DNA of 64,000 nt from NCBI RefSeq assembly GCF_004353825.1, contig NZ_SMNA01000012.1, positions 62,001-126,000 of the forward strand, given 5' to 3'. Below the pieces are notes generated by a model. That model was not told the origin of the DNA. It was given only the letters and a program-made list of their open reading frames with translations, and searched no databases. Source of the DNA: Occultella glacieicola (GTDB taxonomy: Bacteria > Actinomycetota > Actinomycetes > Actinomycetales > Beutenbergiaceae). The position numbers and the translations under genes were made by a program. This document shows positions 1 to 64,000 of the stretch, piece by piece (positions within the stretch are counted from its first letter, which is position 1; each line of letters begins with the position of its first letter).

Positions 1-732
1 CAGCGCTCCCCGCAGCAGCCCGCAGCCGTAGGCGGCCGCGTCGATGCGGGCCATGTTCAGCCCGTCCATCATCCCCGCGAACCCCTCCACGTCGAGACGG
101 TCGGCGGCGGGCACGGACACGTCGGTGAAGTGCAGCTCCCCGTTCGGCATCCCGCGGAACCCCGAGAGCTCCGGACCCGGGCGGCCGGACGCGCCGGGGC
201 TGGACATGTCGACCACGAGCGCGACCATCGGCGCGTCCCGGTCGGCGGAGCCGACCTTGGCGAGAACGATCGCGAAGTCCGCGACCGGGGCGAACCCCAC
301 CCAACACTTGCCGCCGTTGAGGACGTACCGGTCGCCGTCGGGCATCGCGACGGTCTGCAGACCCCGCACGTCGGTGCCGGCCTCGGGCTCGGTGATCGCG
401 AACGACCCGAACGTGCGCCCGGCGAGCGTCGGCTCCAGCCACCGTTCGACCAGGTGGGCGGGTGCGTACTTGCCGAGCAGGTAGGTGCTCAGCCGGGTCC
501 CGGCGACCAGGAGCGCGACCGCCGGGGAGTGCGCCGCGAGTGACATCGAGACCTCGCAGGCGGTCTCGATCCGGGTCGGGTCGGGCCGGCCCCCCGGTCC
601 GGCGAGGATCCGCTGCAGCCCGAGGGCGGCGGCCCGCTCGATCAGGTCGGGTGGGATGTTTGCGTCGCGGTCGATCGCCTGCGCTCGCGGGGCGACCTCG
701 GCGTCGATGAAGGTTTCCAGTCCAGGGATCAT
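1..732 (-). CDS. Acyl-CoA dehydrogenase, C-terminal part cut by window edge
   Basis: FAD-dependent oxidation of an acyl-CoA to the 2,3-enoyl-CoA is the family reaction. The 244 visible residues cover the N-terminal helical domain and the central beta domain; residues 111-121 read FAITEPEAGTD, the family signature next to the flavin. The C-terminal helical domain with the catalytic base lies outside the window, so the substrate class cannot be judged. The ATG at 732 overlaps the stop of the MaoC gene by four bases (ATGA), so it is translationally coupled as the last visible gene of a long leftward operon that begins at 6438. Family call is firm; substrate unknown. Confidence 0.93.
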   Translation of the reverse strand, partial: MIPGLETFIDAEVAPRAQAIDRDANIPPDLIERAAALGLQRILAGPGGRPDPTRIETACEVSMSLAAHSPAVALLVAGTRLSTYLLGKYAPAHLVERWLEPTLAGRTFGSFAITEPEAGTDVRGLQTVAMPDGDRYVLNGGKCWVGFAPVADFAIVLAKVGSADRDAPMVALVVDMSSPGASGRPGPELSGFRGMPNGELHFTDVSVPAADRLDVEGFAGMMDGLNMARIDAAAYGCGLLRGAL

Positions 733-1181
733 GAGGCACCGCCGGTCTCCGGGTAGCAGTACAGGATGTGGGTCCCGACCAGGACGAGCTCCTCGCCCCG
801 CCGGGTGGTCACGCGCATCTCGGCGAGGGCCTGATGCCGGCCCGGGTCCACGGACGCGACCGTGTACTCGACCCGGACCGTGTCCCCGAGGAAGACCGGG
901 CGGATGAACCGCACCCGGTCGTAGCCGTAGGAGACCGCGGTCACGCCGTGCTCGTCGCACAGCCGCGCGGCCGCCGTGGACGTGAGCGCGAGCACGAGGC
1001 TGCCGTGGGCGATCCGGCGCCCCTGCGGGCGCTCCTGCATGTACTCCTCGTCGATGTGCTGGGGCGCGAGGTCGCCGGTGATCCCGGCGAACAGGCCCAC
1101 GTCGGCCTCGGTGACGGTCTTGCGGAAGACGACCGAGGCGCCGACGGCGGGGAGCCCGTCGCGCAGTCCGGTGGCACTCAT
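729..1181 (-). CDS. MaoC-like (R)-specific enoyl-CoA hydratase
   Basis: 150-residue single hot-dog-fold hydratase. It carries the hydratase-2 pattern: Asp37 and His42 in GDLAPQH and the following AHG turn at 58-60, the residues that in this family activate water for addition to an enoyl-CoA. The frame is open further upstream, but ATG 1181 overlaps the stop of the CoA-transferase gene (ATGA) and gives the normal length, so it is taken as the start. It lies between a family III CoA-transferase and an acyl-CoA dehydrogenase, fitting a route that activates an acid, oxidises it and hydrates the product. Mesaconyl-CoA or methyl-branched acyl-CoA hydratases are possible alternatives. Confidence 0.88.
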   Translation of the reverse strand: MSATGLRDGLPAVGASVVFRKTVTEADVGLFAGITGDLAPQHIDEEYMQERPQGRRIAHGSLVLALTSTAAARLCDEHGVTAVSYGYDRVRFIRPVFLGDTVRVEYTVASVDPGRHQALAEMRVTTRRGEELVLVGTHILYCYPETGGAS

Positions 1182-2389
1182 GCGCTCACTCGCTCGGGTC
1201 GTCCGGCGCCGACGGCGCCGCGGGCGAGGAGCGCGTCGTAGTCGTCGGCGAGGCCGAGTTCGGCGAGCACCTCGCCGGTGTGCTCGCCCAGCAGCGGCGC
1301 GGGACGACGGGCGGGCAGTTGGCCGCCGTCCAGGGTGATCGGGTTGCCGACCAGGTCCAGGCGGCCCGCCTCGGGGTGGTCCACCTGCAGGCGGCGGCTC
1401 GGCCAGGCGACCATCGGGTCCGCCGTCATCGCGGGGTAGTCGTTCACCGGTGCGCACCAGACCCCGGCCGCGTCGAGTGCGGCGAGGCAGTCCGCCGTGC
1501 GTAGCCGCGCCACGATCTCGCCGACCCGGGCGTTCAGCTCGTCGCGGCGCTGGGTCGCGGCGTCCTTGTCCGGGAACTCGGCGAGCAGGTCCGGCCGGCC
1601 CAGCCCCTCGGCCAGCGCCGCCATCGTGGTCAGGGAGATCGCGACGTGCCCGTCCAGGGTGGCGTGGACGCCGTACGGGGCCTCGATCGAGGCGCTGCCG
1701 GGCACGGTCGGGCGCTCCGGGACCTCACCGGAGTTGAGGGCGGTGACCACCTCCTGGGTGGTCTGGTGCAGCATGGCGCCGACCAGGTCGACCTCGATCA
1801 GCCGGCCCTGCCCGGTGGCGCCGCGCTCAACGAGGGCGGCGGCGGCGCCGAGGGCGAGCATGGTCGCGGCGTGCACATCGGCCACGAACGGCCCGGCCGG
1901 CGTCGGGTCGGAGGCCCGGGTGCCGGTCAGCCAGAGGGCCCCGGTCCGAGCCTGGGCGAGCAGGTCCTGGCCGGGCATCCGCTGGTCCGCGGCATGCGGG
2001 CCGTACCCGGACGCCGAGCAGTACACGAGCCGGGGGTTCAGCGCGTGCACCCGGTCCCAGCCGAGGCCGAGCCGGTCCATCACCCCGGGCCGGAAGTTCT
2101 GCACCAGCACGTCGGCCGTCTCGACCAGCCGCAGGGCCACCCGCAGTCCGTCGGGGTCCTTCAGGTTGACGGCGACCGACCGCTTGTTGCGGTTCATCGC
2201 GAGGAACTGCGAACTGTGCCCGTTCAGGAAGGTGGTGCCGGACTGGCGGCCGCGCTCACCGCCGTCGACCGCCTCGACCTTGATCACGTCGGCGCCGAGG
2301 TCGGCAAGCATCTCGGCAGCCCAGGGGCCCTGCATCATGTGGGCGAAGTCGAGGACCCGGATGCCCTCGAGGGGAAGCGTGTGCGTCAT
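1178..2389 (-). CDS. Family III CoA-transferase (CaiB/BaiF type)
   Basis: 403 residues, the usual size for formyl-CoA transferase/CaiB relatives, which move CoA between carboxylic acids through an aspartyl-CoA intermediate. The N-terminus reads LEGIRVLDFAHMMQGPWA and continues with LADLGADVIKVE, both family hallmarks; Asp171 in GPFVADVHA matches the position of the catalytic aspartate. Start ATG 2389 follows the crotonase gene by 11 bases and the stop overlaps the MaoC start. It probably activates the acid that the importer of this operon brings in, using a CoA thioester made later in the route as donor; that is inference. Confidence 0.93.
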   Translation of the reverse strand: MTHTLPLEGIRVLDFAHMMQGPWAAEMLADLGADVIKVEAVDGGERGRQSGTTFLNGHSSQFLAMNRNKRSVAVNLKDPDGLRVALRLVETADVLVQNFRPGVMDRLGLGWDRVHALNPRLVYCSASGYGPHAADQRMPGQDLLAQARTGALWLTGTRASDPTPAGPFVADVHAATMLALGAAAALVERGATGQGRLIEVDLVGAMLHQTTQEVVTALNSGEVPERPTVPGSASIEAPYGVHATLDGHVAISLTTMAALAEGLGRPDLLAEFPDKDAATQRRDELNARVGEIVARLRTADCLAALDAAGVWCAPVNDYPAMTADPMVAWPSRRLQVDHPEAGRLDLVGNPITLDGGQLPARRPAPLLGEHTGEVLAELGLADDYDALLARGAVGAGRPERVSA

Positions 2390-2400
2390 GGGTGGCGTCC

Positions 2401-3174
2401 TCAGGCGTCGATGAAGGTCGGCAGGCGCTTGGCGAGGAAGGCGCTGGTGCCCTCCTGCAGGTCGCGGGTGGGCAGGGTCTCGTCGATGAGCGCCTCGAGG
2501 GCGCGGCGCACCTTCGGCAGCCCGGCCGTGACGAGTTCCTCGTTGAGGAACCGCTTCGTCAGCCGTTGTGCGTGCGGGGAGGCGGTGCGGATCCGGGCGA
2601 TGGTCTCCTCGAGCTCGAACTCGAGGTCCTGGTCGGGCACCACCCGGTTGACGAGGCCGAAGCGCGGGGCGTCGACGGCGCTCACCCAGTCCATCTCGAA
2701 CGCCATCTCAGCGGCGAGCTTGCGCCCGCTCTCGTGGGCGGCGACCCCGACCTGGACGGTCGGCCAGGCGCCGATGCGGCCCTCGGGCAGGGCGAACCGG
2801 GCGGACTCGGCGGCGATGGCCAGGTCGGAGACCAGGACCAGCTCGCAGCCGCCGCCCACGGCCAGTCCGTTGACGGCGGCGATCACCGGGTACGGGTGGG
2901 TCGCGATCGCGGTCATGGTGCCGAGCAGCCCGCCGATGAAGAAGTCATGGGCGCGCTGGCGGGTGGTGTGCTCGGCGAAGGTCGCGATGTCATCGCCCGC
3001 GCAGAAGGCCCGGCCGGTGCCCGTCAGGACCACGGGCCCGGGTGCCTCCTCCGCGGCCCGCGTCAGCGCCGCGGTGATCCCGTGCCAGCCGTCCAGGTCC
3101 AGCGCGTTGAGCTTGCCGGGGCGGTCGATCGTGATCCGGGCGGTGTCGCCGCGGACCTCGTACCTGACGTACAT
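2401..3174 (-). CDS. Enoyl-CoA hydratase/isomerase family protein
   Basis: 257-residue crotonase-fold protein. The two oxyanion-hole strands are visible (FCAGDD at 58-62 and VGGGCE at 106-111), and Glu131 in LPEGRIG aligns with the first catalytic glutamate of hydratases. It shares the unusual RIGAWPTV string with the crotonase encoded at 8253-9056, so the two are paralogues on opposite sides of the shared control region. Start ATG 3174 is preceded by GAGGAG at good spacing. A longer reading from GTG 3225, which overlaps the permease stop as GTGA, is possible and would add 17 residues. Activity could be hydratase, isomerase or hydrolase. Confidence 0.88.
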   Translation of the reverse strand: MYVRYEVRGDTARITIDRPGKLNALDLDGWHGITAALTRAAEEAPGPVVLTGTGRAFCAGDDIATFAEHTTRQRAHDFFIGGLLGTMTAIATHPYPVIAAVNGLAVGGGCELVLVSDLAIAAESARFALPEGRIGAWPTVQVGVAAHESGRKLAAEMAFEMDWVSAVDAPRFGLVNRVVPDQDLEFELEETIARIRTASPHAQRLTKRFLNEELVTAGLPKVRRALEALIDETLPTRDLQEGTSAFLAKRLPTFIDA

Positions 3175-3221
3175 CTGTCGTTGCTCCTCATCGTGGTCGA
3201 GCTCGGTCGTGTCGGTGGTGC

Positions 3222-4058
3222 TCACTTGATCGCCCCCGCGCCCCAGCCGGCGATCAGGTACTTCTGCAGATACAGGAACGCGAGCAGAACCGGCAGGCTG
3301 ACCAGGGCCGCGGCGGCCATCAGCAGCGGCCAGTCCTGCAGGCTCGCGTTCTGCAGGTCGTGCAGCGCGACCGGCAGGGTCTTCATGTTCGTGTCCGTGA
3401 TCAAAACCCGGGCGAACAGGTAGTCCTCCCAGGCGAGCAGGAAGGTGAACACGGAGACGGCGATGATCCCGGGGGTCGCCTGGGGCAGGATCACGTACCA
3501 GGCGCTCTTGACCCGGTTCGCGCCGTCGAGGAACGCGGCCTCCTCGAGCTCCTTGGGGATCGCGTTGAAGAACGGACGCAGCAACCACATGCTGAACGGG
3601 ACCCCGAACGAGGCGTACGCCAGGATCATGCCCGCGTAGGTGTTGATCAGGCCCATGTCACGGAACAGCCCGTACAGGGGCACGACCACCACGATCGGGG
3701 CGAACGTGTACGCGTACAGGATCGCGGTGGTGAAGGCGCGGCTGCCGGGGAACCGGAACCGGGTGAGCCCGTAGGCGGCCATCGCCGAGACCGCGATCGA
3801 CAGCAGTGTGGCGCCGGTGGAGATGATCAGGCTGTTCTTGGCGAAGGTCAGGAATCCGGTGCTCTCCAGGAGTCTGCCGTAGGCGCCGAAGTCCGGTGCC
3901 GTGGTGAAGAACCGCGGCGGGTTGGAGAAGAGCTCGGTGCCCGGCTTCACGGACGTGAGCACCATCCAGTAGAACGGGAACAGGTTCACGGCCAGGACGA
4001 TCAGGATCCCGATGCCCAGGATCCAGCGGGGCTGCGCGAGGCGCTTGAGGGTGGTCAT
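3222..4058 (-). CDS. CUT1 ABC importer permease, MalG/LacG type
   Basis: 278-residue inner-membrane permease with six predicted helices; the N-terminus places one helix around residues 13-32 followed by the SVKPG turn typical of MalG-like subunits. The ATPase-docking loop EEAAFLDGAN is present, and the protein ends in the common GAGAIK tail. ATG 4058 overlaps the stop of the partner permease (ATGA), which rules out the longer upstream frame. It forms the importer with the permease at 4055-4996 and the lipoprotein at 5068-6438. CUT1 members move oligosaccharides, sugar acids or glycerol-phosphate diesters, so the cargo is not fixed by sequence. Confidence 0.93.
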   Translation of the reverse strand: MTTLKRLAQPRWILGIGILIVLAVNLFPFYWMVLTSVKPGTELFSNPPRFFTTAPDFGAYGRLLESTGFLTFAKNSLIISTGATLLSIAVSAMAAYGLTRFRFPGSRAFTTAILYAYTFAPIVVVVPLYGLFRDMGLINTYAGMILAYASFGVPFSMWLLRPFFNAIPKELEEAAFLDGANRVKSAWYVILPQATPGIIAVSVFTFLLAWEDYLFARVLITDTNMKTLPVALHDLQNASLQDWPLLMAAAALVSLPVLLAFLYLQKYLIAGWGAGAIK

Positions 4059-4996
4059 TCGGTCTCCTCCGAACGTCGGTGCATGGTCCGCAGGTAGACC
4101 GTGGTGAAGATGACCAGGAGCCCGAACATCACCATCGCGAGGGTCGCTCCGGCACCGAGGCGGGACTCCCCGAAGATGGTCTGGAAGGTCAGCAGGGGCA
4201 GGGTCCGGACCTCCTGCCCAGTGCCCGCGAACAGGTAGACGATGTCGAACTTGGTGAACATGAACATGAACCGCAGCAGCACCAGGGTGAGCAGCACCGG
4301 GCTGAGCTCGGGCAGGATGATCGCCCAGAACCGGCGCCAGGGCCCGGCGCCGTCGACGGTCGCCGCCTCGATGATCGACAGGTCGATCGTCTGCAGCCGC
4401 GCGAGCACGCTGATCACCACGAACGGGGTGTACATCCACACCGAGACCACCACGAGCGAGACGAAGATCCAGGTGGGACTGAGCAGGTTGACCTGGTCGG
4501 CGCCGGGGATCACGTTGCGCACGATCCAGGAGTAGGCGCCGTTGTTCGGTTCGAGCAGCCACCGCCAGACCAGCGCGACGATGATCGCCGGGATCATGTA
4601 GGGCGCGATCGCGATCAGCCGGACCAGGCCGCGGGCCCGGAACTTCTGGTGCATCAGCAGGGCCACGACCACGCCGAGGGCGAGCTGGATGGCCACGGTG
4701 AGGGTCGCGTAGACGACGGTGGTGCGCAGGCTCTGCCAGAACTGCGGTGAGGCGGCCAGGTCGGCGAAGTTGCCGAGGCCGACGTCATTGATGCGGGGCA
4801 GGTAGGCGTGCGCGTCGGTCAGGCTGAGGCGCGCCAGGTAGGCGATCGGCACGGCGATCACGCCGATCACCAGGACTGCGGAGGGCAGGACCAGGAGCAC
4901 GCCCCAGAACCACTGGGGCATCCGCGGCTTGCGGGCGGGCTTCACGGGCGGTGGCGAGGTGCCGGCCTCGGCACGCACAGGGGTGTCGGTGAGCAT
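4055..4996 (-). CDS. CUT1 ABC importer permease, MalF/LacF type
   Basis: 313-residue permease with a proline-rich cytoplasmic N-terminus (about residues 1-28), a first helix at about 30-52, then the five-helix transport domain. The EAATVDGAG motif for contact with the ATPase is present. ATG 4996 was chosen because GAGGA lies 6 bases before it; an upstream in-frame ATG has no such site and would extend into the stem-loop at 5024-5061. The partner permease overlaps its 3' end by four bases. No ATPase gene accompanies the importer. Confidence 0.92.
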   Translation of the reverse strand: MLTDTPVRAEAGTSPPPVKPARKPRMPQWFWGVLLVLPSAVLVIGVIAVPIAYLARLSLTDAHAYLPRINDVGLGNFADLAASPQFWQSLRTTVVYATLTVAIQLALGVVVALLMHQKFRARGLVRLIAIAPYMIPAIIVALVWRWLLEPNNGAYSWIVRNVIPGADQVNLLSPTWIFVSLVVVSVWMYTPFVVISVLARLQTIDLSIIEAATVDGAGPWRRFWAIILPELSPVLLTLVLLRFMFMFTKFDIVYLFAGTGQEVRTLPLLTFQTIFGESRLGAGATLAMVMFGLLVIFTTVYLRTMHRRSEETE

Positions 4997-5023
4997 GGGA
5001 TTCCTCGGGGAGGTCGCGTCGAT

Positions 5024-5061
5024 CCGGTGTGGTCCCGACCTGCTGGCCGGGACCACACCGG
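5024..5061 (-). promoter_or_regulatory. Intercistronic stem-loop between binding protein and permease
   Basis: Perfect 14-bp inverted repeat, CCGGTGTGGTCCCG at 5024-5037 and its complement at 5048-5061, with a 10-base loop. It fills the gap between the stop of the solute-binding protein (5068) and the start of the first permease (4996). No run of T follows, so it is more likely an mRNA-stabilising or partially terminating structure than a full terminator. Similar hairpins occupy the same gap at 43068-43099 and 61782-61813. Confidence 0.85.
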
Positions 5062-5067
5062 CTGGAC

Positions 5068-6438
5068 TCAGTCCTGGTACTGCGGGGACAGCAGCTCGTC
5101 GGCCCGCTGCTGGGCGGTGGCGGCGGCCTCGGCGGGATCCCCGCCGCTCTCGACCACCTCCATGACCATGTCGACGAGGATCCCGGAGCCGTAGAGGTCG
5201 CTGAGATAGGGCAGCTGCATCTCCTCCGGGCTGGTCACCATCAGCGGGTAGGCACGGCCGGAGTCGAGGGCCTCACGCTGCACGTCGATCCAGAAGTCCC
5301 AGTTCTGCACCTCGGGCAGCGCCTGCCACTCGGGGTCCTCGAACATCGAGGGCATCACCGGCAGCAGCTGGGTGGGCACGGTGCCGATCCAGCTGAGGTA
5401 GTTGTCGTGCTCGTAGAAGAACTTCAGGAAGTCGACCGTCGCGTCGGCGTCCGGGGAGTCCTTGAACACCACGAACGGCTCCGCGTCGAGCTGGGTGATC
5501 CAGTCGTCACCCGAGGGCCCGATCGGGCGGGGTCCGTAGACCTGGATGTCCTCACCCGGCACGAGGTCGGGAGCCTGCTCCTGGAACGTGTAGACGGCCC
5601 GACCGAACGAGTAGATCGTCGCGGCGTCGCCGTTGGCCAGCCCGCTGAGGCTGTCCGCGTACGCCGCCGAGGACCACTGCGGGGAGAGCAGGCCGGAGTC
5701 CTTGAGCTCCTTCCAGTACTCGAGCACCTCGATCATCTGCGGGGTGTCGATGGTGACGTGACCGTCCTCGTCGAAGAGCGTGCCGCCGTTCGAACCGAGC
5801 CAGAGGTAGACCTCCTCGTTCACGTTGTGCGCGGCGGACCCGGCGAGCAGCAGCGGGGAGACGCCGGGGTTGGCCTCGGCCACGGCGGTCCACTGCTCGA
5901 TGGATTCCTCCCACGTGGTCACGTCCGCGGGCGTGCCGGCGTCCGGCGCGTTCGCGTAGAGGTCGGCCCGGTAGGTGGTGGTGTCCGTGCCCCAGGCGTG
6001 CACGATGCCGTAGCTGTGCCCGTCCTCGAGCTCGAACATCTCCTGCAGCTGGGGCAGGTAGTCGCCGTCGAGGGACTCGACCACCTCGTCCAGCGGGAGC
6101 AGCAGGTCCTGGCCGTAGAGCGTGCGCACGAACATGGGCTCGACGTGCGTGATCTCGGGCAGGTCGCCGGCGGCCAGCGCGGCCTGGAACTTGACCTGCA
6201 GGTCACCCCAGCCGACCGTCTCCTGGATGATCTCGACGCCGGGGTTGGCGGCCTCGTACTCGTCGATGATCGCCTGCATCGCCTCCACCGTGATCGGTGT
6301 CGACTCGGTGTGCCAGAGGTTGATCGTGGCGGTGCCGTCGCCGCCGTCGTCACCGCCGGACGAGCCACCGGAGCACGCGGTCAGTGCGGCGACGCTGGCG
6401 ATCGCCAGCGTCGTCACCAAGCGGGCTTTGCTTCGCAT
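5068..6438 (-). CDS. Extracellular solute-binding lipoprotein, CUT1 family 1
   Basis: 456-residue binding protein. A short positively charged start (MRSKAR), a hydrophobic stretch and the lipobox LTAC with Cys22 mark it as a membrane-anchored lipoprotein; a Gly/Ser/Asp linker follows. The mature part begins with INLWHTE, a typical first strand of family 1 (MalE-like) proteins. AAGGAGG stands 6 bases before ATG 6438, which settles the start against a longer frame. It is the first gene of the leftward operon; its ligand probably feeds the CoA-dependent enzymes encoded further on, which would be unusual for this transporter class. Confidence 0.93.
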   Translation of the reverse strand: MRSKARLVTTLAIASVAALTACSGGSSGGDDGGDGTATINLWHTESTPITVEAMQAIIDEYEAANPGVEIIQETVGWGDLQVKFQAALAAGDLPEITHVEPMFVRTLYGQDLLLPLDEVVESLDGDYLPQLQEMFELEDGHSYGIVHAWGTDTTTYRADLYANAPDAGTPADVTTWEESIEQWTAVAEANPGVSPLLLAGSAAHNVNEEVYLWLGSNGGTLFDEDGHVTIDTPQMIEVLEYWKELKDSGLLSPQWSSAAYADSLSGLANGDAATIYSFGRAVYTFQEQAPDLVPGEDIQVYGPRPIGPSGDDWITQLDAEPFVVFKDSPDADATVDFLKFFYEHDNYLSWIGTVPTQLLPVMPSMFEDPEWQALPEVQNWDFWIDVQREALDSGRAYPLMVTSPEEMQLPYLSDLYGSGILVDMVMEVVESGGDPAEAAATAQQRADELLSPQYQD

Positions 6439-6551
6439 ACGGCCTCCTTGCCGGGTTGGTTTCCGGGAGCGTCGCCGTGCGACTCGAGGTCGGCGGTGAC
6501 ATCTCCCGGGCCCTCCATCTCGGAGTTGGGAGGGCTTCGCGGCACACTCTG

Positions 6552-6675
6552 TAACACCGGTTTCCATCTGTCAAGTGGTCACATCAATCGAGTTTCCGGT
6601 GAGTTGGCACTGCCGCAGGCGCCGGCGCTCGCCGGAAGAGCGTCGGCTTGACAGACCCGATGGAAACCGGTGTTA
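6552..6675. promoter_or_regulatory. Paired inverted operators in divergent control region
   Basis: The 17-mer TAACACCGGTTTCCATC occurs at 6552-6568 and, inverted, at 6659-6675. Each copy is flanked on its outer-promoter side by TTGACA or its complement: TTGACA at 6648-6653 reading right and TGTCAA at 6569-6574 reading left. The two copies therefore sit in equivalent positions of the two divergent promoters. A repressor of the GntR or LacI kind is the obvious candidate, but no such gene adjoins the region. Apart from these sites the 267-bp gap 6439-6705 holds no gene. Confidence 0.85.
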
Positions 6676-6676
6676 T
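6648..6676 (+). promoter_or_regulatory. Promoter of the CoA-transferase operon
   Basis: A perfect -35 TTGACA (6648-6653), a 17-base spacer and TGTTAT (6671-6676) form a good housekeeping-type promoter. The right-hand operator copy (6659-6675) covers the spacer and most of the -10, so binding there should block polymerase. The gene starts 30 bases after the -10. Confidence 0.75.
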
Positions 6677-6705
6677 ATGTCGAGCCCAGATTCGGAAGGA
6701 CCCCC

Positions 6706-8256
6706 ATGCGAGCAGAGCTGCTCTCCGTCGACGCCGCCGCGGCATTGCTGGCCGACGGCGCCACGGTCGCCCTGGCGGCCAACGGTGGCGGGATGCTCGA
6801 GCCGACCGAGCTCATCGGCGCGATCGAGCGCCGCTTCCTGGACACCGCCTCCCCCCGGGACCTACACGTGGTGCACGCCCTCGGCGCCGGCGACCGCGCC
6901 ACCCGCGGCCTGAACGGCTTCGCCCACGAGGGCATGGTCCGGCGGGTCACCGGCGGGCACTGGACCTGGTCCCCCGCGATGATGCGCCTGGCCGCCGAGG
7001 AGAAGATCGAGGCGTACACGATGCCCGCCGGCGTGATCACGCACCTGCTGCGCGAGTCCGGGGCGCGCCGCCCCGGACTGATCACCCGCACCGGCCTGCA
7101 CACGTTCGCCGACCCACGCCTGAAGGGGTGCCGCGCCAATGCCAGCGCACGGGACGCCGTCGTCGACGTGCTCGAGCTGGACGGCGCCGAATACCTGCGC
7201 TACCGCCCGTTGCACGTCGACGTCGCCCTGATCCGCGGCACCGAGGTGGACGAGCGCGGGAACATCGGCGCCGACGCCGAGCCCGCGACCCTCGACGCCC
7301 TGGAGTGCGCGCAGGCCGCCCGGGGCTCCGGCGGCATCGTGATCGTCCAGGTCAAACGCCGCACCGCGGCGCCGCTGGACCCGCGCCGGGTGTTCATCCC
7401 GGCCGCGCTCGTCGACCACGTCGTGGTCGTGCCCGAGCAGCGCCAGACCTACCTCACCGAGGAGGACCACACCCTCTTCGACCCCGCACCGGCGCTTCCC
7501 GAGGGCGTCCCGGCCCGCTTCCTCGACCCGATCCGGGCCGTCGTGGCCCGCCGGGCCGCGCTGGAGGTGCGCGCCGGTGACGTGCTCAACCTCGGCTTCG
7601 GCATGAGCGCCGACGTCGCCGCCGCCCTGCGCGAGGAGGGTCGCCTGCACGAGGTGACCCTCGCCGTCGAGCAGGGTCTCTACGACGGCACCCCGGAACT
7701 GGGCGACCTGTTCGGGATGTCCGTGGGGCCGTCCGCCCGGGTGAGTTCCGCCGTCCAGTTCGACACGTTCGCGACCGGGATCATCGACACCACCTGCCTC
7801 GGCATGGCTCAGGCGGACGCCCACGGCAACGTCAACGTGTCCGCGTTCGGCGGCAAGGTGATGGGCCCGGGCGGCTTCGTCGACATCAGCCAGTACGCCC
7901 GCACGTCGGTCTTCTGCGGCGCCTTCAGCGCCAAGGGCCTGCAGATCGAACTGGACGACGGCGCAGTCCGCCTCGTGCGCGAGGGTGCGGTCCCCAAGTT
8001 CGTCGCCGACGTCGACGACGTCACCTTCTCCGGGCACCTCGCCGCCCGCGAGGGCCGGCGCGCCCTGTACGTCACCGAACGCTGCGTGTTCGAGCTGACC
8101 CCCGAGGGACTCGCGCTGACCGAGGTGGCGCCCGGGATCGACCTCGAGCGCGACATCCTCGCGCGCCTGCCCTGGCGGCCGATCATCCGGGACCTGCGCC
8201 CGATGCCCGCCGCCGTCTTCGCCCCCATCGACCCCGTGCTGCAGGAGCAACCGTGA
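6706..8256 (+). CDS. Family I CoA-transferase, fused alpha and beta domains
   Basis: 516 residues, matching single-chain acetate/propionate/3-oxoacid CoA-transferases in which the A and B subunits are fused. Glu322 in AVEQGLYDG sits where this family has its catalytic glutamate, which forms the enzyme-CoA thioester. ATG 6706 follows GGAAGGA by 5 bases; the frame opens earlier at 6670, but that start would overlap the promoter. The stop overlaps the next gene as GTGA. With the family III transferase on the other side of the control region, the locus has two unrelated CoA-transferases, perhaps one for entry of the substrate and one for release or recycling of the product. Confidence 0.9.
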   Translation: MRAELLSVDAAAALLADGATVALAANGGGMLEPTELIGAIERRFLDTASPRDLHVVHALGAGDRATRGLNGFAHEGMVRRVTGGHWTWSPAMMRLAAEEKIEAYTMPAGVITHLLRESGARRPGLITRTGLHTFADPRLKGCRANASARDAVVDVLELDGAEYLRYRPLHVDVALIRGTEVDERGNIGADAEPATLDALECAQAARGSGGIVIVQVKRRTAAPLDPRRVFIPAALVDHVVVVPEQRQTYLTEEDHTLFDPAPALPEGVPARFLDPIRAVVARRAALEVRAGDVLNLGFGMSADVAAALREEGRLHEVTLAVEQGLYDGTPELGDLFGMSVGPSARVSSAVQFDTFATGIIDTTCLGMAQADAHGNVNVSAFGGKVMGPGGFVDISQYARTSVFCGAFSAKGLQIELDDGAVRLVREGAVPKFVADVDDVTFSGHLAAREGRRALYVTERCVFELTPEGLALTEVAPGIDLERDILARLPWRPIIRDLRPMPAAVFAPIDPVLQEQP

Positions 8257-9056
8257 TCCTCACCCAGAACCCCGACCACGTCGTCCTCACCCTGGACCGC
8301 CCCGCGCTCCGCAACGCGATGGACCTGGACGCGTGGACCGCCCTGCGCGAGGCCATCGAGGCCGCACCCGCGAACCCTTCCAACCGGGCCGTGGTGATCC
8401 GCGGCGACGCGCGCTCGTTCAGCGCCGGCAACGACATCGACGCCATGCGCGAACTGGACGGCCCGGACGCCGCGGTCGCCTACTTCGTCGACGGGATGCT
8501 GCCCACGTTCGCCGCGATGGCCGCCGCTCCCCTGCCCGTGATCGCCGTGGTCGAGGGCGCCGCGCTCGGCGGCGGACTCGAGATCGTCCTGGTCAGCGAC
8601 CTCGTGATCGCCGGCCCCGGCGCCACCTTCGGCCTGCCCGAGACCCGGATCGGCGCGTGGCCCACGGTCTTCCTCGGGGCCGCCCCGTCCTCGGCGACCC
8701 GCCGGTTGACCGCACGCCTGGCCCTGACCGGCGAGGTGATCGGCCCGGCAGAGGCGCTGCAGCACGGCCTGGTCAGCCACGCCGTCGACCGTGCCGACAC
8801 TGTCGACGCCGCACTGGCCCGGGTGCTGGCCGGCATCGGCGCCACAGGACCGGACGCCACCGCACGCACCAAGCGCTGGCTCAACCGGGAACTGCTCGGC
8901 ACCGGGATGGCCGACGCGGCCGCGGCGCTGAGCGAGCTGTCCCGCGAGACCTTGCAGGGCAGCGAGTTCGGGGAGCGGATGGCGGCGTTCCTGGCGGCGC
9001 GGGCCGAGCGGGCGGCTCGGCGGGCGGCCGTGGGGGTCGACGCGGCCGCGCGGTGA
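8253..9056 (+). CDS. Crotonase-fold protein (enoyl-CoA hydratase/isomerase family)
   Basis: 267 residues, start GTG 8253 overlapping the preceding stop and preceded by AGGAG. SAGND at 57-61 and LGGGLE at 105-110 supply the oxyanion hole; Glu130 in LPETRIG matches the first catalytic glutamate of hydratases. The region aligned with the second hydratase glutamate reads TARLALTG, with Arg in its place, so a plain hydratase role is doubtful. It is a paralogue of the protein at 2401-3174 (shared RIGAWPTV). The Ala/Arg-rich C-terminus (about the last 25 residues) is probably disordered. Isomerase, hydrolase or decarboxylase activity is possible. Confidence 0.87.
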   Translation: MILTQNPDHVVLTLDRPALRNAMDLDAWTALREAIEAAPANPSNRAVVIRGDARSFSAGNDIDAMRELDGPDAAVAYFVDGMLPTFAAMAAAPLPVIAVVEGAALGGGLEIVLVSDLVIAGPGATFGLPETRIGAWPTVFLGAAPSSATRRLTARLALTGEVIGPAEALQHGLVSHAVDRADTVDAALARVLAGIGATGPDATARTKRWLNRELLGTGMADAAAALSELSRETLQGSEFGERMAAFLAARAERAARRAAVGVDAAAR

Positions 9057-9145
9057 ACGCGCCCGCCATCGCGATCGGTACCGGGGCGGTCCGCGCCGGC
9101 GCTACGGTGCGCACGTCGAGACACACCGATCGAGGGAGTTGAGTC

Positions 9146-10561
9146 GTGACGCAGGCATCGAGACCGTCCGGGGCGCCGGTGCGACCGAACATCCTTCTGA
9201 TCGTCTCAGACGACCACGGCTACGGTGACCGCGGCTACCTGCAGCACGACCCAGCGGTGCGCACGCCCGGCCTGGACCGACTGGCGGCGACCGGCGTCAG
9301 TTGCACGGACGCCTATGTGACCGCGCCGATCTGCAGCCCGTCGCGGGCAGCCATCATGTCCGGGCTGTACCAGCAGCGCTGGGGGGCCACCTGGTTCGGG
9401 AACTCCGGGTTCGCACCGGACCGGGAGACGCTCGCCGAACAACTGGCCGGGCTGGGCTACCGGACGGGGTACTTCGGCAAGGTGCACTACGGCGCCGAAC
9501 AACCCGGCGACCGCGCCTGCCCACCGCACCACGGGTTCGAGGCGACCTTCTACGGCCTGGCCGGGCTCCAACAGGGTCGGCTCAACTACCTGCATCACTC
9601 CGATGATGCGGTGCAGCGGTACGGTCCCGAGGCCTCGTGGCGGATGGGCGTGCAACCGATGCTGGTCGGGGACGATGAGGTGGAGGTCGAGGGCTTCCTC
9701 ACCGACGAGATCGGCCGACGCGCCCGGGAGTTCGTGGCCGCGGACGACGACCGTCCGTTCTTCGCCATGGTGGCCTTCAACGCCGTCCACAACTTCTGCT
9801 GGCAACTGCCGGAGGCGGAACTGCGCCGCCGGGGACTGCCGTCACGAGCGGACTGGCACGACGCCGACGGTGAGTACGAGGACTGGTACGACGGCGTCAT
9901 CTCACCGAACCTCGACCACGGACGCGAGTACTACCTGGCCCAACTCGAACTGATGGACGCGCAGATCCTGGCATTCCAGGATCAGCTCGAGGCACTCGGT
10001 GTCGCGGATGACACCTTGGTGGTCTACCTGACCGACAACGGCGGCTCGACCTGCAACTACGGCGACAACACTCCGCTGTCCGGATCGAAGTACACCCTCG
10101 GCGAGGGCGGGATCCGGGTCCCCTTCCTGGTCCGGTGGCCGGCAGCCGCCTGGGCGGACGGCGCCGTGCGGGCCGGACCGGTCAGTTCGCTGGACCTGTA
10201 TCCGACCCTCCTCGCCGCTGCCGGCGGGACCGACCTGCCGGCCTGCGACGGCGTCGATCTCGCTCCACTGCTGGCTGGCGGCGAGATCGCCGGTCGGGAG
10301 TCGCTGCACTGGGACTGCGCGTTCCAGTGGGCCGTGCGCAGTGGTGACCTGAAGTTGCGCTGGGTCGACGGCGCCGGCCCGGAGGCCGAGGGGATCCGAC
10401 GGATCGAGCACGCCGACCCGGGCGACGGCCTCACCTTGCACGATCTCGCTGTCGACGTCGGCGAGCAGCACGACCTGTCGGCGGAGCGGCCCGGCGACGT
10501 CGAGCGACTGACCGCGCTGCATCTGGCCTGGCGTACGCAGATCGGCTACCACGTCGGGTGA
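9146..10561 (+). CDS. Sulfatase (formylglycine-dependent)
   Basis: 471-residue sulfatase that would hydrolyse a sulfate ester. The metal site begins with Asp22-Asp23 in VSDDHGYGD; Cys63 in ICSPSRAAIMSG is the residue converted to formylglycine, in the C-x-P-S-R form recognised by aerobic maturation enzymes. YFGKVHYG and LTDNGGST, both usual sulfatase blocks, follow. No signal peptide is seen, so it probably acts in the cytoplasm on imported fragments. GTG 9146 follows GAGGGAG. The 89-bp gap after the preceding gene contains TACGGT (9103-9108), a possible -10. The nearby polysaccharide lyase suggests a sulfated glycan as source; a choline or small-molecule sulfate is an alternative. Confidence 0.92.
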   Translation: MTQASRPSGAPVRPNILLIVSDDHGYGDRGYLQHDPAVRTPGLDRLAATGVSCTDAYVTAPICSPSRAAIMSGLYQQRWGATWFGNSGFAPDRETLAEQLAGLGYRTGYFGKVHYGAEQPGDRACPPHHGFEATFYGLAGLQQGRLNYLHHSDDAVQRYGPEASWRMGVQPMLVGDDEVEVEGFLTDEIGRRAREFVAADDDRPFFAMVAFNAVHNFCWQLPEAELRRRGLPSRADWHDADGEYEDWYDGVISPNLDHGREYYLAQLELMDAQILAFQDQLEALGVADDTLVVYLTDNGGSTCNYGDNTPLSGSKYTLGEGGIRVPFLVRWPAAAWADGAVRAGPVSSLDLYPTLLAAAGGTDLPACDGVDLAPLLAGGEIAGRESLHWDCAFQWAVRSGDLKLRWVDGAGPEAEGIRRIEHADPGDGLTLHDLAVDVGEQHDLSAERPGDVERLTALHLAWRTQIGYHVG

Positions 10562-10574
10562 ACCGTCCGAACAC

Positions 10575-10580
10575 TAGGGT
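10575..10580 (+). promoter_or_regulatory. -10 box of a leaderless gene
   Basis: TAGGGT ends 6 bases before the ATG of the kinase gene at 10587. This TANNNT spacing is the usual mark of leaderless transcription in actinobacteria; no ribosome-binding site precedes the ATG. No convincing -35 is seen. Confidence 0.6.
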
Positions 10581-10586
10581 GGCCCG

Positions 10587-11087
10587 ATGGGCCGGACGAA
10601 CTATCTGATCGAGGGCCTCTCGGGCACCGGCAAGACCACCGTGTGCGACGAACTGCAGCGGCGCGGTCACCACGCCATCCACGGTGACCGGGAACTGGCC
10701 TACCGCGGGGACCCCGAGACCGGTAGGCCGACGGCGGGCTTCGGACACGAGCACCACATCTGGGACGTCGACAAGGTCCGGGCCCTGGTCGCCGACCGCG
10801 AACACGCCGCCACCTTCTTCTGCGGCGGCTCCCGGAACTTCTCGAAGTTCATCGACCTGTTCGACGGCGTCTTCGTCCTCCGTGTCGACCTCGCCACCCT
10901 GAATCGACGGCTCGACGAGCGCCCGGACCAGGAGTGGGGCGGTGGACAGCCGACGGAACGCGATCGCATCGTTCACTGGCACCGCACGAACACCGACGTC
11001 CCGGCGAACGGCATCGCCATCGACGCCACCGCACCGGTCGAGCGCGTGGTCGACGAGATCCTTCGTCGGTGCGAGACCGACAGGTAG
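10587..11087 (+). CDS. Small P-loop kinase (AAA_18/shikimate-kinase-like)
   Basis: 166-residue nucleotide-binding protein. The Walker A loop is GLSGTGKT at 10-17, directly after the first strand, as in nucleoside and small-molecule kinases; DLFDGVFVLRVD in the middle and the Arg-rich lid (LNRRLDERPDQEW) support phosphoryl transfer. The substrate cannot be read from the sequence. It is probably transcribed alone from a leaderless promoter, convergent with the lyase gene. Antibiotic or metabolite kinase and housekeeping kinase are both possible; a link to the sulfatase is not established. Confidence 0.75.
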   Translation: MGRTNYLIEGLSGTGKTTVCDELQRRGHHAIHGDRELAYRGDPETGRPTAGFGHEHHIWDVDKVRALVADREHAATFFCGGSRNFSKFIDLFDGVFVLRVDLATLNRRLDERPDQEWGGGQPTERDRIVHWHRTNTDVPANGIAIDATAPVERVVDEILRRCETDR

Positions 11088-11113
11088 GTGCGATGCCGCA
11101 CGGTATCCGCCGC

Positions 11114-11136
11114 CGGCGCCCGGGACGTCGGCGCCG
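11114..11136. terminator. GC-rich hairpin between convergent genes
   Basis: CGGCGCC at 11114-11120 pairs with GGCGCCG at 11130-11136 across a 9-base loop, in the 64-bp gap between the kinase stop and the stop of the lyase gene. There is no T-run on either side, so it may act as a weak bidirectional terminator typical of GC-rich genomes. Confidence 0.45.
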
Positions 11137-11151
11137 AGGGGACCTCGTGGC

Positions 11152-14100
11152 CTACGCCAGCCGGATCCGCAACGTCGCCGGGCTTCCCGACTCCCTGGCG
11201 TCGATGTTGATGTTCACGCCCGGCGCCGACTCCGCCCGGACCTGCTGCAGACCGAACGCGAGTGCCGCACCGCCTCCCGCAGCGGCCCGAACGTAGTCGG
11301 TGACGTCGACCGTGTACGTTCGCACCTCCGTGTCGAGGATGACGGACCCGAGTTGCTCGGTCATCGGGGGTCGGTTGTTCCAGGTCAGCGCGCGCTCCTC
11401 CCAGAGTGCGCTGGTCCCGAACACGCCGACCGTGGCACTGGGGGTGCCGTCGGTCACGCGGCCGCCGATCTGGAGTTCGGCGGAGACGAAGTCACCGGTC
11501 GCGAGTGCGGGGAAGCGCAGGTACGCCTCCCGGTGGTAGTTGGGGCTGCTGTCGTTCTTCAGGGCGAGCGCCGACGTGGTTCCGGTGTTCGCGTCCGCGT
11601 AGGTGCCCGAGCGCACGAACGTGTCGGCGTCGGTGACGATCAGCTGGAGGGTGGGGTCGGTCACGGTCAGTTCCGCGAGTGCCCAGCGCAGCTGACGCTC
11701 GAACTCCACCACGGTCACCACGCGGGTGGTGCCGATCCCGACGGCGTTCAGCCCGCCATCGTCGTTGACCTCGGCAACCTGCGGATCCAGGGTGAGCCAC
11801 TCCCAGGTCGCCGCAGGCGGGTCGATCGTCGCGCCGGTGGACAGGTAGGCGGTGGCGCTCACCTGCGCCTCACCTCCGACGGTCAGCTGCGCCGGCGCCT
11901 CCAACTCCACCCGGTCGAACTGCACCGGTGGGTCCGGCAGGGTGACCGGATGCCCCGGCACGGAGAACTCCGCGACGCTGTTCCAGGCGTTGGTCGAGTT
12001 GCCGTAACCGGTGTACCGCACGTACCGGGCGAGCACGCCGTCGAAGGTGAAGATCTCCACTCCTCCTGAGGTACCGGAGACCTGGTCGGCCAACACGCTG
12101 ACCCATGCGCCGCCGTCGGAGACCTCGATGCTGAAGTAGGACGCCCGACGATCACCCTGATACCAAGCGATCCCGACCGCATCGACAGAGACCACCGCGC
12201 CGAGGTCCAGGCGGATCCACTCGCCGCTGCCCTGCGACGACCACCGGGTGAACAGGTCGCCGTCGACCACATTGACCGGCAGGTTTCCGTCGTCACCGCT
12301 GGCCACCACGGGCTGCCCGGGCCGCAGGTCGGAGACCTCGTGCCGAACGCCGACCGTGTACGTGCGTTCCTCACGCCCCGCACCGACGCGCAGCACGGCC
12401 TTGCCCGGCACCGCGTCGAGCTGCGTCACGCGCAGCGGTCCACGGACCGAGCCGGACACGACGGGCGCCGACGCACCCTCGGGCACGACCACGGTGTAGT
12501 CGAAGACGTCCGGACGGAAGCCCGGCAGCGCGGCACCGTCCACGCTCAGGTCGCTCAGCCGCCAACCCGGTCGACCCAGCGCCCACTCCTCGAGTGGAGT
12601 CACCGGCAGAGCGGTCGGTGCACTCTCACCGTCGCGTAGCGGCGAGATCTGCACGGCGAACACCCCGCTGGTGACCCCGGCAACGCGGATCGCCAGCTTC
12701 GATGTGCCGGCGTTGAGGTTCTGGGTCGGCTGCGGCGAGGTCCACAGCGGGGAGGACGGCATCTGCACGAACGTCTCCGTCCCGGTGCCGAGCAGCCGCA
12801 GCAACAGTCGCGCGTCACCGGCGATGAGCTCCGCCGCGCGTCCATCGGTGGCGATCTGGACCACGGCCCCCGTGTGCAGGAACCACCACACGTCGGTTGC
12901 GGCGGCGCAGGTGAACTCATCCTGGACGATCACCTGACGGCGCTCGTCCAGCATCCGGATCCCGCGTTGCCACGAGGTCAGTGCGGGTGTTGCCGCCCCG
13001 AGGTCAAGCACGGTGATCGCCTCCTCGGCGATCGCCTCGTGCCGCACCACCTGGGCCCCGGCCCGCTCGGCCTGACCACCCTGCAGCGACGGTCCCGCCA
13101 GGAGAGTGTTCTGCCCATCGGTTCGCTTGCGGTAGTACTCCCAGCGCTGGCCGGCCACACCGGCGGCGAAGTATCCCGGGAGGTTGTAGTCGTCGGCGCC
13201 GAGGTCGAGAGCCCACCGGACGCCGAGCGCATCCAGCACGAACGTGCCCAGGTCGAGGTCGGAGTGGTTCGTCGCGTTCGAGCCACCCTTCACCCCCACG
13301 AACAGGGCCGCCTGATCGGACCACGAGGAGCGCGAGGTCGTCACCTGGACGCCCTCGTAGAAGTGGTCGAGTGCGCGATCCTGCCAACGCGTGGCACCCG
13401 GCTGGGAGTGCGACGGATCGAACCAGATCACATCCGTGACCTCGGCGTTGAGGTCGGCACGGAAGGCGGCCCAGTCCGTCAGGGCGGGCTGGTCGAACTG
13501 GCCGGCGAGCCAGAAGAACTCCGTGCTCCGCGGCGGCGAGCCCGCGCTGTCGTAGTAGTTGAACGCCTGGCCCGACGCACCGGTGAGATCGATCGGGAAA
13601 TACCCGGTCTCGGCCAGGCCCGGCTTGTTCTCCAGATCAGCGGCGCCTCCGCTGGCGCTGATCAGGCTGGCGAGGTACTTGACCAGATAGCCGGTGCCGT
13701 AGGACCAGTACCCCGTGCCCTCCGGGTAGCCACCGTCCGGCGCGTACTCGTCGGCGGCCCTGGGCACGCTCACCAGCCCCTTGGCGATGAGGTCCCCGGC
13801 GATCTCCCGATACTCCTGCGCAACGGCGAGCGAGCCCATGGTCAACCCACCGTTGCAGACCGCGTTCCAGTTGTGTGCGGCCTTTGTCCAGAACGCACCG
13901 TCGGCGTATTCCTGCTGCCCCGGTTCCAGTCCCTTCGTCACGATGGTCGCGGCAAGGAGTTCACGGCGATCGGGCGTCCAATACTCGTGGAGCCAGTCGT
14001 AGCCGATGGCGAAGGCATGCGTCATCCCGGCCGTGTCCAGGAAGTGCGACGGGTTCCAGTCCGGCCACGCCGCGGCTCCCTCGAGTTCGTCCCAGAGCCG

Positions 14101-14562
14101 TTCGGCGTAGGTGTCGTCCCCGGTGAGCTGGTAGGTCAGGGCGAGCACGTACGAGCGCAGGATCACCGGGGCATGCGTCATCCGTTTGCCATCCGGGATC
14201 TCGTAGACCTGCACCGGCAGACCAAGCAGATCATCCGCCTGCGCCACGATGCTGTCTGCCCACGCGGCCACCCGGGGCACGGTGGTCACCTTCTGGGTGA
14301 TGTCGGCGAAGTCGGTGAGGAGGAGCCTGGGATGGGTGGTGATGACATCGTCGATCAGTTCCGCCGGAGTGGCCGGCGCGGCGGCGCTGGGCAGCGTGCC
14401 ACGCGGTGCGATCAGGCCAAGCCCGACGCCGATGCCGATGGCCGCCGACCCCAGCAGGAAGCCACGCCTGGCCACGTACGGGGCACCTGGTTCGCCGACC
14501 CCGGCACCGGTGTCGCGGGTGGGTGCAGAGCCCGGATCGTCTGGGGCCGTGCGTGAGTTCAT
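11152..14562 (-). CDS. Secreted multidomain polysaccharide lyase, heparinase II/III-like
   Basis: 1136 residues. A twin-arginine signal (ARRGFLLGSAAIG) at about 31-60 predicts folded export. Then: an (alpha/alpha) toroid at about 70-400 with NWNAVCNGG near 230 and GYPEGTGYW near 279; a heparinase-type beta-sandwich from about 400, where NHSDLDLGTF near 427 carries the family histidine; a cadherin-like sandwich at about 665-745; an F5/8 discoidin domain at about 750-870; an Ig-like domain at about 875-975; and a DNRLRE/CBM96-type domain from 972 to the end. It should cleave a uronate-containing polysaccharide outside the cell while held to it by the C-terminal modules. AAGGAG precedes ATG 14562. 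Exact substrate unknown. Confidence 0.88.
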   Translation of the reverse strand: MNSRTAPDDPGSAPTRDTGAGVGEPGAPYVARRGFLLGSAAIGIGVGLGLIAPRGTLPSAAAPATPAELIDDVITTHPRLLLTDFADITQKVTTVPRVAAWADSIVAQADDLLGLPVQVYEIPDGKRMTHAPVILRSYVLALTYQLTGDDTYAERLWDELEGAAAWPDWNPSHFLDTAGMTHAFAIGYDWLHEYWTPDRRELLAATIVTKGLEPGQQEYADGAFWTKAAHNWNAVCNGGLTMGSLAVAQEYREIAGDLIAKGLVSVPRAADEYAPDGGYPEGTGYWSYGTGYLVKYLASLISASGGAADLENKPGLAETGYFPIDLTGASGQAFNYYDSAGSPPRSTEFFWLAGQFDQPALTDWAAFRADLNAEVTDVIWFDPSHSQPGATRWQDRALDHFYEGVQVTTSRSSWSDQAALFVGVKGGSNATNHSDLDLGTFVLDALGVRWALDLGADDYNLPGYFAAGVAGQRWEYYRKRTDGQNTLLAGPSLQGGQAERAGAQVVRHEAIAEEAITVLDLGAATPALTSWQRGIRMLDERRQVIVQDEFTCAAATDVWWFLHTGAVVQIATDGRAAELIAGDARLLLRLLGTGTETFVQMPSSPLWTSPQPTQNLNAGTSKLAIRVAGVTSGVFAVQISPLRDGESAPTALPVTPLEEWALGRPGWRLSDLSVDGAALPGFRPDVFDYTVVVPEGASAPVVSGSVRGPLRVTQLDAVPGKAVLRVGAGREERTYTVGVRHEVSDLRPGQPVVASGDDGNLPVNVVDGDLFTRWSSQGSGEWIRLDLGAVVSVDAVGIAWYQGDRRASYFSIEVSDGGAWVSVLADQVSGTSGGVEIFTFDGVLARYVRYTGYGNSTNAWNSVAEFSVPGHPVTLPDPPVQFDRVELEAPAQLTVGGEAQVSATAYLSTGATIDPPAATWEWLTLDPQVAEVNDDGGLNAVGIGTTRVVTVVEFERQLRWALAELTVTDPTLQLIVTDADTFVRSGTYADANTGTTSALALKNDSSPNYHREAYLRFPALATGDFVSAELQIGGRVTDGTPSATVGVFGTSALWEERALTWNNRPPMTEQLGSVILDTEVRTYTVDVTDYVRAAAGGGAALAFGLQQVRAESAPGVNINIDARESGSPATLRIRLA

Positions 14563-14631
14563 GCCGCTGCTCCTTTGCTGACGGACGTCCTGGGGTGATC
14601 GAACCACCGCGCCGACGAGGATCCGCCCGCT

Positions 14632-14667
14632 CGAACATTTCCGAACTTCTCACCGGTCCGCTACCGT
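14632..14667 (+). promoter_or_regulatory. Direct repeats and -10 upstream of hybrid regulator
   Basis: CGAAC is repeated at 14632-14636 and 14642-14646, exactly one helical turn apart. TACCGT at 14662-14667 is a likely -10, with its transcript start falling about at the ATG 14675 of a mini-reading frame. The repeats cover the -35 position, which fits binding by the regulator itself or by one shared with the divergent lyase gene. The rest of the 146-bp gap shows nothing else. Confidence 0.55.
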
Positions 14668-14674
14668 CGGCGGG

Positions 14675-14707
14675 ATGACCCTGCAGGCGTGGCGACGGCG
14701 TCCCTGA
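14675..14707 (+). CDS. Leaderless 10-codon upstream reading frame
   Basis: ATG 14675 lies 7 bases after the TACCGT -10 and opens a 10-codon frame (MTLQAWRRRP) that ends with TGA at 14705-14707, one base before the GTG of the regulator gene at 14709. The regulator has no ribosome-binding site of its own, so ribosomes ending here could restart there. This arrangement is seen directly; translation and function are inferred. It may only be a way to couple translation, or chance. Confidence 0.4.
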   Translation: MTLQAWRRRP

Positions 14708-14708
14708 C

Positions 14709-15794
14709 GTGGTGCGGGCCGCTCGCCACGATCGACTGCTGCGACTGGTGCGCACCGAGGGTGTGATCGTCGTGAGCCGGGCGGCTGCGTCGCTCGGCGT
14801 CACGGAGGTGACCATCCGGCGCGACCTCGCCGAGCTGGCCGAGGCCGGGCTGCTGGAGCGCGTCCATGGCGGCGCGGTCCTACCCTCTCCCGCGGGTCCT
14901 GGGGCGCCGCGAGCGCGCCCGGCACTTCGGATCGGGTTCCTCACGCCGAACGTGACCTACTACTTCGGCGCGGTGATCAAGGGCGCGGAGTCCGCGGCGT
15001 CAGCGCTGGGCTACCGGCTGATCTACGGTGCACACTTCTCGCGCACCACCACGGAGTTGCGGCGCCTGGACCAGCTCGGCCAACTCGACGTGGATGGCCT
15101 GATCGTGACGCCCGGTCATGAGAGTGAGGCGAAGCTCGCCACCTACCAGCGTCTGGACGAGATCAGCACACCACTGGTGGTCTGTGAGCGTCCGCTGTCC
15201 TTCCCCGACCTGCAAGTGGAACGCGACCGGGTGTCCTCCGACCACGCCTACGGAGCGCTGCTCGGCCTGCAGCATCTGGCGAGCCTCGGACACCACCGGG
15301 TCACCTGGGTCTCGGTCCCGACCGCGACATTCGCAGCCCTGGAGCAGGGCGTCACCCGCGCGCGAGCGACCGTGGACCTGGACCTGCAGGACCTCGGCTG
15401 TGCGCTCCCCTGGGAGGCAGGGCGACCGCAGGCGAAGGCCATTGTCCGAGTCCTGGACGCGATCGAGAGGCACGACAGCACCGCCCTGTTCATCCACTCC
15501 GACATACAGGCCGTCACCGTTCTCGAGGCAGTCCTCGAGCGGGGCTGGCGTGTACCCGAGGACCTGACCCTGCTCACCTACGACGACGAGCTCGCCGCCG
15601 ACGCGAGCATCCCGATCAGCGCCGTCAGCCCGGCCAAGCGCGAACTCGGCACCAGAGCAGTGGAACTCCTGCACCGCCGCATCGAGGATCGCACCCACTC
15701 CGCACCGATAGAACAGGCGATGCTGCTGCCACGGTTGCAGGTGCGCGCCTCGTCCGGCCCGCCGCGACGCCACCCACTCGAGCGGCAGGAGTAA
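14709..15794 (+). CDS. Transcriptional regulator: DeoR-type HTH with LacI-type sensor
   Basis: 361 residues. Residues about 5-60 form a DeoR winged helix (VTEVTIRRDLAELAEAGLLERVHGGA), but from about 73 on the protein is a periplasmic-binding-protein-like sugar sensor as in LacI/GalR regulators (LRIGFLTPNVTYYFGAVIKG, then LTYDDELAADASIP). The usual DeoR sugar-phosphate-isomerase-like sensor is absent. It should therefore sense an unphosphorylated sugar or uronate. It is divergent from the polysaccharide lyase, its most likely target, and its stop abuts the enolase stop. GTG 14709 or GTG 14712 could be the start. Confidence 0.85.
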   Translation: MVRAARHDRLLRLVRTEGVIVVSRAAASLGVTEVTIRRDLAELAEAGLLERVHGGAVLPSPAGPGAPRARPALRIGFLTPNVTYYFGAVIKGAESAASALGYRLIYGAHFSRTTTELRRLDQLGQLDVDGLIVTPGHESEAKLATYQRLDEISTPLVVCERPLSFPDLQVERDRVSSDHAYGALLGLQHLASLGHHRVTWVSVPTATFAALEQGVTRARATVDLDLQDLGCALPWEAGRPQAKAIVRVLDAIERHDSTALFIHSDIQAVTVLEAVLERGWRVPEDLTLLTYDDELAADASIPISAVSPAKRELGTRAVELLHRRIEDRTHSAPIEQAMLLPRLQVRASSGPPRRHPLERQE

Positions 15795-16979
15795 CTAGAA
15801 CCCGGTGGGCAGCCATTCCGGCTTGCGCTCGTCCACGTGGAACCGGGCGTAGTAGTCGCCCACCTGCTCGAAGTGGCGCTCGTACTTGTCCATCTTCTCC
15901 GGATCCAGTTCCACGCCCAGACCCGGGCCGGTGGGCACCGCGATGGCGCCGTCCTGGTAGGTCATCTTGCCGCCGGCGATGATGTCGTCGGTGAGGTAGT
16001 GGTAGTGCGCGTCCCCCGCGGTGGTCATCTCCGGGATGGTCGCGGCGGTGTGCAACATCGCGGCCAGCTCCACGCCGAACTCGACGCCGGAATGCATCGC
16101 CACGCCCAGCCCGAACGTGCGGCACACCGCGGCGAGGTCCTTCACCCCGCGCGGGCCCTGCCAGTAGTGGAGGTCGGTGAGCACGATGTCCACGGCGTCC
16201 ATCCGGATGGCCGGCCCGAGATCGTCGAACTTCGCCGGGTACATGTTCGTGGCGATCGGGATGCGCACCTGCGCTCGGACCGCGGCGTTGCCGACCAGCC
16301 CCCAGGCCGGGTCCTCGAACCACTCCGGGGCCACCGCCTCCAGGCGGCGCCCGATCCGTACCGCGGTGGGCACCGACCAGCCACCATTGGGATCGATCCG
16401 GAGCCGGTACTCGGCGCCGAACCGGTCCCGGCAGAGCTCGAGTACGCGCGCCTCCTCGGTCGGGTCCAGCACACCGGCCTTGAGCTTCATCGCGCTCACA
16501 CCGAGCGTCTCGTTCAGCTCCTGGCACTGGTCCGCCATGTCCTCGGCGGTGCGGTCGTCGCCGCCGCCCGGTCGGTCGTAGCGCCAGAAGAGATAGGCGA
16601 TGAACGGGACCGCCTCCCGCACGCGCCCGCCGAGCAGATCGGACATCGGCCGTCCGAGTGCCTTGCCCTGGATGTCCAGGCAGGCCATCTCGATCGCGGC
16701 GTAGAGGCGGTCGTTGGACAGGTAGTAGATGGCCCGCAGGGTCTTCAGCTTGAGCAGTTCGAGCCGGAACGGGTCCGCTCCGATGATGCGCGGACGCAGC
16801 CGTTCGAACGCACCGCGCTGGTCACCGCCGCCCACCTCCCCCAGGCCGACGATGCCCTCATCGGTGACGAGCTCCAGGATCGTACGTATGAAGTAGCCGG
16901 GATGGACGCCGGTGTTGTGCCGCAGCTTCGCGTGGGTCGGGATGGCCACGGTGCGCACCCTCATGTCCACGATCCTCAT
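15795..16979 (-). CDS. Enolase-superfamily acid-sugar dehydratase, glucarate-dehydratase-like
   Basis: 394 residues. The active site of the glucarate-dehydratase subgroup can be followed: Lys165-x-Lys167 (AMKLKAG), Asp196-x-Asn198 (RIDPN) and Glu222 (FEDP) for the magnesium ion, and the Asp269/His296 dyad (LTDLHY, AMHSG). Such enzymes remove water from an aldonate or aldarate to give a 2-keto-3-deoxy acid. Since the neighbouring lyase should release uronates, glucarate, galactarate or a related sugar acid is a plausible substrate. GAGGGAG precedes ATG 16979. It is divergent from the RraA-type aldolase gene that could take the next step. Confidence 0.9.
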   Translation of the reverse strand: MRIVDMRVRTVAIPTHAKLRHNTGVHPGYFIRTILELVTDEGIVGLGEVGGGDQRGAFERLRPRIIGADPFRLELLKLKTLRAIYYLSNDRLYAAIEMACLDIQGKALGRPMSDLLGGRVREAVPFIAYLFWRYDRPGGGDDRTAEDMADQCQELNETLGVSAMKLKAGVLDPTEEARVLELCRDRFGAEYRLRIDPNGGWSVPTAVRIGRRLEAVAPEWFEDPAWGLVGNAAVRAQVRIPIATNMYPAKFDDLGPAIRMDAVDIVLTDLHYWQGPRGVKDLAAVCRTFGLGVAMHSGVEFGVELAAMLHTAATIPEMTTAGDAHYHYLTDDIIAGGKMTYQDGAIAVPTGPGLGVELDPEKMDKYERHFEQVGDYYARFHVDERKPEWLPTGF

Positions 16980-16992
16980 CGACCACTCCCTC

Positions 16993-17062
16993 TTGTTGCA
17001 TCATTTCGAACGACACTTGCATTCATCTCAACCGATGCTACCTTGTGGTGCACTTGCCACAA
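16993..17062. promoter_or_regulatory. Divergent promoter with candidate IclR operator
   Basis: Rightward promoter: TTGCAT (17017-17022), 16 bases, TACCTT (17039-17044). Directly over the expected transcript start lies an inverted repeat, TTGTGG (17043-17048) and CCACAA (17057-17062). On the side of the enolase gene, TTGTTGCA occurs at 16993-17000; the same TTGTTGC core lies upstream of the IclR gene (19420). The 113-bp gap holds no gene. Confidence 0.6.
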
Positions 17063-17092
17063 CGCCGACCGCCACTGACGACGAGGTCACGG

Positions 17093-17791
17093 ATGAACCC
17101 CTACGAGTACGCCCTACCCGTTCCCGAACTGATCGAGCGCTACCGCAAGACCTACACCGGAGCCGTCTACGACATCCTCGACGAGATGGGGCTCCCCCAC
17201 CAGGCGCTCGCCACGGCGCTGAGGCCGGTGAAGGACCACTGGGTCGTCGCCGGCCCCGCGTTCACCATCAAGGGCATCCCGGACCCGACCGGCGACCCCG
17301 GGCTGCGCGATCGCCGCATCCATCTGTTCGAGGCGATGAAGGCCACGGGCGTGCCGATCGTGGATGTGCGGGACACGAGTTTCGACGACCAGGCCGCACA
17401 CTACGGCGAGATGAACGCCACCCTCGGCGCCGCCAACGGGGTGGTCGGCGCCGTGGTGGACGGCGGCTCTCGCGACACCCGGTTCCTGGTGGACCGCGAC
17501 TTCCCGGTCTTCTGCCGCTACCTCACCCCGGTGGAGGCGGTGAAGCGCTGGAGCTACTACGACTGGCAGATCACCGTGGGCCTGCGCGGCGCCCTCACCT
17601 CGGTTGTGCAGGTGTCGCCGGGGGACTTCATCATCGGCGATCTCGACGGCGTCGTGGTGATTCCGAGGGACGTCACCGTCGAGGTGCTGGAACGCACCGA
17701 GGAGTTGGTGCAGCGCGAGGACGAGGTGCGAGCGGAGTTCCTGGCCAGCCCTGATCCGGTGGCGGTCTATCGCAAGCATGGTCGGCTCTGA
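17093..17791 (+). CDS. RraA-fold class II aldolase (HMG/CHA aldolase family)
   Basis: 232-residue RraA-like protein. YGEMNATLGAANG is followed by VVDGGSRDTRF, with Arg127 and Asp128 at the positions used by 4-hydroxy-4-methyl-2-oxoglutarate aldolases to bind pyruvate enolate and metal. In sugar-acid clusters these proteins commonly split or decarboxylate 2-oxo acids, which suits the product of the neighbouring dehydratase. Nothing links it to RNase E inhibition, despite the family name. ATG 17093 follows GAGG at 17081-17084; an upstream GTG at 17045 lies in the operator and is less likely. Confidence 0.87.
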   Translation: MNPYEYALPVPELIERYRKTYTGAVYDILDEMGLPHQALATALRPVKDHWVVAGPAFTIKGIPDPTGDPGLRDRRIHLFEAMKATGVPIVDVRDTSFDDQAAHYGEMNATLGAANGVVGAVVDGGSRDTRFLVDRDFPVFCRYLTPVEAVKRWSYYDWQITVGLRGALTSVVQVSPGDFIIGDLDGVVVIPRDVTVEVLERTEELVQREDEVRAEFLASPDPVAVYRKHGRL

Positions 17792-17794
17792 CCC

Positions 17795-18553
17795 ATGCCG
17801 ACCGCAGTCGGGGCCCGCACGGCACTGATCACCGGATCCACGAGTGGGATCGGGGCGGCGATCGCCGACGCCCTGGAAGGTGCGGGCGCCACCGTCGTTC
17901 GGCATGGACTGCCGGGCCCGACGGCGGAGGGCGGCCCGAGCGGGTCGGTCACCCAGGAGCTCGGGGTCGGCCCGACGGCGCCGTTCGAGCACGATCTTTC
18001 CGTCGAGGGCGCCGGGGCAGCCCTGGCCGCCGACACGCTGCGCCGCGGCCCCGTGGACATCCTGGTCCACGCGGCGTCGGTCCAGGTCCGCGCCGCGTGG
18101 ACCGACATCAGCCCCGCCGACGCCCGGCGCCAGCTCCAGGTGAACCTGCTCTCGGCCGTCGAACTGTTGCAGGTGCTGGTGCCCCCGATGGCAGAGCGGG
18201 GATGGGGCCGGATCCTGGCGATCGGGAGCGTGCAGCAACGTACGCCGCACCCGCAGATGGCGATCTACGCGGCGACCAAAGCAGCCCAGCACAACCTGCT
18301 GCTCGGCCTCGCAAAGCAACTCGCGCCGTCGGGCATCACGGCGAACACGCTCTCACCCGGCGTGATCGAGACGCCGCGCAACGAGGCGGCCCTGTCCGAA
18401 GCGGCCTACCGTGCACGAGTCCTCGAGGCCATCCCCGTCGGCCGGATCGGCCGCGCGGAGGACCTCGTCGCCACCGCGCTGCTGCTCTGCTCGGACGCGT
18501 CCGGCTACCTCACCGGGCAGGACCTGGTGGTCGACGGCGGCATGTCACTGTGA
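17795..18553 (+). CDS. Short-chain dehydrogenase/reductase
   Basis: 252 residues with TGSTSGIG at 13-20 for NAD(P), Asn117, and the catalytic Ser145, Tyr158 and Lys162. It ends in LTGQDLVVDGGMSL, usual for the classical SDR family. It starts three bases after the RraA-type aldolase stop and is therefore co-transcribed, likely oxidising or reducing a sugar acid in the same route. A Pro/Gly-rich insertion at about 39-60 replaces the stretch that normally fixes cofactor choice, so NAD versus NADP is not clear. Confidence 0.9.
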   Translation: MPTAVGARTALITGSTSGIGAAIADALEGAGATVVRHGLPGPTAEGGPSGSVTQELGVGPTAPFEHDLSVEGAGAALAADTLRRGPVDILVHAASVQVRAAWTDISPADARRQLQVNLLSAVELLQVLVPPMAERGWGRILAIGSVQQRTPHPQMAIYAATKAAQHNLLLGLAKQLAPSGITANTLSPGVIETPRNEAALSEAAYRARVLEAIPVGRIGRAEDLVATALLLCSDASGYLTGQDLVVDGGMSL

Positions 18554-18557
18554 GCCC

Positions 18558-19346
18558 TCAGCCGGACAGCGCTCCGGAGACCTCTCCGGCCACCCGCGCC
18601 ACGGCGGCGCCGAGTTCGTCGACCCTCGGGTCCACCCGGAATGACGGGCCTGCGAGCGTGATGGCGGCGATCGGCTCGCCGCGCGGGTCGGTGATAGCGG
18701 CGGCCAGGCGGGTCACGTCGTCGTGGCGGTCCACGGCCGCCCAGCCGCGGATCCGGGCCTGGCGCACGTCGGCGCGCACCTCCTCCAGGTCGAGCGCCGC
18801 GTGGCTCACGGCGGCGTTCGCACGGATCTGATCCAGGAGCCGATCCCGGTCGGCCTCCCCCATCGTGGCCAGGATGGCACGCCCCATCGCCGTGCGCTGC
18901 AACGGTGTCCTGGTGCCGATCACGGACTGGACGGTGACCGTCTGCCCGGACTGCTCCTGTGCCACGTAGACCACGTGCACCCCCTCGCGCACGGCCAGGT
19001 ACACGGTCTCCCCTGTGGCATCGCGCAGGCCCATCAGCTGCGGCCGGGCCAGACCCACCAGGTCCTCGTGATCGGCCCGATAGGCCTGCGCCAGCCACAG
19101 ACACCGGGACCCGAGGACGTAACGCCGGTCGCGAGCGCGCTGCTGGACGTAGCCGAGCTCGCGCATCGTGGCCAGCAGACGGGACGCGGTGCTTTTGTCG
19201 GTGCCGACCTTCGCGGCCACGTCGGTCACGCCGATCCCGTCTCCCGCAGCTGCGACCAGTTCCAGGACGGACAGGCCGCGCACCAGGGTGCTGGCCGCCG
19301 CCGGGACCGCGGCGGTCGGACCCTGTGGCGCCTGTGCTCGTGGCAT
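18558..19346 (-). CDS. IclR-family transcriptional regulator
   Basis: 262 residues: a winged helix at about 25-80 (LSVLELVAAAGDGIGVTDVA, DKSTASRLLATM) and the IclR effector domain to the end. Members respond to small acids such as ketogluconates, aromatic acids or uronate products. It converges with the RraA-SDR operon, with only four bases between the stops. GAGGAGA precedes ATG 19346. It probably controls the enolase and RraA-SDR operons, since similar TTGTTGC-containing sites occur in front of these and of itself. Confidence 0.92.
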   Translation of the reverse strand: MPRAQAPQGPTAAVPAAASTLVRGLSVLELVAAAGDGIGVTDVAAKVGTDKSTASRLLATMRELGYVQQRARDRRYVLGSRCLWLAQAYRADHEDLVGLARPQLMGLRDATGETVYLAVREGVHVVYVAQEQSGQTVTVQSVIGTRTPLQRTAMGRAILATMGEADRDRLLDQIRANAAVSHAALDLEEVRADVRQARIRGWAAVDRHDDVTRLAAAITDPRGEPIAAITLAGPSFRVDPRVDELGAAVARVAGEVSGALSG

Positions 19347-19396
19347 GTCTCTCCTCACTCGCACGCGACAGGTTTCCGCCAGTGCTGTCGCCCTAG

Positions 19397-19432
19397 TTGT
19401 GTTGCGCTTACGGTGGCAGTTGTTGCGACAAC
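19397..19432. promoter_or_regulatory. Candidate IclR autoregulatory sites
   Basis: TTGTGTTGCGC at 19397-19407 and the near-palindrome GTTGTTGCGACAAC at 19419-19432 lie 50-86 bases upstream of the IclR start, in the 140-bp gap before the XylR-type gene. The second has GTTGT and ACAAC arms around TGCG, a size usual for IclR sites. Assignment rests on similarity to the sites at 16993 and 17043. Confidence 0.5.
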
Positions 19433-19486
19433 AGCAATTACCGACCTTCGGTCAGGGTACTCCCCGTCGCTGAGCACCTGCCGCGA

Positions 19487-20668
19487 TCAACGATGCGAGT
19501 CCGCGGGTATCGAGGTCCCGCGCACGTCCCTCCGGTATTGTCCCGGCGACCTGCCGGTCACGCGCTTGAACGCCACTCCCATGTACTCGCTGTGCCGGAA
19601 CCCCAGCCGCTCGGCCACCTGCGGCAGCGTCAGATCTGTCGTCGACAGCAGGTCCGCCACTCGTTCCATCCGGACCCGGGTGATCTCGGCATGGACCGTA
19701 CGCCCGAGTTCCTGCACGAACCGTTGGTCGAGGGCACGCCGCGACGAGCCCACGTGCCGCAGGACGTCGCCGACGACAACCTCGTGGTGCGCACGATCGC
19801 GGACGAACCGCAGGGCGGACACCACCTGAGGGTCGTCGACCGAGAGGATGTCTGACGACTGCCGTGCCACGATCCGAATCGGTGGGATCAGCCGCAGGCC
19901 CGGCTCCAGGACCTCGCCCGCCATCATCCGGTCGAGCATCGCAGCCGCGAGATGACCGGTCCGGGTGGTGTCCGGCTGGATACTCGACAGTGATGGCGAT
20001 GTCAGCGTCGCGATCAACTCGTCGTTGTCCACCCCGAGCACCGCCACCGCGTCCGGCACCGGGATGTCGGCCAGCCGGCAGGCTTCAAGGATCTCCTGCC
20101 CGGCAATGTCGTAGCAGCCCAGCACGCCCACTGGCTTCGGCAGGGCCCCGAGCCAACCTGCCAGCGCTTGCCGGTCCCGCGACCGCATCCCCGACCGCCG
20201 CATCGCGAACACCCGCGCGTTCCCACCACGCTCCGCCACGTGGTGAACGAACCGCTCCGCGCGCACCCGCGACCACCCGAACCGGTCGTCGCCGCAGAAC
20301 GCGAACTCACGCACGCCTCGCTCGGCGAAGTGCTCCACCGCGATTCGCGCGATGTCGTCGTCGTCGGTCTCGGCCCCGGGGAGCTCCGGCACCAGTCTCG
20401 CGGCCGACAGATCCACCGTGGGCAACCCCAGCTCGCGCACCAGGTCTGCCGTCTCGGTGTTCTCGACTCGTGCGATCAGTCCGTCTCCCTGCCACCCCTC
20501 CAGCCACGAGAAGTCGGTCTCGCTCCGGCTGTGCTCTGCCACATACAGCGACCAACCGTGGTGCGCACGCACGTACGTCCGGATCCCGGCGAGCAGCCCT
20601 CGCGCATACGCGTTCGAGGTCTCGATGAGCAGCGCCACCTGACGGACCGGATGGGCAGCGGCCGTCAT
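19487..20668 (-). CDS. XylR-type AraC-family regulator, first copy
   Basis: 393 residues. An N-terminal LacI-like sugar-binding domain (about 10-275; VALLIETSNAYARGLLAGI, CYDIAGQEIL, VLGVDNDELIATL) is joined to a C-terminal AraC DNA-binding domain (about 290-385; LPQVAERLGFRHSEYMGVAF, then GRSPGQYRRD). This order is that of E. coli XylR, an activator responding to a free sugar. It is divergent from the importer cassette beginning at 20893. A second copy is encoded at 38489-39667, with the same TDFSWLEGW and RLVPELPGAETDDD strings. ATG 20668 has no clear ribosome-binding site. Confidence 0.93.
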   Translation of the reverse strand: MTAAAHPVRQVALLIETSNAYARGLLAGIRTYVRAHHGWSLYVAEHSRSETDFSWLEGWQGDGLIARVENTETADLVRELGLPTVDLSAARLVPELPGAETDDDDIARIAVEHFAERGVREFAFCGDDRFGWSRVRAERFVHHVAERGGNARVFAMRRSGMRSRDRQALAGWLGALPKPVGVLGCYDIAGQEILEACRLADIPVPDAVAVLGVDNDELIATLTSPSLSSIQPDTTRTGHLAAAMLDRMMAGEVLEPGLRLIPPIRIVARQSSDILSVDDPQVVSALRFVRDRAHHEVVVGDVLRHVGSSRRALDQRFVQELGRTVHAEITRVRMERVADLLSTTDLTLPQVAERLGFRHSEYMGVAFKRVTGRSPGQYRRDVRGTSIPADSHR

Positions 20669-20778
20669 GCCAGAAATCGAAGGAAGTCGGCTATATATCG
20701 CATCGCAGCGGCGCCACCCGTCTCCCTAGCATTGAGGGCAGACGGTAACAGCCGGCCCGGTGACGAAGCCTCGGAGCC

Positions 20779-20839
20779 ATCCCATGAACCCTGGGATACT
20801 CCGACCGTGTAATTTTTCTCATGGGAGCACATAATCCCA
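20779..20839. promoter_or_regulatory. Symmetrical operator cluster for the XylR-type regulator
   Basis: Four TCCCA/TGGGA half-sites: ATCCCA (20779-20784) with TGGGAT (20792-20797), and TGGGA (20822-20826) with TCCCA (20835-20839). The outer pair extends to TCCCATGA at 20780-20787 and its exact complement TCATGGGA at 20819-20826, so the whole block is symmetrical. It precedes the first permease gene and lies within the 224-bp divergent gap 20669-20892, which has no gene. TATATA near 20692-20697 may be the -10 for the regulator itself. Confidence 0.65.
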
Positions 20840-20892
20840 CAGGATGCCTACCGGCACCCGCACCTGTCAGCAACGACGCGAACGGGAACCAC

Positions 20893-21846
20893 ATGACCAC
20901 CACCATCTTGGAAGGCCAACGCCTCCGGGCTCCGTCGGAACCACCACGACGGCGCCCGGCCGGTCGCCGCGCGATCGCGCCCTACCTTTTCCTGACGCCA
21001 TGGCTCATCGGCCTGCTCGCGTTCGTGGTCGGGCCCATGATCGTCTCGCTCTACCTGTCCATGACGGACTACAACTTCCTGCAGGACCCCACGTTCGTGG
21101 GGTTCGACAACTACGTCCGCATGTTCACCAGCGATCCTCGCTACCTCGCCTCGGTCGGCGTGACGGCGGTCTACGTGCTGGTGTCGGTGCCGCTGCAACT
21201 CGCCTTCGCGCTCGGGCTGGCACTGCTGCTCGATCGTGCGATCGCGGGCATCGCGATCTATCGCGCAGTCTTCTACCTGCCCTCGCTCATCGGATCGAGC
21301 GTGGCGGTCGCGGTGCTGTGGCGCACCGTCTTCGGCGCCGACGGCCTCGTCAACTCCGCACTGGGCCTGCTCGGGATCGAGTCCACCCGCAGCTGGGTCG
21401 GCAACCCCGACACCGCGCTCATGACGATCATCGCGCTCAACGTCTGGACCTTCGGGTCACCGATGATCATCTTCCTCGCCGGCCTGCGCCAGATCCCGCG
21501 TTCGTACTACGAGGCCGCGGAGGTCGACGGCGCCGGCCCGGTCCGGCGGTTCCTCAACATCACCGTCCCGCTGCTGACGCCGATCGTCTTCTTCAACCTC
21601 ATCCTGCAGACGATCTACGCCTTCCAGGCGTTCGTGCCGGCCTACATCGTCAGCAACGGCTCGGGTGGCCCCGCCGACTCCACCCTCTTCTACACGCTCT
21701 ACCTGTATCAGCAGGGCTTCACGAGCTTCCAGATGGGCTACGCCTCCGCGATGGCGTGGGTGCTGCTGGCCGTCATCGCGATCGTCACCGGCATCAACTT
21801 CCTGCTCTCGAAGTACTGGGTCTTCTACGGGGACGGTGACCGATGA
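20893..21846 (+). CDS. CUT1 ABC importer permease, MalF type
   Basis: 317-residue permease: cytoplasmic N-terminus to about residue 33, then six helices, with the YEAAEVDGAG docking loop. It is clearly paralogous to the permease at 43118-44113 (both share GSSVA-AVLWR and NVWTFGSPMIIFLAGLRQ). ATG 20893 is taken because the frame upstream (to 20821) covers the operator block; only a weak GGGAA precedes it. Its stop overlaps the second permease start. The binding protein of this importer is probably the one at 25608-26924. Confidence 0.92.
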   Translation: MTTTILEGQRLRAPSEPPRRRPAGRRAIAPYLFLTPWLIGLLAFVVGPMIVSLYLSMTDYNFLQDPTFVGFDNYVRMFTSDPRYLASVGVTAVYVLVSVPLQLAFALGLALLLDRAIAGIAIYRAVFYLPSLIGSSVAVAVLWRTVFGADGLVNSALGLLGIESTRSWVGNPDTALMTIIALNVWTFGSPMIIFLAGLRQIPRSYYEAAEVDGAGPVRRFLNITVPLLTPIVFFNLILQTIYAFQAFVPAYIVSNGSGGPADSTLFYTLYLYQQGFTSFQMGYASAMAWVLLAVIAIVTGINFLLSKYWVFYGDGDR

Positions 21847-22706
21847 GCGCCGCCGACCTCGCCGACGCCCCGCGGCGCCAGAGCTCGCTCACCCGCCGCG
21901 TCGCGATGCACGTGCTGCTCATCCTCCTCGCGCTCGGGATGCTCTACCCGCTGCTGTGGATGATCGTCAGCTCGCTGCGGGAGAACTCCGCGATCTTCAG
22001 CGACGCCTCGCTCGCGCTGCGCAACCTCAGCCTCGACAACTACAGCCGCGGCTGGGACGCCCAGCAGAACTCCTTCGCCACCTACTTCGGCAACAGCTTC
22101 CTGATCACCGGGCTCGCGATCGTCGCGAACATCGCCGCCTGCTCCCTCACCGCCTACGCCTTCGCCCGCATGACCTTCCGCCTGAAGGCGTTCTTCATGG
22201 CGATCCTGCTCGGCACGATCATGCTGCCCGAGCACGTCACGATCGTGCCCCAGTACGTGCTGTTCTCCGAGCTCGGCTGGTTGAACACCTTCCTGCCGCT
22301 CACGGTGCCGAAGTTCTTCGCCACCGAGGCCTTCTTCGTGTTCCTCATCGTGCAGTTCATGCGCGGCATCCCCCGCGACATCGACGAGGCCGCCGCACTC
22401 GACGGCTGCGGCCCGTTCCAGACCTACTCGCGCATCATGCTGCCCCTCATCACGCCGGCCCTGGCGACGACGGCGATCTTCTCCTTCATCTGGACCTGGA
22501 ACGACTTCTTCCGCCCGCTCATCTTCCTCACCGACAACAGCCTCTTCACCGTCCCGCTGGCGGTGCGACTGTTCGCCGACATCGGCGGCACGGACTGGGG
22601 GGCGCTCTTCGCGATGTCGGTGCTCTCACTGCTACCGATCTTCATCTTCTTCGTCTTCGGTCAGCGCTACCTGATCCGCGGCATCGCAACCACGGGACTG
22701 AAGTGA
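21843..22706 (+). CDS. CUT1 ABC importer permease, MalG type
   Basis: 287 residues, ATGA overlap with the upstream permease. First helix at about 18-40, the PLLWMIVSSLR turn, and the DEAAALDGCG loop for the ATPase. It is paralogous to the permease at 44110-44982; both contain the stretch FLPL-VPKF-ATEAFFVF and end in TTGLK, while the other importers here end in GA-K or VKG. The 3' end overlaps the next gene as GTGA. Confidence 0.93.
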   Translation: MSAADLADAPRRQSSLTRRVAMHVLLILLALGMLYPLLWMIVSSLRENSAIFSDASLALRNLSLDNYSRGWDAQQNSFATYFGNSFLITGLAIVANIAACSLTAYAFARMTFRLKAFFMAILLGTIMLPEHVTIVPQYVLFSELGWLNTFLPLTVPKFFATEAFFVFLIVQFMRGIPRDIDEAAALDGCGPFQTYSRIMLPLITPALATTAIFSFIWTWNDFFRPLIFLTDNSLFTVPLAVRLFADIGGTDWGALFAMSVLSLLPIFIFFVFGQRYLIRGIATTGLK

Positions 22707-23722
22707 GCACGGCGGAGAAGGTGCGGGTCGCCGTCGTCGGCGCCGGATCGTTCGGGCAGGCGCACCTGCGGGCCTACGCCCAGCTCGAGCGGGCCGACGT
22801 GGCGTGGGTCTGCGATGCAGACGTCGACGCCGCCCGGCGGACTGCCGCCGAGTTCGACGTCCCGCACGTCGCCACCGACCTGGCCGCCGTGCTGGCCGAC
22901 CACGAGGTCCAGGTGGTCGATCTCGTGACCCCGGTCGCGCTGCACGCCCCGCAGGCGACGGCCGCTCTGCAGGCCGGCCGATCGGTCATCTGCGAGAAGC
23001 CGATGGCGCTGGACCTGTCGGAGGCGCTCCTACTCGCCGACGTCGCCGCGTCCTCGCCCGGAGCGCTGCTGGTCAAGTACCACCAGCGGTTCGACCCCGT
23101 GCACGAGCGGATGCGAGACCTTCTCGCCGAAGGCACCCACGGCACCGGGCTCGTCGCCCATATCGAGATCCTCGGTGACCACCTGGCTGCCCTGCGCTCA
23201 CGCGAGCACTGGCGCGGTGACCCGCGCATGACCGGCGGCGGCTGCCTGTTCGAGTCGGGCTCACACCTCATCGACCTTGCTCACTTCTGGTTCGGACCCG
23301 CCGCCCGGGTCACGGCGACCACCCACCAGCTCGCGGCCGACAACCCGGACAAGGGCGAGGACACCGCCACCCTGGTGGTGCAGTTCGCGAGCGGCGCCGT
23401 CATGACGCTCGTCGGGTTCTGGGGGGCACCGGGATGGGACTGGCGCAAGGAGGTCTTCACCTCCCGCCAGGTGCGGCTGTCGGTCGAGACCGGAGACAGC
23501 AACGCCCTCCGGCTGCGCGAGCGTGACGGCACCGACCGGGTGCTCGCGGTCGAGGACGACTGGTTCGCCCGCTCCGTGCGCCGCTCGCTGGCCCACGCAC
23601 TCGACTGCGCCGCCGGCGACGCCCGTCCGCAGGTGACCGTCGACGACGCGCTCGCCTCGATGCGCACCCTCGATGCGGCCTACCGCTCGGCACGAGAGGG
23701 GCGGACCGTTGAACTGGCGTGA
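22703..23722 (+). CDS. Gfo/Idh/MocA-family oxidoreductase
   Basis: 339 residues from GTG 22703. GAGSFG at 13-18 binds the nicotinamide cofactor; CEKPMA carries the canonical Glu98-Lys99-Pro100; GGGCLFESGSHLIDLAHFW has the conserved Asp and His used in catalysis. Family members oxidise or reduce a hydroxyl of a sugar, inositol or glycoside. Overlaps on both sides place it firmly in the importer operon. It belongs to the typical branch of the family, unlike the paralogue at 27786-28877. Substrate unknown. Confidence 0.92.
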   Translation: MSTAEKVRVAVVGAGSFGQAHLRAYAQLERADVAWVCDADVDAARRTAAEFDVPHVATDLAAVLADHEVQVVDLVTPVALHAPQATAALQAGRSVICEKPMALDLSEALLLADVAASSPGALLVKYHQRFDPVHERMRDLLAEGTHGTGLVAHIEILGDHLAALRSREHWRGDPRMTGGGCLFESGSHLIDLAHFWFGPAARVTATTHQLAADNPDKGEDTATLVVQFASGAVMTLVGFWGAPGWDWRKEVFTSRQVRLSVETGDSNALRLRERDGTDRVLAVEDDWFARSVRRSLAHALDCAAGDARPQVTVDDALASMRTLDAAYRSAREGRTVELA

Positions 23723-24470
23723 GGCTACCGTCGCCGACCTGCTCCGGGGGCGAACCGGCGGCCGGACCGCCCGCCACGTCGGTCCGCCGGCCACCGGGAC
23801 CCTGACCGGCCTCACGTCGGATGCCCGCTTGTCGCGGCGTCCGACCCGCCGTCCGACGACGCCGCGCGCGCCGTTCGGCGAACGGGTGCTCGACGGCACG
23901 CGCACCGTCGCCATGCTCGCCGCCGTCAGCGCGATCGTCCTCGTGCTCGCGGTCCCGGTCCTCACGCTGCTGCCGGGCCTCGCGGCAGGCTCCCAGGTGC
24001 TGGCCGGACACCTGGCCGGCCGCCGGGTCCGCCCGCTGCGCGACACCCTCGCGCTCGTGGTTCGGACCACCCCGGTCACCTGGCCGGTCAGCGTGGCCGT
24101 CGCCCTCGGTCTCGCCGCCGTCGGCGCCAACCTGATCTTCCTCGCCCAGCAGGCGACCGTCCTGGCGGCCTACCTGCTCGCCGTCAACCTCGCCGTCGTC
24201 GCGCTCGGTGGCTGCTGGACGGCCGCCTGCGCCCGCGAACTCGCCGATGACCCCGGCCGCACCCGCCGCGAACTCCTGCGGGCGGGCACCACCCGGGCCG
24301 TGCACGTCGGCCGCTGGCACGCGGCTCTCGCACTCGGCGCGGTGCTCGCCGTCGCTCTCGTGCTCGTCAGCCCGCTCGTCGCAGCCTTCTTCGCCCCCGG
24401 CCTCGCCCTGCTCCTGGGTCGGCTCGCCGACCCCCGTCCCATCCCCGCCCTTCGAGAGGTGACCCCGTGA
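23709..24470 (+). CDS. Integral membrane protein, possibly DUF624/YesL-like
   Basis: 253 residues from TTG 23709, which follows AGAGGGG and overlaps the upstream gene by 14 bases. The first 70 residues are basic and soluble; then about five hydrophobic segments (about 75-100, 125-145, 150-175, 208-235, plus a short one between the first two). DUF624/YesL proteins, which occur in polysaccharide-use operons next to CUT1 permeases, have this size and layout, but no decisive motif was seen. GTGA overlap with the next gene shows co-expression. A role in importer assembly or regulation is possible; function not known. Confidence 0.6.
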   Translation: MNWREATVADLLRGRTGGRTARHVGPPATGTLTGLTSDARLSRRPTRRPTTPRAPFGERVLDGTRTVAMLAAVSAIVLVLAVPVLTLLPGLAAGSQVLAGHLAGRRVRPLRDTLALVVRTTPVTWPVSVAVALGLAAVGANLIFLAQQATVLAAYLLAVNLAVVALGGCWTAACARELADDPGRTRRELLRAGTTRAVHVGRWHAALALGAVLAVALVLVSPLVAAFFAPGLALLLGRLADPRPIPALREVTP

Positions 24471-25531
24471 CCGCCCCCCTGCGCCTGGCCTTCCTCGGTG
24501 TGACGCACCCCCATGCCGCTGCCTGGGCCGACGCCGCTCACGCCGACCCGCGCACCACCATCGTCGCCGTCCACGACCCCGACACCGTCGCCGGCCGCGC
24601 ATTCGCCACCCGTTACGACACATCCGCACGACCGACGAGCGGCGACGCGCTCCGAGAGGTCGACGCCGTCGTCGTCGACGGCCGCAACGACGAGGCAGTC
24701 GCCTTCGCGCTCGCCGCGATCGATGCCGGACTACCGGTCTTCGTCGAGAAGACCGGCGCGCGCACCGCGGCCGAACTGGCCGACGTCGGCGAACGCGCCC
24801 GCGCGGCCGGTGTCGTCAGCCAGATGGGCTACTTCGCCCGCTACTCCGACGCCGTCGAGCGCACCGCGCGGACGCTTGCCGACGGCACGTTGGGAGACCT
24901 CTACCTGGCCCGGTTCCACTCCGCGATCCCCCACCAGGCGTGGCGCACGATGGCGCACTGGTTCGCCGATGGCACGAACGTCGTCACCCCGTTCATGGAG
25001 GCGGGCTGTCACATGGTCGACGTCGTCCGGCACCTGCTCGGCGAGCCCGAGGAGATCCGCGCCACCCGTGTCCGCCGGCCAGGCACCCCCAGCCCGGGTG
25101 AGGACGCGCTCGCCGCGACGATGCGCATCGGCGGGACAGTGGCCACCATCGACTTCACCGCCCACGAGGCCGACCCGTGGAACACGGCTTGGGGCGGCGA
25201 ACTCTTCGGCGACGCCGCCACGCTTCGTTTCCACATCACCCCCGCCCGCACGGCGCTCGGCACCGGGACGCACGTACCGGACGTGATCTCGCCGGTCGCG
25301 CACGACGACGCCGACGCGATCCGGGCCTGCATGGCTACGGAGAACGTCGAGCTGATGCGGCGCGGGATGTCCGCGTTCGTGGACGCCGTGCACGGCACCG
25401 CCCCGAGCCCCGTCGACGTCGCGGACGGCGCCCGCACGCTCGCCGTCATCGAGGCGGCCCTGGCCTCCTGCGAAGTCCCTGGGACCAACCCGGCGGTCCA
25501 CCCCATATCCGCGTCAGCCGGCGCTCCATGA
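24467..25531 (+). CDS. Gfo/Idh/MocA-family oxidoreductase with EKT motif
   Basis: 354 residues, GTG start in a GTGA overlap. The N-terminal Rossmann domain starts LRLAFLGVTHPHA, and the family motif reads Glu94-Lys95-Thr96 rather than Glu-Lys-Pro, keeping the lysine. GCHMVDVVRHLLG supplies the second conserved Asp/His region. LGVTHPHA replaces the usual glycine-rich loop GxGxxG, a change found in some family members that bind their cofactor poorly. It may be a sugar dehydrogenase or a partner subunit of one of the other two oxidoreductases in the cassette. Confidence 0.87.
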   Translation: MTAPLRLAFLGVTHPHAAAWADAAHADPRTTIVAVHDPDTVAGRAFATRYDTSARPTSGDALREVDAVVVDGRNDEAVAFALAAIDAGLPVFVEKTGARTAAELADVGERARAAGVVSQMGYFARYSDAVERTARTLADGTLGDLYLARFHSAIPHQAWRTMAHWFADGTNVVTPFMEAGCHMVDVVRHLLGEPEEIRATRVRRPGTPSPGEDALAATMRIGGTVATIDFTAHEADPWNTAWGGELFGDAATLRFHITPARTALGTGTHVPDVISPVAHDDADAIRACMATENVELMRRGMSAFVDAVHGTAPSPVDVADGARTLAVIEAALASCEVPGTNPAVHPISASAGAP

Positions 25532-25571
25532 CCGGACCCACTGCGCCACACGCCCCTGTAACACCCGACCC

Positions 25572-25589
25572 GGTCGCGAGGACGCGACC
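25572..25589 (+). promoter_or_regulatory. Stem-loop before the binding-protein gene
   Basis: GGTCGCG (25572-25578) pairs perfectly with CGCGACC (25583-25589) over the loop AGGA. It is in the 76-bp gap between the second oxidoreductase and the binding-protein gene, 18 bases before its ATG and overlapping no ribosome-binding site (GAGAGGA at 25595-25601). It may protect a processed binding-protein transcript or attenuate read-through. Confidence 0.6.
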
Positions 25590-25607
25590 CCTCCGAGAGG
25601 AACGACC

Positions 25608-26924
25608 ATGATCAGCAGAAGACTCCTGCTCCGCTCCACCGGCGTTGCGTTCGGCGCCGCCGCGATCGGCGCCACCGCCGCCTGCGGGCAGGGCGGCGGC
25701 AACGCCGCCCCGGAGGACGACGACGCACCGAAGGACATGCGCTTCGCCTGGTGGGGACACGAGGAGATGAACCGCACCACCGCCGAGGCGATCGACCTCT
25801 ACAACAGCCGGTCGGAGAACGTCACCATCACCGGTGAGAACGCCTCCTGGGATGACTTCTGGGATCGGATGGCGACCCAGATCGCGGGCGACAACGGCCC
25901 GGACGCGATGCAGATGTCGAACCAGATGATCGTGGACTACGCCCAGCGCGGCGCCCTGCTCGATCTCGAGGAGTACATGGGCGACGTCATCGACACGAGC
26001 ACCTGGAACGAGGACCTGCGGTCCTACGGCGTCATCGACGGCATCCGCGCCGGCGTCCCGATCAGCACCGACGGCTTCACGGTCCTCGCCGATCGTGACC
26101 GGGTCGAGGAACTCGGGCTCTCCCTGCCCGAGGAGGGATGGACCTGGGACGACCTGGCCGAGCTCGCCCTGGCGATCCGCGAAGGCGGCGGCGACGATCT
26201 GTACGGCATGTCCGACGGATCCGGCCGCTATGAGCTGCTTGAGCCCTGGGTGCGCGGCCGCGGCAAGCGGTTCTTCAACGCCGAGGACACCCCGGTCACC
26301 CTGGGCTTCGAGAAGGAGGACCTCGCCGAGTTCTGGGAGTGGTGGGCGCGCATGCGGGCCGACGGCGGCTGCGTCACCCCCGACATCGAGGCCGAGAACC
26401 TCAGTCACGAGACCAGCCCACTCGTCGGGGGCCGCGCGCCGCTGTACTTCACCACGACGAGCGAGCTCACCGGCATCCGAGCACTGATGGAGTCGTCGAT
26501 CCAGGCGTTGCCGATGCCCGACACCGCCGGCGGCGACAAGCCCGCGAACTTCGTGCGGCCGAACCTCTTCATGAGCGCCTGGGCCGGCACCCCGTACCCG
26601 ACGGAGTGCGCGCGGTTCCTCGACTTCTGGATCAACGACCCCGAGGCCGTGGAGGTCATCGGCAACTCCCGCGGGGTGCCGCCGAGCCCAGAGGCGGCCG
26701 TCCTCGTCGAGGACGAGCCCGACGCCTCGGGCCTGCGCACACCCTCGGAATACCTCGCGCTCATCACCGAGATCGGCTCGCCGATGGACTACCTGACGCC
26801 GCGGTCCGGCCGTGACGTCTACCAACTCCTCGGGCGTATCGCCGAGGAGGTCCGCTTCGGCCAGACGGACATCCCGACGGCGGTCGACAGCTTCTTCGAC
26901 CAGGCCGCGTCGACCCTCGCCTGA
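25608..26924 (+). CDS. Extracellular solute-binding lipoprotein with Tat-type signal
   Basis: 438 residues. The N-terminus MISRRLLLRSTGVAF has paired arginines, followed by a hydrophobic stretch and the lipobox ATAAC (Cys26), so it is probably exported folded and then lipid-anchored. The mature protein begins FAWWGHEEM, typical of family 1 binding proteins. GAGAGGA stands before ATG 25608. It is separated from its presumed permeases (20893, 21843) by three genes, unlike the other four importers here. Ligand unknown; XylR-type control suggests a sugar or glycoside. Confidence 0.92.
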   Translation: MISRRLLLRSTGVAFGAAAIGATAACGQGGGNAAPEDDDAPKDMRFAWWGHEEMNRTTAEAIDLYNSRSENVTITGENASWDDFWDRMATQIAGDNGPDAMQMSNQMIVDYAQRGALLDLEEYMGDVIDTSTWNEDLRSYGVIDGIRAGVPISTDGFTVLADRDRVEELGLSLPEEGWTWDDLAELALAIREGGGDDLYGMSDGSGRYELLEPWVRGRGKRFFNAEDTPVTLGFEKEDLAEFWEWWARMRADGGCVTPDIEAENLSHETSPLVGGRAPLYFTTTSELTGIRALMESSIQALPMPDTAGGDKPANFVRPNLFMSAWAGTPYPTECARFLDFWINDPEAVEVIGNSRGVPPSPEAAVLVEDEPDASGLRTPSEYLALITEIGSPMDYLTPRSGRDVYQLLGRIAEEVRFGQTDIPTAVDSFFDQAASTLA

Positions 26925-26959
26925 CCTCAGACCTGCACCACCCATCCAGAAGGAGAAGC

Positions 26960-27745
26960 ATGCGTTTCAGCAACAAGGTCGCCGTCGTCACCGGTGGCGG
27001 AGCCGGAATCGGCCGACAGACCGTCAACATTCTGGCTGCGGAGGGCGCGACGGTCGTGGTCGCCGACTTCGACGCCGATCGGGCGGAGAAGGCCCGCGCG
27101 GCCGCTCTGGAACTCGGTGCGCCGGACGCAGCGGCCATCCAGCTCGACATCGCATCCGAGGACGACGCGATCGCGCTGGCAACGCTCTGCCGCGACCGGT
27201 TCGGCGGGGTCGACATCCTCGTCAACAACGCGGCGGCGCGGGTCTACGGTCCGGTGACCGAGGCGACCCTCGAGTCCTGGAAGTTCATCACGGACGTCAA
27301 CCTCATCGGCCCCGGTCTGACCTGCAAGCACCTCATCCCGCTGATGGCGGGGCGCGGCGCGGCGATCGTGAACATCTCGTCGGCGAACGGCGTCGTCGGG
27401 CGGCCGGGAATGGCGCAGTACGACGCCACCAAGGCGGGCGTGCTCGGACTCACCCGCTCGCTGGCCTGTGACCACGCCGACCAGGGCATCCGGGTCAACG
27501 CCATCCTGCCGGGCCCGACGCTCACCGACTTCCACAAGGACCGCGCCGCCGAGGCCGGCCGCGAGATCGATCCGACCATCACCGAGCCCCACGAGGGCGG
27601 TCCGGGTGTGCTGCGCCGTCAGGGCCGGCCGGAGGAGGTTGCGCACGCGGTCGCCTTCCTCGCGAGCGACCACGCCTCCTACGTCACCGGAGCGTGCCTG
27701 TCGGTCGACGGCGGGCTGGCCGCGCTCTCCGGCAGGCTCGGATGA
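26960..27745 (+). CDS. Short-chain dehydrogenase/reductase
   Basis: 261-residue classical SDR: TGGGAGIG at 11-18, Asp36 after the second strand favouring NAD(H), NNAA at 89-92, Asn114, and Ser141, Tyr154, Lys158 in the active site. AAGGAGAAGC precedes ATG 26960. It sits between the binding protein and an unusual Gfo/Idh/MocA gene. Typical roles in such cassettes are oxidation of a free sugar or sugar lactone; no substrate can be assigned. The SDR at 44979-45773 occupies a similar slot in the paralogous cassette. Confidence 0.92.
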   Translation: MRFSNKVAVVTGGGAGIGRQTVNILAAEGATVVVADFDADRAEKARAAALELGAPDAAAIQLDIASEDDAIALATLCRDRFGGVDILVNNAAARVYGPVTEATLESWKFITDVNLIGPGLTCKHLIPLMAGRGAAIVNISSANGVVGRPGMAQYDATKAGVLGLTRSLACDHADQGIRVNAILPGPTLTDFHKDRAAEAGREIDPTITEPHEGGPGVLRRQGRPEEVAHAVAFLASDHASYVTGACLSVDGGLAALSGRLG

Positions 27746-27785
27746 GCCACGGTGCCGCGTCGACGGCGGCGCTCGGGAGCATCCC

Positions 27786-28877
27786 GTGACGGTTCGGGTG
27801 GCCCTGGTCGGGCTCGGTTTCGGCGCCGAGTTCATCCCGATCTACCAGGCGCACCCGGACGTCGAGCTCGTCGCGATCTGTCAGCGGGACCGGGGCAAGC
27901 TCGACGCGATCGGGGATGCCTTCGGCGTCGAGCGGCGGTACACCTCCTACGAGGAGCTGCTGCGCGACGAGGAGATCGACGCCGTCCACCTCAACACGCC
28001 CATCCCCCTGCATGCCGACCAGTCGGTGGCCGCGCTGGAGGCGGGCAAGCACGTGGCCTGCACGGTGCCCATGGCGTCGTCGGTGGAGGACTGCGCTCGG
28101 GTGGTCGCCGCCGCCGACGCGAGCGGGCGCACATACATGATGATGGAGACGGTCGTCTACTCGCGTGAGTTCCTGCATGTGCAGCGGCTCTACCGAGAGG
28201 GCGAGCTCGGGCGCCTGCAGTTCCTGCGCGGGGCGCACCATCAGGACATGACCGGCTGGCCCGATTACTGGGCCGGCCTGCCGCCGATGCACTACGCCAC
28301 CCACGCCGTCGGTCCGCTGCTGGCCCTGGCGAGCGCCCCCGCGGACACGGTGTCCTGCGTCGGGTCCGGGCGGATCCCGGAGGATCTCCAGGCCCGGTAC
28401 GGGTCGCCGTTCGCCGTGGAAAGCGCGCACATCACCGTACGGGACAGTGACGTCACCGCCGAGGCAAGCCGGTCACTGTTCGCGACGGCACGCGAGTACG
28501 TCGAGAGCTTCGATGTCTACGGCTCGCTGGCATCGTTCGAGTGGGCACAGACCGAGGCGGGTACGCCGGTGCTCTTCCGCGGCGAGGAGGCGTCGTCGCT
28601 GACGGTGCCGGACTATGCCCACCTCCTGCCTGAGGAGATCCGGGCGTACACCACGCGCGGTGTATACGATGCCGAGAATGCGCATCTCTCATTCGCGCAA
28701 GGCAGCGGGCACGGCGGCTCGCACCCGCACCTCGCCCACGAGTTCGTGCGGAGCCTGGTCGAGGGTCGGGAACCGTCGATCGGCGCTCGCACGGCAGCGA
28801 ACTGGACCTCGGTCGGGCTGCTCTCCCACGAGTCGGCGATGCAGGGCGGCGCGACCCTCGCGCTGCCTCGGTTCTAG
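27786..28877 (+). CDS. Divergent Gfo/Idh/MocA oxidoreductase lacking the EKP motif
   Basis: 363 residues from GTG 27786. The Rossmann start is LVGLGFGAEFIPIYQAHPD. Where the family has Glu-Lys-Pro, this protein has Thr93-Val94-Pro95 (HVACTVPMA), so the lysine that contacts cofactor and substrate is missing. HYATHAVGPLL is in the place of the second conserved block, and GSGHGGSHPHLAHEF near the C-terminus is rich in histidines. It is a close paralogue of the protein at 39749-40861, which has the same replacement. A dehydrogenase using another base, or a lyase/epimerase, are both possible. Confidence 0.88.
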   Translation: MTVRVALVGLGFGAEFIPIYQAHPDVELVAICQRDRGKLDAIGDAFGVERRYTSYEELLRDEEIDAVHLNTPIPLHADQSVAALEAGKHVACTVPMASSVEDCARVVAAADASGRTYMMMETVVYSREFLHVQRLYREGELGRLQFLRGAHHQDMTGWPDYWAGLPPMHYATHAVGPLLALASAPADTVSCVGSGRIPEDLQARYGSPFAVESAHITVRDSDVTAEASRSLFATAREYVESFDVYGSLASFEWAQTEAGTPVLFRGEEASSLTVPDYAHLLPEEIRAYTTRGVYDAENAHLSFAQGSGHGGSHPHLAHEFVRSLVEGREPSIGARTAANWTSVGLLSHESAMQGGATLALPRF

Positions 28878-28895
28878 GCGGGGAGCACGCCTGCC

Positions 28896-30179
28896 GTGAG
28901 CGCTCGGGGTGGGTCCGGGTCCGATAGAGCGGCCCACCCCGAGCGGCCCCGGCTCGGCGCTGCCGGTCTGCTACGGCAACCGGTGCGTCAGCAGAGCATG
29001 CGGCACTCCAACCTCGCGCTGGTCGCCGCGCACATCTTCACCGCCGACGAGCCGGTCTCACGCGCACAGATCGTCGCCGCGAGCGGGCTGACGCGGGCCA
29101 CCGTGTCGCGCCTGGTCGAGACCCTGCTCGCCGCTGCCGTGGTCGAGGAGCGCGAGCCGCCACCCTCGCGGGGGGCGGGGCGCCCGGTGCGGCCACTCGC
29201 TCCGGCGGCCGGGACACACGTCGCGCTCGGGCTCGAGGTCAACACGACGAGCCTCGGCGGGTGCCTGGTCGATCTGGCCGGGAACGTGGTGGCCGAGCGT
29301 GTCGTGGACGGCGACTACTTCGCCAGCGACCCGACGGCGGTGCTCGCCGACCTCGCCGCTCTCGCCGACGCGCTTCTGGCCGGGCACTCGGCGAGCGGAC
29401 GACGACACGTGGGCTCGCACGTGTCGTTGCCCGGCGCGGTCGACAACGGAACGATCGTCGTGGCACGCAACCTCGGTTGGCACGACCTCGACATCCTCGG
29501 CCGGCTCGGCACGGACCCCCGGCTGGGTGCGCGCCCGCTGCGGCTCGGCTCGGTCGGCCCGATGTCGGCGCTCGCCGAGAGCCGCTACCGGGAGACGTCT
29601 CGGGGCGGTGGCTCCTTCGCGTGGGTATCGGGCGACAACAGCATCGGGTCCTCGATCATCGTCGACGGGCAGCTCGTCACCGACATGATGGGCTGGGACG
29701 GGAACGTCGGCTCGATCCCCGTCGGGGGCACGGTCGTGGGTGGACGCCCTCTCGAGCGAGAGCCCCTCGACGAGTACGTCGGACGGCGCGCGCTGCTCCG
29801 GCGTGCCGGGCTGCCGACGACGACAAGCATCGAGGAACTCGCCGAGATCGCCCACGCCGGGTCCGCGGCCTCCCTCGAGGCGGCGCTGGCCGACGCCGGC
29901 GCGGCCCTCGGCGAGGTGGTCGCGACGATGATGACCCTGGTCAGCACCCCGGTCGTCGTCTTCGGCGACACTCTCGCCGCCATCCTGCCGTTCGTGGCCG
30001 AGCAGGTCGACGTGGCACTGCGGCAGCGCCTCCCCGCAGGCCACGTCCTGCGGCCCCGGCTCGAGGCCTCGATCACGTCCTCACACGCCGCCATGCGCGG
30101 CGGTGCGCTCAGCATCCTCGAAGAGGCGCTCGCCGATGCGGAACGATGGCTCGTGAAGCCTGCGGTCCTGGGTGGTTGA
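28896..30179 (+). CDS. ROK-family transcriptional regulator without zinc cysteines
   Basis: 427 residues. HTH at about 35-85 (MRHSNLALVAAHIFTADEPV, SGLTRATVSRLVETLL) followed by an ROK fold to the C-terminus. The zinc-binding CxCGxxGC block that ROK proteins carry after the sugar site is replaced by GNVGSIPVGGTVVGG and a stretch with no cysteine. It therefore probably no longer acts as a kinase and may sense its ligand differently. It follows the third oxidoreductase by 18 bases, so it belongs to cassette III. Start GTG 28896 is tentative; Met35 is a possible alternative. Confidence 0.87.
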   Translation: MSARGGSGSDRAAHPERPRLGAAGLLRQPVRQQSMRHSNLALVAAHIFTADEPVSRAQIVAASGLTRATVSRLVETLLAAAVVEEREPPPSRGAGRPVRPLAPAAGTHVALGLEVNTTSLGGCLVDLAGNVVAERVVDGDYFASDPTAVLADLAALADALLAGHSASGRRHVGSHVSLPGAVDNGTIVVARNLGWHDLDILGRLGTDPRLGARPLRLGSVGPMSALAESRYRETSRGGGSFAWVSGDNSIGSSIIVDGQLVTDMMGWDGNVGSIPVGGTVVGGRPLEREPLDEYVGRRALLRRAGLPTTTSIEELAEIAHAGSAASLEAALADAGAALGEVVATMMTLVSTPVVVFGDTLAAILPFVAEQVDVALRQRLPAGHVLRPRLEASITSSHAAMRGGALSILEEALADAERWLVKPAVLGG

Positions 30180-30211
30180 TCGCATCGGCTCCCAGACGTG
30201 CACCGCCCGCC

Positions 30212-30217
30212 TATCCT
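30212..30217 (+). promoter_or_regulatory. Likely -10 of the DUF1330 gene
   Basis: TATCCT at 30212-30217 would give a leader of about 36 bases carrying GAGGAG at 30245-30250 ahead of the ATG. A good -35 is not apparent. Confidence 0.4.
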
Positions 30218-30259
30218 GTTGTGCTGATCGTGACGCGCCCGAGTGAGGAGCCCTCAAAC

Positions 30260-30628
30260 ATGACCAACGACAACGTACGCGGCTTTGCGATCGCCTACCT
30301 GGAAGACGTGGAGGTCGGGCCCGAGATCCTCGAGTACATGTCGCAAGTCGAGTCGACGTTCGTGCCCTTCGGCGGCCAGTGGCTCGTCCACGGAACGCTC
30401 CCGCAGGTCCTCGAGGGCCCGCTGCCCGGCAACGTCGTGATCATCGAGTTCCCCAGCGCCGGCCACGCCCACCGCTGGTACGCCTCACCCGACTACCAGG
30501 AGATCATCGGCCTGCGTGCCGAGCACTCACGCTCGGTCCTGGCGGTGCTGACCGGGGTCGCACCGGGATACCGCGCCGAGGAGACCGTGGCCCAGCTGCG
30601 GTCGGCCGTCGAATCAGGATCCGACTGA
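30260..30628 (+). CDS. DUF1330 family protein
   Basis: 122-residue ferredoxin-like-fold protein of the DUF1330 family, which falls in the dimeric alpha/beta-barrel superfamily. VVIIEFPSAGHAHRWYASPDYQ is the family signature. The function is not established; small oxygenases and isomerases share the fold. GAGGAG is 9 bases before ATG 30260. It seems to be transcribed on its own between two catabolic cassettes. Confidence 0.85.
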   Translation: MTNDNVRGFAIAYLEDVEVGPEILEYMSQVESTFVPFGGQWLVHGTLPQVLEGPLPGNVVIIEFPSAGHAHRWYASPDYQEIIGLRAEHSRSVLAVLTGVAPGYRAEETVAQLRSAVESGSD

Positions 30629-30675
30629 CCCGAAAGCTCCCAGCGGGACGAGCCCCGGGTCGGGGCCCCCTGGCG

Positions 30676-30705
30676 TTGGCGACGACCAAGGCGACTGGCT
30701 ACCGT
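30676..30705 (+). promoter_or_regulatory. Promoter of the aldo/keto reductase gene
   Basis: TTGGCG (30676-30681), an 18-base spacer and TACCGT (30700-30705). The -10 ends 7 bases before ATG 30713, so the transcript should begin at the start codon and be leaderless; this is why the GTG at 30704, which lies inside the -10, was not chosen. Confidence 0.65.
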
Positions 30706-30712
30706 GAGTCGC

Positions 30713-31597
30713 ATGCGCACACGAACGATCGGGAACGTAACCCTCGGCACGGACGAGGTCGGAGCGATCGGGCTCGGACTGATGACGTTCGACCAGACCG
30801 GCCCGCAACCGCGCGAACAACTCGCCGAGACCGTCAGGGCGGCCCTCGACGCCGGGGTCACCCTCTTCGACACCGCCGACGCCTACGGCCCGGGAGAACT
30901 GCTCGGCGCCGACTGCCAGGGCGAGAACGAGAAACTGATCGCCTCACTGCTCGACGAGCTCGGCGTACGTGACCAGGTCCGGCTGGCCACCAAGGGCGGG
31001 TGCGTGCGCACCGACGGCGGCGGCTGGTCACGCGACAGCTCCCCCGAGCACCTGCGCGAGGCCGTGGACGCCAGCCTGCGGCGCCTCGGCGTCGACCAGC
31101 TCTGGCTGTGGCAGCACCACCGACCGGACGAGACCCGCGACTACGACGAGACGATCGGCGTCCTTCGCGAGATCGCCGACTCGGGCAAGGTCCGCGCGGT
31201 CGGCCTGTCGAACGTCAACCCGCACCAGATCCGGGCCGCGCACGCCGTACTCGGCGACCACCTCGTCAGCGTCCAGAACCAGTTCTCCCCCGCGTTCCGC
31301 TCCAGCCACCCCGAGATCGAGGTGTGCGACGAACTCGGCCTCGCGTTCCTGCCATGGAGCCCGCTCGGCGGCCTCGGCAGCGCGAAGGACCTCGCCGACA
31401 AGCACCCGGCGTTCGCGCAGGTAGCCGCCGACCGGGGGGTGAGCCCGCAACAGGTCGCCCTCGCATGGGAACTAGCCCAGGCGCCAGGCGTCATCCCGAT
31501 CCCCGGTGCCAAGCGGCCCACCTCCATCGCCGACTCGGCCGCCGCAGCCGACCTCGAACTCACACCGGAGGAACTCACACTGCTCAACCGTGAATGA
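30713..31597 (+). CDS. Aldo/keto reductase
   Basis: 294-residue TIM-barrel reductase using NADPH. The catalytic tetrad is Asp53, Tyr58 (FDTADAYGPGE), Lys94 (LATKGG) and His135 (LWQHHRP). The cofactor-binding C-terminus includes VIPIPGAKRPTSIADSAAA. It belongs to the broad YajO/YghZ-like group acting on aldehydes or sugar-derived ketones. It appears monocistronic and leaderless, converging on ridA; no pathway can be named. Confidence 0.92.
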   Translation: MRTRTIGNVTLGTDEVGAIGLGLMTFDQTGPQPREQLAETVRAALDAGVTLFDTADAYGPGELLGADCQGENEKLIASLLDELGVRDQVRLATKGGCVRTDGGGWSRDSSPEHLREAVDASLRRLGVDQLWLWQHHRPDETRDYDETIGVLREIADSGKVRAVGLSNVNPHQIRAAHAVLGDHLVSVQNQFSPAFRSSHPEIEVCDELGLAFLPWSPLGGLGSAKDLADKHPAFAQVAADRGVSPQQVALAWELAQAPGVIPIPGAKRPTSIADSAAAADLELTPEELTLLNRE

Positions 31598-31656
31598 CCC
31601 GCATGCCAGGTCCGCGAACCTGACCGCTCGACGGCGGCCGGTCGCGCTCGTGCGCG

Positions 31657-32058
31657 TCACTGGTCGACGACGGCCATCGCGTCGATCTCGACCAGCATCT
31701 GCGGCCACGGCAGCCCGACGAACACCGTCGTGCGCGCCGGCAGGACGCCGGAGGGCACGTGCTCGAGCACGAACGCCTCGTAGGCGTCGTTCATCGCTGC
31801 GAAGTTGGCCTGGTCGGTCAGGAACACCCGTAACGAGACGACGTCGTCGAAGGTTCCCCCGGACGCCTCGACGACGTGACGGACGTTCTCCAGGGTCTGC
31901 GTGGTCTGCCTTCCGACGTCGCCGGCGTGGAGGTACGCACCGGTCTCGGGGTCCTGCGGGCCCTGACCGGAGACCTGGACGATCTGGCCGGCGTGCACAC
32001 CCTGCGAGAACGAGTGAGCCGCCGCCGGTGCCTTCGTAGTCGACAGTGCCTTCTTCAC
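31657..32058 (-). CDS. ridA: RidA family enamine/imine deaminase
   Basis: 133-residue RidA (YjgF/YER057c) protein that hydrolyses reactive enamines and imines produced by PLP-dependent dehydratases. FSQGVHAGQIVQVSGQGPQD and LPARTTVFVGLPWPQMLVEI, including the conserved arginine, are diagnostic. Its neighbour at 32136-33329 is a PLP amino-acid lyase or dehydratase, whose by-products RidA would clear. GTG 32058 is the best start, with GGAGG about 12 bases upstream. It lies 77 bases after the lyase gene, probably in the same operon. Confidence 0.9.
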   Translation of the reverse strand: MKKALSTTKAPAAAHSFSQGVHAGQIVQVSGQGPQDPETGAYLHAGDVGRQTTQTLENVRHVVEASGGTFDDVVSLRVFLTDQANFAAMNDAYEAFVLEHVPSGVLPARTTVFVGLPWPQMLVEIDAMAVVDQ

Positions 32059-32135
32059 GATGTTGACCAACCTCCAGTTGGGTCGTGCGATGGTTCGTCC
32101 CGACGGTGCCGCCGGGGCGTGGATCAAACAGAAAG

Positions 32136-33329
32136 TCAGAAGTAGGAGTGGACGGTGCCGACCTGGCGGTACGCGTCGTCCACGAGGACCGCGCGGGGCC
32201 ACTTGTCGTGGAGCGTGCAGGGGTGCGACGTGCCCAGCACCACGAGTTCTCCGACGGCGGGTTCCGCGCCGGCGGCCGTGCGCACGAAGGCGTGCTGGTC
32301 GTTCAGCTCGAACACCTCGGCATCCTCGAGCGGGCGCAGCACGCCGTCGCGGCGGTACCCCAGCGGAACCGGCAGCCCCTGGTCGTAGGGCACGTCCCGC
32401 CGTCCGGCATTGAGGATCACCAAGCCCGGTTCGGGCACGGACAGGACCTGTGCCCACACCTCACCGGCGGCGATGAAGCCGCCGTCGGCAGCAGACCCCA
32501 GCGGCGAGAGTCGCCGATAGAGGCCGTGGTCATGGGTGAGGTACGCGCCGCTGCGCAGGACGGTGCGCACCGGGCGCCCAGCCTCACGGACGGCCCCGAA
32601 CACCTCCGCGACCACGTCGAAATACAGGCTGCCGCCGGCACTCAGCAGGTACTCGGAGGCGCGGCCGTCCAGCCGGCCCGCCCCGGCGACCCGCTCGAAG
32701 TGCCCGACGACGTCCCCCAGGTAGGCGGCCACGGCACCCAGCGCCTCGGGGTCCCGCGAATGGCTGACGCTGCCCTCGTAGCCGGCCAGGCCCACGAGCG
32801 CCAACACCGCCGACGCGGCCACGGCCCGGGCCACCTCGTCCACGGCCGCGGCGGTCCGGCAGCCGGTCCGCCCACCCGGGTGCCCCACCTCGAGGAGCAC
32901 CGGCAACGCCGGCCCGTTGGCCTCGAGCGCCGCCTCGAGCAGCCGCACCCCCGCCACCGAGTCCACGTAGCAGAGGAACTCGAAGCCCCGGTCGCCGGCG
33001 AGTTCCGCCTGCACCCAGGCGGCGAAGGCCGGGTCCACCAGCTGGTTGGCCATCAGGATCCGCCGGGCGCCCGCGCGCCGGAACACCCGCGCCTGGGCCG
33101 GGGTCGCCACGCTGACACCCCACGCCCCGACCCGCTCCTGGAACTCCCAGAGTTCGGGCGAGACGGCCGTCTTGCCGTGCGGGGCCAGGCTGACCCCACG
33201 CTCGGCGCAGAAGCGGGCCATCAGATCGGCGTTGTGCCGCAGCGCCGGCTCCTTCAGCAGGAGCGCCGGCCAGGCCACGCCCGAGCCGGGCTCGAAGACC
33301 GTCGGGGTGGCGCCGTCGTCGGGGTTCAT
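32136..33329 (-). CDS. Fold-III PLP amino-acid lyase (D-threonine aldolase/D-serine dehydratase-like)
   Basis: 397 residues of the alanine-racemase-like fold. Lys53 in APHGKTAVSP forms the PLP Schiff base; near the C-terminus GTSHPCTLHDKW gives His369 and Cys371, the metal site found in DSD1-type D-serine dehydratases, D-threonine aldolases and D-3-hydroxyaspartate aldolases. Sequence alone does not separate dehydration from retro-aldol cleavage, but RidA next door favours an enamine-forming dehydratase. The M20 peptidase upstream could release its amino-acid substrate from an N-acyl or peptide precursor. Confidence 0.88.
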   Translation of the reverse strand: MNPDDGATPTVFEPGSGVAWPALLLKEPALRHNADLMARFCAERGVSLAPHGKTAVSPELWEFQERVGAWGVSVATPAQARVFRRAGARRILMANQLVDPAFAAWVQAELAGDRGFEFLCYVDSVAGVRLLEAALEANGPALPVLLEVGHPGGRTGCRTAAAVDEVARAVAASAVLALVGLAGYEGSVSHSRDPEALGAVAAYLGDVVGHFERVAGAGRLDGRASEYLLSAGGSLYFDVVAEVFGAVREAGRPVRTVLRSGAYLTHDHGLYRRLSPLGSAADGGFIAAGEVWAQVLSVPEPGLVILNAGRRDVPYDQGLPVPLGYRRDGVLRPLEDAEVFELNDQHAFVRTAAGAEPAVGELVVLGTSHPCTLHDKWPRAVLVDDAYRQVGTVHSYF

Positions 33330-33356
33330 GAGTTCGTTCCTCGTGGTCGGCGGAGG

Positions 33357-34526
33357 TCAGTGCGGGGGTGCGGGCGCCAGCATGATGGCGCGGGCGATCT
33401 CGACGGCGTCGGCCAGTTCGGCGAGGTCGATCGACTCGTCCGGGGTGTGGGCGTCGGCGATCGAGCCCGGCCCGAGCACCACGGCGGGGATGCCGGCAGC
33501 GGCGATCTTGCTGGCGTCACTGCCCCAGCCGGTGCCGATGGCGTCGGCATCGCGGCCCACCCGGGCGAGAACGTCGCGCACACCTGCGACGAACCGGTCG
33601 CCCGGGTCGTTGTCCAGGGCCAGGTCGGTGAGGAACGGTGGCTCCACGGTGACGTCCTCTCCGAACCGGTCGGTGATGCGGTCGCGAAGTTCGCGCCACA
33701 CCTGCTCGGGATCCTCACCCGGCAGCGTCCGGCGGTCCAGGCTCACGGCGCACTCGTTCGGCACCGTGTTCGGGCCGGTTCCGCCGCCGATGAGGGCGGG
33801 CACGAGGGACGCCGGGCCCACCAGTGGGTGCGGGGCGTCGGCGAGCGACGGCGTGACCTCCTCGGCGAGAAAGGTCACCACCCGGGCGATGGTCTCGATC
33901 GGGTTGTCGAGTCCCCAGGGACGGGAACTGTGCCCGCCGGGGCCGGTGGCGACGATCCGGCACCGCATCACGCCCTTGTGGGCCACCACCGCCCGAAGGT
34001 CGGTCGGTTCGCCGACGACGGCGCCGCTCACCTTCGTGGTCGCGTCCCGTTCGAGGTCCTCGAGCAGGCGCAGCACACCCCGGTACTCGTGCTCCTCGTC
34101 CGCGACGCCCGCCACGATGACGGTCCGCGGGGGCGGCTGCGGCGAGCGCGCGACGTCGCGCAGCGCGATCAGGAACGCGGCCAGCGGTCCCTTCGCGTCG
34201 CACGCTCCGCGGCCGAACAGGCGCCCGTCGCGCACCGTGGGCGTGAACGGCGGGGTGGTCATGTGCTCCACCTCGACCGTGTCCAGGTGGGACTCGAAGA
34301 GCACCGCGGTACCGGGGTCGCGCCCGGGGACGGTGGCGACGACGTTGCACCGCCCGTCGACCACGGGCCGGACCTCGGCGGCGATCCCCTGCGCGGCACA
34401 CCAGTCGGCGATCCGTTGGGCCACCGGCGTCTCCGCGGGCTCGGCCGCCCCCCGTGGGTTCACGCTCGGGACGGCGACCAGGTCCGAGAGCAGGGCGGTC
34501 GCGTCCGGGTTGATCGTGTCGGTCAT
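33357..34526 (-). CDS. M20-family metallopeptidase/deacylase (ArgE/DapE type)
   Basis: 389-residue dizinc hydrolase. Metal ligands and the catalytic glutamate can be followed: His80-x-Asp82 (ESHLDTVE), Asp110 (GRGACDAKG), Glu144-Glu145 (ADEEHE), Glu173 (GEPTDL) and a late His (AHTPDES). It removes an acyl or aminoacyl group from an amino acid; GHSSRPWG marks the dimerisation-domain histidine. It lies five bases after the permease gene and before the PLP lyase, so it may process the imported compound. ATG 34526 follows GAGGG closely. Confidence 0.92.
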   Translation of the reverse strand: MTDTINPDATALLSDLVAVPSVNPRGAAEPAETPVAQRIADWCAAQGIAAEVRPVVDGRCNVVATVPGRDPGTAVLFESHLDTVEVEHMTTPPFTPTVRDGRLFGRGACDAKGPLAAFLIALRDVARSPQPPPRTVIVAGVADEEHEYRGVLRLLEDLERDATTKVSGAVVGEPTDLRAVVAHKGVMRCRIVATGPGGHSSRPWGLDNPIETIARVVTFLAEEVTPSLADAPHPLVGPASLVPALIGGGTGPNTVPNECAVSLDRRTLPGEDPEQVWRELRDRITDRFGEDVTVEPPFLTDLALDNDPGDRFVAGVRDVLARVGRDADAIGTGWGSDASKIAAAGIPAVVLGPGSIADAHTPDESIDLAELADAVEIARAIMLAPAPPH

Positions 34527-34531
34527 GTCCC

Positions 34532-35362
34532 TCAGCCCTTCACGGCGCCGGCGGTCATGCCGGCGACCACGTACTTCTGTCCCAGCAGTGCCATCACGAT
34601 CATCGGGGCCGTAATGCTGACGCATGCGGCCATCAAGGCGCCCCAGTCGATGCTGGCGTAGCCGATGAAGTTGAAGATCGCCACCGGCAGGGTCCTGGTG
34701 TTCGTGCCGGACAGGACCAGGGCGAACACGAAGTTGTTCCACGAGAAGATGAAGGACAGGATCGCCGAGGTCGCGATGCCCGGGACCACCAGAGGGATCA
34801 CGATCCTTCGGAACGCCCCGATGTGGGTGAGCCCGTCCACCCGCGCGGCCTCCTCGAGCTCCACGGGCACGCCCTCGAACACCCCGATCATCACCCAGAC
34901 GATCAGCGGAACCGAGATGAACATGTGCGAGATGATCAGCGAGCTGTAGCCACCGACCATCTGCAACGACGCGAAGATGAAGTACCACGGCACCAGCAGC
35001 GTCACGTGCGGGATCACCCGGGACAGCAACACCAGGCCGGACGACTTCGCCATCCCGAACCGCTGCATCGAGAACGCCGCAGGCACCCCGATCAGCAGGG
35101 AGAGCGCCGTCGAACCGACGCCGATCACGAGGCTGTTGAAGAAGAACTGCAGGAAGTCGGCCTGCGCGAAGACGGCCGAGTAGTTCTGCAGGGTCGGCGT
35201 GAAGGAGAACGTGCTGGACGGGTCGTAGATGTCGATGTTCGTCTTGAACGACGCGAGCAGCATCCACACGATCGGGGCCAGGCAGATCAGCCCGAACACG
35301 ATCAGCAGAACGGCCCGGAGCCCGACGAATCCTCGGGACTCGAGGGAGGAACGCGCCTTCAC
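34532..35362 (-). CDS. CUT1 ABC importer permease, MalG type
   Basis: 276-residue permease with the EEAARVDGLT docking loop and the MTAGAVKG tail. GTG 35362 was chosen since it forms a GTGA overlap with the partner permease and AAGGAG lies 8 bases upstream; the frame is open far beyond, but that part only mirrors the other permease. It works with 35359-36285 and 36356-37630. CUT1 importers usually carry sugars, so their association with an amino-acid-processing set is notable. Confidence 0.92.
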   Translation of the reverse strand: MKARSSLESRGFVGLRAVLLIVFGLICLAPIVWMLLASFKTNIDIYDPSSTFSFTPTLQNYSAVFAQADFLQFFFNSLVIGVGSTALSLLIGVPAAFSMQRFGMAKSSGLVLLSRVIPHVTLLVPWYFIFASLQMVGGYSSLIISHMFISVPLIVWVMIGVFEGVPVELEEAARVDGLTHIGAFRRIVIPLVVPGIATSAILSFIFSWNNFVFALVLSGTNTRTLPVAIFNFIGYASIDWGALMAACVSITAPMIVMALLGQKYVVAGMTAGAVKG

Positions 35363-36285
35363 CGGACCTTCTCCTTCCGCCGCATGTTGAGCACCACGAG
35401 CACACCGACGATGATCAGGAAGTAGATCAGCACCAGGGCCGCGGCCATGCCGTACTCGTTGTAGTCGAAGCTCAGGGCGTACGCGTAGATGTTCAGGGTC
35501 TCGACCTCGTGCGAGGACCCACCACCGGTGCCCTTCGTCACGTAGAGCAGGTCGAAGGTCTTCATCGCGTCGATGCTGCGCAGGAGCAGCGCGGCGATCA
35601 CCGTCGTCTTCAGCATCGGCAGGGTCACGTGCCAGAACCGCTGCCAGTTCGAGGCGCCGTCGATCCGGGCCGCCTCCTGCTGTTCCTCCGGTAGGCCGAC
35701 GAGCCCGGCGAGCAGGATCAGGATCACCATCGGGGTCCACTGCCACACGTCCACGAGCATCAGGGTGCCCAGCGCGGTGGACGGGTCGGAGATCCAGCCC
35801 TGGGCGGGTAGCCCGAGCCAGCCCAGGAGCTGGTTGGCGAACCCGACCGTCGGTTCGAAGATCAGCAGCCACATCATGGCCACGGCCACAGGGGTGGCCA
35901 CCAGCGGCAGCAGCATGACCACCCGGATGAGGCCACGCCCCATGAACGGGCGCCGGAGCAGCAGGGCCACGGCCATGCCGATGGTCATCTCGAGGGTGAC
36001 CGCGACGGCGGTGAAGATCACCGTGCGCCACACCGCGGGCCAGAACCGCGCAGTGTCGGTGAGGATGCTGACGTAGTTCTCGAACCAGACGAAGTCGAAG
36101 GCCCTCTGGATGGAGCCTTCCGCGTCGGTGAAGCTCAGCACCACGGTGTACAGCAGCGGCACCACCATCAGGGCGATCACGAAGATGATCGCCGGTGCCG
36201 CGAGCACCCACTTGCGGTGCTTGTTGGCCCAGTCGGAGAACCCGTCCCAGGGTCGCCGCGGTCGACCGGTCACCACTGTGCTCAT
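35359..36285 (-). CDS. CUT1 ABC importer permease, MalF type
   Basis: 308 residues: soluble N-terminus to about 27, first helix at about 28-52, then the transport domain with the QEAARIDGAS loop. It ends with a basic tail (NMRRKEKVR) in the cytoplasm. The 70-bp gap to the binding-protein gene has only a loose 6-bp repeat (GCCGCC at 36309, GGCGGC at 36337), not the strong stem-loop found in three sister operons. Confidence 0.93.
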   Translation of the reverse strand: MSTVVTGRPRRPWDGFSDWANKHRKWVLAAPAIIFVIALMVVPLLYTVVLSFTDAEGSIQRAFDFVWFENYVSILTDTARFWPAVWRTVIFTAVAVTLEMTIGMAVALLLRRPFMGRGLIRVVMLLPLVATPVAVAMMWLLIFEPTVGFANQLLGWLGLPAQGWISDPSTALGTLMLVDVWQWTPMVILILLAGLVGLPEEQQEAARIDGASNWQRFWHVTLPMLKTTVIAALLLRSIDAMKTFDLLYVTKGTGGGSSHEVETLNIYAYALSFDYNEYGMAAALVLIYFLIIVGVLVVLNMRRKEKVR

Positions 36286-36355
36286 CCGTGCCCACCTCCT
36301 TCGTCGTCGCCGCCGTGCCGCGTCAGGACCGACCCGGGCGGCCTCGTGCTCAGGG

Positions 36356-37630
36356 TCACTCGTTCTCTTCGGCGAGGAACTCGTTGAACGCCCCGTCGGC
36401 GGCGTCGAGTGCCGCGTCCACGTCGCCGCCCTCGATCGAGGTCACGATCGGGTCGCCGACGATGTCGCGGGCCCGGCTGACGTTCAGCACCACGGGGTGG
36501 CTGTAGCCGACACCGACCTCCGCGCTGCTGCGCTGGGCCTCGGCGAGGTCCGCCGGGATGTCCGGCATCTCGGTCTCCCATGCGGAGGCCCGCGCCCCGA
36601 TGACGCCGTTCTCCTGCGCCACCAGGGTGTTCTCCTGGTTCGTCGCCCAGCGGATGAACTCCCAGGCGGAGTCCTGGTTGTTGGAACTGCCCGGGACGGC
36701 GAGCGCCCAGGACGGCACGTTGGTGGGGCGGGAGCCGGCCGGCCCCTCGGGGAACTGGGCGAAGCCCACGACGTCGCTGACGGTCGAGTTCGCCGGGTCG
36801 GTGGCGTTGGTGTAGAGGCTGTCCGCCTCGGTGTAGAACGCGGCACGGCCCTGGGTGAAGATGCCCATCGCCTCGGGCCAGCTCATGTTCGTGACTCCGG
36901 GCGGGCCGTAGTTGCGGAGCATGTCGCCGTAGAAGGTGTAGGCCTCCCGTGCCTCGGGGGTGCCGATGCCGGACGTGCCGTCCTCGGCCACCCAGTCGGC
37001 CCCGTAGCTGTAGAGGAAACTGGAGAACTGGGTCACCGCAGCCGCGCGGGCGCCGCGGGAGACGAACCCGTACACGTCGGGGTTCTGGTTCTGGATCGTC
37101 TGCGCCGCGGCCTCGAGTTCCTCGAGGGTCTGCGGGACCTCGAGCCCCGCGGCCTCGAGCAGGTCGGTGCGGTAGTACAGCACCTCACGCTCGGTCGCCA
37201 GCGGCACCCCGAGCACCCGGTCCTCCAGAGTGACGGACTCCTGTGGGCCCTCCTGGAAGTCGCTCCAGTCCCATTCCTCGTCCGTGGTCGCGTGCTCGGT
37301 GAGGTCCGCGAGCCACCCGTTCCGGTCGAAGGTGCGGATCTCCTGGAGAGGACGGACCATCATCACGTCGATGTCGTCGGCGTTGGCGTTCAGGCGAACG
37401 TTGAGCTGCTGCGAGAGCTGATCCTCGGTGTAGGAGGTCACCTCGACGTTCAGGCCGGACTCGGCCTCGAAGTCCTCGACGTTCGCCAGCACCGCGTCGG
37501 TCCACGGGTGGTTCGCGACGGCGATGTTGATCGTGTCGTCCGTGCCACCACCGCTGCACCCGGCCAGGACCATCGCCCCGGTGGCGAGGGTGGCTCCGAG
37601 CATCCACGTGCGCCGATACCGCATACTCAT
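36356..37630 (-). CDS. Extracellular solute-binding lipoprotein, CUT1 family 1
   Basis: 424 residues. Signal MSMRYRRTWMLGAT..., lipobox LAGC (Cys25). The mature chain starts INIAVANHPWTDAVLANV, closer to the glycerol-phosphate/sugar-acid group of family 1 than to MalE. GGAGGAAAC precedes ATG 37630; a second ATG two codons on is a minor alternative. First gene of the leftward operon IV, divergent from the YheO-type regulator. Confidence 0.92.
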   Translation of the reverse strand: MSMRYRRTWMLGATLATGAMVLAGCSGGGTDDTINIAVANHPWTDAVLANVEDFEAESGLNVEVTSYTEDQLSQQLNVRLNANADDIDVMMVRPLQEIRTFDRNGWLADLTEHATTDEEWDWSDFQEGPQESVTLEDRVLGVPLATEREVLYYRTDLLEAAGLEVPQTLEELEAAAQTIQNQNPDVYGFVSRGARAAAVTQFSSFLYSYGADWVAEDGTSGIGTPEAREAYTFYGDMLRNYGPPGVTNMSWPEAMGIFTQGRAAFYTEADSLYTNATDPANSTVSDVVGFAQFPEGPAGSRPTNVPSWALAVPGSSNNQDSAWEFIRWATNQENTLVAQENGVIGARASAWETEMPDIPADLAEAQRSSAEVGVGYSHPVVLNVSRARDIVGDPIVTSIEGGDVDAALDAADGAFNEFLAEENE

Positions 37631-37690
37631 GTTTCCTCCATCGGTGACTCCGTCGTCGGGCCGGTGGCGGTGCCAACCGGTGCGATCTAA

Positions 37691-37730
37691 CCGAACTTCT
37701 ATCAAGTTAACGGAATTTCTACAGTACGCT
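37691..37730. promoter_or_regulatory. Operator and promoter region of the YheO-type regulator
   Basis: Palindrome AACTT (37694-37698), CTATC, AAGTT (37704-37708). Imperfect direct repeats CCGAACTTCTA (37691-37701) and CGGAATTTCTA (37711-37721) are two helical turns apart. TACGCT at 37725-37730 is a likely -10 for the regulator, and ATCTAA at 37685-37690, read leftward as TTAGAT, for the importer operon. No gene lies in the 135-bp gap. Confidence 0.6.
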
Positions 37731-37765
37731 GGACATGCTGTCAAAACACCCGAGGAAGGGCCGAC

Positions 37766-38458
37766 ATGACCGACGCCGACGTGGAGAGCGCCCCGGCCGG
37801 GGCGAAACCGACCTTCGAGAGCATCGACGACCTCTACGCCGTGCTGCATCCGGTCATGCGCGCGATCACGAGCGCCGTCGGCCCGCATTGCGAGGTGGTG
37901 CTCCACGACCTCACGGCGCGGTCGATGGAGAGCACCATCTACGCGATCGAGAACGGGGTGGTCACGGGCCGCTCCGTGGGTGGACCGTCGACGAACCTGG
38001 GCCTGGGCGTGCTGCAGGACGAGCAGGCCAACCACGACGCGTTCGGCTACCACGGACGTACCTCCGACGGCCGTGACCTGCACTGCTCGTCGGTCTACTA
38101 CCGCAACCGGGCCGGCTCGGTGATCGCGGCTTTCTGCATCAACATCGACCTGACCGCGGTCCAGAACGCCCAGGCGATCCTGGCTGCGCTGCTGCCGGCG
38201 GACGGCGAGTCCGCACCCCAGGAGATCGTCGGGCCCGACATCCAGATGGTCCTCGAGGACATGATCGACACCGCGGTCAAGTCGATCGGCAAGCCGGTGA
38301 GCCTGATGACGAAGGCCGACCGGATCAAAGTGCTGCGGCTGCTCGAGGAACGGGGCGCGTTCCACATCAAGCGCGCCGTCGACCGGGTCGCTGCCCGCTT
38401 GGGCATCTCGAAGGTCACCGCCTACAGCGACCTGGAGTCGGTCCGCAGCGCCCGCTAG
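37766..38458 (+). CDS. YheO/DauR-type transcriptional regulator (PAS_6 plus HTH_22)
   Basis: 230 residues. A PAS-like ligand domain (about 20-135; SAVGPHCEVVLHDLTARSME, AAFCINIDLT) and a C-terminal HTH (about 175-228; AVDRVAARLGISKVTAYSDL). The best studied relative, DauR of Pseudomonas, represses D-arginine use, which agrees with the D-amino-acid-like enzymes in the divergent operon. GAGGAAGG precedes ATG 37766. It likely binds the palindrome at 37694-37708. Confidence 0.9.
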   Translation: MTDADVESAPAGAKPTFESIDDLYAVLHPVMRAITSAVGPHCEVVLHDLTARSMESTIYAIENGVVTGRSVGGPSTNLGLGVLQDEQANHDAFGYHGRTSDGRDLHCSSVYYRNRAGSVIAAFCINIDLTAVQNAQAILAALLPADGESAPQEIVGPDIQMVLEDMIDTAVKSIGKPVSLMTKADRIKVLRLLEERGAFHIKRAVDRVAARLGISKVTAYSDLESVRSAR

Positions 38459-38488
38459 TTCGGCGTGAGCCCGCGAGCCGCGCGGTTC

Positions 38489-39667
38489 CTAGCGCCAGCC
38501 ACCCTGGGCCACCACGGACCCGGTGACATCCCGGCGATACCGACCGGGCGAGCGCCCGGTGTGCTTCTTGAACGCGACCCCCATGTACTCCGCGTGCGGA
38601 AAACCGAGGTGCTCCGCGATCCGCGTCATGGTCCAGTCCGTGGAGCCGAGCAGCTCTGCCACCTGGTTCATCCGCACCCGCAGGATCTCGGTGTGCACGG
38701 TCCGGCCCAAGTGCTTGAGGAAGCGCAGGTCGAGGGCCCGCCGGGACAGGCCCACCTCCCGCAGCACCTCGGTCACGGTGATGTTGCGGCCCGCATGGTT
38801 CCGGATGAAGCGCAGCGCCTGCGCCACGGTCACGTCGTCGACCGAGAGGAGGTCCGATGACTGACGCACCACCACCCGGACCGGCGGGATCAGGCGCAGT
38901 CCGGGTTCGACGGTCTCCCCGGCCATCATCCGATCCAGGAGCTCGGCCGCGAGGTACCCGGTGCGTCGCGTGTTCGGCTCGATGCTGGAGAGGGCGGGCG
39001 AGGAGAGGGTACCGAGCAGTTCATCGTTGTCGACCCCGATGACGGCCACCTGGTCGGGAACCTCCAGGCCGGCGATCTTGCAGGCCTCCAGCACCTCCTG
39101 GCCGGCGATGTCGTAGGCGGCGAGCACACCCACGGGCCTGGGCAGTCCGGCCAGCCACCGGACCAGTCGGTCTCGGTCGGTGGCCTTCTTGCCGGTCGGC
39201 CGCAGTCGGAACTCCAGGGCCGGGGCTCCATACACCTCCGAGTGCTGGACGAAGCTCTCCGCTCGCTTCACCGACCAGCCATACCGAGGGTCGCCACAGA
39301 AGGCGAAGTGCCGGATCCCCCGTTCGGCGAAATGCTCGACCGCCCACCGGGCGATCTGGTCGTCGTCCGTCTCCGCGCCGGGCAGTTCCGGCACCAGCCG
39401 ACCGGCGGAGAGATCCACGGCCGGCAGTCCGAGACGCCGCACGAAGGCAGCCGCCTCCGGGCTCTCGATCCTCGCCAACACCCCGTCGCCGGTCCAGCCC
39501 TCGAGCCACGAGAAGTCGGTCTCGAGCCGCGAATGCTCCACCAGATAGAGCGACCAGCCCCGGTGCACCGCGACGTACTCACGCACCCCGTGCAGGAGCC
39601 CGCGCGCGTACCCGTTGGAGGTCTCCACGAGCAGCGCCACGTGTCTCGTCGACTCCGATCCGGGCAC
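38489..39667 (-). CDS. XylR-type AraC-family regulator, second copy
   Basis: 392 residues with the same two-domain layout as the protein at 19487-20668: sugar-sensor domain (VALLVETSNGYARGLLHGV, AYDIAGQEVLEA, VIGVDNDELLGTL) then AraC HTH pair (MTRIAEHLGFPHAEYMGVAF, GRSPGRYRRD). Large parts are identical between the two, so they arose by duplication and probably sense related sugars. GTG 39667 lies 6 bases after TAGAAT (read leftward, 39679-39674), so it looks leaderless. Divergent from cassette V. Confidence 0.93.
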   Translation of the reverse strand: MPGSESTRHVALLVETSNGYARGLLHGVREYVAVHRGWSLYLVEHSRLETDFSWLEGWTGDGVLARIESPEAAAFVRRLGLPAVDLSAGRLVPELPGAETDDDQIARWAVEHFAERGIRHFAFCGDPRYGWSVKRAESFVQHSEVYGAPALEFRLRPTGKKATDRDRLVRWLAGLPRPVGVLAAYDIAGQEVLEACKIAGLEVPDQVAVIGVDNDELLGTLSSPALSSIEPNTRRTGYLAAELLDRMMAGETVEPGLRLIPPVRVVVRQSSDLLSVDDVTVAQALRFIRNHAGRNITVTEVLREVGLSRRALDLRFLKHLGRTVHTEILRVRMNQVAELLGSTDWTMTRIAEHLGFPHAEYMGVAFKKHTGRSPGRYRRDVTGSVVAQGGWR

Positions 39668-39699
39668 GTAAATATTCTACAGAGTCCTGCTAAATTACG
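39667..39699. promoter_or_regulatory. Inverted repeat in the divergent control region of cassette V
   Basis: CGTAA (39667-39671) and TTACG (39695-39699) bracket a region that includes the leftward -10 TAGAAT (39679-39674). Half-sites extend to CGTAAATA and, from the other strand, CGTAATTTA. This could be the site of the second XylR-type regulator. It is unlike the TCCCA sites of the first copy. The whole gap is only 81 bp. Confidence 0.5.
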
Positions 39700-39748
39700 C
39701 ATGGTGATCGGCTGGGCCGCTTCATACGGTGGCAACAGGAGGTCACAG

Positions 39749-40861
39749 ATGACGACAAGCGTTCGCATTGCCATCGCAGGTCTCGGCTTCGGAGCCGAGT
39801 TCATTCCCATCTACCAGGCACACCCGGACACCGAACTGGTGGCCGTCTGTCAGCGCAGCGAGGATGCGCTGCGTCGGACCGCCGACCACTTCGGGATCGA
39901 GGGCCGCTACACGAACTTCGACGCCATGCTCGCCAACCCGGACATCGACGCGGTGCACATCAACACCCCGATCCCCGACCACGCGGCACAGTCGATCGCG
40001 GCCCTCCGGGCAGGCAAGCACGTCGCGTGTACGGTGCCGATGGCCACCACCGTCGACGAGTGCCGTGCCATCGTCCGGGCCGCTCAGGAGAGCGGCCGGA
40101 ACTACATGATGATGGAGACGGTCGTCTACTCCCGTGAGTTCCTGTACGCCAAGCAGCTGCTCACCGATGGCACCCTTGGCCGGATCCAGTTCCTGCGCGG
40201 CGCGCACCACCAGGAGATGGCCGGTTGGCCCGGGTATTGGGAGGGGCTGCCGCCGATGCACTACGCGACCCACGCCGTCAGCCCGTTGCTCGCGCTGACC
40301 GGCACCCTCGCCGAGAGCGTGGTGTGCCAGGGATCCGGCCGCATCTCCGAGGAGCTGACGGCGAAGTACGGCTCTCCCTTCGCCGTCGAGTCCGCGCTGC
40401 TCACCCTGCGCGACTCCCCGGTCGCCGCCGAGGTGGCGCGGTCGCTGTTCGAGACCGCCCGCGAGTACGTGGAGAGCTTCACCGTGTTCGGCGAGCACGC
40501 CACCTTCGAGTGGGAACAGACCCAGGGAGTCGGCCACGTGCTGCACGTGGGCGAGCAACCCGAGCGGGTGGAGGTCCCCGACTTCGCCCACCTGCTGCCC
40601 GCCGAGATCGCCCCGTTCACCACCCGCGGGGTCTATGACGACGACAACCAGCACCTCTCGTTCGTCCAGGGCAGCGGCCACGGCGGCTCACACCCCCACC
40701 TCGCCCACGAGTTCGTGCGCAGCATCGTCGAGGAGCGCGCCAGCGCGATCGACGCTCCCACGGCGGCGAACTGGACGTCCGTGGGCATCTGCGCCCACGA
40801 GTCGGCGATGGCCGGCGGCGAGCGGATCCAGATCCCGGACTTCGCGGCGGTACGGCTATGA
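39749..40861 (+). CDS. Divergent Gfo/Idh/MocA oxidoreductase lacking the EKP motif, second copy
   Basis: 370 residues. Shares GLGFGAEFIPIYQAHPD, MMMETVVYSREFL, PPMHYATHAV and GSGHGGSHPHLAHEFVRS with the protein at 27786-28877. The EKP motif is again replaced, Thr95-Val96-Pro97. ACAGGAGGTC gives a strong ribosome-binding site before ATG 39749. First gene of cassette V and overlapping the TIM-barrel isomerase gene by four bases, so the two products probably act together, for example oxidation at one carbon followed by isomerisation or elimination. Confidence 0.9.
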   Translation: MTTSVRIAIAGLGFGAEFIPIYQAHPDTELVAVCQRSEDALRRTADHFGIEGRYTNFDAMLANPDIDAVHINTPIPDHAAQSIAALRAGKHVACTVPMATTVDECRAIVRAAQESGRNYMMMETVVYSREFLYAKQLLTDGTLGRIQFLRGAHHQEMAGWPGYWEGLPPMHYATHAVSPLLALTGTLAESVVCQGSGRISEELTAKYGSPFAVESALLTLRDSPVAAEVARSLFETAREYVESFTVFGEHATFEWEQTQGVGHVLHVGEQPERVEVPDFAHLLPAEIAPFTTRGVYDDDNQHLSFVQGSGHGGSHPHLAHEFVRSIVEERASAIDAPTAANWTSVGICAHESAMAGGERIQIPDFAAVRL

Positions 40862-41682
40862 GCACCGGACCGAGGGTCAGCGTCGCCACGATCTGCTTCG
40901 ACGGCTTCGGCGACGAGAACTTCGAACCCACCTTCGCCCACGCCCCGGCCCTGGGGATCCGGGAGATCGAGTTCAACACCTGGTACCCCCGCAACCTCAC
41001 GCCCGCCGGGCTGGACTCGGTGCGGCAGCGCAGCGAACGGGCCGGGCTACGGCCCGCCACCCTGCAGGTGTCGCCGTTCGCGCCCGGCCCGGACAGTGCC
41101 GACCTGACCCGCGAGAGCAGCCGCTGGCTGTGGCTGCTCGAGGCCGCGGAGCGACTCGGCGTCGGCGTGATCAAGGCCACCGGCTCGGCACGCGGCACCC
41201 ACGGCGGCCTGGACGCGGTGATCGACCTGCTCCGGGTGATCGCCCCGATCGCGGCCGAACGCGGGCTCACCATCGCCGTCGAGAACCACGCCAACAACGT
41301 CCTCGAGCACCCCGAGGACTACGACGAGTTGTTCGCCGCGATCGGTACCCCCGCCGTCGGCATGTGTCTGGACACCGGGCACTTCGCTGCCTCCGGGCAC
41401 GATCCGGTCGCGGTGGCCGGCCGGTTCGCCGACCGCCTGGTCCACCTCGACCTCAAGGACTGCGCCGGCATGGTCGACGGCGCTCCACAGTTTGTCCGCT
41501 TCGGTCACGGCACCGTCGACTTCGACGCCACCCTCGCCACGGCCGTGTCGAACGGATACACCGGGTACCTCGTCATCGAGCTGCCTCTCATCGACCGCGC
41601 AACGATGGCGGCCGACCTCCGTGCGGGAGCCGAGTTGGCCCTCCGCCACACCCCCGATTTCACCTCCCCCCTCTCGACATAA
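40858..41682 (+). CDS. Sugar phosphate isomerase/epimerase-like TIM barrel
   Basis: 274 residues of the AP-endonuclease-2 TIM-barrel superfamily. Metal ligands expected from the family are visible: Glu142 (VENH), Asp172 and His175 (LDTGH), His196 (VHLDLKD) and a late Glu (VIELPL). Members include tagatose/psicose 3-epimerase, inosose dehydratase and C-glycoside-cleaving enzymes. Coupling to a Gfo/Idh/MocA gene fits an inositol-like or 3-keto-glycoside route. ATGA overlap at the start; 11 bases to the next gene. Confidence 0.88.
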   Translation: MSTGPRVSVATICFDGFGDENFEPTFAHAPALGIREIEFNTWYPRNLTPAGLDSVRQRSERAGLRPATLQVSPFAPGPDSADLTRESSRWLWLLEAAERLGVGVIKATGSARGTHGGLDAVIDLLRVIAPIAAERGLTIAVENHANNVLEHPEDYDELFAAIGTPAVGMCLDTGHFAASGHDPVAVAGRFADRLVHLDLKDCAGMVDGAPQFVRFGHGTVDFDATLATAVSNGYTGYLVIELPLIDRATMAADLRAGAELALRHTPDFTSPLST

Positions 41683-41693
41683 GGAGTTCCCCC

Positions 41694-43049
41694 ATGTCGC
41701 AAGTTGGCAAGGACGCCACCGGCCGTTTCCACCGACTCCCCCGAACCGCCCGCCTGTCCGTCGCGCTCGTCGGTACTGCCGCCCTGGCTCTACTGACCGC
41801 CTGCGGCGGCGACGACGGCGATCCGCCCTCAGCCGAGGACGTACCGTCCGAGGGCCCCATCGCGATCACCTGGTACGGCTCGGACGCGCGCAACGCGGCG
41901 GTCCAGCAGGTGGTGGACAACTGGTCCGCGGAGAACCCGGACGTCCAGATCGAGACCCAACCCACCACCTTCGATTCCTACTGGGACCGGGTCTCGGTGC
42001 AGGCCGCCGCGGACAACATCGCGTGCGTCGCGGCCATGCAGTCGCGCTACCAGGCCCGCTACGAGGACCGTGGCAACCTGCTGGCGCTCGACGGGCTCAT
42101 CGAGGACGGCACGATCGACGTCTCCGGCATCCCCGAGGTGGTGCTGGAGAGCCAGCGTGCCGCCGACGGCCACATCTACGTGATCCCCTACGGCATCTGG
42201 TTCGAGGGTGCCACCTTGAACGTGCCGCGACTGGCCGAGTTCGGCCAGACCCCTCCGGACGCGTCCGGGTCCTGGGTCGACTACGTGGACTGGGCCCTCG
42301 GAGCCCAGCCCAGCATGCCCGAGGGCACCTGGGCGATCGCTGACCGCGGCGACCAGATCACGCAGTTCCAGGCCTACGCCCTCGGCCAGGGCGAGACCCT
42401 CTTCGGCGACGGCGAGGTCGGCTTCTCCGAGGAGACCCTCACCTCGTGGTTCGACCTGTGGACGCGCGCCGTCGACGGCGGTGCCGCGCCCCCGCCGGAC
42501 GTGAACGCCGAGTACGCCGGCGTCCCGACCACGCAGTCCCTGATGGCCGTGGGCGGCGTGCTGGTGAGCAGCACCGGTGACAACAACATCTCCGACGTCC
42601 AGATCGCGCTGGACCAGAACGGCCTGGGCACGGTCAGCATCGTCGCCTCCCCCACCGATGGCGTGCCGCAGGTGGTCGGCGCGAACGGCTGGTCGATCTC
42701 GGCCAACTGCACGAACGTGGCCGCCTCGGCGGACTTCATCTCCTCGTTCGTCAACACCCCGGAGAACGCGACGATCCTGGAGACCCAGACCGGACTGCCG
42801 CCGGTCACCTCGGTGCTGGAGGGCCTGCAGGAGGACCCGGAGGTGTCGCAGGCGATCAAGGACCGGATCGCGCTCTACTTCGATCTGCTCGACCAGGGCG
42901 CCACGGTCGACGTCTGGCCGGACGGCGCTCAGGCGCTCGTCTCGCAGATCGCCACCAGCTACCAGGAGGTCGCCTTCGGCCAGACCAGTTCGCAATCGGC
43001 CGCGGCTGACTTCATCGCCCAGGCGAACGCCGCACTCTCCGGGTTCTGA
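41694..43049 (+). CDS. Extracellular solute-binding lipoprotein, CUT1 family 1
   Basis: 451 residues. A long basic N-terminus precedes the hydrophobic stretch and the lipobox LTAC (Cys37). The mature part begins ITWYGSDARNAAV. AAGGAG is 7 bases before ATG 41694. It is followed by the strong stem-loop at 43068-43099 and then by its two permeases. Sugar or glycoside ligand expected from the XylR-type control, not shown by sequence. Confidence 0.92.
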   Translation: MSQVGKDATGRFHRLPRTARLSVALVGTAALALLTACGGDDGDPPSAEDVPSEGPIAITWYGSDARNAAVQQVVDNWSAENPDVQIETQPTTFDSYWDRVSVQAAADNIACVAAMQSRYQARYEDRGNLLALDGLIEDGTIDVSGIPEVVLESQRAADGHIYVIPYGIWFEGATLNVPRLAEFGQTPPDASGSWVDYVDWALGAQPSMPEGTWAIADRGDQITQFQAYALGQGETLFGDGEVGFSEETLTSWFDLWTRAVDGGAAPPPDVNAEYAGVPTTQSLMAVGGVLVSSTGDNNISDVQIALDQNGLGTVSIVASPTDGVPQVVGANGWSISANCTNVAASADFISSFVNTPENATILETQTGLPPVTSVLEGLQEDPEVSQAIKDRIALYFDLLDQGATVDVWPDGAQALVSQIATSYQEVAFGQTSSQSAAADFIAQANAALSGF

Positions 43050-43067
43050 CCCCGACGCAGCAGCACT

Positions 43068-43099
43068 CGGGTGGGGCCTCGGGGTCGAGGCCCCACCCG
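43068..43099 (+). promoter_or_regulatory. Intercistronic stem-loop between binding protein and permease
   Basis: Perfect 13-bp stem (CGGGTGGGGCCTC at 43068-43080, complement at 43087-43099) with a 6-base loop GGGGTC. It starts 18 bases after the binding-protein stop and ends shortly before the ribosome-binding site of the permease (AGGAAGG, 43104-43110). Likely raises binding-protein mRNA over permease mRNA. Confidence 0.88.
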
Positions 43100-43117
43100 G
43101 ATCAGGAAGGATCGACG

Positions 43118-44113
43118 ATGATCGACACCCATGGGCAAACCGCGGCAGCGTCCGCGAGGCCCACGACCTCTGACGCGTCCGCTGACCCGGCACGCCGGGG
43201 CCGACCTCCCCGCACGGCGTGGACCGAGGCGCAACGCACCACGGCCGCCGGCTACGCGTTCCTCACCCCGTGGCTGCTCGGCTTCTTCGGCATCACCCTG
43301 CTGCCGATGCTCGCCTCGCTCGTGCTGTCCTTCACGAACTTCTCCGGCTCGTTCCGGACCGTGGAGTGGATCGGCTTCGAGAACTACCGGCTGATGTTCA
43401 CGGTGGACCCCGCGTACTGGCAGTCGGTGCGGGTGACGTTCACCTACGTGCTCGTCTCGGTGCCGATCATGCTGGTCTTCGCCCTGACCGTGGCGACCCT
43501 GCTGAACAAGGGCATCGCCATGCTCGGCCTGTACCGGACCATCTTCTACGTGCCCTCGCTGCTCGGTAGCAGCGTGGCGATCGCGGTGCTGTGGCGGTTC
43601 ATCTGGGGCGAGACCGGGCTGTTGAACAACGTCCTGGACCTGTTCGGGATCGTCGGGCGCAGCTGGATCGGCCACCCGGACACGGCGCTGCTGACGATCA
43701 TGGTCTTGAACGTGTGGACGTTCGGCTCCCCGATGATCATCTTCCTCGCCGGGTTGCGTCAGGTGCCGGCCGAGCTCTACGAGGCGGCCGGGCTCGACGG
43801 CGCCGGCCGTCGCCAGCGGTTCTGGCACATCACGCTGCCGTCGATCTCACCGGTGGTGCTCTTCAACGGGATCCTCGCCGTGATCGGCGGCTTCCAGGCC
43901 TTCACCCAGGTCTACGTGGTCAGCGGCGGCACCGGTGGGCCGGCCGGATCCACGCTCTTCTACACCCTGCTGCTCTACCAGCGAGCGTTCGGCGAACTGC
44001 GGTTCGGCTACGCCTCGGCGATGGCCTGGGTGCTGCTCCTGATCATCGGTGCGGCCACCGCCGCGGTGTTCGCCAGCGGACGCTACTGGGTCTATTACGG
44101 AGACGAACGATGA
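43118..44113 (+). CDS. CUT1 ABC importer permease, MalF type
   Basis: 331 residues. About 40 soluble residues, then six helices and the YEAAGLDGAG loop. Paralogous to the permease at 20893-21846. ATG 43118 has a good AGGAAGG site. The stop overlaps the next permease (ATGA). Confidence 0.93.
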   Translation: MIDTHGQTAAASARPTTSDASADPARRGRPPRTAWTEAQRTTAAGYAFLTPWLLGFFGITLLPMLASLVLSFTNFSGSFRTVEWIGFENYRLMFTVDPAYWQSVRVTFTYVLVSVPIMLVFALTVATLLNKGIAMLGLYRTIFYVPSLLGSSVAIAVLWRFIWGETGLLNNVLDLFGIVGRSWIGHPDTALLTIMVLNVWTFGSPMIIFLAGLRQVPAELYEAAGLDGAGRRQRFWHITLPSISPVVLFNGILAVIGGFQAFTQVYVVSGGTGGPAGSTLFYTLLLYQRAFGELRFGYASAMAWVLLLIIGAATAAVFASGRYWVYYGDER

Positions 44114-44982
44114 CCACCTTGGCAGTCGCGCGTCGGCGGCACCGGATCGTGCCCTACGTCGCCCAGCGCACGTTCATCCACGTCGGCCTGGTCTCGGCCG
44201 CGTTCGTGATGGTCTACCCGTTGCTGTGGATGACGGCGACGGCGTTCCGTCCGTCCGAGCAGGCCCTGATCGAGGATTCCCTGTGGGTCCCGGAGCCCAC
44301 CCTGGAAAACTTCGTCCAGGGCTGGAGCGCGGTCGGTCAGAGCGGGTTCGGGGTGTTCTTCCTGAACTCCTTCATCGTGGCGGGCCTGGCGGTGATCGGG
44401 AACGTACTCTCCTGCGCCCTGGCCGCGTATGCGTTCGCCCGGCTCCCGTTCCGGGGGCGCAAGTTCTGGTTCGGCCTGATGATCGGCACCATCATGCTGC
44501 CGATCCACGTGCTGCTGATCCCGCAGTACCTGCTCTTCAACGCGCTCGGCTGGGTGGACACGTTCCTGCCGCTGATCGTGCCGAAGTTCCTGGCGACCGA
44601 GGCGTTCTTCGTGTTCCTGCTGGTGCAGTTCTTCCGGCTGATCCCGCGGGAGATCACCGAAGCCGGCCGGATCGACGGCTGCGGACACCCGCGGATCTTC
44701 CTTCGGCTGATCCTGCCGCTGTCGGTGCCCGCGCTGACCACCGCGGCGGCGTTCTCGTTCATCTGGTCCTGGAACGACTTCCTCCAGCCACTGATCTACC
44801 TGACCAGCCAGTCGAACTACACCGTGCCGATCGCCCTGTCCCTGTTCGTGGACTCCTCGGGCACCTCCAACTACGGCGCCCTGTTCGCGATGTCCCTGCT
44901 CTCGCTGATCCCGGTGATCGGCTTCTTCCTGGCCTTCCAGAAACTCCTCCTCGACGGCATCTCAACGACGGGACTCAAATGA
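44110..44982 (+). CDS. CUT1 ABC importer permease, MalG type
   Basis: 290 residues; paralogous to 21843-22706, sharing the same TTGLK ending. The docking loop reads TEAGRIDGCG, with Gly for the second Ala of EAA, a tolerated change in this family. ATG 44110 is fixed by the overlap with the preceding stop. The 3' end overlaps the SDR gene as ATGA. Confidence 0.93.
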   Translation: MTTLAVARRRHRIVPYVAQRTFIHVGLVSAAFVMVYPLLWMTATAFRPSEQALIEDSLWVPEPTLENFVQGWSAVGQSGFGVFFLNSFIVAGLAVIGNVLSCALAAYAFARLPFRGRKFWFGLMIGTIMLPIHVLLIPQYLLFNALGWVDTFLPLIVPKFLATEAFFVFLLVQFFRLIPREITEAGRIDGCGHPRIFLRLILPLSVPALTTAAAFSFIWSWNDFLQPLIYLTSQSNYTVPIALSLFVDSSGTSNYGALFAMSLLSLIPVIGFFLAFQKLLLDGISTTGLK

Positions 44983-45773
44983 CCAGCCCCACCCCTCGAC
45001 GATTCGACAACCGCACCATGGCCGTGACCGGCGCCGCCTCCGGCATCGGCCGCGCCACCGCCACCCGTCTCGCTGCCGAGGGCGCCCAGGTGGTGCTCCT
45101 GGACCGCAATCTCGACGGCCTGGCGGCCACCGAGCAGGCCGTCCGGGAGGCCGGCGGGCAGGTCCTGGCGCATCAGCTGGACCTCTCCTCCGAGGCCTCG
45201 GTGACCGAGACCGCGCACACCCTGGCCGCCGAACACCCCCGGCTGCACGGCCTGATCGGGTGCGCCGGCGTGGTCCACATCGACGGCGTGCAGGAGAACC
45301 CGTTCCTCGACCGCGGCCTGGCCGGCTGGGACCTGCTGTTCGGCGTGAACGTGCGCGGCATGGCCCAGCTGGTGCACGAGCTGGTCGCACCCCTGGTGGC
45401 CGCCCGCGGCGTGGTCGTCACGGTGTCCTCCGAGGCCGCCTACCGCTCCCGGGCCGGCCGCTGGATCTACGACGCGTCCAAGGCGGCGCTGGTCTCGGTG
45501 ACCCGCTCGATGGCCGCGGCACTGGCCCCCGACGGGGTGCGGGTGGTGGGCGTGGCCCCCGGCGGCACGATCACCGAGATGCACCTGCTCGACCATGACG
45601 ACCCGGAGGCGACGCGCAGCCGGATGCGGGCGGCCGGCGGGTCCAACCTGCTCGGCCGGCTCGCCGAACCGGAGGAGATCGCGGCCGCGATCGCGTTCCT
45701 GGCCAGCGCGGACGCGAGCTTCATCACCGGCACCACGATCGCCGTCGACGGCGGCGGGGCGGGTAGCCGATGA
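44979..45773 (+). CDS. Short-chain dehydrogenase/reductase
   Basis: 264 residues: TGAASGIG at 17-24, Asp42 for NAD, Asn124, Ser151-Tyr164-Lys168, and a VDGGG ending. Instead of the usual NNAG, GCAG (94-97) stands before VVHIDG. Overlaps on both sides place it in cassette V. Substrate unknown, presumably an intermediate of the sugar imported by the neighbouring transporter. Confidence 0.91.
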   Translation: MTSPTPRRFDNRTMAVTGAASGIGRATATRLAAEGAQVVLLDRNLDGLAATEQAVREAGGQVLAHQLDLSSEASVTETAHTLAAEHPRLHGLIGCAGVVHIDGVQENPFLDRGLAGWDLLFGVNVRGMAQLVHELVAPLVAARGVVVTVSSEAAYRSRAGRWIYDASKAALVSVTRSMAAALAPDGVRVVGVAPGGTITEMHLLDHDDPEATRSRMRAAGGSNLLGRLAEPEEIAAAIAFLASADASFITGTTIAVDGGGAGSR

Positions 45774-46648
45774 GCGCCCGGTACGCCCTCGTCGGCCTGG
45801 GCAACGTCGGCTCGGACCTGACCAGCGCCGCCGTCGCCGCCGGGCTCGACCTGCACGTCTACGACCTCGACGCCGCGGCCCGGGAGCGGGCCGGCAACGC
45901 CGGCGCCGTCGTCCACGAGTCCGCGGCCGAGGCCGTCGACGGCGCAGCCACCTTGGTCCTGTCGCTGCCCAATGCCGAGGTGGTCGACGCGGTCCTCGCC
46001 GGCGGCGCCCTGGACGCGCTGCGCCCGGGCGGGGCGCTCATCGACATGTCCACGAACCTGCCGCAGAACGCGGTGACGCTCGCGGCCACCGGCCGCGAGC
46101 GCGGCCTCACGGTGCTCGATGCCCCGGTCAGTTACGGACCGGACGGGCTGGTCGCCTTCGTCGGCGGCCCACCTGAGGACGTGACGGCACAGCGGGAGTG
46201 GCTGGACGCCGTCGTGACCCAATGGACCCATGTTGGTGCGCACGGCCAGGGCCAGTACGCGAAGCTCGTCCAGAACATCCTCAGCGGTGTGCAGATGGGC
46301 GTGATCGCCGAGGTGCTCGGCTTCGCCAGCCGGGCCGGTACCGACCTGGACGCGTTGGCCGCGGCGCTGCGCCCGACCGGCGCGCACTCGCGGATGCTGG
46401 AGCGCACCATGCCCGCGATGCGAGAACGGCGGTACGGGTCGGCCGGGACGATGGCGCTGCACGCCAAGGACATGGGCTACGCCCTGCGCGCCGCCGAGCA
46501 GATCGACGCCCGGATGCCGTTCACGCAGGCCCTCCTGACCGTGTTCCAGGAGACCCTCGCCGCCGGCGACCCGCGCTGGGGTCAGACCGCCCTGATCGAG
46601 TGGTTCCTCGCACAGGACCGGGACGCCACGGACGGAGACGACGAGTGA
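45770..46648 (+). CDS. 3-Hydroxyisobutyrate dehydrogenase-like oxidoreductase
   Basis: 292-residue beta-hydroxyacid dehydrogenase. GLGNVG at 10-15 region binds the cofactor, DAPVSYGPDG is the substrate-binding loop (usual DAPVSGG, here Tyr-Gly-Pro), and Lys165 in YAKLVQN is the catalytic lysine. Family members act on 3-hydroxyisobutyrate, tartronate semialdehyde, 6-phosphogluconate or sulfolactaldehyde. In a sugar-acid cassette a tartronate- or sugar-acid-type substrate is more likely. Overlapped by genes on both sides. Confidence 0.88.
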   Translation: MSARYALVGLGNVGSDLTSAAVAAGLDLHVYDLDAAARERAGNAGAVVHESAAEAVDGAATLVLSLPNAEVVDAVLAGGALDALRPGGALIDMSTNLPQNAVTLAATGRERGLTVLDAPVSYGPDGLVAFVGGPPEDVTAQREWLDAVVTQWTHVGAHGQGQYAKLVQNILSGVQMGVIAEVLGFASRAGTDLDALAAALRPTGAHSRMLERTMPAMRERRYGSAGTMALHAKDMGYALRAAEQIDARMPFTQALLTVFQETLAAGDPRWGQTALIEWFLAQDRDATDGDDE

Positions 46649-47676
46649 GCACGACGAGCCCGGACCCGATCGGCGTCGGCATCGTCGGCATGGGCAACAG
46701 CGGCTGGTTCTACCACGCCGAGGGCACCCTCGAGCACAGCCCGGACTACACCATCGCGGCCGTGAACGCCCGGACCACCGAGCGCACCGAGGCGGCCGCG
46801 GCACGGTTCGGCGCGCGTGGCCACGCCACCTGGCAGGTCCTGATCGAGGACCCGGCCGTGCGGCTCGTGGTGATCGCGACCCCGCACCACCTGCACGAGC
46901 CGGTCGCGGTCGCCGCCCTGGAGGCCGGCAAGGACGTCGTCGTCGAGAAGCCGATGGCGGTCACCGCCGCCGAGACCGACCGGATGATCGCCACCGCCGA
47001 GCGCACTGGAAGGCTCCTGACGGTCTTCCAGAACCGCCGCTGGGAGCCGACCTTCCGGCTGATCCGGGAGCTCGTGGCGGCCGGGGAGATCGGAGACGTC
47101 TGGCGGGTCGAGGAACGCCGCATGCACGCCGGCAAGTACACCGTCTCCGCCGAACGGGCCCACGCCGGGACCGCGCTGGCCCAGTGGGCGCACACTACCG
47201 CCGGCGGTGGCGGCGTCGGCTACCTGATCGCGCCGCACCTGATCGACCACCAGGTGGTGCTGCACGGCGCCCGCCCGGAGTCCGTCGCGGCCCTCACCCA
47301 CACCTACCCCGGCGACGAGGTGGAGCACTACCTCGACCTGCGCCTGCGGTTCCCCGGGGCGCGGGATGCGCGGATCGAGATCTTCCGGGAGAACGCGGTG
47401 GATCTGCCGAAGTGGTCGGTGTTCGGGTCCGAGGGCACGATCGTGTGCCCGGACTTCCAGACCCTGCGCCTGGACCGCTCCGACGGGACCAGCCGGCTGG
47501 AGACCGGGTTGCGCCCCCTGCAGGCGTGCGACGAGTTCTACGAGGCGCTGGCCGTCGCGCTGCGGGACGGCGGTCCGCCGCCGGTGGACCCGAACGAGGC
47601 GGCGGTGGTGGTCGAGGTGCTCGAGGCAGCACACCGGTCAGCGGCAGCGGGTGGGGTCGTGGTCGATCTGCCGTAG
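46645..47676 (+). CDS. Gfo/Idh/MocA-family oxidoreductase
   Basis: 343 residues from GTG 46645 (GTGA overlap). GMGNSG at 15-20, Glu101-Lys102-Pro103 in the canonical motif, and GVGYLIAPHLIDHQVVLHG with the conserved catalytic residues. It belongs to the glucose-fructose-oxidoreductase-like branch close to YdgJ/YvaA oxidoreductases. Last gene of cassette V, followed by a short hairpin. A cassette with one canonical and one EKP-less family member parallels cassette III. Confidence 0.92.
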   Translation: MSTTSPDPIGVGIVGMGNSGWFYHAEGTLEHSPDYTIAAVNARTTERTEAAAARFGARGHATWQVLIEDPAVRLVVIATPHHLHEPVAVAALEAGKDVVVEKPMAVTAAETDRMIATAERTGRLLTVFQNRRWEPTFRLIRELVAAGEIGDVWRVEERRMHAGKYTVSAERAHAGTALAQWAHTTAGGGGVGYLIAPHLIDHQVVLHGARPESVAALTHTYPGDEVEHYLDLRLRFPGARDARIEIFRENAVDLPKWSVFGSEGTIVCPDFQTLRLDRSDGTSRLETGLRPLQACDEFYEALAVALRDGGPPPVDPNEAAVVVEVLEAAHRSAAAGGVVVDLP

Positions 47677-47682
47677 TGGCTT

Positions 47683-47697
47683 CACCAATGGTTGGTG
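47683..47697. terminator. Small hairpin between convergent operons
   Basis: CACCAA (47683-47688), loop TGG, TTGGTG (47692-47697), in the 39-bp gap between the last oxidoreductase and the aldolase of the rhamnose operon. No T-run; it may serve both strands. Confidence 0.5.
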
Positions 47698-47715
47698 CTG
47701 CCCCATGAGCCCGGG

Positions 47716-48477
47716 TCAGCCAGCGTCCAGCCGAAGCAGGGCACGGCGGTAGCTCTCATCCTCCCGGGTCGCGATCCGCCGGACCTCGGACGACGGGAGA
47801 GCCACCGCATCGCGCCCGGCCGCGAGCAGCAGCCGTGCCATCTTCACCACCATGAGCGTGACGTCCAGCGCAGCGTGCGCCGTCAAGGCATGTGCGACCA
47901 TCCCGTGACCCTCCAACAGCCAGACGTTCGAACAGCCGGTCCCCGCCCGAACCAGGTTCAGCGCCTGCTTCGCGAGTTCCAGGCCCGGATCGTGGTAGTC
48001 GAGAAGAACGGATCGTGTCCCGCACATCACCACGTGATCGGGGATCATGCGCTGCCGGGCCAGCTCCTCCCCGCGTCCGGCGGCCATCAGGGCAAGCACG
48101 GGTGTCGGATGGGTATGCAGGATGACCCCGGCACCGAGCTCCGCGCCGAGTACCGCATGCAGGCCGGCCTCAACGGACGGACGTGCGGCGGCCGGGTTCG
48201 CTCGGTCGACCAAGACCTCCTTCCAGTCGGCGTCGGTCGAACACTGCTCGATCCCGGCGACCAGGCGGTTGCGGCTCACCTCGACGAAGTCGGATGGCCG
48301 GAGATGGCTCAGGCGTGTGCCACTCGCCGTGACGTGGAAACGATCGTCCGGCGTCTGGACCGAGATGTTGCCTTCGGCCGCGACGACGAGGTCGCCGCCC
48401 GGGGCGCCGGCGGCTCTGGCCGTCTCCGCGGCCAACGCCAGCTCCTGGTCATCGGCGGCCGTCGTGTGGCTCACCAT
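47716..48477 (-). CDS. rhaD: Class II aldolase, rhamnulose-1-phosphate aldolase
   Basis: 253 residues of the FucA/RhaD/AraD zinc fold. Zinc ligands His121 and His123 (LHTHPTP) and His191 (EGHGM), and catalytic Glu103 (SVEAG). It should split L-rhamnulose 1-phosphate to dihydroxyacetone phosphate and lactaldehyde. The assignment to rhamnose rests on the operon: its start overlaps the isomerase stop by 7 bases and rhamnulokinase is upstream. Actinobacteria often have a bifunctional aldolase/dehydrogenase (RhaE) instead; here only the aldolase domain is present. Confidence 0.8.
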   Translation of the reverse strand: MVSHTTAADDQELALAAETARAAGAPGGDLVVAAEGNISVQTPDDRFHVTASGTRLSHLRPSDFVEVSRNRLVAGIEQCSTDADWKEVLVDRANPAAARPSVEAGLHAVLGAELGAGVILHTHPTPVLALMAAGRGEELARQRMIPDHVVMCGTRSVLLDYHDPGLELAKQALNLVRAGTGCSNVWLLEGHGMVAHALTAHAALDVTLMVVKMARLLLAAGRDAVALPSSEVRRIATREDESYRRALLRLDAG

Positions 48478-49649
48478 CCCGCCGGACTGCCGACACGGGT
48501 GCGTTCGCGGGCGAGTGCTGCGCCGGATCGCCGGTAGGCATCCAGTGGCTTGTCAGGCACGCCGAGCTGTTGCCGTGCCTGGAGAACGAGCGGCCGGCCG
48601 TCGGTCTGGTAGGCGTCGTCGATGATCTGGTTGCACCCGACCACGTCGCCGTCGGCCTGGGCACGTTCCAATTCGTCGAGATCGACCAGGAGTGCCTTGG
48701 CGAAGGCCAGTTGGACCGCATCGATGCTGCGCAGCATGGCCGACATCTTGTCCTCGACCATCGCGCACTGGTCGATCTTGTAGAGGATCTCGCGAGCGGG
48801 ACCCGCCACAACGGGGTCCGGGTCCTCCTCGGCCTTGATCAGCTCCAGACAGATCAGGAAGAGTTCGTGCGGGTTGACCGCGCCGACGAACAGGTCGTCG
48901 TCACCGTACTTCTTGCTGTTCAGGTCGAACCCGCCGAGCCGCCCGCGGCTGAGCAGGGTCGCGACGATGTGTTCGATGTTGGTCCCCAGCGGGTGATGCC
49001 CGATGTCCACCAGCACGCGCGCCCGAGGTCCGAGCGATTCGCACAGCAGGAGCGACTGTCCCCAGTCGGCGATGTCGGTGTGGTAGAAGGCAGGTTCGAA
49101 GAACTTGTACTCGAGCAGCAGGGACATGTCGTTCGGCAGGTGGCCGTAGATCTCGGCCAGTCCTTCCTCGAGCCATCGGCGCCGGCGCCGGAAGTCCCCT
49201 TGCCCCGGGTAGTTGGTGCCGTCGGCCAACCAGAGTGAGATCTGGTGCGATCCCGTGGATTGAGCGATGGCGATGCAGTCGACTACGTGGCCGATCGCCT
49301 GGGCGCGGATGGACGCGTCGACGTTGGTGAGGGAGCCGAGCCTGTAGTTGTCCTCCTGGAACAGGTTCGGACTGATCGAGCCGATTCGCACACCTCGCTG
49401 TTGTGCGTACGTGGCGAGCGCGGCGTAGTCGTCAACGGCATCCCATGGGATGTGCAGGGCCACGGTCGGTGTGACACCGGTCAGTTGGTGAACCTCGGCG
49501 GCGTCCTCGATCTTCTCCCAGACGTCTCTGGCTGTTCCAGGCGTGTCGAAGACCTTGAAGCGGGTGCCGGTGCTGACGTATCCCCACGACTGCGTCTCGA
49601 TGGCCAGCCTGACGACTCTGTCGACGACTTCCTGCGGGTCCCGGGTCAT
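48471..49649 (-). CDS. rhaI: L-rhamnose isomerase, non-canonical RhaI type
   Basis: 392-residue TIM-barrel isomerase of the Pseudomonas stutzeri/actinobacterial RhaI type, which converts L-rhamnose to L-rhamnulose with a divalent metal. YVSTGTRFKVFDTPGTARD at the N-terminus, LLEYKFFEPAFYHTDIADW, VDIGHHPLGTNIEHIVA and FDLNSKKYGDDDL are its characteristic blocks, with the metal-binding Glu, Asp and His. ATG 49649 overlaps the kinase stop (ATGA); the longer upstream frame is not used. Confidence 0.92.
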   Translation of the reverse strand: MTRDPQEVVDRVVRLAIETQSWGYVSTGTRFKVFDTPGTARDVWEKIEDAAEVHQLTGVTPTVALHIPWDAVDDYAALATYAQQRGVRIGSISPNLFQEDNYRLGSLTNVDASIRAQAIGHVVDCIAIAQSTGSHQISLWLADGTNYPGQGDFRRRRRWLEEGLAEIYGHLPNDMSLLLEYKFFEPAFYHTDIADWGQSLLLCESLGPRARVLVDIGHHPLGTNIEHIVATLLSRGRLGGFDLNSKKYGDDDLFVGAVNPHELFLICLELIKAEEDPDPVVAGPAREILYKIDQCAMVEDKMSAMLRSIDAVQLAFAKALLVDLDELERAQADGDVVGCNQIIDDAYQTDGRPLVLQARQQLGVPDKPLDAYRRSGAALARERTRVGSPAGW

Positions 49650-51052
49650 GCGGTGTCCTCTCGTGGGTTCGGCTGCTGGTCGGGTTCGTATCTGTGAACG
49701 GTCTGGGTATGGCTGACGAGTGCCCGGCAGGCTGGGGTGTCCTGGACGCTGCCCAGGGCACGCGCCTGGAGCAGGGCGTTTCCGAGCAGGGATGCCTCCA
49801 CCGGTCCGGCGAGAACGGTCCGGCCGGCGGCGGTGGCCAGGGCTCGTCCGAGGATCGGCAGGGCAGCACCACCGCCCACGAGATGGATGGCCTGGCCCCG
49901 GGTTCCGAGCATGGCCTCGAGGTCCTCGATCGCTCGCACGAATGTCAGGACCAGGCTGTCGATGATGGCTCGCACCATCTCGGCACGATTCGCCGGACCC
50001 CGGCCGGACCTCTCCCGGGTCAGCTCGGCGATGAGGGTCGGCATGTCCTCGGGTGCGAACAGGCGGGGATCCTCGCTGTCGAAGACCAACTGGCCCGCCG
50101 GAAGCACAGCGGCGGCCGCGAGCAACGGGTCCGCGGGCGTGTCGGTCCAACGGCCCAGGCACTGGTTCAACAGCCACAGCCCGGCCGCATTGCGGTGGAT
50201 CGTGCTGACTCCGTCGACACCGAGTTCGTTGACGAATCCGGTACCGAGCGCGCTCTCGGCGGGGAGGCGCTCGGCCGACTCGACTCCGACGAGGGCCCAC
50301 GTTCCGCACGAGATATAGATGAAGTCGTCGCTTCCGGCAGGAGTGGCCACGATGGCTGATGCGGTGTCATGCCCGGCGACCGTCACGAGCGGCGTCCGGC
50401 CCGCCACGCCTAATTGGTCACACAGGTGCGGCAGGAGCTCGCCCCGGACGGTGCCGCACGGCTGTACCTGTGGCATCGCGTTCCGGTGGATGCCCACGTT
50501 GGCCAACAGCTCCGCTGACCAGCCCAGCGTCCGGAGATCGAACAACTGGGTGGTGCTCGCCCACGAGCAGTCGGTCGCTGCGTGGCCAGTCAGGCGATAT
50601 GCGACAAGATCACCGATCGACAGCAACTTGGCGGTCCTGCCGAGTGTCGGCTTGGGCTCAGTGAGCAGTTGGGCAGCGGTGCTGAAGTCATGGGGCATCA
50701 GGCCCGTGATCGCCCTCGTCCTGCGCTCGTCGAAGCGACGGCTCACTCCCCGCGTCCGCGTGTCCCGGTATCGGAAGGGCGCGCCGATGAGGGAGCCACC
50801 TCGCTCGAGCAAGCCATAGTCGGCCCCCCACGCGTCGATGCCGACGCTGTCGATCGGCCCGTGGTCAGCAACCTGCCGAGCGGCGTCGAGCGTGAGCGTC
50901 ATGAGTTCCTCGAAGTCCCACCGCGCACCGCGGCTGTCCGAGGTCGGCGTGGCGAACCTGATCAGGTCGAGCACCCTCAACTCGGACTCATCGACGTGGA
51001 CACGAGCGACGCGACCGCTCGTTGCGCCCAGGTCGATCGCCATTGCGTGCAT
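49646..51052 (-). CDS. rhaB: Rhamnulokinase
   Basis: 468-residue FGGY kinase. MAIDLGATSGRV opens the first domain, and SVGIDAWGADYGLL, VTVAGHDTASAIVA and YISCGTWALVGVE are typical for rhamnulokinases, which phosphorylate L-rhamnulose at O1. The kinase, isomerase and aldolase together give the complete classical L-rhamnose route. First gene of the leftward operon, divergent from the DUF4838 gene across a 217-bp gap. Confidence 0.94.
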   Translation of the reverse strand: MHAMAIDLGATSGRVARVHVDESELRVLDLIRFATPTSDSRGARWDFEELMTLTLDAARQVADHGPIDSVGIDAWGADYGLLERGGSLIGAPFRYRDTRTRGVSRRFDERRTRAITGLMPHDFSTAAQLLTEPKPTLGRTAKLLSIGDLVAYRLTGHAATDCSWASTTQLFDLRTLGWSAELLANVGIHRNAMPQVQPCGTVRGELLPHLCDQLGVAGRTPLVTVAGHDTASAIVATPAGSDDFIYISCGTWALVGVESAERLPAESALGTGFVNELGVDGVSTIHRNAAGLWLLNQCLGRWTDTPADPLLAAAAVLPAGQLVFDSEDPRLFAPEDMPTLIAELTRERSGRGPANRAEMVRAIIDSLVLTFVRAIEDLEAMLGTRGQAIHLVGGGAALPILGRALATAAGRTVLAGPVEASLLGNALLQARALGSVQDTPACRALVSHTQTVHRYEPDQQPNPREDTA

Positions 51053-51209
51053 CGTCGCTCCTTGGACCGCTCCAATACCCCTGGCCAGCGAACCTAGGCG
51101 CGGGCAGAGGTCGCCGTCAAGAGCCCGTTCGATCGCGAGCTAATCTTCGCCGTGATGCTTCAGTTCAGGCTGCGAAGTGCCTTGACAGCACCTGCAGAAC
51201 CTGCCACCG

Positions 51210-51239
51210 TTCAAAGGTTGAATCGCTCCAATGCTTGGA
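51210..51239. promoter_or_regulatory. Tandem 13-bp palindromic operators of the rhamnose locus
   Basis: TTCAA-AGG-TTGAA at 51210-51222 and TCCAA-TGC-TTGGA at 51227-51239 have the same layout, T(T/C)CAA-N3-TTG(A/G)A, with centres 17 bases apart. They lie in the divergent gap 51053-51269, near the DUF4838 start, and are candidates for the LacI-type regulator encoded at 53658-54656. TTGACA at 51182-51187 may be a -35 but no matching -10 was found. Confidence 0.65.
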
Positions 51240-51269
51240 TTCGAACGTCCCCACAACGGAGAGTGGACA

Positions 51270-53651
51270 ATGCGACACACCAGCACACCGGAGACCCTCG
51301 TCCCGCCGACACCTGACAGTCCACGTGGCATCGTGACCCGACGCACTGCCCTACGCGCGGGCGCCGCGCTCGGTGCGACGGTAGGGGTCCTTGGTACGGC
51401 CCAGGCGGCACATGCCAACGGTCAGGCGAGCGGGCACCGCCGCCTGCCGCTCGCCCGGGGCGGGCGAACCTCCTATAGCGTCTACCTCGGAGCCGAGGAG
51501 AGTCCCGTCGCGCGACACGCGGCGCAGGAATTGGTCGACTACCTCGGCGAGATCACCGGTGCATCGTTCCCGCTCGTCGTGGCGCCCGAACCGCCGCGGT
51601 CCGGGCAACTGATCGTCGTCGGCCGTCATAACCCCGTGGCCGTTGCCGCGGACCTGCCCTTCGCGGACCTCTCCGATGACGGCTTCTGCCTGCGCACGGT
51701 CGACACCGACCCCGAGGCGAGCGACCGCGCCAGCATCCTCATCGCGGGCGCCGGCGACCGGGGCACGCTCTACGGCGTCTACTGGTTCCTGGATCGCCTG
51801 TGCGGCGTTCGGTGGTTCGGCCCCGAGTACACGGTCGTTCCGCGCCAGCGGGTGCTGACGCTGCGGCAGTCGGAGGTGAACGCCGTCAAGGTGCCGCGGT
51901 TCCGCTTCCGGGAGGTGTTCGCGGCGGATGGTGCGGACCAGGCGTTCCGGCACCGCAACCTGCTGAACGGCAACAGTCACCACCTGCGCGAGCAGCCATG
52001 CCCGCCGGAGCTCGATAGCTGGTCCGACTTCTGGCCCTACGAGGCACACAACTTCCACCAGATCGTGTCGGACCAGAGTTTGTGGCACGGCGGTCAGCTC
52101 TTGGCGATGGAACCGGCGACCCGTGATCAGGCCACCGCCGAACTGATCCAGCGGATCGACGCGAAGATCGAGGAGGGCCGCGACCCGTCGTTCGGGTTCA
52201 GCCAGATGGACTGGTCATGGCAGCCGGACGCGGACAGTGCCGCCTTCGCCGACGCGCACGGCGGGGCACTGTCGGCACCGATCATCGACATGCTGAACGA
52301 GGTCGCGGACGAGGTCGGTCAAGTGATCCCGGACGCCCGACTGGCCACCCTTGCGTACCAGTTCACCTTCCGCCCACCGACCGGCCTGGAAGTCAGCGAC
52401 CGGGTCCTCATCACCGCGGCACCGATCTGGGCCGACTTCGCTCACCCCCTGTTCGGCGAGGGCAACCCCGAGACGGCGGCCGACCTGGACGGGTGGACCC
52501 AGCTCACCGACCAGATCGTCGTCTGGACCTACAACACGAACTTCGAGAACTACCTGCTGCCGTTCCCGAACTGGTGGACGATGTGCGAGTCGCTGAAGCA
52601 ACTGGCCGAGAGATCGGTCCAGGGGTACTTCGGTCAGGCCGCCTGGGACAACGGCGGCGGCGCCGAGACCGCCGAGCTGCGCGCCTGGGTCCTCGCACGG
52701 CTGCTCTGGGACCCCGAGCTCGAACCCGACGAACTCATCAGGGAGTTCGTCGACAACTACTACGGCGCCGGCGGCACTCAGGTCTATGAGTACCTGGAAC
52801 TGCTGGCCGACTCGGTCACCTCGACCGGAGCGGCACTGCCCTGCTACATCTCGTCGGTCGCGCCTGCGTACCTGCCCTTCGAGACGGTGTGGCAGGCGGA
52901 CCTGCTCCTCGACCGCGCGGAGCGGAACGTCCGCCGTGACGAAATCCTGCTCACGCACGTGCGGATCCTGCGGATGGGCCTCGACATGGTCATCCTCCTG
53001 CGCCGCAACGAGCTCGCCAGCGCCGCGGCAGAACACGACATCCGTTGGGACCTAGAGATCGATCGTCGGATCGCCCGGTTCAACGGCGCACTCGACGCCT
53101 CGGGAATGACCGCTTTCCGGGAGATCCTTGCCGGCGCCGCGTTGGGCGACGTCGACTGGCTTCGCCGGTTGGTCAGCATCACGCCCAGCCCGGCAGCGCC
53201 GCCCGCCGAGGTCGCGGGCCTGCCCGCGAGCGACTGGGTCGACTATCAGGAGCTGGACTTCACGCTCTATCCCTTGAACGCCGACGTCGTCGAGGACGCG
53301 GCCGCCTCGAGCGGATACGCGGCCCGGATGACCGGCGGTTCGATCGACTGGGGGATCCAGCTCGAGCTGAGCCTGCTTCCGCCGGACATCGACTGGACGG
53401 TCTATGTTGTGGTCCGTGCCGACACCCAGTCCGAGGATCCGACAGCTCGCGCTATGTCGATCGGCGTCTACCCGCCGTTCGGCAACTACATCGATCTCAG
53501 CGTCGGACAATTCTCGGACGGCGCCTTCCACACGATCGAGGTGCCCGGGACCTACCGGAGCGACAGTGCGGAGGTCGTCTGGGTCCAACCCCCCGGCTCG
53601 ACCGCCATCTCCCACCTGTACGTCGACCGGATCTTCGCGGTCAGGGCGTAG
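51270..53651 (+). CDS. Tat-exported DUF4838 protein, putative glycoside-active enzyme
   Basis: 793 residues. A twin-arginine signal (TRRTALRAGAALGATVGV) ends at about residue 50. Residues about 65-160 look like the alpha-glucuronidase/hexosaminidase N-terminal domain that assists catalysis (YLGAEESPVARHAAQELVDY); the central part, about 200-600, is DUF4838 with SQMDWSWQPD, YNTNFENYL and FGQAAWDNGGGAE; the C-terminal 130 residues form a beta-sandwich that may bind sugar. DUF4838 is thought to be a TIM-barrel glycosidase-like domain. Beside rhamnose genes it could act on a rhamnose-containing glycan. GGAG precedes ATG 51270. Confidence 0.85.
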   Translation: MRHTSTPETLVPPTPDSPRGIVTRRTALRAGAALGATVGVLGTAQAAHANGQASGHRRLPLARGGRTSYSVYLGAEESPVARHAAQELVDYLGEITGASFPLVVAPEPPRSGQLIVVGRHNPVAVAADLPFADLSDDGFCLRTVDTDPEASDRASILIAGAGDRGTLYGVYWFLDRLCGVRWFGPEYTVVPRQRVLTLRQSEVNAVKVPRFRFREVFAADGADQAFRHRNLLNGNSHHLREQPCPPELDSWSDFWPYEAHNFHQIVSDQSLWHGGQLLAMEPATRDQATAELIQRIDAKIEEGRDPSFGFSQMDWSWQPDADSAAFADAHGGALSAPIIDMLNEVADEVGQVIPDARLATLAYQFTFRPPTGLEVSDRVLITAAPIWADFAHPLFGEGNPETAADLDGWTQLTDQIVVWTYNTNFENYLLPFPNWWTMCESLKQLAERSVQGYFGQAAWDNGGGAETAELRAWVLARLLWDPELEPDELIREFVDNYYGAGGTQVYEYLELLADSVTSTGAALPCYISSVAPAYLPFETVWQADLLLDRAERNVRRDEILLTHVRILRMGLDMVILLRRNELASAAAEHDIRWDLEIDRRIARFNGALDASGMTAFREILAGAALGDVDWLRRLVSITPSPAAPPAEVAGLPASDWVDYQELDFTLYPLNADVVEDAAASSGYAARMTGGSIDWGIQLELSLLPPDIDWTVYVVVRADTQSEDPTARAMSIGVYPPFGNYIDLSVGQFSDGAFHTIEVPGTYRSDSAEVVWVQPPGSTAISHLYVDRIFAVRA

Positions 53652-53657
53652 CACTTC

Positions 53658-54656
53658 GTGGTGAACATCGAGGACGTGGCCCGGCTGGCCGCCGTCGGCC
53701 GCTCGACGGTCAGCAACGTCATGAACCGGCCGCACATCGTCGCCCCAGCGACGCGCAAGCGCGTCCTCGATGCCATGGAGAACCTGGGATTCGTGCCGAA
53801 CGAGTCCGCCCGCGTGCTCGCGGGCGGACCCGGTCGTTTCGTCGGCGTGGTCGTCCACGACGCCTCGAACCCGTTCTTCGGGGAGATCATCCGCACGGTC
53901 GAGGACGCCGCTCTCAACCTTCGCTACATCGTCTCCACCACGAACACCGGCGCGGACCCGGTGCGCGAGTCGACGGCCGTGGAGCTGCTCATCCAGCAAC
54001 GCGCCTCGGGGGTCCTGATCACCCCCTCGGCCCTGCCCGCCGATGCCCTCGGCCGCCTGCGCCGCATCGGCACGAAGGTCGTGGTGCTCGACGCACCCGG
54101 AGAGTCCGGCACCTGTTCGGTGGCCATGGATGACACGGCCGGTGGCCGGCTGGCGGGTCAACACTTCCTCGACTACGGCTACCGGAGCTTCGCGTTCATA
54201 GGCACGCCGGCGCGCACGACGCAGCACGCCGCGCGCCTGGCCGGGTTCCGGGCGGCGCTCGAGGAGAGCCCGTTGGGTCGCCGCCTCGACGTCCAGGTGA
54301 TCGAGGTTCCTCACGAGGACATCGTCAGCGGTCGGCAGGCGGCGGAGCGGCTCCAGCACCGGGACTCCCCCGTCGCCGTGCTCTGCGGCAACGACCTGAT
54401 CGCCATGGGCCTGTCCTTCGCCCTGCAGGAACGCGGCACGGTCGTCCCCCAGGATGTGACGATCTGCGGCTACGACGACATCGACATGGTGCGCTACCTC
54501 AGCGTTCCCCTCACCACCGTGCGCCAGCCCGTGCGCGACATGGCGCGCACCGCCCTCGACCTCCTGGTCGAGGAGATGAGGAGCCCCGAGCACGAGCACC
54601 AGGCCGTGCTGTTCGCCCCGGAACTCATGATCCGAGCCTCGACCGCCCGCCAGTAG
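53658..54656 (+). CDS. LacI-family transcriptional regulator
   Basis: 332 residues. HTH at about 3-50 (NIEDVARLAAVGRSTVSNVM) with the hinge, then a sugar-binding sensor (VGVVVHDASNPFFGEIIRTV, ICGYDDIDMVRYLSVPLTTV). It starts 6 bases after the DUF4838 stop, in the same operon, so it is probably self-regulated together with the rhamnose genes; the tandem palindromes at 51210-51239 are the likely target. Two successive GTG codons (53658, 53661) could be the start. Confidence 0.92.
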   Translation: MVNIEDVARLAAVGRSTVSNVMNRPHIVAPATRKRVLDAMENLGFVPNESARVLAGGPGRFVGVVVHDASNPFFGEIIRTVEDAALNLRYIVSTTNTGADPVRESTAVELLIQQRASGVLITPSALPADALGRLRRIGTKVVVLDAPGESGTCSVAMDDTAGGRLAGQHFLDYGYRSFAFIGTPARTTQHAARLAGFRAALEESPLGRRLDVQVIEVPHEDIVSGRQAAERLQHRDSPVAVLCGNDLIAMGLSFALQERGTVVPQDVTICGYDDIDMVRYLSVPLTTVRQPVRDMARTALDLLVEEMRSPEHEHQAVLFAPELMIRASTARQ

Positions 54657-54746
54657 CCGTCGCACGCTGTTCCAGGGTTGCCGTCCTGAAGACGCGGACC
54701 GCTCCCCCTCGCCGCATCACCGAAGGAGACGATCATTCCTGACTGC

Positions 54747-56960
54747 ATGCCTCCCGATCATCACGGTGCCTGGATCACCTCGGCAGCGTGGCAACGGGAC
54801 CCGGACGGTCCGCTGCCCGTGCTGGCCCGCGCCTTCCAGGTGGCGGGCGAACCCGCCGACGCCACGCTGAGCATCGCCGGCCTCGGCGTGTACTGCGCAC
54901 GCATTGCGGGCAGGAGGGTCACGTCGGCACTCCTCGAACCGGGCTACACCGACTACCGCATCCGCACCGAATGGGCCGCCCACGACGTGACCGACCTGCT
55001 GACCACCGGGCGGAACGTGCTGAGCATCGACCTCGGCCCCGGCTGCTACCGCTCGGCCCCGGCCGATGACCGCTGGACCAAGATCCACACCGACTTCGGT
55101 GACCTCGGGGCCTGCGCGGTCCTGGAGTGGCGCGATGCGAGCGGCACGCACCGCCTGGCCACCGACCTGACCTGGCACGCGACCCTCGGACCGGTGCGCC
55201 GCGCGAACTGGGTGGGCGGCGAGGACTACGACGCCCACCACCTCGCCGACCTGACCACGGTGCAGGACTGGCCGGACGCCGTCGGGGCCAGGATGCCGAG
55301 CGAGCTGGTGCTGACCCGCAAGCAGATCCCACCGCTCGAGCGTGTCGAGGACCTGCCTACGGTCGCGCTGACCGAACCTGCGCCCGGTGTCTACGTGGCC
55401 GACTTCGGGGTCAACTTCGCCGGGTGGGTCGAACTCGATCTGCCGGCCCGCACGAGCGTCACGCTGCGCCCTGCTGAGCTCCTGAACCCGGACGGCTCCA
55501 TCGATCCGCGCACCCAGGGCTGGGGGCCCGTCTATCACCGGGTCAGCACGGCCGAGTCCCGGCTGACCTGGCATCCGCAGTACATGTACAACGGGCTGCG
55601 CTACCTGGAGATCGAGGGGCTCAGCCAGGCACCGGCAACCGATTCCGTGCGCGGCATCGTGATCGCCGCGGGGGCCGAGTCGGCTGGTGACTTCCATTGT
55701 TCCGACGAGCGGCTCAACTCGACCCACCGGATCATCAAGCGTGCCGTGACGTCCAACATGTACTCGATGTTCACGGACTGTCCGCAGCGCGAGAAGCTCG
55801 GCTACCTGGAGCAGCTGCACCTGGCCTTCGACACGCTCCACTGGAACTACGACGTCGGCGCGCTCCTCGAGAACACGCTGCGGATCGCTCGGGAGGCCCA
55901 GGCGGAGTCGGGTCACCTCGGGCTCTACGTACCGGAATGGGATCCGTTCCCGGACCCGTGGCGCGGCGACGTCAACTTCGGTGCCGCGCTCGTGTTCGTG
56001 CCGTGGCAGCTCTACCGGGCCTACGGTGACGACGGGATCCTCCGAACCACCTATTCGGCCTCGGTCCTTTGGGTGGAGCACGTCCTCGCCTCCCGCACCG
56101 ACGGCGTGATCGAGTACGGACTTGGTGACTGGGACGGCCGGGAGCCACGACACGTGCCGCTGGTCGCCACGGCCACCCTCGCCCGTGCCTGCACGGTGCT
56201 GGCGCTGACGGCGGCGGCCCTCGGCGACGACGCGGACCGGGCCCGGTGGGACACCCAGGCCGACGATCTTCGGACCATGGTGTCCGACCGCTTCGTGGCG
56301 CCGGACGGGCGAGTTGGGGGCGGCACCGTCGCCGAGCTGGCAATCGCACTGCAGAACGGGGTGGTTCCGAAGCACCTCGTGCCCGCGGCACGCGAGGAAC
56401 TCGCACAACGCATCCTCGCCGACGACCTGCGCCTCGACGTCGGCGAGGTGGCGATGGCGGCGCTGCTCGGCGTGCTCGCCGACGCCGGCCAGCATGACCT
56501 GATCCACGCCGTCACCGTCCAGGATCGCCACCCCGGCTACGGCTACCAGCTCCGCCACGGCGCCACCTCCCTCACCGAGACCTGGGACGGGCCCACCTTC
56601 GGATTCAGCCAGAACCACTTCATGAACGGCGTCGTCGACCACTGGTTCTTCTCCCATCTGGTGGGCATCCAGCAGTCGGCACGGTCGGTCGCCTACCGCG
56701 AGCTCGTGATCCGGCCGCAGCTGGTGCCCGGGGTGACCTCGGCCCGGGCATCGCACCGCACGCCGGCCGGCGAAGTCTCAGCCGACTGGAGCCTCGACGG
56801 CGCCCAGTTCACACTGACCCTCAAGACACCTCGAGGAACTCGTGCCACCGTCGAACTGCCCGACGGCACCGTGATCGACGTCGCGGGCCCCGTGAACACC
56901 GTTGGGTGCGCCTTGGCTGAGCGGACGCAGGTGACAACCCGACGGCGGGGGCCTTCCTGA
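54747..56960 (+). CDS. GH78 alpha-L-rhamnosidase, cytoplasmic
   Basis: 737 residues. Beta-sandwich modules to about 290, then the GH78 (alpha/alpha)6 barrel. Asp344 and Glu349 in TDCPQREKLGYLEQ, Glu355 in the same block, and Glu611 in SLTETWDG match the catalytic region; the EKLG-LEQ variant is common in one branch of GH78. It releases L-rhamnose from glycosides. No signal peptide exists, so short rhamnosides must be imported first. ATG 54747 is 18 bases from AAGGAG (54723-54728); an in-frame ATT at 54735 has ideal spacing and may be the true start. The terminal hairpin overlaps its 3' end. Confidence 0.92.
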   Translation: MPPDHHGAWITSAAWQRDPDGPLPVLARAFQVAGEPADATLSIAGLGVYCARIAGRRVTSALLEPGYTDYRIRTEWAAHDVTDLLTTGRNVLSIDLGPGCYRSAPADDRWTKIHTDFGDLGACAVLEWRDASGTHRLATDLTWHATLGPVRRANWVGGEDYDAHHLADLTTVQDWPDAVGARMPSELVLTRKQIPPLERVEDLPTVALTEPAPGVYVADFGVNFAGWVELDLPARTSVTLRPAELLNPDGSIDPRTQGWGPVYHRVSTAESRLTWHPQYMYNGLRYLEIEGLSQAPATDSVRGIVIAAGAESAGDFHCSDERLNSTHRIIKRAVTSNMYSMFTDCPQREKLGYLEQLHLAFDTLHWNYDVGALLENTLRIAREAQAESGHLGLYVPEWDPFPDPWRGDVNFGAALVFVPWQLYRAYGDDGILRTTYSASVLWVEHVLASRTDGVIEYGLGDWDGREPRHVPLVATATLARACTVLALTAAALGDDADRARWDTQADDLRTMVSDRFVAPDGRVGGGTVAELAIALQNGVVPKHLVPAAREELAQRILADDLRLDVGEVAMAALLGVLADAGQHDLIHAVTVQDRHPGYGYQLRHGATSLTETWDGPTFGFSQNHFMNGVVDHWFFSHLVGIQQSARSVAYRELVIRPQLVPGVTSARASHRTPAGEVSADWSLDGAQFTLTLKTPRGTRATVELPDGTVIDVAGPVNTVGCALAERTQVTTRRRGPS

Positions 56961-56972
56961 GGCACCCCGCCG
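56943..56972. terminator. Bidirectional terminator hairpin
   Basis: CGGCGGGG (56943-56950) pairs with CCCCGCCG (56965-56972); inside, GCCT pairs with AGGC, leaving a 5-base loop and one unpaired A. The structure spans the stop of the rhamnosidase gene and the gap to the convergent aldolase gene, so it can stop transcription from both sides, although neither side has a T-run. Confidence 0.75.
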
Positions 56973-56986
56973 CCGGGAGACCCGAC

Positions 56987-57991
56987 TCAGGCGAGGCTCA
57001 GTGCCGCGGCTTCCCGCACCGGCGTGCCCACATAGTCGCCGGCGTGCCCGGCCTGCCCGAAAATGCCCATGCGCTCGGCGATGATCGCCGACATCGCTGC
57101 GCGGCCGGCCTTCGCGGCGGGCGCCGGGTCAGCGGCCAGCGGGTCCTCGGCGAGCGCCACCCGCATCGCGGCGGCGTAGGCCATGTGGGAGTCCATGCCC
57201 TGGTTGATCTTCGTGACGCCGAGCTTCGTCGAGCGGGCCTTCTCCTCGTCGGGCACGCCCCACGACTCGGGCAGGCCACCGCCGTGGGCGTTGATGACCG
57301 CACGCAGGTGCGCGGGCAGCGAGGACGACCCGTGCATCACCAGGTGGGTGTCCGGGATGAGCGCCGCGATCGTCTCGATGAGGTCCATGCGCAGCACCGT
57401 GCCGTCCGGCGGGCTGGTGAACTTGTAGGCGCCGTGCGAGGTGCCGATCGCCACCGCGAGCGCGTCCACGCCCGTCTCCTCGACGAACCGCTTCGCCTCC
57501 TCGGGGTCGGCCAGGACGATCTCGGCGTGCGTCGCCCCGTCCTTGGACCCACCGATCGTGCCGAGCTCGGCCTCGATCGAGACGCCACGCTCACGCGCGT
57601 ACGCCACCACCCGCTTGGTCACCTCGACATTCGCCTCAAAGCTCGTGGGCTTGTGGGTGACGGGGTCGAGGCTGCCGTCGATCATCACGCTCGAGAACCC
57701 GGCGTCGACCGCCCGCTTGCAGGTCTCGAAGTCCGGCCCGTGGTCGAGGTGCACCACGACCGGGATCTGCGGGTAGTGGTCCACGGTACGCAGCAGCAGG
57801 TCCCAGTACAGCTCGTCCGACGCGAATGCCGAGGCCCCTGCGATCGTCTGCACGATCACCGGCGAGTTCGTGGCCGCCGCGGCATCGAGCACCGCCTCCA
57901 CCTGCTCGATGTCGGTCACGTTGAACGCCCCGACCCCGTAGCCGCCGGCGCGTGCGTGGTCGAGTACCTCCCGCAGGGAGCAGAGTGTCAT
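56987..57991 (-). CDS. Class II ketose-bisphosphate aldolase
   Basis: 334 residues of the class II fructose/tagatose-bisphosphate aldolase family (zinc-dependent). The zinc/catalytic loop is HLDHGPDFETC with Asp83 and His84; EAELGTIGGSKDG, IGTSHGAYK and MHGSSSLP are the other metal and phosphate-binding blocks. It cleaves a ketose bisphosphate to dihydroxyacetone phosphate and an aldehyde. The long C-terminal part with EEKARSTKLGVTKINQG is like that of Fba proteins. Divergent from the FGGY kinase, which may provide the first phosphate. Central glycolytic function is unlikely in this setting. Confidence 0.9.
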   Translation of the reverse strand: MTLCSLREVLDHARAGGYGVGAFNVTDIEQVEAVLDAAAATNSPVIVQTIAGASAFASDELYWDLLLRTVDHYPQIPVVVHLDHGPDFETCKRAVDAGFSSVMIDGSLDPVTHKPTSFEANVEVTKRVVAYARERGVSIEAELGTIGGSKDGATHAEIVLADPEEAKRFVEETGVDALAVAIGTSHGAYKFTSPPDGTVLRMDLIETIAALIPDTHLVMHGSSSLPAHLRAVINAHGGGLPESWGVPDEEKARSTKLGVTKINQGMDSHMAYAAAMRVALAEDPLAADPAPAAKAGRAAMSAIIAERMGIFGQAGHAGDYVGTPVREAAALSLA

Positions 57992-58057
57992 GGTGTTGGC
58001 CTTTCAGGTTGAAGACGGCGCAAGGTGCGAGCGCTCGATCGGGCCCGCTCGGGCGCT

Positions 58058-58104
58058 ACCATAACAGAACGAAGCCAAATGACATTGGTTTAGTTACGTT
58101 CGAA
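58058..58104. promoter_or_regulatory. Divergent control region with DeoR-type box
   Basis: Between the aldolase and FGGY kinase genes are GAACG (58067-58071) with CGTTC (58097-58101), and CCAA (58075-58078) with TTGG (58085-58088). The block TTACGTTCGAA at 58094-58104 matches CTACTTTCGAA at 60409-60419 in 9 of 11 positions. Leftward TATGGT (58063-58058) may be the -10 of the aldolase. These are probable sites for the DeoR regulator at 59568. Confidence 0.6.
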
Positions 58105-58116
58105 GGAGTCCAGTAG

Positions 58117-59499
58117 ATGAATTCGCAGGTGATCGTCGGCGTCGACTTCGGCAGCTCACGAATCAAGGCCGCGGCGTACGACCGCTCCGGCGCCCTCCTC
58201 GCGCTCGAGGCGGTGGACACCCCCGTGCAGCACCGCTCAGACGGCGACGATTTTCCCGTACTCGACCTCCTCGCCGCCGCCCACCATGCGATCGGCGCCC
58301 TCCACGCCGGGCCGGTCGCCGGCATCGGCATGACCTCGATGGGCGAGGTCGGCACCGTGGTCACCGACTCCGGCCTCGCCCCGCTCGACTTCCCCTCGTG
58401 GTACGACAGCCGCGGCGAAGAGATCGTCGCCGCCCTCGAGCGGCGCTGGAGCCCCACCCACCTGCGCAACCTCACCGGACGTCACACCCGTCTCGCCTCG
58501 ACCGTGGCGAAACTGGCCCACGCGCACGCTCACGCCCCGGTCCCCGCCGGCCTCTTCGTCGGCCTGTGCGGCGCGCTCGCCCACCAGCTCGCCGACCATG
58601 CCTGGCAGGAAGCCAGCCTTGCCACGACCAGCGGCGTACTCGACCTGCTCCGCCGCGAGTACGTGCCGCAGATCTGGGACGCCGCCGGCCTCGGCCACAT
58701 CGGACTCGCCCCCGTCCGCCCGCCCGCGCACAGCCACCCCGCCATCACCGCCCTGGCGCGCTCGCTCGGCCTGGTCGAGGGCGCCGCCGTGGTCATCGCC
58801 GGCCACGACCACCCGGTCGCCTCGGTCGGCGCGGGCGTGCGAGCGGGCGAAGTCTCCGACTCCATGGGCACCGGCGAGGCGATCATCGCGGCGCTACCCC
58901 CAGGACACACGCTCACCGCGGCCGAGCTGGCCACCCACCTCGACCGCGACCCAGACCTCAGCTTCGAGTTCTGGCCCGCCGACGGATCGCTCCTCGCCGT
59001 CTGGGAACGCATGCGCCCCGGCCTGGCCATGCGCACCTTCCTCGAGAACAGCAGCCACTCTCGCGCGGTGCTCGACGGCGGTGCAGCACCTCCGAGTCGG
59101 TCCGTCGCCTTCTCCGGGGCTGATCTCTCGACACTGCAGTCCGGACGGCGGGTGGAGGGCCCCTACGACGCACTCGGCTGGGGCGAGCTCATCGATGCCT
59201 ACGTGCTGCTGGCGAACGAGGGCGATGAACTGGCGCGTGCGGTCTCGGGCGCAGCCGGCGCCACCGTGCTGACCGGCGGCGGTCTGCGCTCACGGCGCTG
59301 GCGGCAGGCCAAGGTGGCGCTCGGGCCGGACCGGCTCGAGGTGTCCACCGTGGCCGAGGCAGCCACACGTGGTAGCGCCGCCATCGCAGGCATCGCCCTC
59401 GGCTGGTGGCCCCGCGCCGAGGAGATGCCTGGCGGCACGCGCACTCCGGTGAGCTCCGCCGTCGAGATGGAACAGGTGGCGAGCACGCTCGATGGGTGA
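58117..59499 (+). CDS. FGGY-family carbohydrate kinase
   Basis: 460 residues. VGVDFGSSRIKAAAYD starts the first actin-like domain; GIGMTSMGEVGTVV, VIAGHDHPVASVGAG and DSMGTGEAIIAAL are the substrate and ATP sites; VLTGGGLRSRRWRQ comes near the end. It is not the rhamnulokinase type, and substrate is uncertain: family members phosphorylate pentuloses, hexuloses, tetritols or gluconate. GAAGGAG precedes ATG 58117. With an aldolase on each side of its locus it should produce a ketose phosphate that is later cleaved. Confidence 0.9.
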   Translation: MNSQVIVGVDFGSSRIKAAAYDRSGALLALEAVDTPVQHRSDGDDFPVLDLLAAAHHAIGALHAGPVAGIGMTSMGEVGTVVTDSGLAPLDFPSWYDSRGEEIVAALERRWSPTHLRNLTGRHTRLASTVAKLAHAHAHAPVPAGLFVGLCGALAHQLADHAWQEASLATTSGVLDLLRREYVPQIWDAAGLGHIGLAPVRPPAHSHPAITALARSLGLVEGAAVVIAGHDHPVASVGAGVRAGEVSDSMGTGEAIIAALPPGHTLTAAELATHLDRDPDLSFEFWPADGSLLAVWERMRPGLAMRTFLENSSHSRAVLDGGAAPPSRSVAFSGADLSTLQSGRRVEGPYDALGWGELIDAYVLLANEGDELARAVSGAAGATVLTGGGLRSRRWRQAKVALGPDRLEVSTVAEAATRGSAAIAGIALGWWPRAEEMPGGTRTPVSSAVEMEQVASTLDG

Positions 59500-59567
59500 G
59501 AGGCGCCGAGTGCAGAACGACGCCCTCGGACCTTCGTTCGCTTGCGCATCCGTGTAACCTTCCGGTG

Positions 59568-60323
59568 ATGCACGCTTCCCAGCGCCGTGAGGCGATCATG
59601 ACGGCGGTGTTCGAGAAGGGCACCGCGCGCACCCGCGACCTCGCGGACTCCCTCGGGGTCTCCGAGGTGACGATCCGCACCGACTTCGAGGTGCTCGAAC
59701 GGCAGGGCCGGGTGGCGCGCGTGCACGGCGGTGTCACGATGTCGGAGACGCCGCTGATGGGTTACGACGCCCGCGCCGACCAGAACGTCGACGCCAAGCA
59801 GCGCATCGGCGCCGCGGCCGCCGCCCTCGTCGCCGACGGGACCACGATCATCCTCGACTCCGGCACCACGATCTTCGCGCTCGCCCGGCACCTGCCCAGC
59901 GTCAACGACCTTGTGGTGCTGACGACTGGCGTCAACATCGCCCTTGCGCTCATGGAAGTGAGCGGGGTGCACGTGCGGCTGCTCGGCGGCCGGCTGGTGC
60001 CGCACATCGCCGCCACCGTGGGCACCCCCCGGCAGCAGGGCCTCGAGGGCGAGATTGCCCATGTCGCATACCTCGGCGCCGGCGGCATGGACGCCGATCA
60101 CGACGTGGTCGAGGGCTCCCTGGACATCGCGGAGTCCAAGCGCTCGCTGGTCAATGCATCCCGCCGCCGGATACTGCTGGCGGACTCCACGAAGTGGTTC
60201 ACGTTGGACCGGCACAAGGTGGTCAACGTGTCGCAGTTCGACACGGTGGTCACCGATGCACAGATGCCTGCGAGCACCCAGGCGGCGATCCGCGACAGCG
60301 GTGCCGAGCTCATCCTCGCCTGA
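59568..60323 (+). CDS. DeoR-family transcriptional regulator
   Basis: 251 residues: DeoR winged helix at 5-55 (TRDLADSLGVSEVTIRTDFE, RVARVHGG) and the standard sugar-phosphate-isomerase-like sensor domain (LDSGTTIFALARHL, VRLLGGRLVPH). It should respond to a phosphorylated sugar, perhaps the kinase product. TAACCT (59555-59560) ends 7 bases before ATG 59568, so it is likely leaderless. Likely regulates the aldolase, kinase and importer operons. Confidence 0.93.
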   Translation: MHASQRREAIMTAVFEKGTARTRDLADSLGVSEVTIRTDFEVLERQGRVARVHGGVTMSETPLMGYDARADQNVDAKQRIGAAAAALVADGTTIILDSGTTIFALARHLPSVNDLVVLTTGVNIALALMEVSGVHVRLLGGRLVPHIAATVGTPRQQGLEGEIAHVAYLGAGGMDADHDVVEGSLDIAESKRSLVNASRRRILLADSTKWFTLDRHKVVNVSQFDTVVTDAQMPASTQAAIRDSGAELILA

Positions 60324-60333
60324 GCCGGCCGAC

Positions 60334-60378
60334 GCCCGACGCGAGCCATGCTCGCGAGGTTAGGCTGCGCCGTCGGGC
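60334..60378. terminator. Nested hairpins after the DeoR gene
   Basis: Outer repeat GCCCGACG (60334-60341) with CGTCGGGC (60371-60378); inner repeat GCGAGC (60341-60346) with GCTCGC (60350-60355) around CAT. It separates the regulator from the importer operon and may terminate the upstream transcript. Together with the promoter at 60406 it accounts for most of the 195-bp gap. Confidence 0.6.
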
Positions 60379-60405
60379 ATCGCGAAAGCGAACCCATACC
60401 AAAGT

Positions 60406-60435
60406 TTGCTACTTTCGAATTCCATCGGGTACAGT
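60406..60435 (+). promoter_or_regulatory. Promoter of the importer operon with DeoR-type box
   Basis: TTGCTA (60406-60411), 18 bases, TACAGT (60430-60435). The element CTACTTTCGAA (60409-60419), which resembles the box at 58094-58104, overlaps the -35, so a bound repressor would block polymerase. AAAG (60401-60404) and CTTT (60412-60415) form a small palindrome around it. Confidence 0.65.
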
Positions 60436-60518
60436 CTGGCACGGCCGCCTCCGTGGTTACGCACCTTCGAACAGCACGGTTGACGTGGCCCGCCCCATCT
60501 CGAGGAGGAGAAACCCCG

Positions 60519-61775
60519 ATGCACCGCAGACTCGTTGCGACCGCCGCCGTCGGCGCCGCGGCAGCACTCGTTCTTGCCGGCTGCTCGTCTGACGACGGCT
60601 CCGGCGACACCGTCACGCTCGACTTCAGCCAGTGGTGGGAGGTCGAGCTGAGCGAGGGCGTCATGCGCGGCCTCATGGACCGCTTCGAGGAGGAACACCC
60701 GGGCATCGAGGTCAATCTGATCTCGAACCCGTACTCCGCCACCGTGGATCTGCAGACTGCCGCGGCCGCCACCGGCACCCTCGCCGACATCGTCGCCATC
60801 AACGGCGCGAGCGTCTATGACCTGCAGGACCAGGGCGCGATCACCGACCTGTCCGCGCTGATGGACGACGCCGGGTTCGACCCGGCCGAGCTCGTCAGCA
60901 ACGACCAGATCGACGGCGTGACCTACATGGTCCGCGCACTCAACTTCGCGTACCCGCTGTACTACAACACCGACCTGCTCGACGCCGCCGGGGTCACCGA
61001 GCTGCCGACCACCTGGGCGGAGTTCGACGAGGCTGCTGCCGCCGTGACCGACCCCAGCAGCAACGTGTATGCATGGTCGCTGCCGATCAACGTGCAGTCA
61101 CCGGCGGGCTTCGACTCACAGTCCTGGCTGTGGTCGTCCGGCAACCGGATGCTCGATGACCGGCAGCCCAACTTCGAGACCCCTGAGGTCGCTGACTGGC
61201 TGACCTTCCTGCAGGGCCAGTACGACGGCGGTTACGTCACCCCCGGTGCGTTCACGCAGCAGGAGCAGCAGAAGGTCGAGGAGTTCACGGCCGGGCGCAA
61301 CGCCTTCCTCATCGGCTCGCTCGCCCATGTCCAGGGCATCCGGGAAGCGAACCCCGACCTCAACTTCTCGATCGGATCGGTGCCGGCTCAGGACGGCGAG
61401 CCCTCCGGCATCGCCGGCGCGAGCTGGGGCCTGGGCATCGCCGAGAACAGCGAGCACAAGGAAGAGGCGTGGCAGCTGATCGAGTGGCTGATGTCCGAGG
61501 ACGTGAACTCCGAGCTCGCCACCGAGGCCACGGGGTTCCCGGGCAACGCGTCCTCGGTGCCGGGCTTCGTGGACGGCGACCCGCTGTACGAGCTGGCGTT
61601 CGAGGTGTACTCCAGCAGCGAGTTCGTGACCGAGCTCGAGGGCCTGCCGCAGGCGCTCGACCTCAACCGCAACCTCAACGAGAACCTCGTGCGCCTGCTG
61701 CAGGGCGAAGCGAGCGTCGAGCAGACCCAGGCTTCGCTCCAGGAGTACTGGACCGGCGTCCTCAGCGACGGCTGA
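60519..61775 (+). CDS. Extracellular solute-binding lipoprotein, CUT1 family 1
   Basis: 418 residues: MHRRLVATAAVGAAAALV, lipobox LAGC (Cys22), then an acidic linker and LDFSQWWEVELSEGV. GAGGAGGAGA precedes ATG 60519. It is the first gene of the importer operon and is followed by the stem-loop at 61782-61813. The ligand presumably is the sugar or polyol phosphorylated by the FGGY kinase. Confidence 0.92.
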   Translation: MHRRLVATAAVGAAAALVLAGCSSDDGSGDTVTLDFSQWWEVELSEGVMRGLMDRFEEEHPGIEVNLISNPYSATVDLQTAAAATGTLADIVAINGASVYDLQDQGAITDLSALMDDAGFDPAELVSNDQIDGVTYMVRALNFAYPLYYNTDLLDAAGVTELPTTWAEFDEAAAAVTDPSSNVYAWSLPINVQSPAGFDSQSWLWSSGNRMLDDRQPNFETPEVADWLTFLQGQYDGGYVTPGAFTQQEQQKVEEFTAGRNAFLIGSLAHVQGIREANPDLNFSIGSVPAQDGEPSGIAGASWGLGIAENSEHKEEAWQLIEWLMSEDVNSELATEATGFPGNASSVPGFVDGDPLYELAFEVYSSSEFVTELEGLPQALDLNRNLNENLVRLLQGEASVEQTQASLQEYWTGVLSDG

Positions 61776-61781
61776 CCCACG

Positions 61782-61813
61782 CGGTGGTGCCGGCTTGCCG
61801 GCCGGCACCACCG
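61782..61813 (+). promoter_or_regulatory. Intercistronic stem-loop between binding protein and permease
   Basis: Perfect 13-bp stem (CGGTGGTGCCGGC at 61782-61794, complement at 61801-61813) with the 6-base loop TTGCCG. It begins 6 bases after the binding-protein stop. Same position and same stem and loop lengths as the hairpin at 43068-43099, although the sequences differ. Confidence 0.88.
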
Positions 61814-61852
61814 TCTGCTGCCGCCCACCACCGAAGCGTCTGGAAGGCCTCG

Positions 61853-62809
61853 ATGTCTGCAACAACAGCACCTGCACGTCGCAGGTCCGCCCCCACCGGA
61901 CCCAGGTCCGGCGCTACCGGACCCAGGTCCGGCCGATGGTGGCGAACCACCCTCACGGCCTACGGCTACATGTCACCCACCCTGCTGGTGATGCTGATCA
62001 TGATGGCCGTCCCCGTCGCCATGGTGTTCGTGTACTCCACGCTCTCCAACGTGGTGATGGAACGCGACCCCGAGTTCGTGGGCATCGAGAACTACCTGAC
62101 GCTGTTCGGGGACGAGATCTTCCGCAAGGCGCTCGGGCAGACCGCCATCTTCACTGTCACGTCGGTGACCCTGCACCTGCTGATCGGGCTCGGCTTCGCG
62201 ATGATGCTCAACAGCGGGCTGCTGCCGCGGCTGGCGGCGGCACTGTTCCGGGTGATCTACATCCTGCCTTGGGTCTTCACCGCCTCGATCGTGGTGATCC
62301 TGTGGCAGTTGCTGCTGAACCCGAACGGCGTCATCAACTACCTGCTCGAGGCAGCTTCGCTGATCGACTCGAAGGTCGAGTGGTTCTCCAACCCCAGCCT
62401 GGCGCTCGGCACGGTCATCTTCATCAACGTCTGGGCGGGGTACCCGTTCATCATGATCAGCCTGCTCGCCGGGCTGCAGGGTATCCCCGGTGACCTGTAC
62501 GAAGCCGCGGAGATCGACGGCGCAGGCTGGCGTGCGCGGTTCTTCAACATCACGATCCCGCAGTTGTTCCCGATCCTGCTCGCGGTGGCGATGCTCGACT
62601 TCATCTGGAACCTGCAGCAGTTCCCCATCATCTGGCTCGCCACCGGCGGCGGGCCGCTCAACGCCACCGAGACCATCGCGACCTTCACCTACAACCTGGC
62701 GTTCTCCAAGCACGAGTTCGCCATGGCCTCGGCCAGCGGCGTGGTGCTGTTCGTCGTGTCGGCGATCGTGGCGCTGTTCTACGTACGGCACCAGAAGGCG
62801 AGGGACTGA
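61853..62809 (+). CDS. CUT1 ABC importer permease, MalF type
   Basis: 318 residues: a basic Pro/Thr-rich N-terminus (1-33) in which GPRSG occurs twice, then six helices and the YEAAEIDGAG loop. GGAAGG stands before ATG 61853; the frame upstream runs through the stem-loop and is not used. The second permease starts one base after its stop region. Confidence 0.92.
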   Translation: MSATTAPARRRSAPTGPRSGATGPRSGRWWRTTLTAYGYMSPTLLVMLIMMAVPVAMVFVYSTLSNVVMERDPEFVGIENYLTLFGDEIFRKALGQTAIFTVTSVTLHLLIGLGFAMMLNSGLLPRLAAALFRVIYILPWVFTASIVVILWQLLLNPNGVINYLLEAASLIDSKVEWFSNPSLALGTVIFINVWAGYPFIMISLLAGLQGIPGDLYEAAEIDGAGWRARFFNITIPQLFPILLAVAMLDFIWNLQQFPIIWLATGGGPLNATETIATFTYNLAFSKHEFAMASASGVVLFVVSAIVALFYVRHQKARD

Positions 62810-62810
62810 C

Positions 62811-63668
62811 GTGAGCATGACGACGACACGGTCACGCGGCCGCTCGGTCGGGGCACAGCGGGTCGCCCTGTGGATCGGCCTGACGCTCGGCGCGATCTTC
62901 GCGGGCTTCCCGGCACTGTGGATGCTGCTGAGCTCATTCAAGCCCAACACCGAGATCTTCCAGTTCCCGCCGACCTTCCTGCCGGACACCTTCACCATTG
63001 GCGCGTACACCGACATCCTCACGAACCCCGAGAAGCTCCGGTTCTTCATCAACAGCTACCTCGTGGCCGGCGCGGTCGTGCTGCTGACGCTGCTCGCCGG
63101 GATCATGGCAGGCTACGCGTTGAGCCGGTTCCAGTTCCCCCTCAAGAGCCTGCTCAACACGGTGGTCATCTCCGTCCAGGCGGTGCCGCCGATCACGTTG
63201 CTGATCCCGTACTTCGGGCTCGTGGTCTGGCTGAAGCTGTACGACTCGCTCTGGGCGCTGATGCTGACCTACATGGTCGCCACGATCCCGTACGCGATCC
63301 TCATGATGACCGGCTACTTCAACACGATTCCGCGTGAGCTCGACGAGGCAGTGAAGGTCGACGGCGGTAACACCATGCGCACGCTGTGGCAGGTGCTGGT
63401 GCCGATCGCACGGCCAGGCATCGTGTCCGTGGGCGCTTACACCTTCATGGTGGCGTGGAACGAGTTCCTGTTCGCCCTCACCCTGACGCAGAGCAGGGAG
63501 AACCGGACCGTGCCCGTGGGCATCCAGCTCCTCATGGGGGAGCACTCGTTCAAGTGGAGCGAGATGATGGCCATGAGCGTGCTCGGGTGCCTGCCGGTCC
63601 TCGTCCTCTTCTTGATCTTCCAGCGGCAGTTCGTCAGCGGTATGACCGCCGGCGCTGTCAAGAGCTGA
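62811..63668 (+). CDS. CUT1 ABC importer permease, MalG type
   Basis: 285 residues from GTG 62811 (ATG 62817 is an alternative). First helix at about 18-40, LWMLLSSFKPN turn, and the docking loop DEAVKVDGGN, in which Val replaces the second Ala of EAA. The MTAGAVKS ending is like the MTAGAVKG of the permease at 34532. It is followed after 29 bases by the second aldolase. Confidence 0.92.
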   Translation: MSMTTTRSRGRSVGAQRVALWIGLTLGAIFAGFPALWMLLSSFKPNTEIFQFPPTFLPDTFTIGAYTDILTNPEKLRFFINSYLVAGAVVLLTLLAGIMAGYALSRFQFPLKSLLNTVVISVQAVPPITLLIPYFGLVVWLKLYDSLWALMLTYMVATIPYAILMMTGYFNTIPRELDEAVKVDGGNTMRTLWQVLVPIARPGIVSVGAYTFMVAWNEFLFALTLTQSRENRTVPVGIQLLMGEHSFKWSEMMAMSVLGCLPVLVLFLIFQRQFVSGMTAGAVKS

Positions 63669-63697
63669 CCGTTCCTCCTACGAGAGAGAGATACTCC

Positions 63698-64000
63698 ATG
63701 CTGTTCACCGGCAAAGACATCGTCGCGCCCGCGTACGAGCACGGGTTCGCCGTGGCCGCGTACAACATCAGCGACTACGGGATGCTGACGGCGGTGCTCG
63801 CCGCCAGTGAGGCTGCCGACGCGCCGGTCATCCTCTTGATCCACCCCGATGACTGGAAGTTCGTCGGAGACCAGTTCCTGCCGTCGGTGTTTGCGTTGGC
63901 CGCCTCGGCGTCCGTCCCGGTCGCGATCCAACTGGATCACGGGGCCTCGCTCGAGCAGGCCGCCGCATCGCTGCGCCACGGCTTCACCTCAGTCATGATC
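63698..64000 (+). CDS. Class II ketose-bisphosphate aldolase, N-terminal part
   Basis: 101 residues visible before the window ends. FAVAAYNISDYGMLTAVLAA and AIQLDHGASLEQAAASLRHG, with Asp80-His81 in the zinc/catalytic loop, identify a class II aldolase of the KbaY/GatY/Fba kind. GAGAGAGATA precedes ATG 63698. It appears to be the distal gene of the importer operon and is a distant paralogue of the aldolase at 56987-57991. Confidence 0.87.
   Translation, partial: MLFTGKDIVAPAYEHGFAVAAYNISDYGMLTAVLAASEAADAPVILLIHPDDWKFVGDQFLPSVFALAASASVPVAIQLDHGASLEQAAASLRHGFTSVMI

Follow-up and report, generated by a model that had tools for sequence, protein, structure and literature searches.

Two genes of the window, by which we mean the whole 64,000-nucleotide stretch of DNA analysed here, encode Gfo/Idh/MocA-fold proteins (P0001 and P0002) that read Thr-Val-Pro (TVP) where the wider family has Glu-Lys-Pro (EKP), and that fall within a lysine-less clade together with the NAD+-dependent N-acetylgalactosaminidases of family GH109. 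By kinship they represent a lysine-less branch sister to GH109. We propose, with a probability of about one half, that they depend on NAD(P), take part in 3-keto-sugar chemistry and have an active site similar to that of GH109. As judged from the aligned sequences, the key change is the loss of the lysine, which is older than the TVP triplet and common to GH109.

The two TVP proteins and their relatives

Translation confirmed that, as the preliminary description of this DNA had reported, TVP takes the place of EKP at residues 93–95 of P0001 and 95–97 of P0002, with no internal stop codon in either gene; the single in-frame TAG of P0001 is the gene's own stop codon. The view that neither copy has decayed was also borne out, as both frames are open, the residues that are invariant in the family are present, and TVP is found in 92/92 rows of the TVP core (both window genes counted), which span at least six phyla. 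The open frames and invariant residues likewise rule out sequencing error. P0001 and P0002 are 66% identical and have MHYATHA and GSGHGGSHPHLAHEF in common, and they match the NAD-binding Rossmann domain PF01408 with 85.4 and 86.5 bits (cut-off 24) and the C-terminal alpha/beta domain PF22725 with 24.4 and 24.0 bits, under its cut-off of 27. An AlphaFold model of P0002 (pLDDT 88.9) can be aligned over nearly its whole length to structures of the Gfo/Idh/MocA family. No export signal was seen by eye in either protein, and from their sequences the TVP enzymes are probably cytosolic. A recent tandem duplication is ruled out, the two proteins lying in different subclades of the core with other organisms between them (80-row tree).

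Table 1 Features of the window that bear on the two TVP genes
Feature	Position	Strand	Remarks
Second XylR/AraC-type regulator	19487..20668	-	divergent from the gene row leading to TVP gene 1
Gfo/Idh/MocA dehydrogenase	24467..25531	+	lysine kept (VEKTGA)
Sugar ABC-transporter binding protein	25608..26924	+	before TVP gene 1
Short-chain dehydrogenase	26960..27745	+	immediately before TVP gene 1
TVP protein 1 (P0001, 363 aa)	27786..28877	+	GTG start; lysine-less Gfo/Idh/MocA fold, TVP core clade
T93-V94-P95 codons, P0001	28062..28070	+	Glu-Lys-Pro site of wider family
His309 codon, P0001 GSGHGG loop	28710..28712	+	equivalent of AmGH109A His404
ROK-family protein	28896..30179	+	after TVP gene 1
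XylR/AraC-type sugar regulator	38489..39667	-	divergent from TVP gene 2; arrangement recurs at other TVP loci
TVP protein 2 (P0002, 370 aa)	39749..40861	+	second copy, different TVP-core subclade
T95-V96-P97 codons, P0002	40031..40039	+	Glu-Lys-Pro site
His311 codon, P0002 GSGHGG loop	40679..40681	+	aligned with 6T2B His404
AP_endonuc_2 TIM-barrel sugar isomerase/epimerase	40858..41682	+	4-base overlap with the 3′ end of TVP gene 2

A pattern scan confirmed at least 554 relatives among 589 matched stretches, and 80 were kept. P0002 is 57–80% identical to the 46 other rows of one alignment, which come from several phyla. Five further, more distant family rows read TVP (one row) or AVP (four rows), so that the lysine is absent from the EKP site in 97/97 family rows; Val96 is invariant, as is the Rossmann glycine pattern GLGFGAEF. 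The same genome carries three more lysine-less genes that the preliminary description had missed (L003–L005, reading AVP, SVP and AVP). Their products are the next nearest kin of the TVP proteins (32–37% identical over nearly the full length) and share Glu123 with them, and their Y-P-T-H motif and N-G-H-x-G loop are the counterparts of those of the TVP proteins; unlike the TVP core, they keep the GH109-like Tyr153-x-His155 and Asp35. Searched with a GH109-like Paenibacillus protein, the genome of the window gave the two TVP genes as its sole matches at E ≤ 1e-30, scores being computed for 11 of the 49 initial candidates. No plasmid copies of the TVP gene were found at E ≤ 1e-60.

We found no characterised TVP homologue and no characterised AVP/SVP member. 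In the PDB, the best 60 of 76–97 matches were all remote and mostly covered the N-terminal half only. A literature search returned no paper on the TVP subfamily, although the slashed spelling of Gfo/Idh/MocA was likely missed and a publication is possible. In genome annotations such genes probably carry no more than the label Gfo/Idh/MocA oxidoreductase.

A lysine-less clade with a rebuilt active site

Trees were built without the diagnostic columns from 80 rows (44 of them lysine-less) and from 121 rows (84 lysine-less; a shorter, quicker search). The lysine-less rows make up one side of a branch in both (bootstrap/SH-aLRT 100/99 with 80 rows, SH-aLRT 94 with 121 rows), long branches and unusual composition being flagged in both trees. 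Within this clade lie the GH109 crystal-structure sequences 6T2B (AmGH109A) and 2IXA (A-zyme). The GH109 rows form a clade of their own (99/94 with 80 rows, SH-aLRT 100 with 121 rows) beside the TVP and AVP rows, which together are sister to GH109 (100/94 in the 80-row tree, 95 in the 121-row tree). The TVP core is itself one clade (100/99 and, with 121 rows, SH-aLRT 99). TVP members are thus not scattered through the tree without other conserved change, a distribution that would have spoken against a distinct subfamily: they share several fixed changes, and both trees rule out convergent, scattered substitutions as the origin of the core. Membership of GH109 proper is ruled out by the position of the clade and by loss of the equivalent of GH109 Tyr226. 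On the 121-row tree the TVP triplet requires three changes, because two rows outside the core (L045 and L192) also read TVP, and loss of the lysine requires one; the triplet is therefore not the key event. The His-x-Gln pair at residues 153 and 155 requires two changes, because one lysine-bearing row (L015) has the pair.

The residues that accompany the loss are sharply partitioned (residues 35, 36, 123, 153, 155, 172, 175 and 311 are in P0002 numbering). Of 121 rows, 37 have the lysine at the EKP site and none of the other 84 do. Glu123 is present in 84/84 lysine-less rows versus 1/37 lysine rows, Tyr172 together with His175 in 84/84 versus 0/37, and the His-x-Gly of the GGHGG loop in 81/84 versus 2/37. 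Among the three lysine-less rows scored as lacking His-x-Gly, the distant row L211 is a real difference, and L204 and L045 reflect alignment gaps; the L045 sequence does contain GHGG. The aspartate column of the DxxxH motif holds Asp in 26/40 and Glu in 6/40 lysine rows, versus neither in 44 lysine-less rows; in the 92 core rows it holds His (89), Tyr (2) or Trp (1). The histidine of that motif, His175, is kept in 97/97 family rows, as are His153 and His311, the latter in a G-x-G-H-G-G loop at 308–313.

Residues Tyr226, His259 and His404 of AmGH109A, named in PMC10755693, correspond to P0002 positions 153, 175 and 311 by a single numbering offset. The column of residue 153 is Tyr in 5/5 GH109 rows and in 19/19 of the GH109-clade rows listed in the 121-row set. 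GH109 thus resembles the TVP family in lacking the lysine at the EKP site (it reads EVP or EVS), in having Glu at 123, Y-x-T-H and a GGHGG-type loop, in belonging to one clade and in being its best fold match. It differs in sequence (18–21% identity in the fold alignment), in having Tyr226 where TVP has His153 and, two residues further, His where TVP has Gln155, in having Asp35 where the core has Gln35-Arg36, and in a longer 155–172 stretch; the TVP gene, moreover, stands beside sugar importers.

Among 50 VIA-align matches listed for the P0002 model, the best was 6t2b_A (Z 37.4, rmsd 2.4, 342 residues) and the second 2ixa (Z 36.9, rmsd 2.6, 344 residues), which Foldseek ranked first. Levoglucosan dehydrogenase was slightly further away (Z 35.9, rmsd 2.7, 334 residues; 1.0–1.5 below the two GH109 structures), so fold alone hardly separates GH109 from ordinary dehydrogenases. 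The NAD+-dependent GH188 sulfoquinovosidase SqgA (8QC2–8QC8) is also similar in fold (8qc5, Z 34.6, rmsd 2.8, 334 residues) and has two histidines that match His175 and His311 in position. SqgA binds sulfoquinovose, with Arg166/Lys172 as sulfonate-binding residues, and oxidation takes place at C3, with Lys107 of the EKP site contacting O3 (PMC10755693). Unlike the TVP proteins, it keeps this lysine, and its Glu163 stands where AmGH109A has Tyr226 and TVP has His153.

The TVP core also departs from its relatives at the cofactor site. Arg36 is present in 92/92 and Gln35 in 90/92 core rows. Position 35 is instead Asp or Glu in 20/20 rows of the outer, AVP and GH109 groups that have a residue there and, in a larger set, in 44/44 non-core lysine-less rows that do. 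In the alignment, Q35-R36 coincides with the site mutated in GFOR S64D. According to a review (PMC9795676), the site of the 2′-phosphate carries positive charge in one NADP-binding member, whereas in some members that prefer NAD it is hydrophobic or negative. Replacement of the acidic cofactor-selecting residue by Q35-R36 in the TVP core alone suggests use of NADP(H).

Gene context of the TVP loci

A TIM barrel of the sugar-epimerase type adjoins the TVP gene on the same strand in 56/80 loci (raw count), ThuA lies within 5 kb in 52/80 and DUF7133 in 55/80; these distances separate reading frames taken from stop to stop rather than genes as annotated. Sugar importers are also found near TVP genes. 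Two DUF7133 proteins that were scanned contain a cupredoxin or cytochrome c domain. The barrel that follows P0002 has a close relative after the TVP gene in L031–L033, L035, L036 and L079, and a short-chain dehydrogenase, such as the one before P0001, adjoins the TVP gene in L034, L037–L040, L043 and L044. The two regulators of the window are 67% identical. Pfam gave no match in 3/8 and 1/10 scanned neighbours, high-GC frames that are possibly not genes. A 3-keto-disaccharide hydrolase (PF06439) lies beside the TVP gene at L085 but was rejected as a general partner, occurring at ≤10 kb in 3/80 loci.

A possible reaction and its alternatives

Because their closest studied relatives cleave sugars in this way, the TVP proteins probably carry out similar chemistry by transient oxidation, with their histidines arranged differently. 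The common ancestor with GH109 would have lost the EKP lysine and the DxxxH aspartate, and would have kept or gained Glu123, Tyr172 and the loop histidine (His311) beside the retained His175. In the proposed cycle the cofactor, probably NADP(H) in the TVP core, would oxidise C3 of the bound sugar with help from His175 or His311; His153, at the place of GH109 Tyr226, would take the acidified C2 hydrogen; the group at C1 would leave with acid help from the other histidine; and water or another acceptor would add before the C3 ketone is reduced again. The substrate may be a small sugar or glycoside imported by an ABC or MFS transporter, with the TIM-barrel sugar epimerase/eliminase as partner enzyme. 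GH109 chemistry may, however, not be conserved in the TVP proteins, because the tyrosine proposed as the C2 base is replaced. The His-x-Gly loop of two lysine-bearing rows (L018 and L030), its absence from L211 and the lower support for the lysine-less branch in the 121-row tree also weigh against the proposal.

Two further observations count against a GH109-like cycle. A shift towards NADP(H), as Q35-R36 at the S64D position suggests in the light of the reviewed 2′-phosphate sites, would be more natural in a net reductase than in a hydrolase whose cofactor stays parked. TIM barrels, in addition, occur in pathways of oxidation, elimination, hydration and reduction whose Gfo protein acts simply as a reductase (PMC7676230, PMC10628242). 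A second reading, which we regard as possible though somewhat unlikely, is that the TVP proteins are net NADPH-dependent 3-keto-sugar reductases. The 3-keto sugar would come from a dehydrogenase, either exported or a partner, the TIM barrel would epimerise it or remove the aglycone, and the TVP protein would reduce the ketone using His175/Tyr172 instead of Lys/Asp. The neighbours resemble the four-enzyme levoglucosan and Agrobacterium 3-keto-glycoside pathways, where TIM-barrel sugar isomerases accompany Gfo/Idh/MocA proteins (LgdA/LgdC in the former) that are described as plain dehydrogenases or reductases and where a Gfo enzyme performs the last reduction, and the redox domains on DUF7133 proteins are consistent with such a scheme. 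A plain reductase, however, should not need the GGHGG-loop histidine, which serves C–O cleavage in GH109 and is invariant here, and hydrolysis is the activity of the closest relatives that have been characterised.

The preliminary description had suggested a subfamily of altered chemistry, possibly a non-redox lyase or epimerase, or one in which another residue acts as base. The first part stands, in that the clade is single and intact, its histidines are conserved, its site is rebuilt and other residues must replace the lysine. A redox-free or redox-neutral sugar or inositol epimerase or lyase, with the dinucleotide transient or structural, would agree with the loss of both residues of the usual proton relay, with the adjoining ketose 3-epimerase-like barrels and with the best NCBIfam match of the window's barrel, inosose dehydratase IolE, far under its cut-off; we nonetheless consider it improbable, given the invariant GLGFGAEF pattern and the chemical use of NAD+ by GH109. 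Because the Rossmann site is intact and GH109 enzymes oxidise their substrate transiently with NAD+, the reaction probably includes redox steps, even if it may show no net redox change. That TVP is a neutral substitution in an ordinary dehydrogenase, other residues doing the same job, is very improbable: the fold is the same, His175 is kept and a candidate-base His-to-Asn mutant of one family member stayed active, according to the review cited above (PMC9795676), but two relay residues were lost along with several new clade-wide fixed residues across at least six phyla.

If the GH109-like cycle is correct, many bacteria would have an unrecognised route of sugar-bond cleavage by transient oxidation. 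A more specific proposal, which we rather doubt, is that oxidoreductive glycosidases have in the TVP core their first member to depend on NADP, intracellular and spread over at least six phyla, with a His153/311 pair replacing the GH109 Tyr/His, a TIM-barrel partner and an imported glycoside, and deserving a GH or lyase family of its own. The ordered changes, in which Lys and Asp are lost, Tyr gives way to His and the acidic residue to Gln-Arg, would trace in testable form the path from a dehydrogenase fold to a glycosidase with a new base and cofactor. A few alignment columns let annotators tell lysine-less members from true dehydrogenases; GHGG by itself does not identify GH109, as the two lysine-bearing rows with a His-x-Gly loop, L018 and L030, show.

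The TVP genes and their family

The preliminary description read C-T-V-P-M-A at the Gfo/Idh/MocA EKP site of two paralogues, and both genes are indeed open, cleanly translating frames that carry this motif. The two proteins are 66% identical and match the NAD-binding Rossmann family of Pfam (85.4 and 86.5 bits; cut-off 24); their C-terminal domains score under the Pfam cut-off, and no NCBIfam model reaches its own cut-off with either protein. Among the matches listed, the closest named relative of copy 1 is from Occultella aeris (94%), which makes an actinobacterium of the Ruaniaceae the probable source of the window. The window's genome matches copy 2 at 32 places (E <= 0.001), 30 of which became loci; three further genes lack the Lys, reading AVP, SVP and AVP (L003, L004 and L005, respectively), and the remaining own-genome proteins tabulated in the comparison alignment keep it. 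A different change is seen in a third protein of the window, which keeps the Lys and has lost the Pro (E-K-T), as have the corresponding genes of loci L048 and L049.

Features of the window discussed here
Feature	Coordinates	Strand	Remark
Gfo/Idh/MocA protein	24467-25531		E-K-T for E-K-P
TVP gene 1 (copy 1)	27786-28877	+
TVP gene 2 (copy 2)	39749-40861	+
TIM barrel	40858-41682		other type than usual; four-base overlap with TVP gene 2
FGGY sugar kinase	49646-51052
DUF4838 protein	51231-53651		GH67 N-terminal-like domain; beside kinase and rhamnosidase
alpha-L-rhamnosidase	54747-56960

One scan of genome contigs yielded at least 554 confirmed relatives among at least 589 matched stretches, and of 39 genomes, comprising the window's own and those of its relatives, 13 gave a match at E <= 1e-60. 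The best 80 of the confirmed relatives, used for phylum and context counts, belong to Bacteroidota (56), Actinomycetota, Bacillota and Planctomycetota (6 each), Verrucomicrobiota (3) and Chloroflexota (2), with one lacking a phylum. Our family alignment has 97 distinct rows, including the window genes: 92 core rows, all reading TVP, and 5 outer rows, which share 44-50% identity with copy 2 and read TVP once and AVP four times. Val96 and Pro97 (copy 2 numbering throughout) are unchanged in 97/97 rows, as are His153, Gln155, Tyr163, Trp164, Tyr172, Thr174 and His175 and, towards the C-terminus, His311, Gly312, Gly313, Ser314, His315 and His317; whether TVP members share conserved histidines was a check proposed in the preliminary description. 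We found no characterised TVP member in the literature. The group is common and directly testable, its interest being lessened by the existence of a Lys-less relative of known activity.

Loss of the lysine and accompanying changes

Trees were built, with the diagnostic columns left out, from TVP, outer, AVP-family and GH109-like rows, the aligned parts of two GH109 glycosidases of known crystal structure (6T2B and 2IXA), and Lys-bearing paralogues. In a careful 80-row tree the 44 Lys-less rows form one side of a branch (bootstrap/SH-aLRT 100/99), with clades for GH109 (99/94) and for TVP, AVP and outer rows together (100/94); the 23 TVP rows make up the single clade that the preliminary description had proposed to look for (100/99). 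A 121-row tree from a short search, to which GH109-like, AVP and TVP proteins of further genomes were added, retains the Lys-less branch at weaker support (SH-aLRT 94); some Lys-bearing outgroup rows sit on long branches, several rows are of unusual composition, and we chose the root. On this larger tree a single change suffices for the loss of the Lys and another for the Cys-Gln-Arg cofactor motif; the His-x-Gln pair takes two changes and the TVP triplet takes three. Given the Lys-less branch and these counts for Lys and triplet, we infer that a single loss of the Lys most likely preceded the split between GH109 and TVP, and that the Thr of TVP is most likely a minor variant. The idea of TVP as the defining change thus holds for the absence of the Lys and the unity of the TVP core, and fails for the triplet itself.

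Other residues changed along with the Lys. Across 121 rows, Glu123 occurs in 84/84 Lys-less and 1/37 Lys rows, Tyr172 together with His175 in 84/84 and 0/37, and His-x-Gly at 311-313 in 81/84 and 2/37. The Asp of DxxxH, present in 26/40 Lys rows (Glu in 6), is found in 0/44 Lys-less rows; in the larger set 37 Lys rows have Asp 23 times and Glu 6 times, neither being among the letters listed for Lys-less rows. With Lys and Asp both gone, His175 is the sole remnant of the usual Lys-Asp-His set. Two steps come after the Lys loss: the first concerns the pair at 153 and 155, with Tyr153-x-His155 in 16/16 GH109 and AVP rows and His153-x-Gln155 in 28/28 TVP and outer rows, and the second is Cys34-Gln35-Arg36 in the TVP core.

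The AVP family, a second uncharacterised Lys-less group, has mostly A-V-P, Y-x-H and an N-G-H-x-G loop. It matches at E <= 1e-100 in 20/39 genomes, the window's own included, and comprises L003-L005 (three paralogues in the window's genome), L132-L159, L204-L207 and L212-L214. With AVP, Y-x-H and GHDGSH, the Cyclobacterium protein L165 seems to stand between the AVP and TVP families (tree placement support 15). Two Lys-bearing Gfo/Idh/MocA proteins of the window's genome, L018 and L030, also have a G-G-H-x-G loop; the ancestor of the Lys-less clade may have been a relative of theirs.

Fold, putative catalytic residues and cofactor site

An AlphaFold2 model of copy 2 from a 47-row alignment (pLDDT 88.9, pTM 0.91) was ranked by VIA-align closest to 6t2b_A (Z 37.4, rmsd 2.4, 342 aligned) and 2ixa (Z 36.9, rmsd 2.6, 344 aligned), the latter also being the top Foldseek match. 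Levoglucosan dehydrogenase came next (Z 35.9, rmsd 2.7, 334 aligned) and SqgA (8qc5) at rank 13 (Z 34.6, rmsd 2.8, 334 aligned). The modelled fold supports GH109 kinship, short of proof because ordinary dehydrogenases score nearly as well.

The acid-base reportedly sits in the GGHGG loop, as Teze et al. 2020 state in their title. AmGH109A Tyr226, His259 and His404, as named in PMC10755693 (each 25 above its index in the 6T2B chain), align with positions 153, 175 and 311. By the assignment of that paper, His404 serves C3, Tyr226 serves C2 and the glycosidic bond falls to His259, whereas in its SqgA complex the equivalent of His404 touches O1 and that of His259 touches O3. In view of these differing assignments, one of His175 and His311 would act at C3 and the other at C1, either way round. 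Membership of GH109 itself is rejected, as TVP proteins fall outside the GH109 clade and have His153 in place of its Tyr.

Among Lys-less rows, Cys34-Gln35-Arg36 is confined to the TVP core (R36 in 92/92 rows, Q35 in 90/92); position 35 is Asp or Glu in the outer, AVP and GH109 rows (20/20 with letters; 44/44 in the larger set). Its counterpart in the alignment with glucose-fructose oxidoreductase is Ser64, which is changed in the PDB variant S64D; S64D alters cofactor preference. According to PMC9795676, the 2'-phosphate site is positively charged in arabinose dehydrogenase, which binds NADP, and is hydrophobic or negative in some members that prefer NAD.

Gene neighbourhood and candidate chemistry

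Among the best 80 of at least 554 relatives, where counts are not independent because related Bacteroidota dominate, 56 have an AP_endonuc_2 TIM barrel on their own strand no more than 400 bases away (Bacteroidota 49/56, Actinomycetota 3/6, Chloroflexota 2/2, Bacillota 1/6, unassigned 1/1, Planctomycetota 0/6, Verrucomicrobiota 0/3). The usual type is D-tagatose 3-epimerase-like; that of locus L105 best matches 2ou4 in the PDB (E 9e-47) and scores 201.5 bits against NCBIfam D-psicose 3-epimerase, under the cut-off of 300. A close relative of the window's barrel lies 3' of the TVP gene in five same-family loci and in Microlunatus; no such barrel adjoins TVP gene 1 or its relatives L048-L050.

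In PMC7676230 (levoglucosan pathway) and PMC10628242 (an Agrobacterium operon), TIM barrels perform, or are thought to perform, the beta-elimination and hydration of 3-keto glycosides, and the reduction is the task of a Gfo protein. By analogy with these pathways, the TVP enzymes are likely to act in 3-keto-sugar chemistry, a field that feeds two readings. Kinship to GH109 and a rebuilt active site are well supported, and GH109-like chemistry is our best guess, with a probability of about 0.5 for this explanation as a whole. The main rival, that TVP proteins are net NADPH-linked 3-keto-sugar reductases, draws on the same field and strikes us as rather unlikely. The rhamnosidase and FGGY kinase nearby hint at plant glycosides, with no substrate tied to TVP.

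Within 5 kb, the same 80 loci have ThuA-like domains (52) and DUF7133 (55), nearly all in Bacteroidota, a XylR/AraC regulator (11) and DUF6807 (7, of which 5 are Paenibacillus loci). A ribose-type permease is the next gene in two actinobacterial loci scanned. In the Paenibacillus loci (L052, L056, L058, L068 and L074) the DUF6807 protein (PF14100) lies 3' of the TVP gene or slightly overlaps it, and the TVP protein is a possible partner for this domain of unknown function. Directly before the TVP gene of locus L066, a single 1315-residue frame (L066:206-4150) joins DUF6807, DUF7133, HEAT repeats and cytochrome c.
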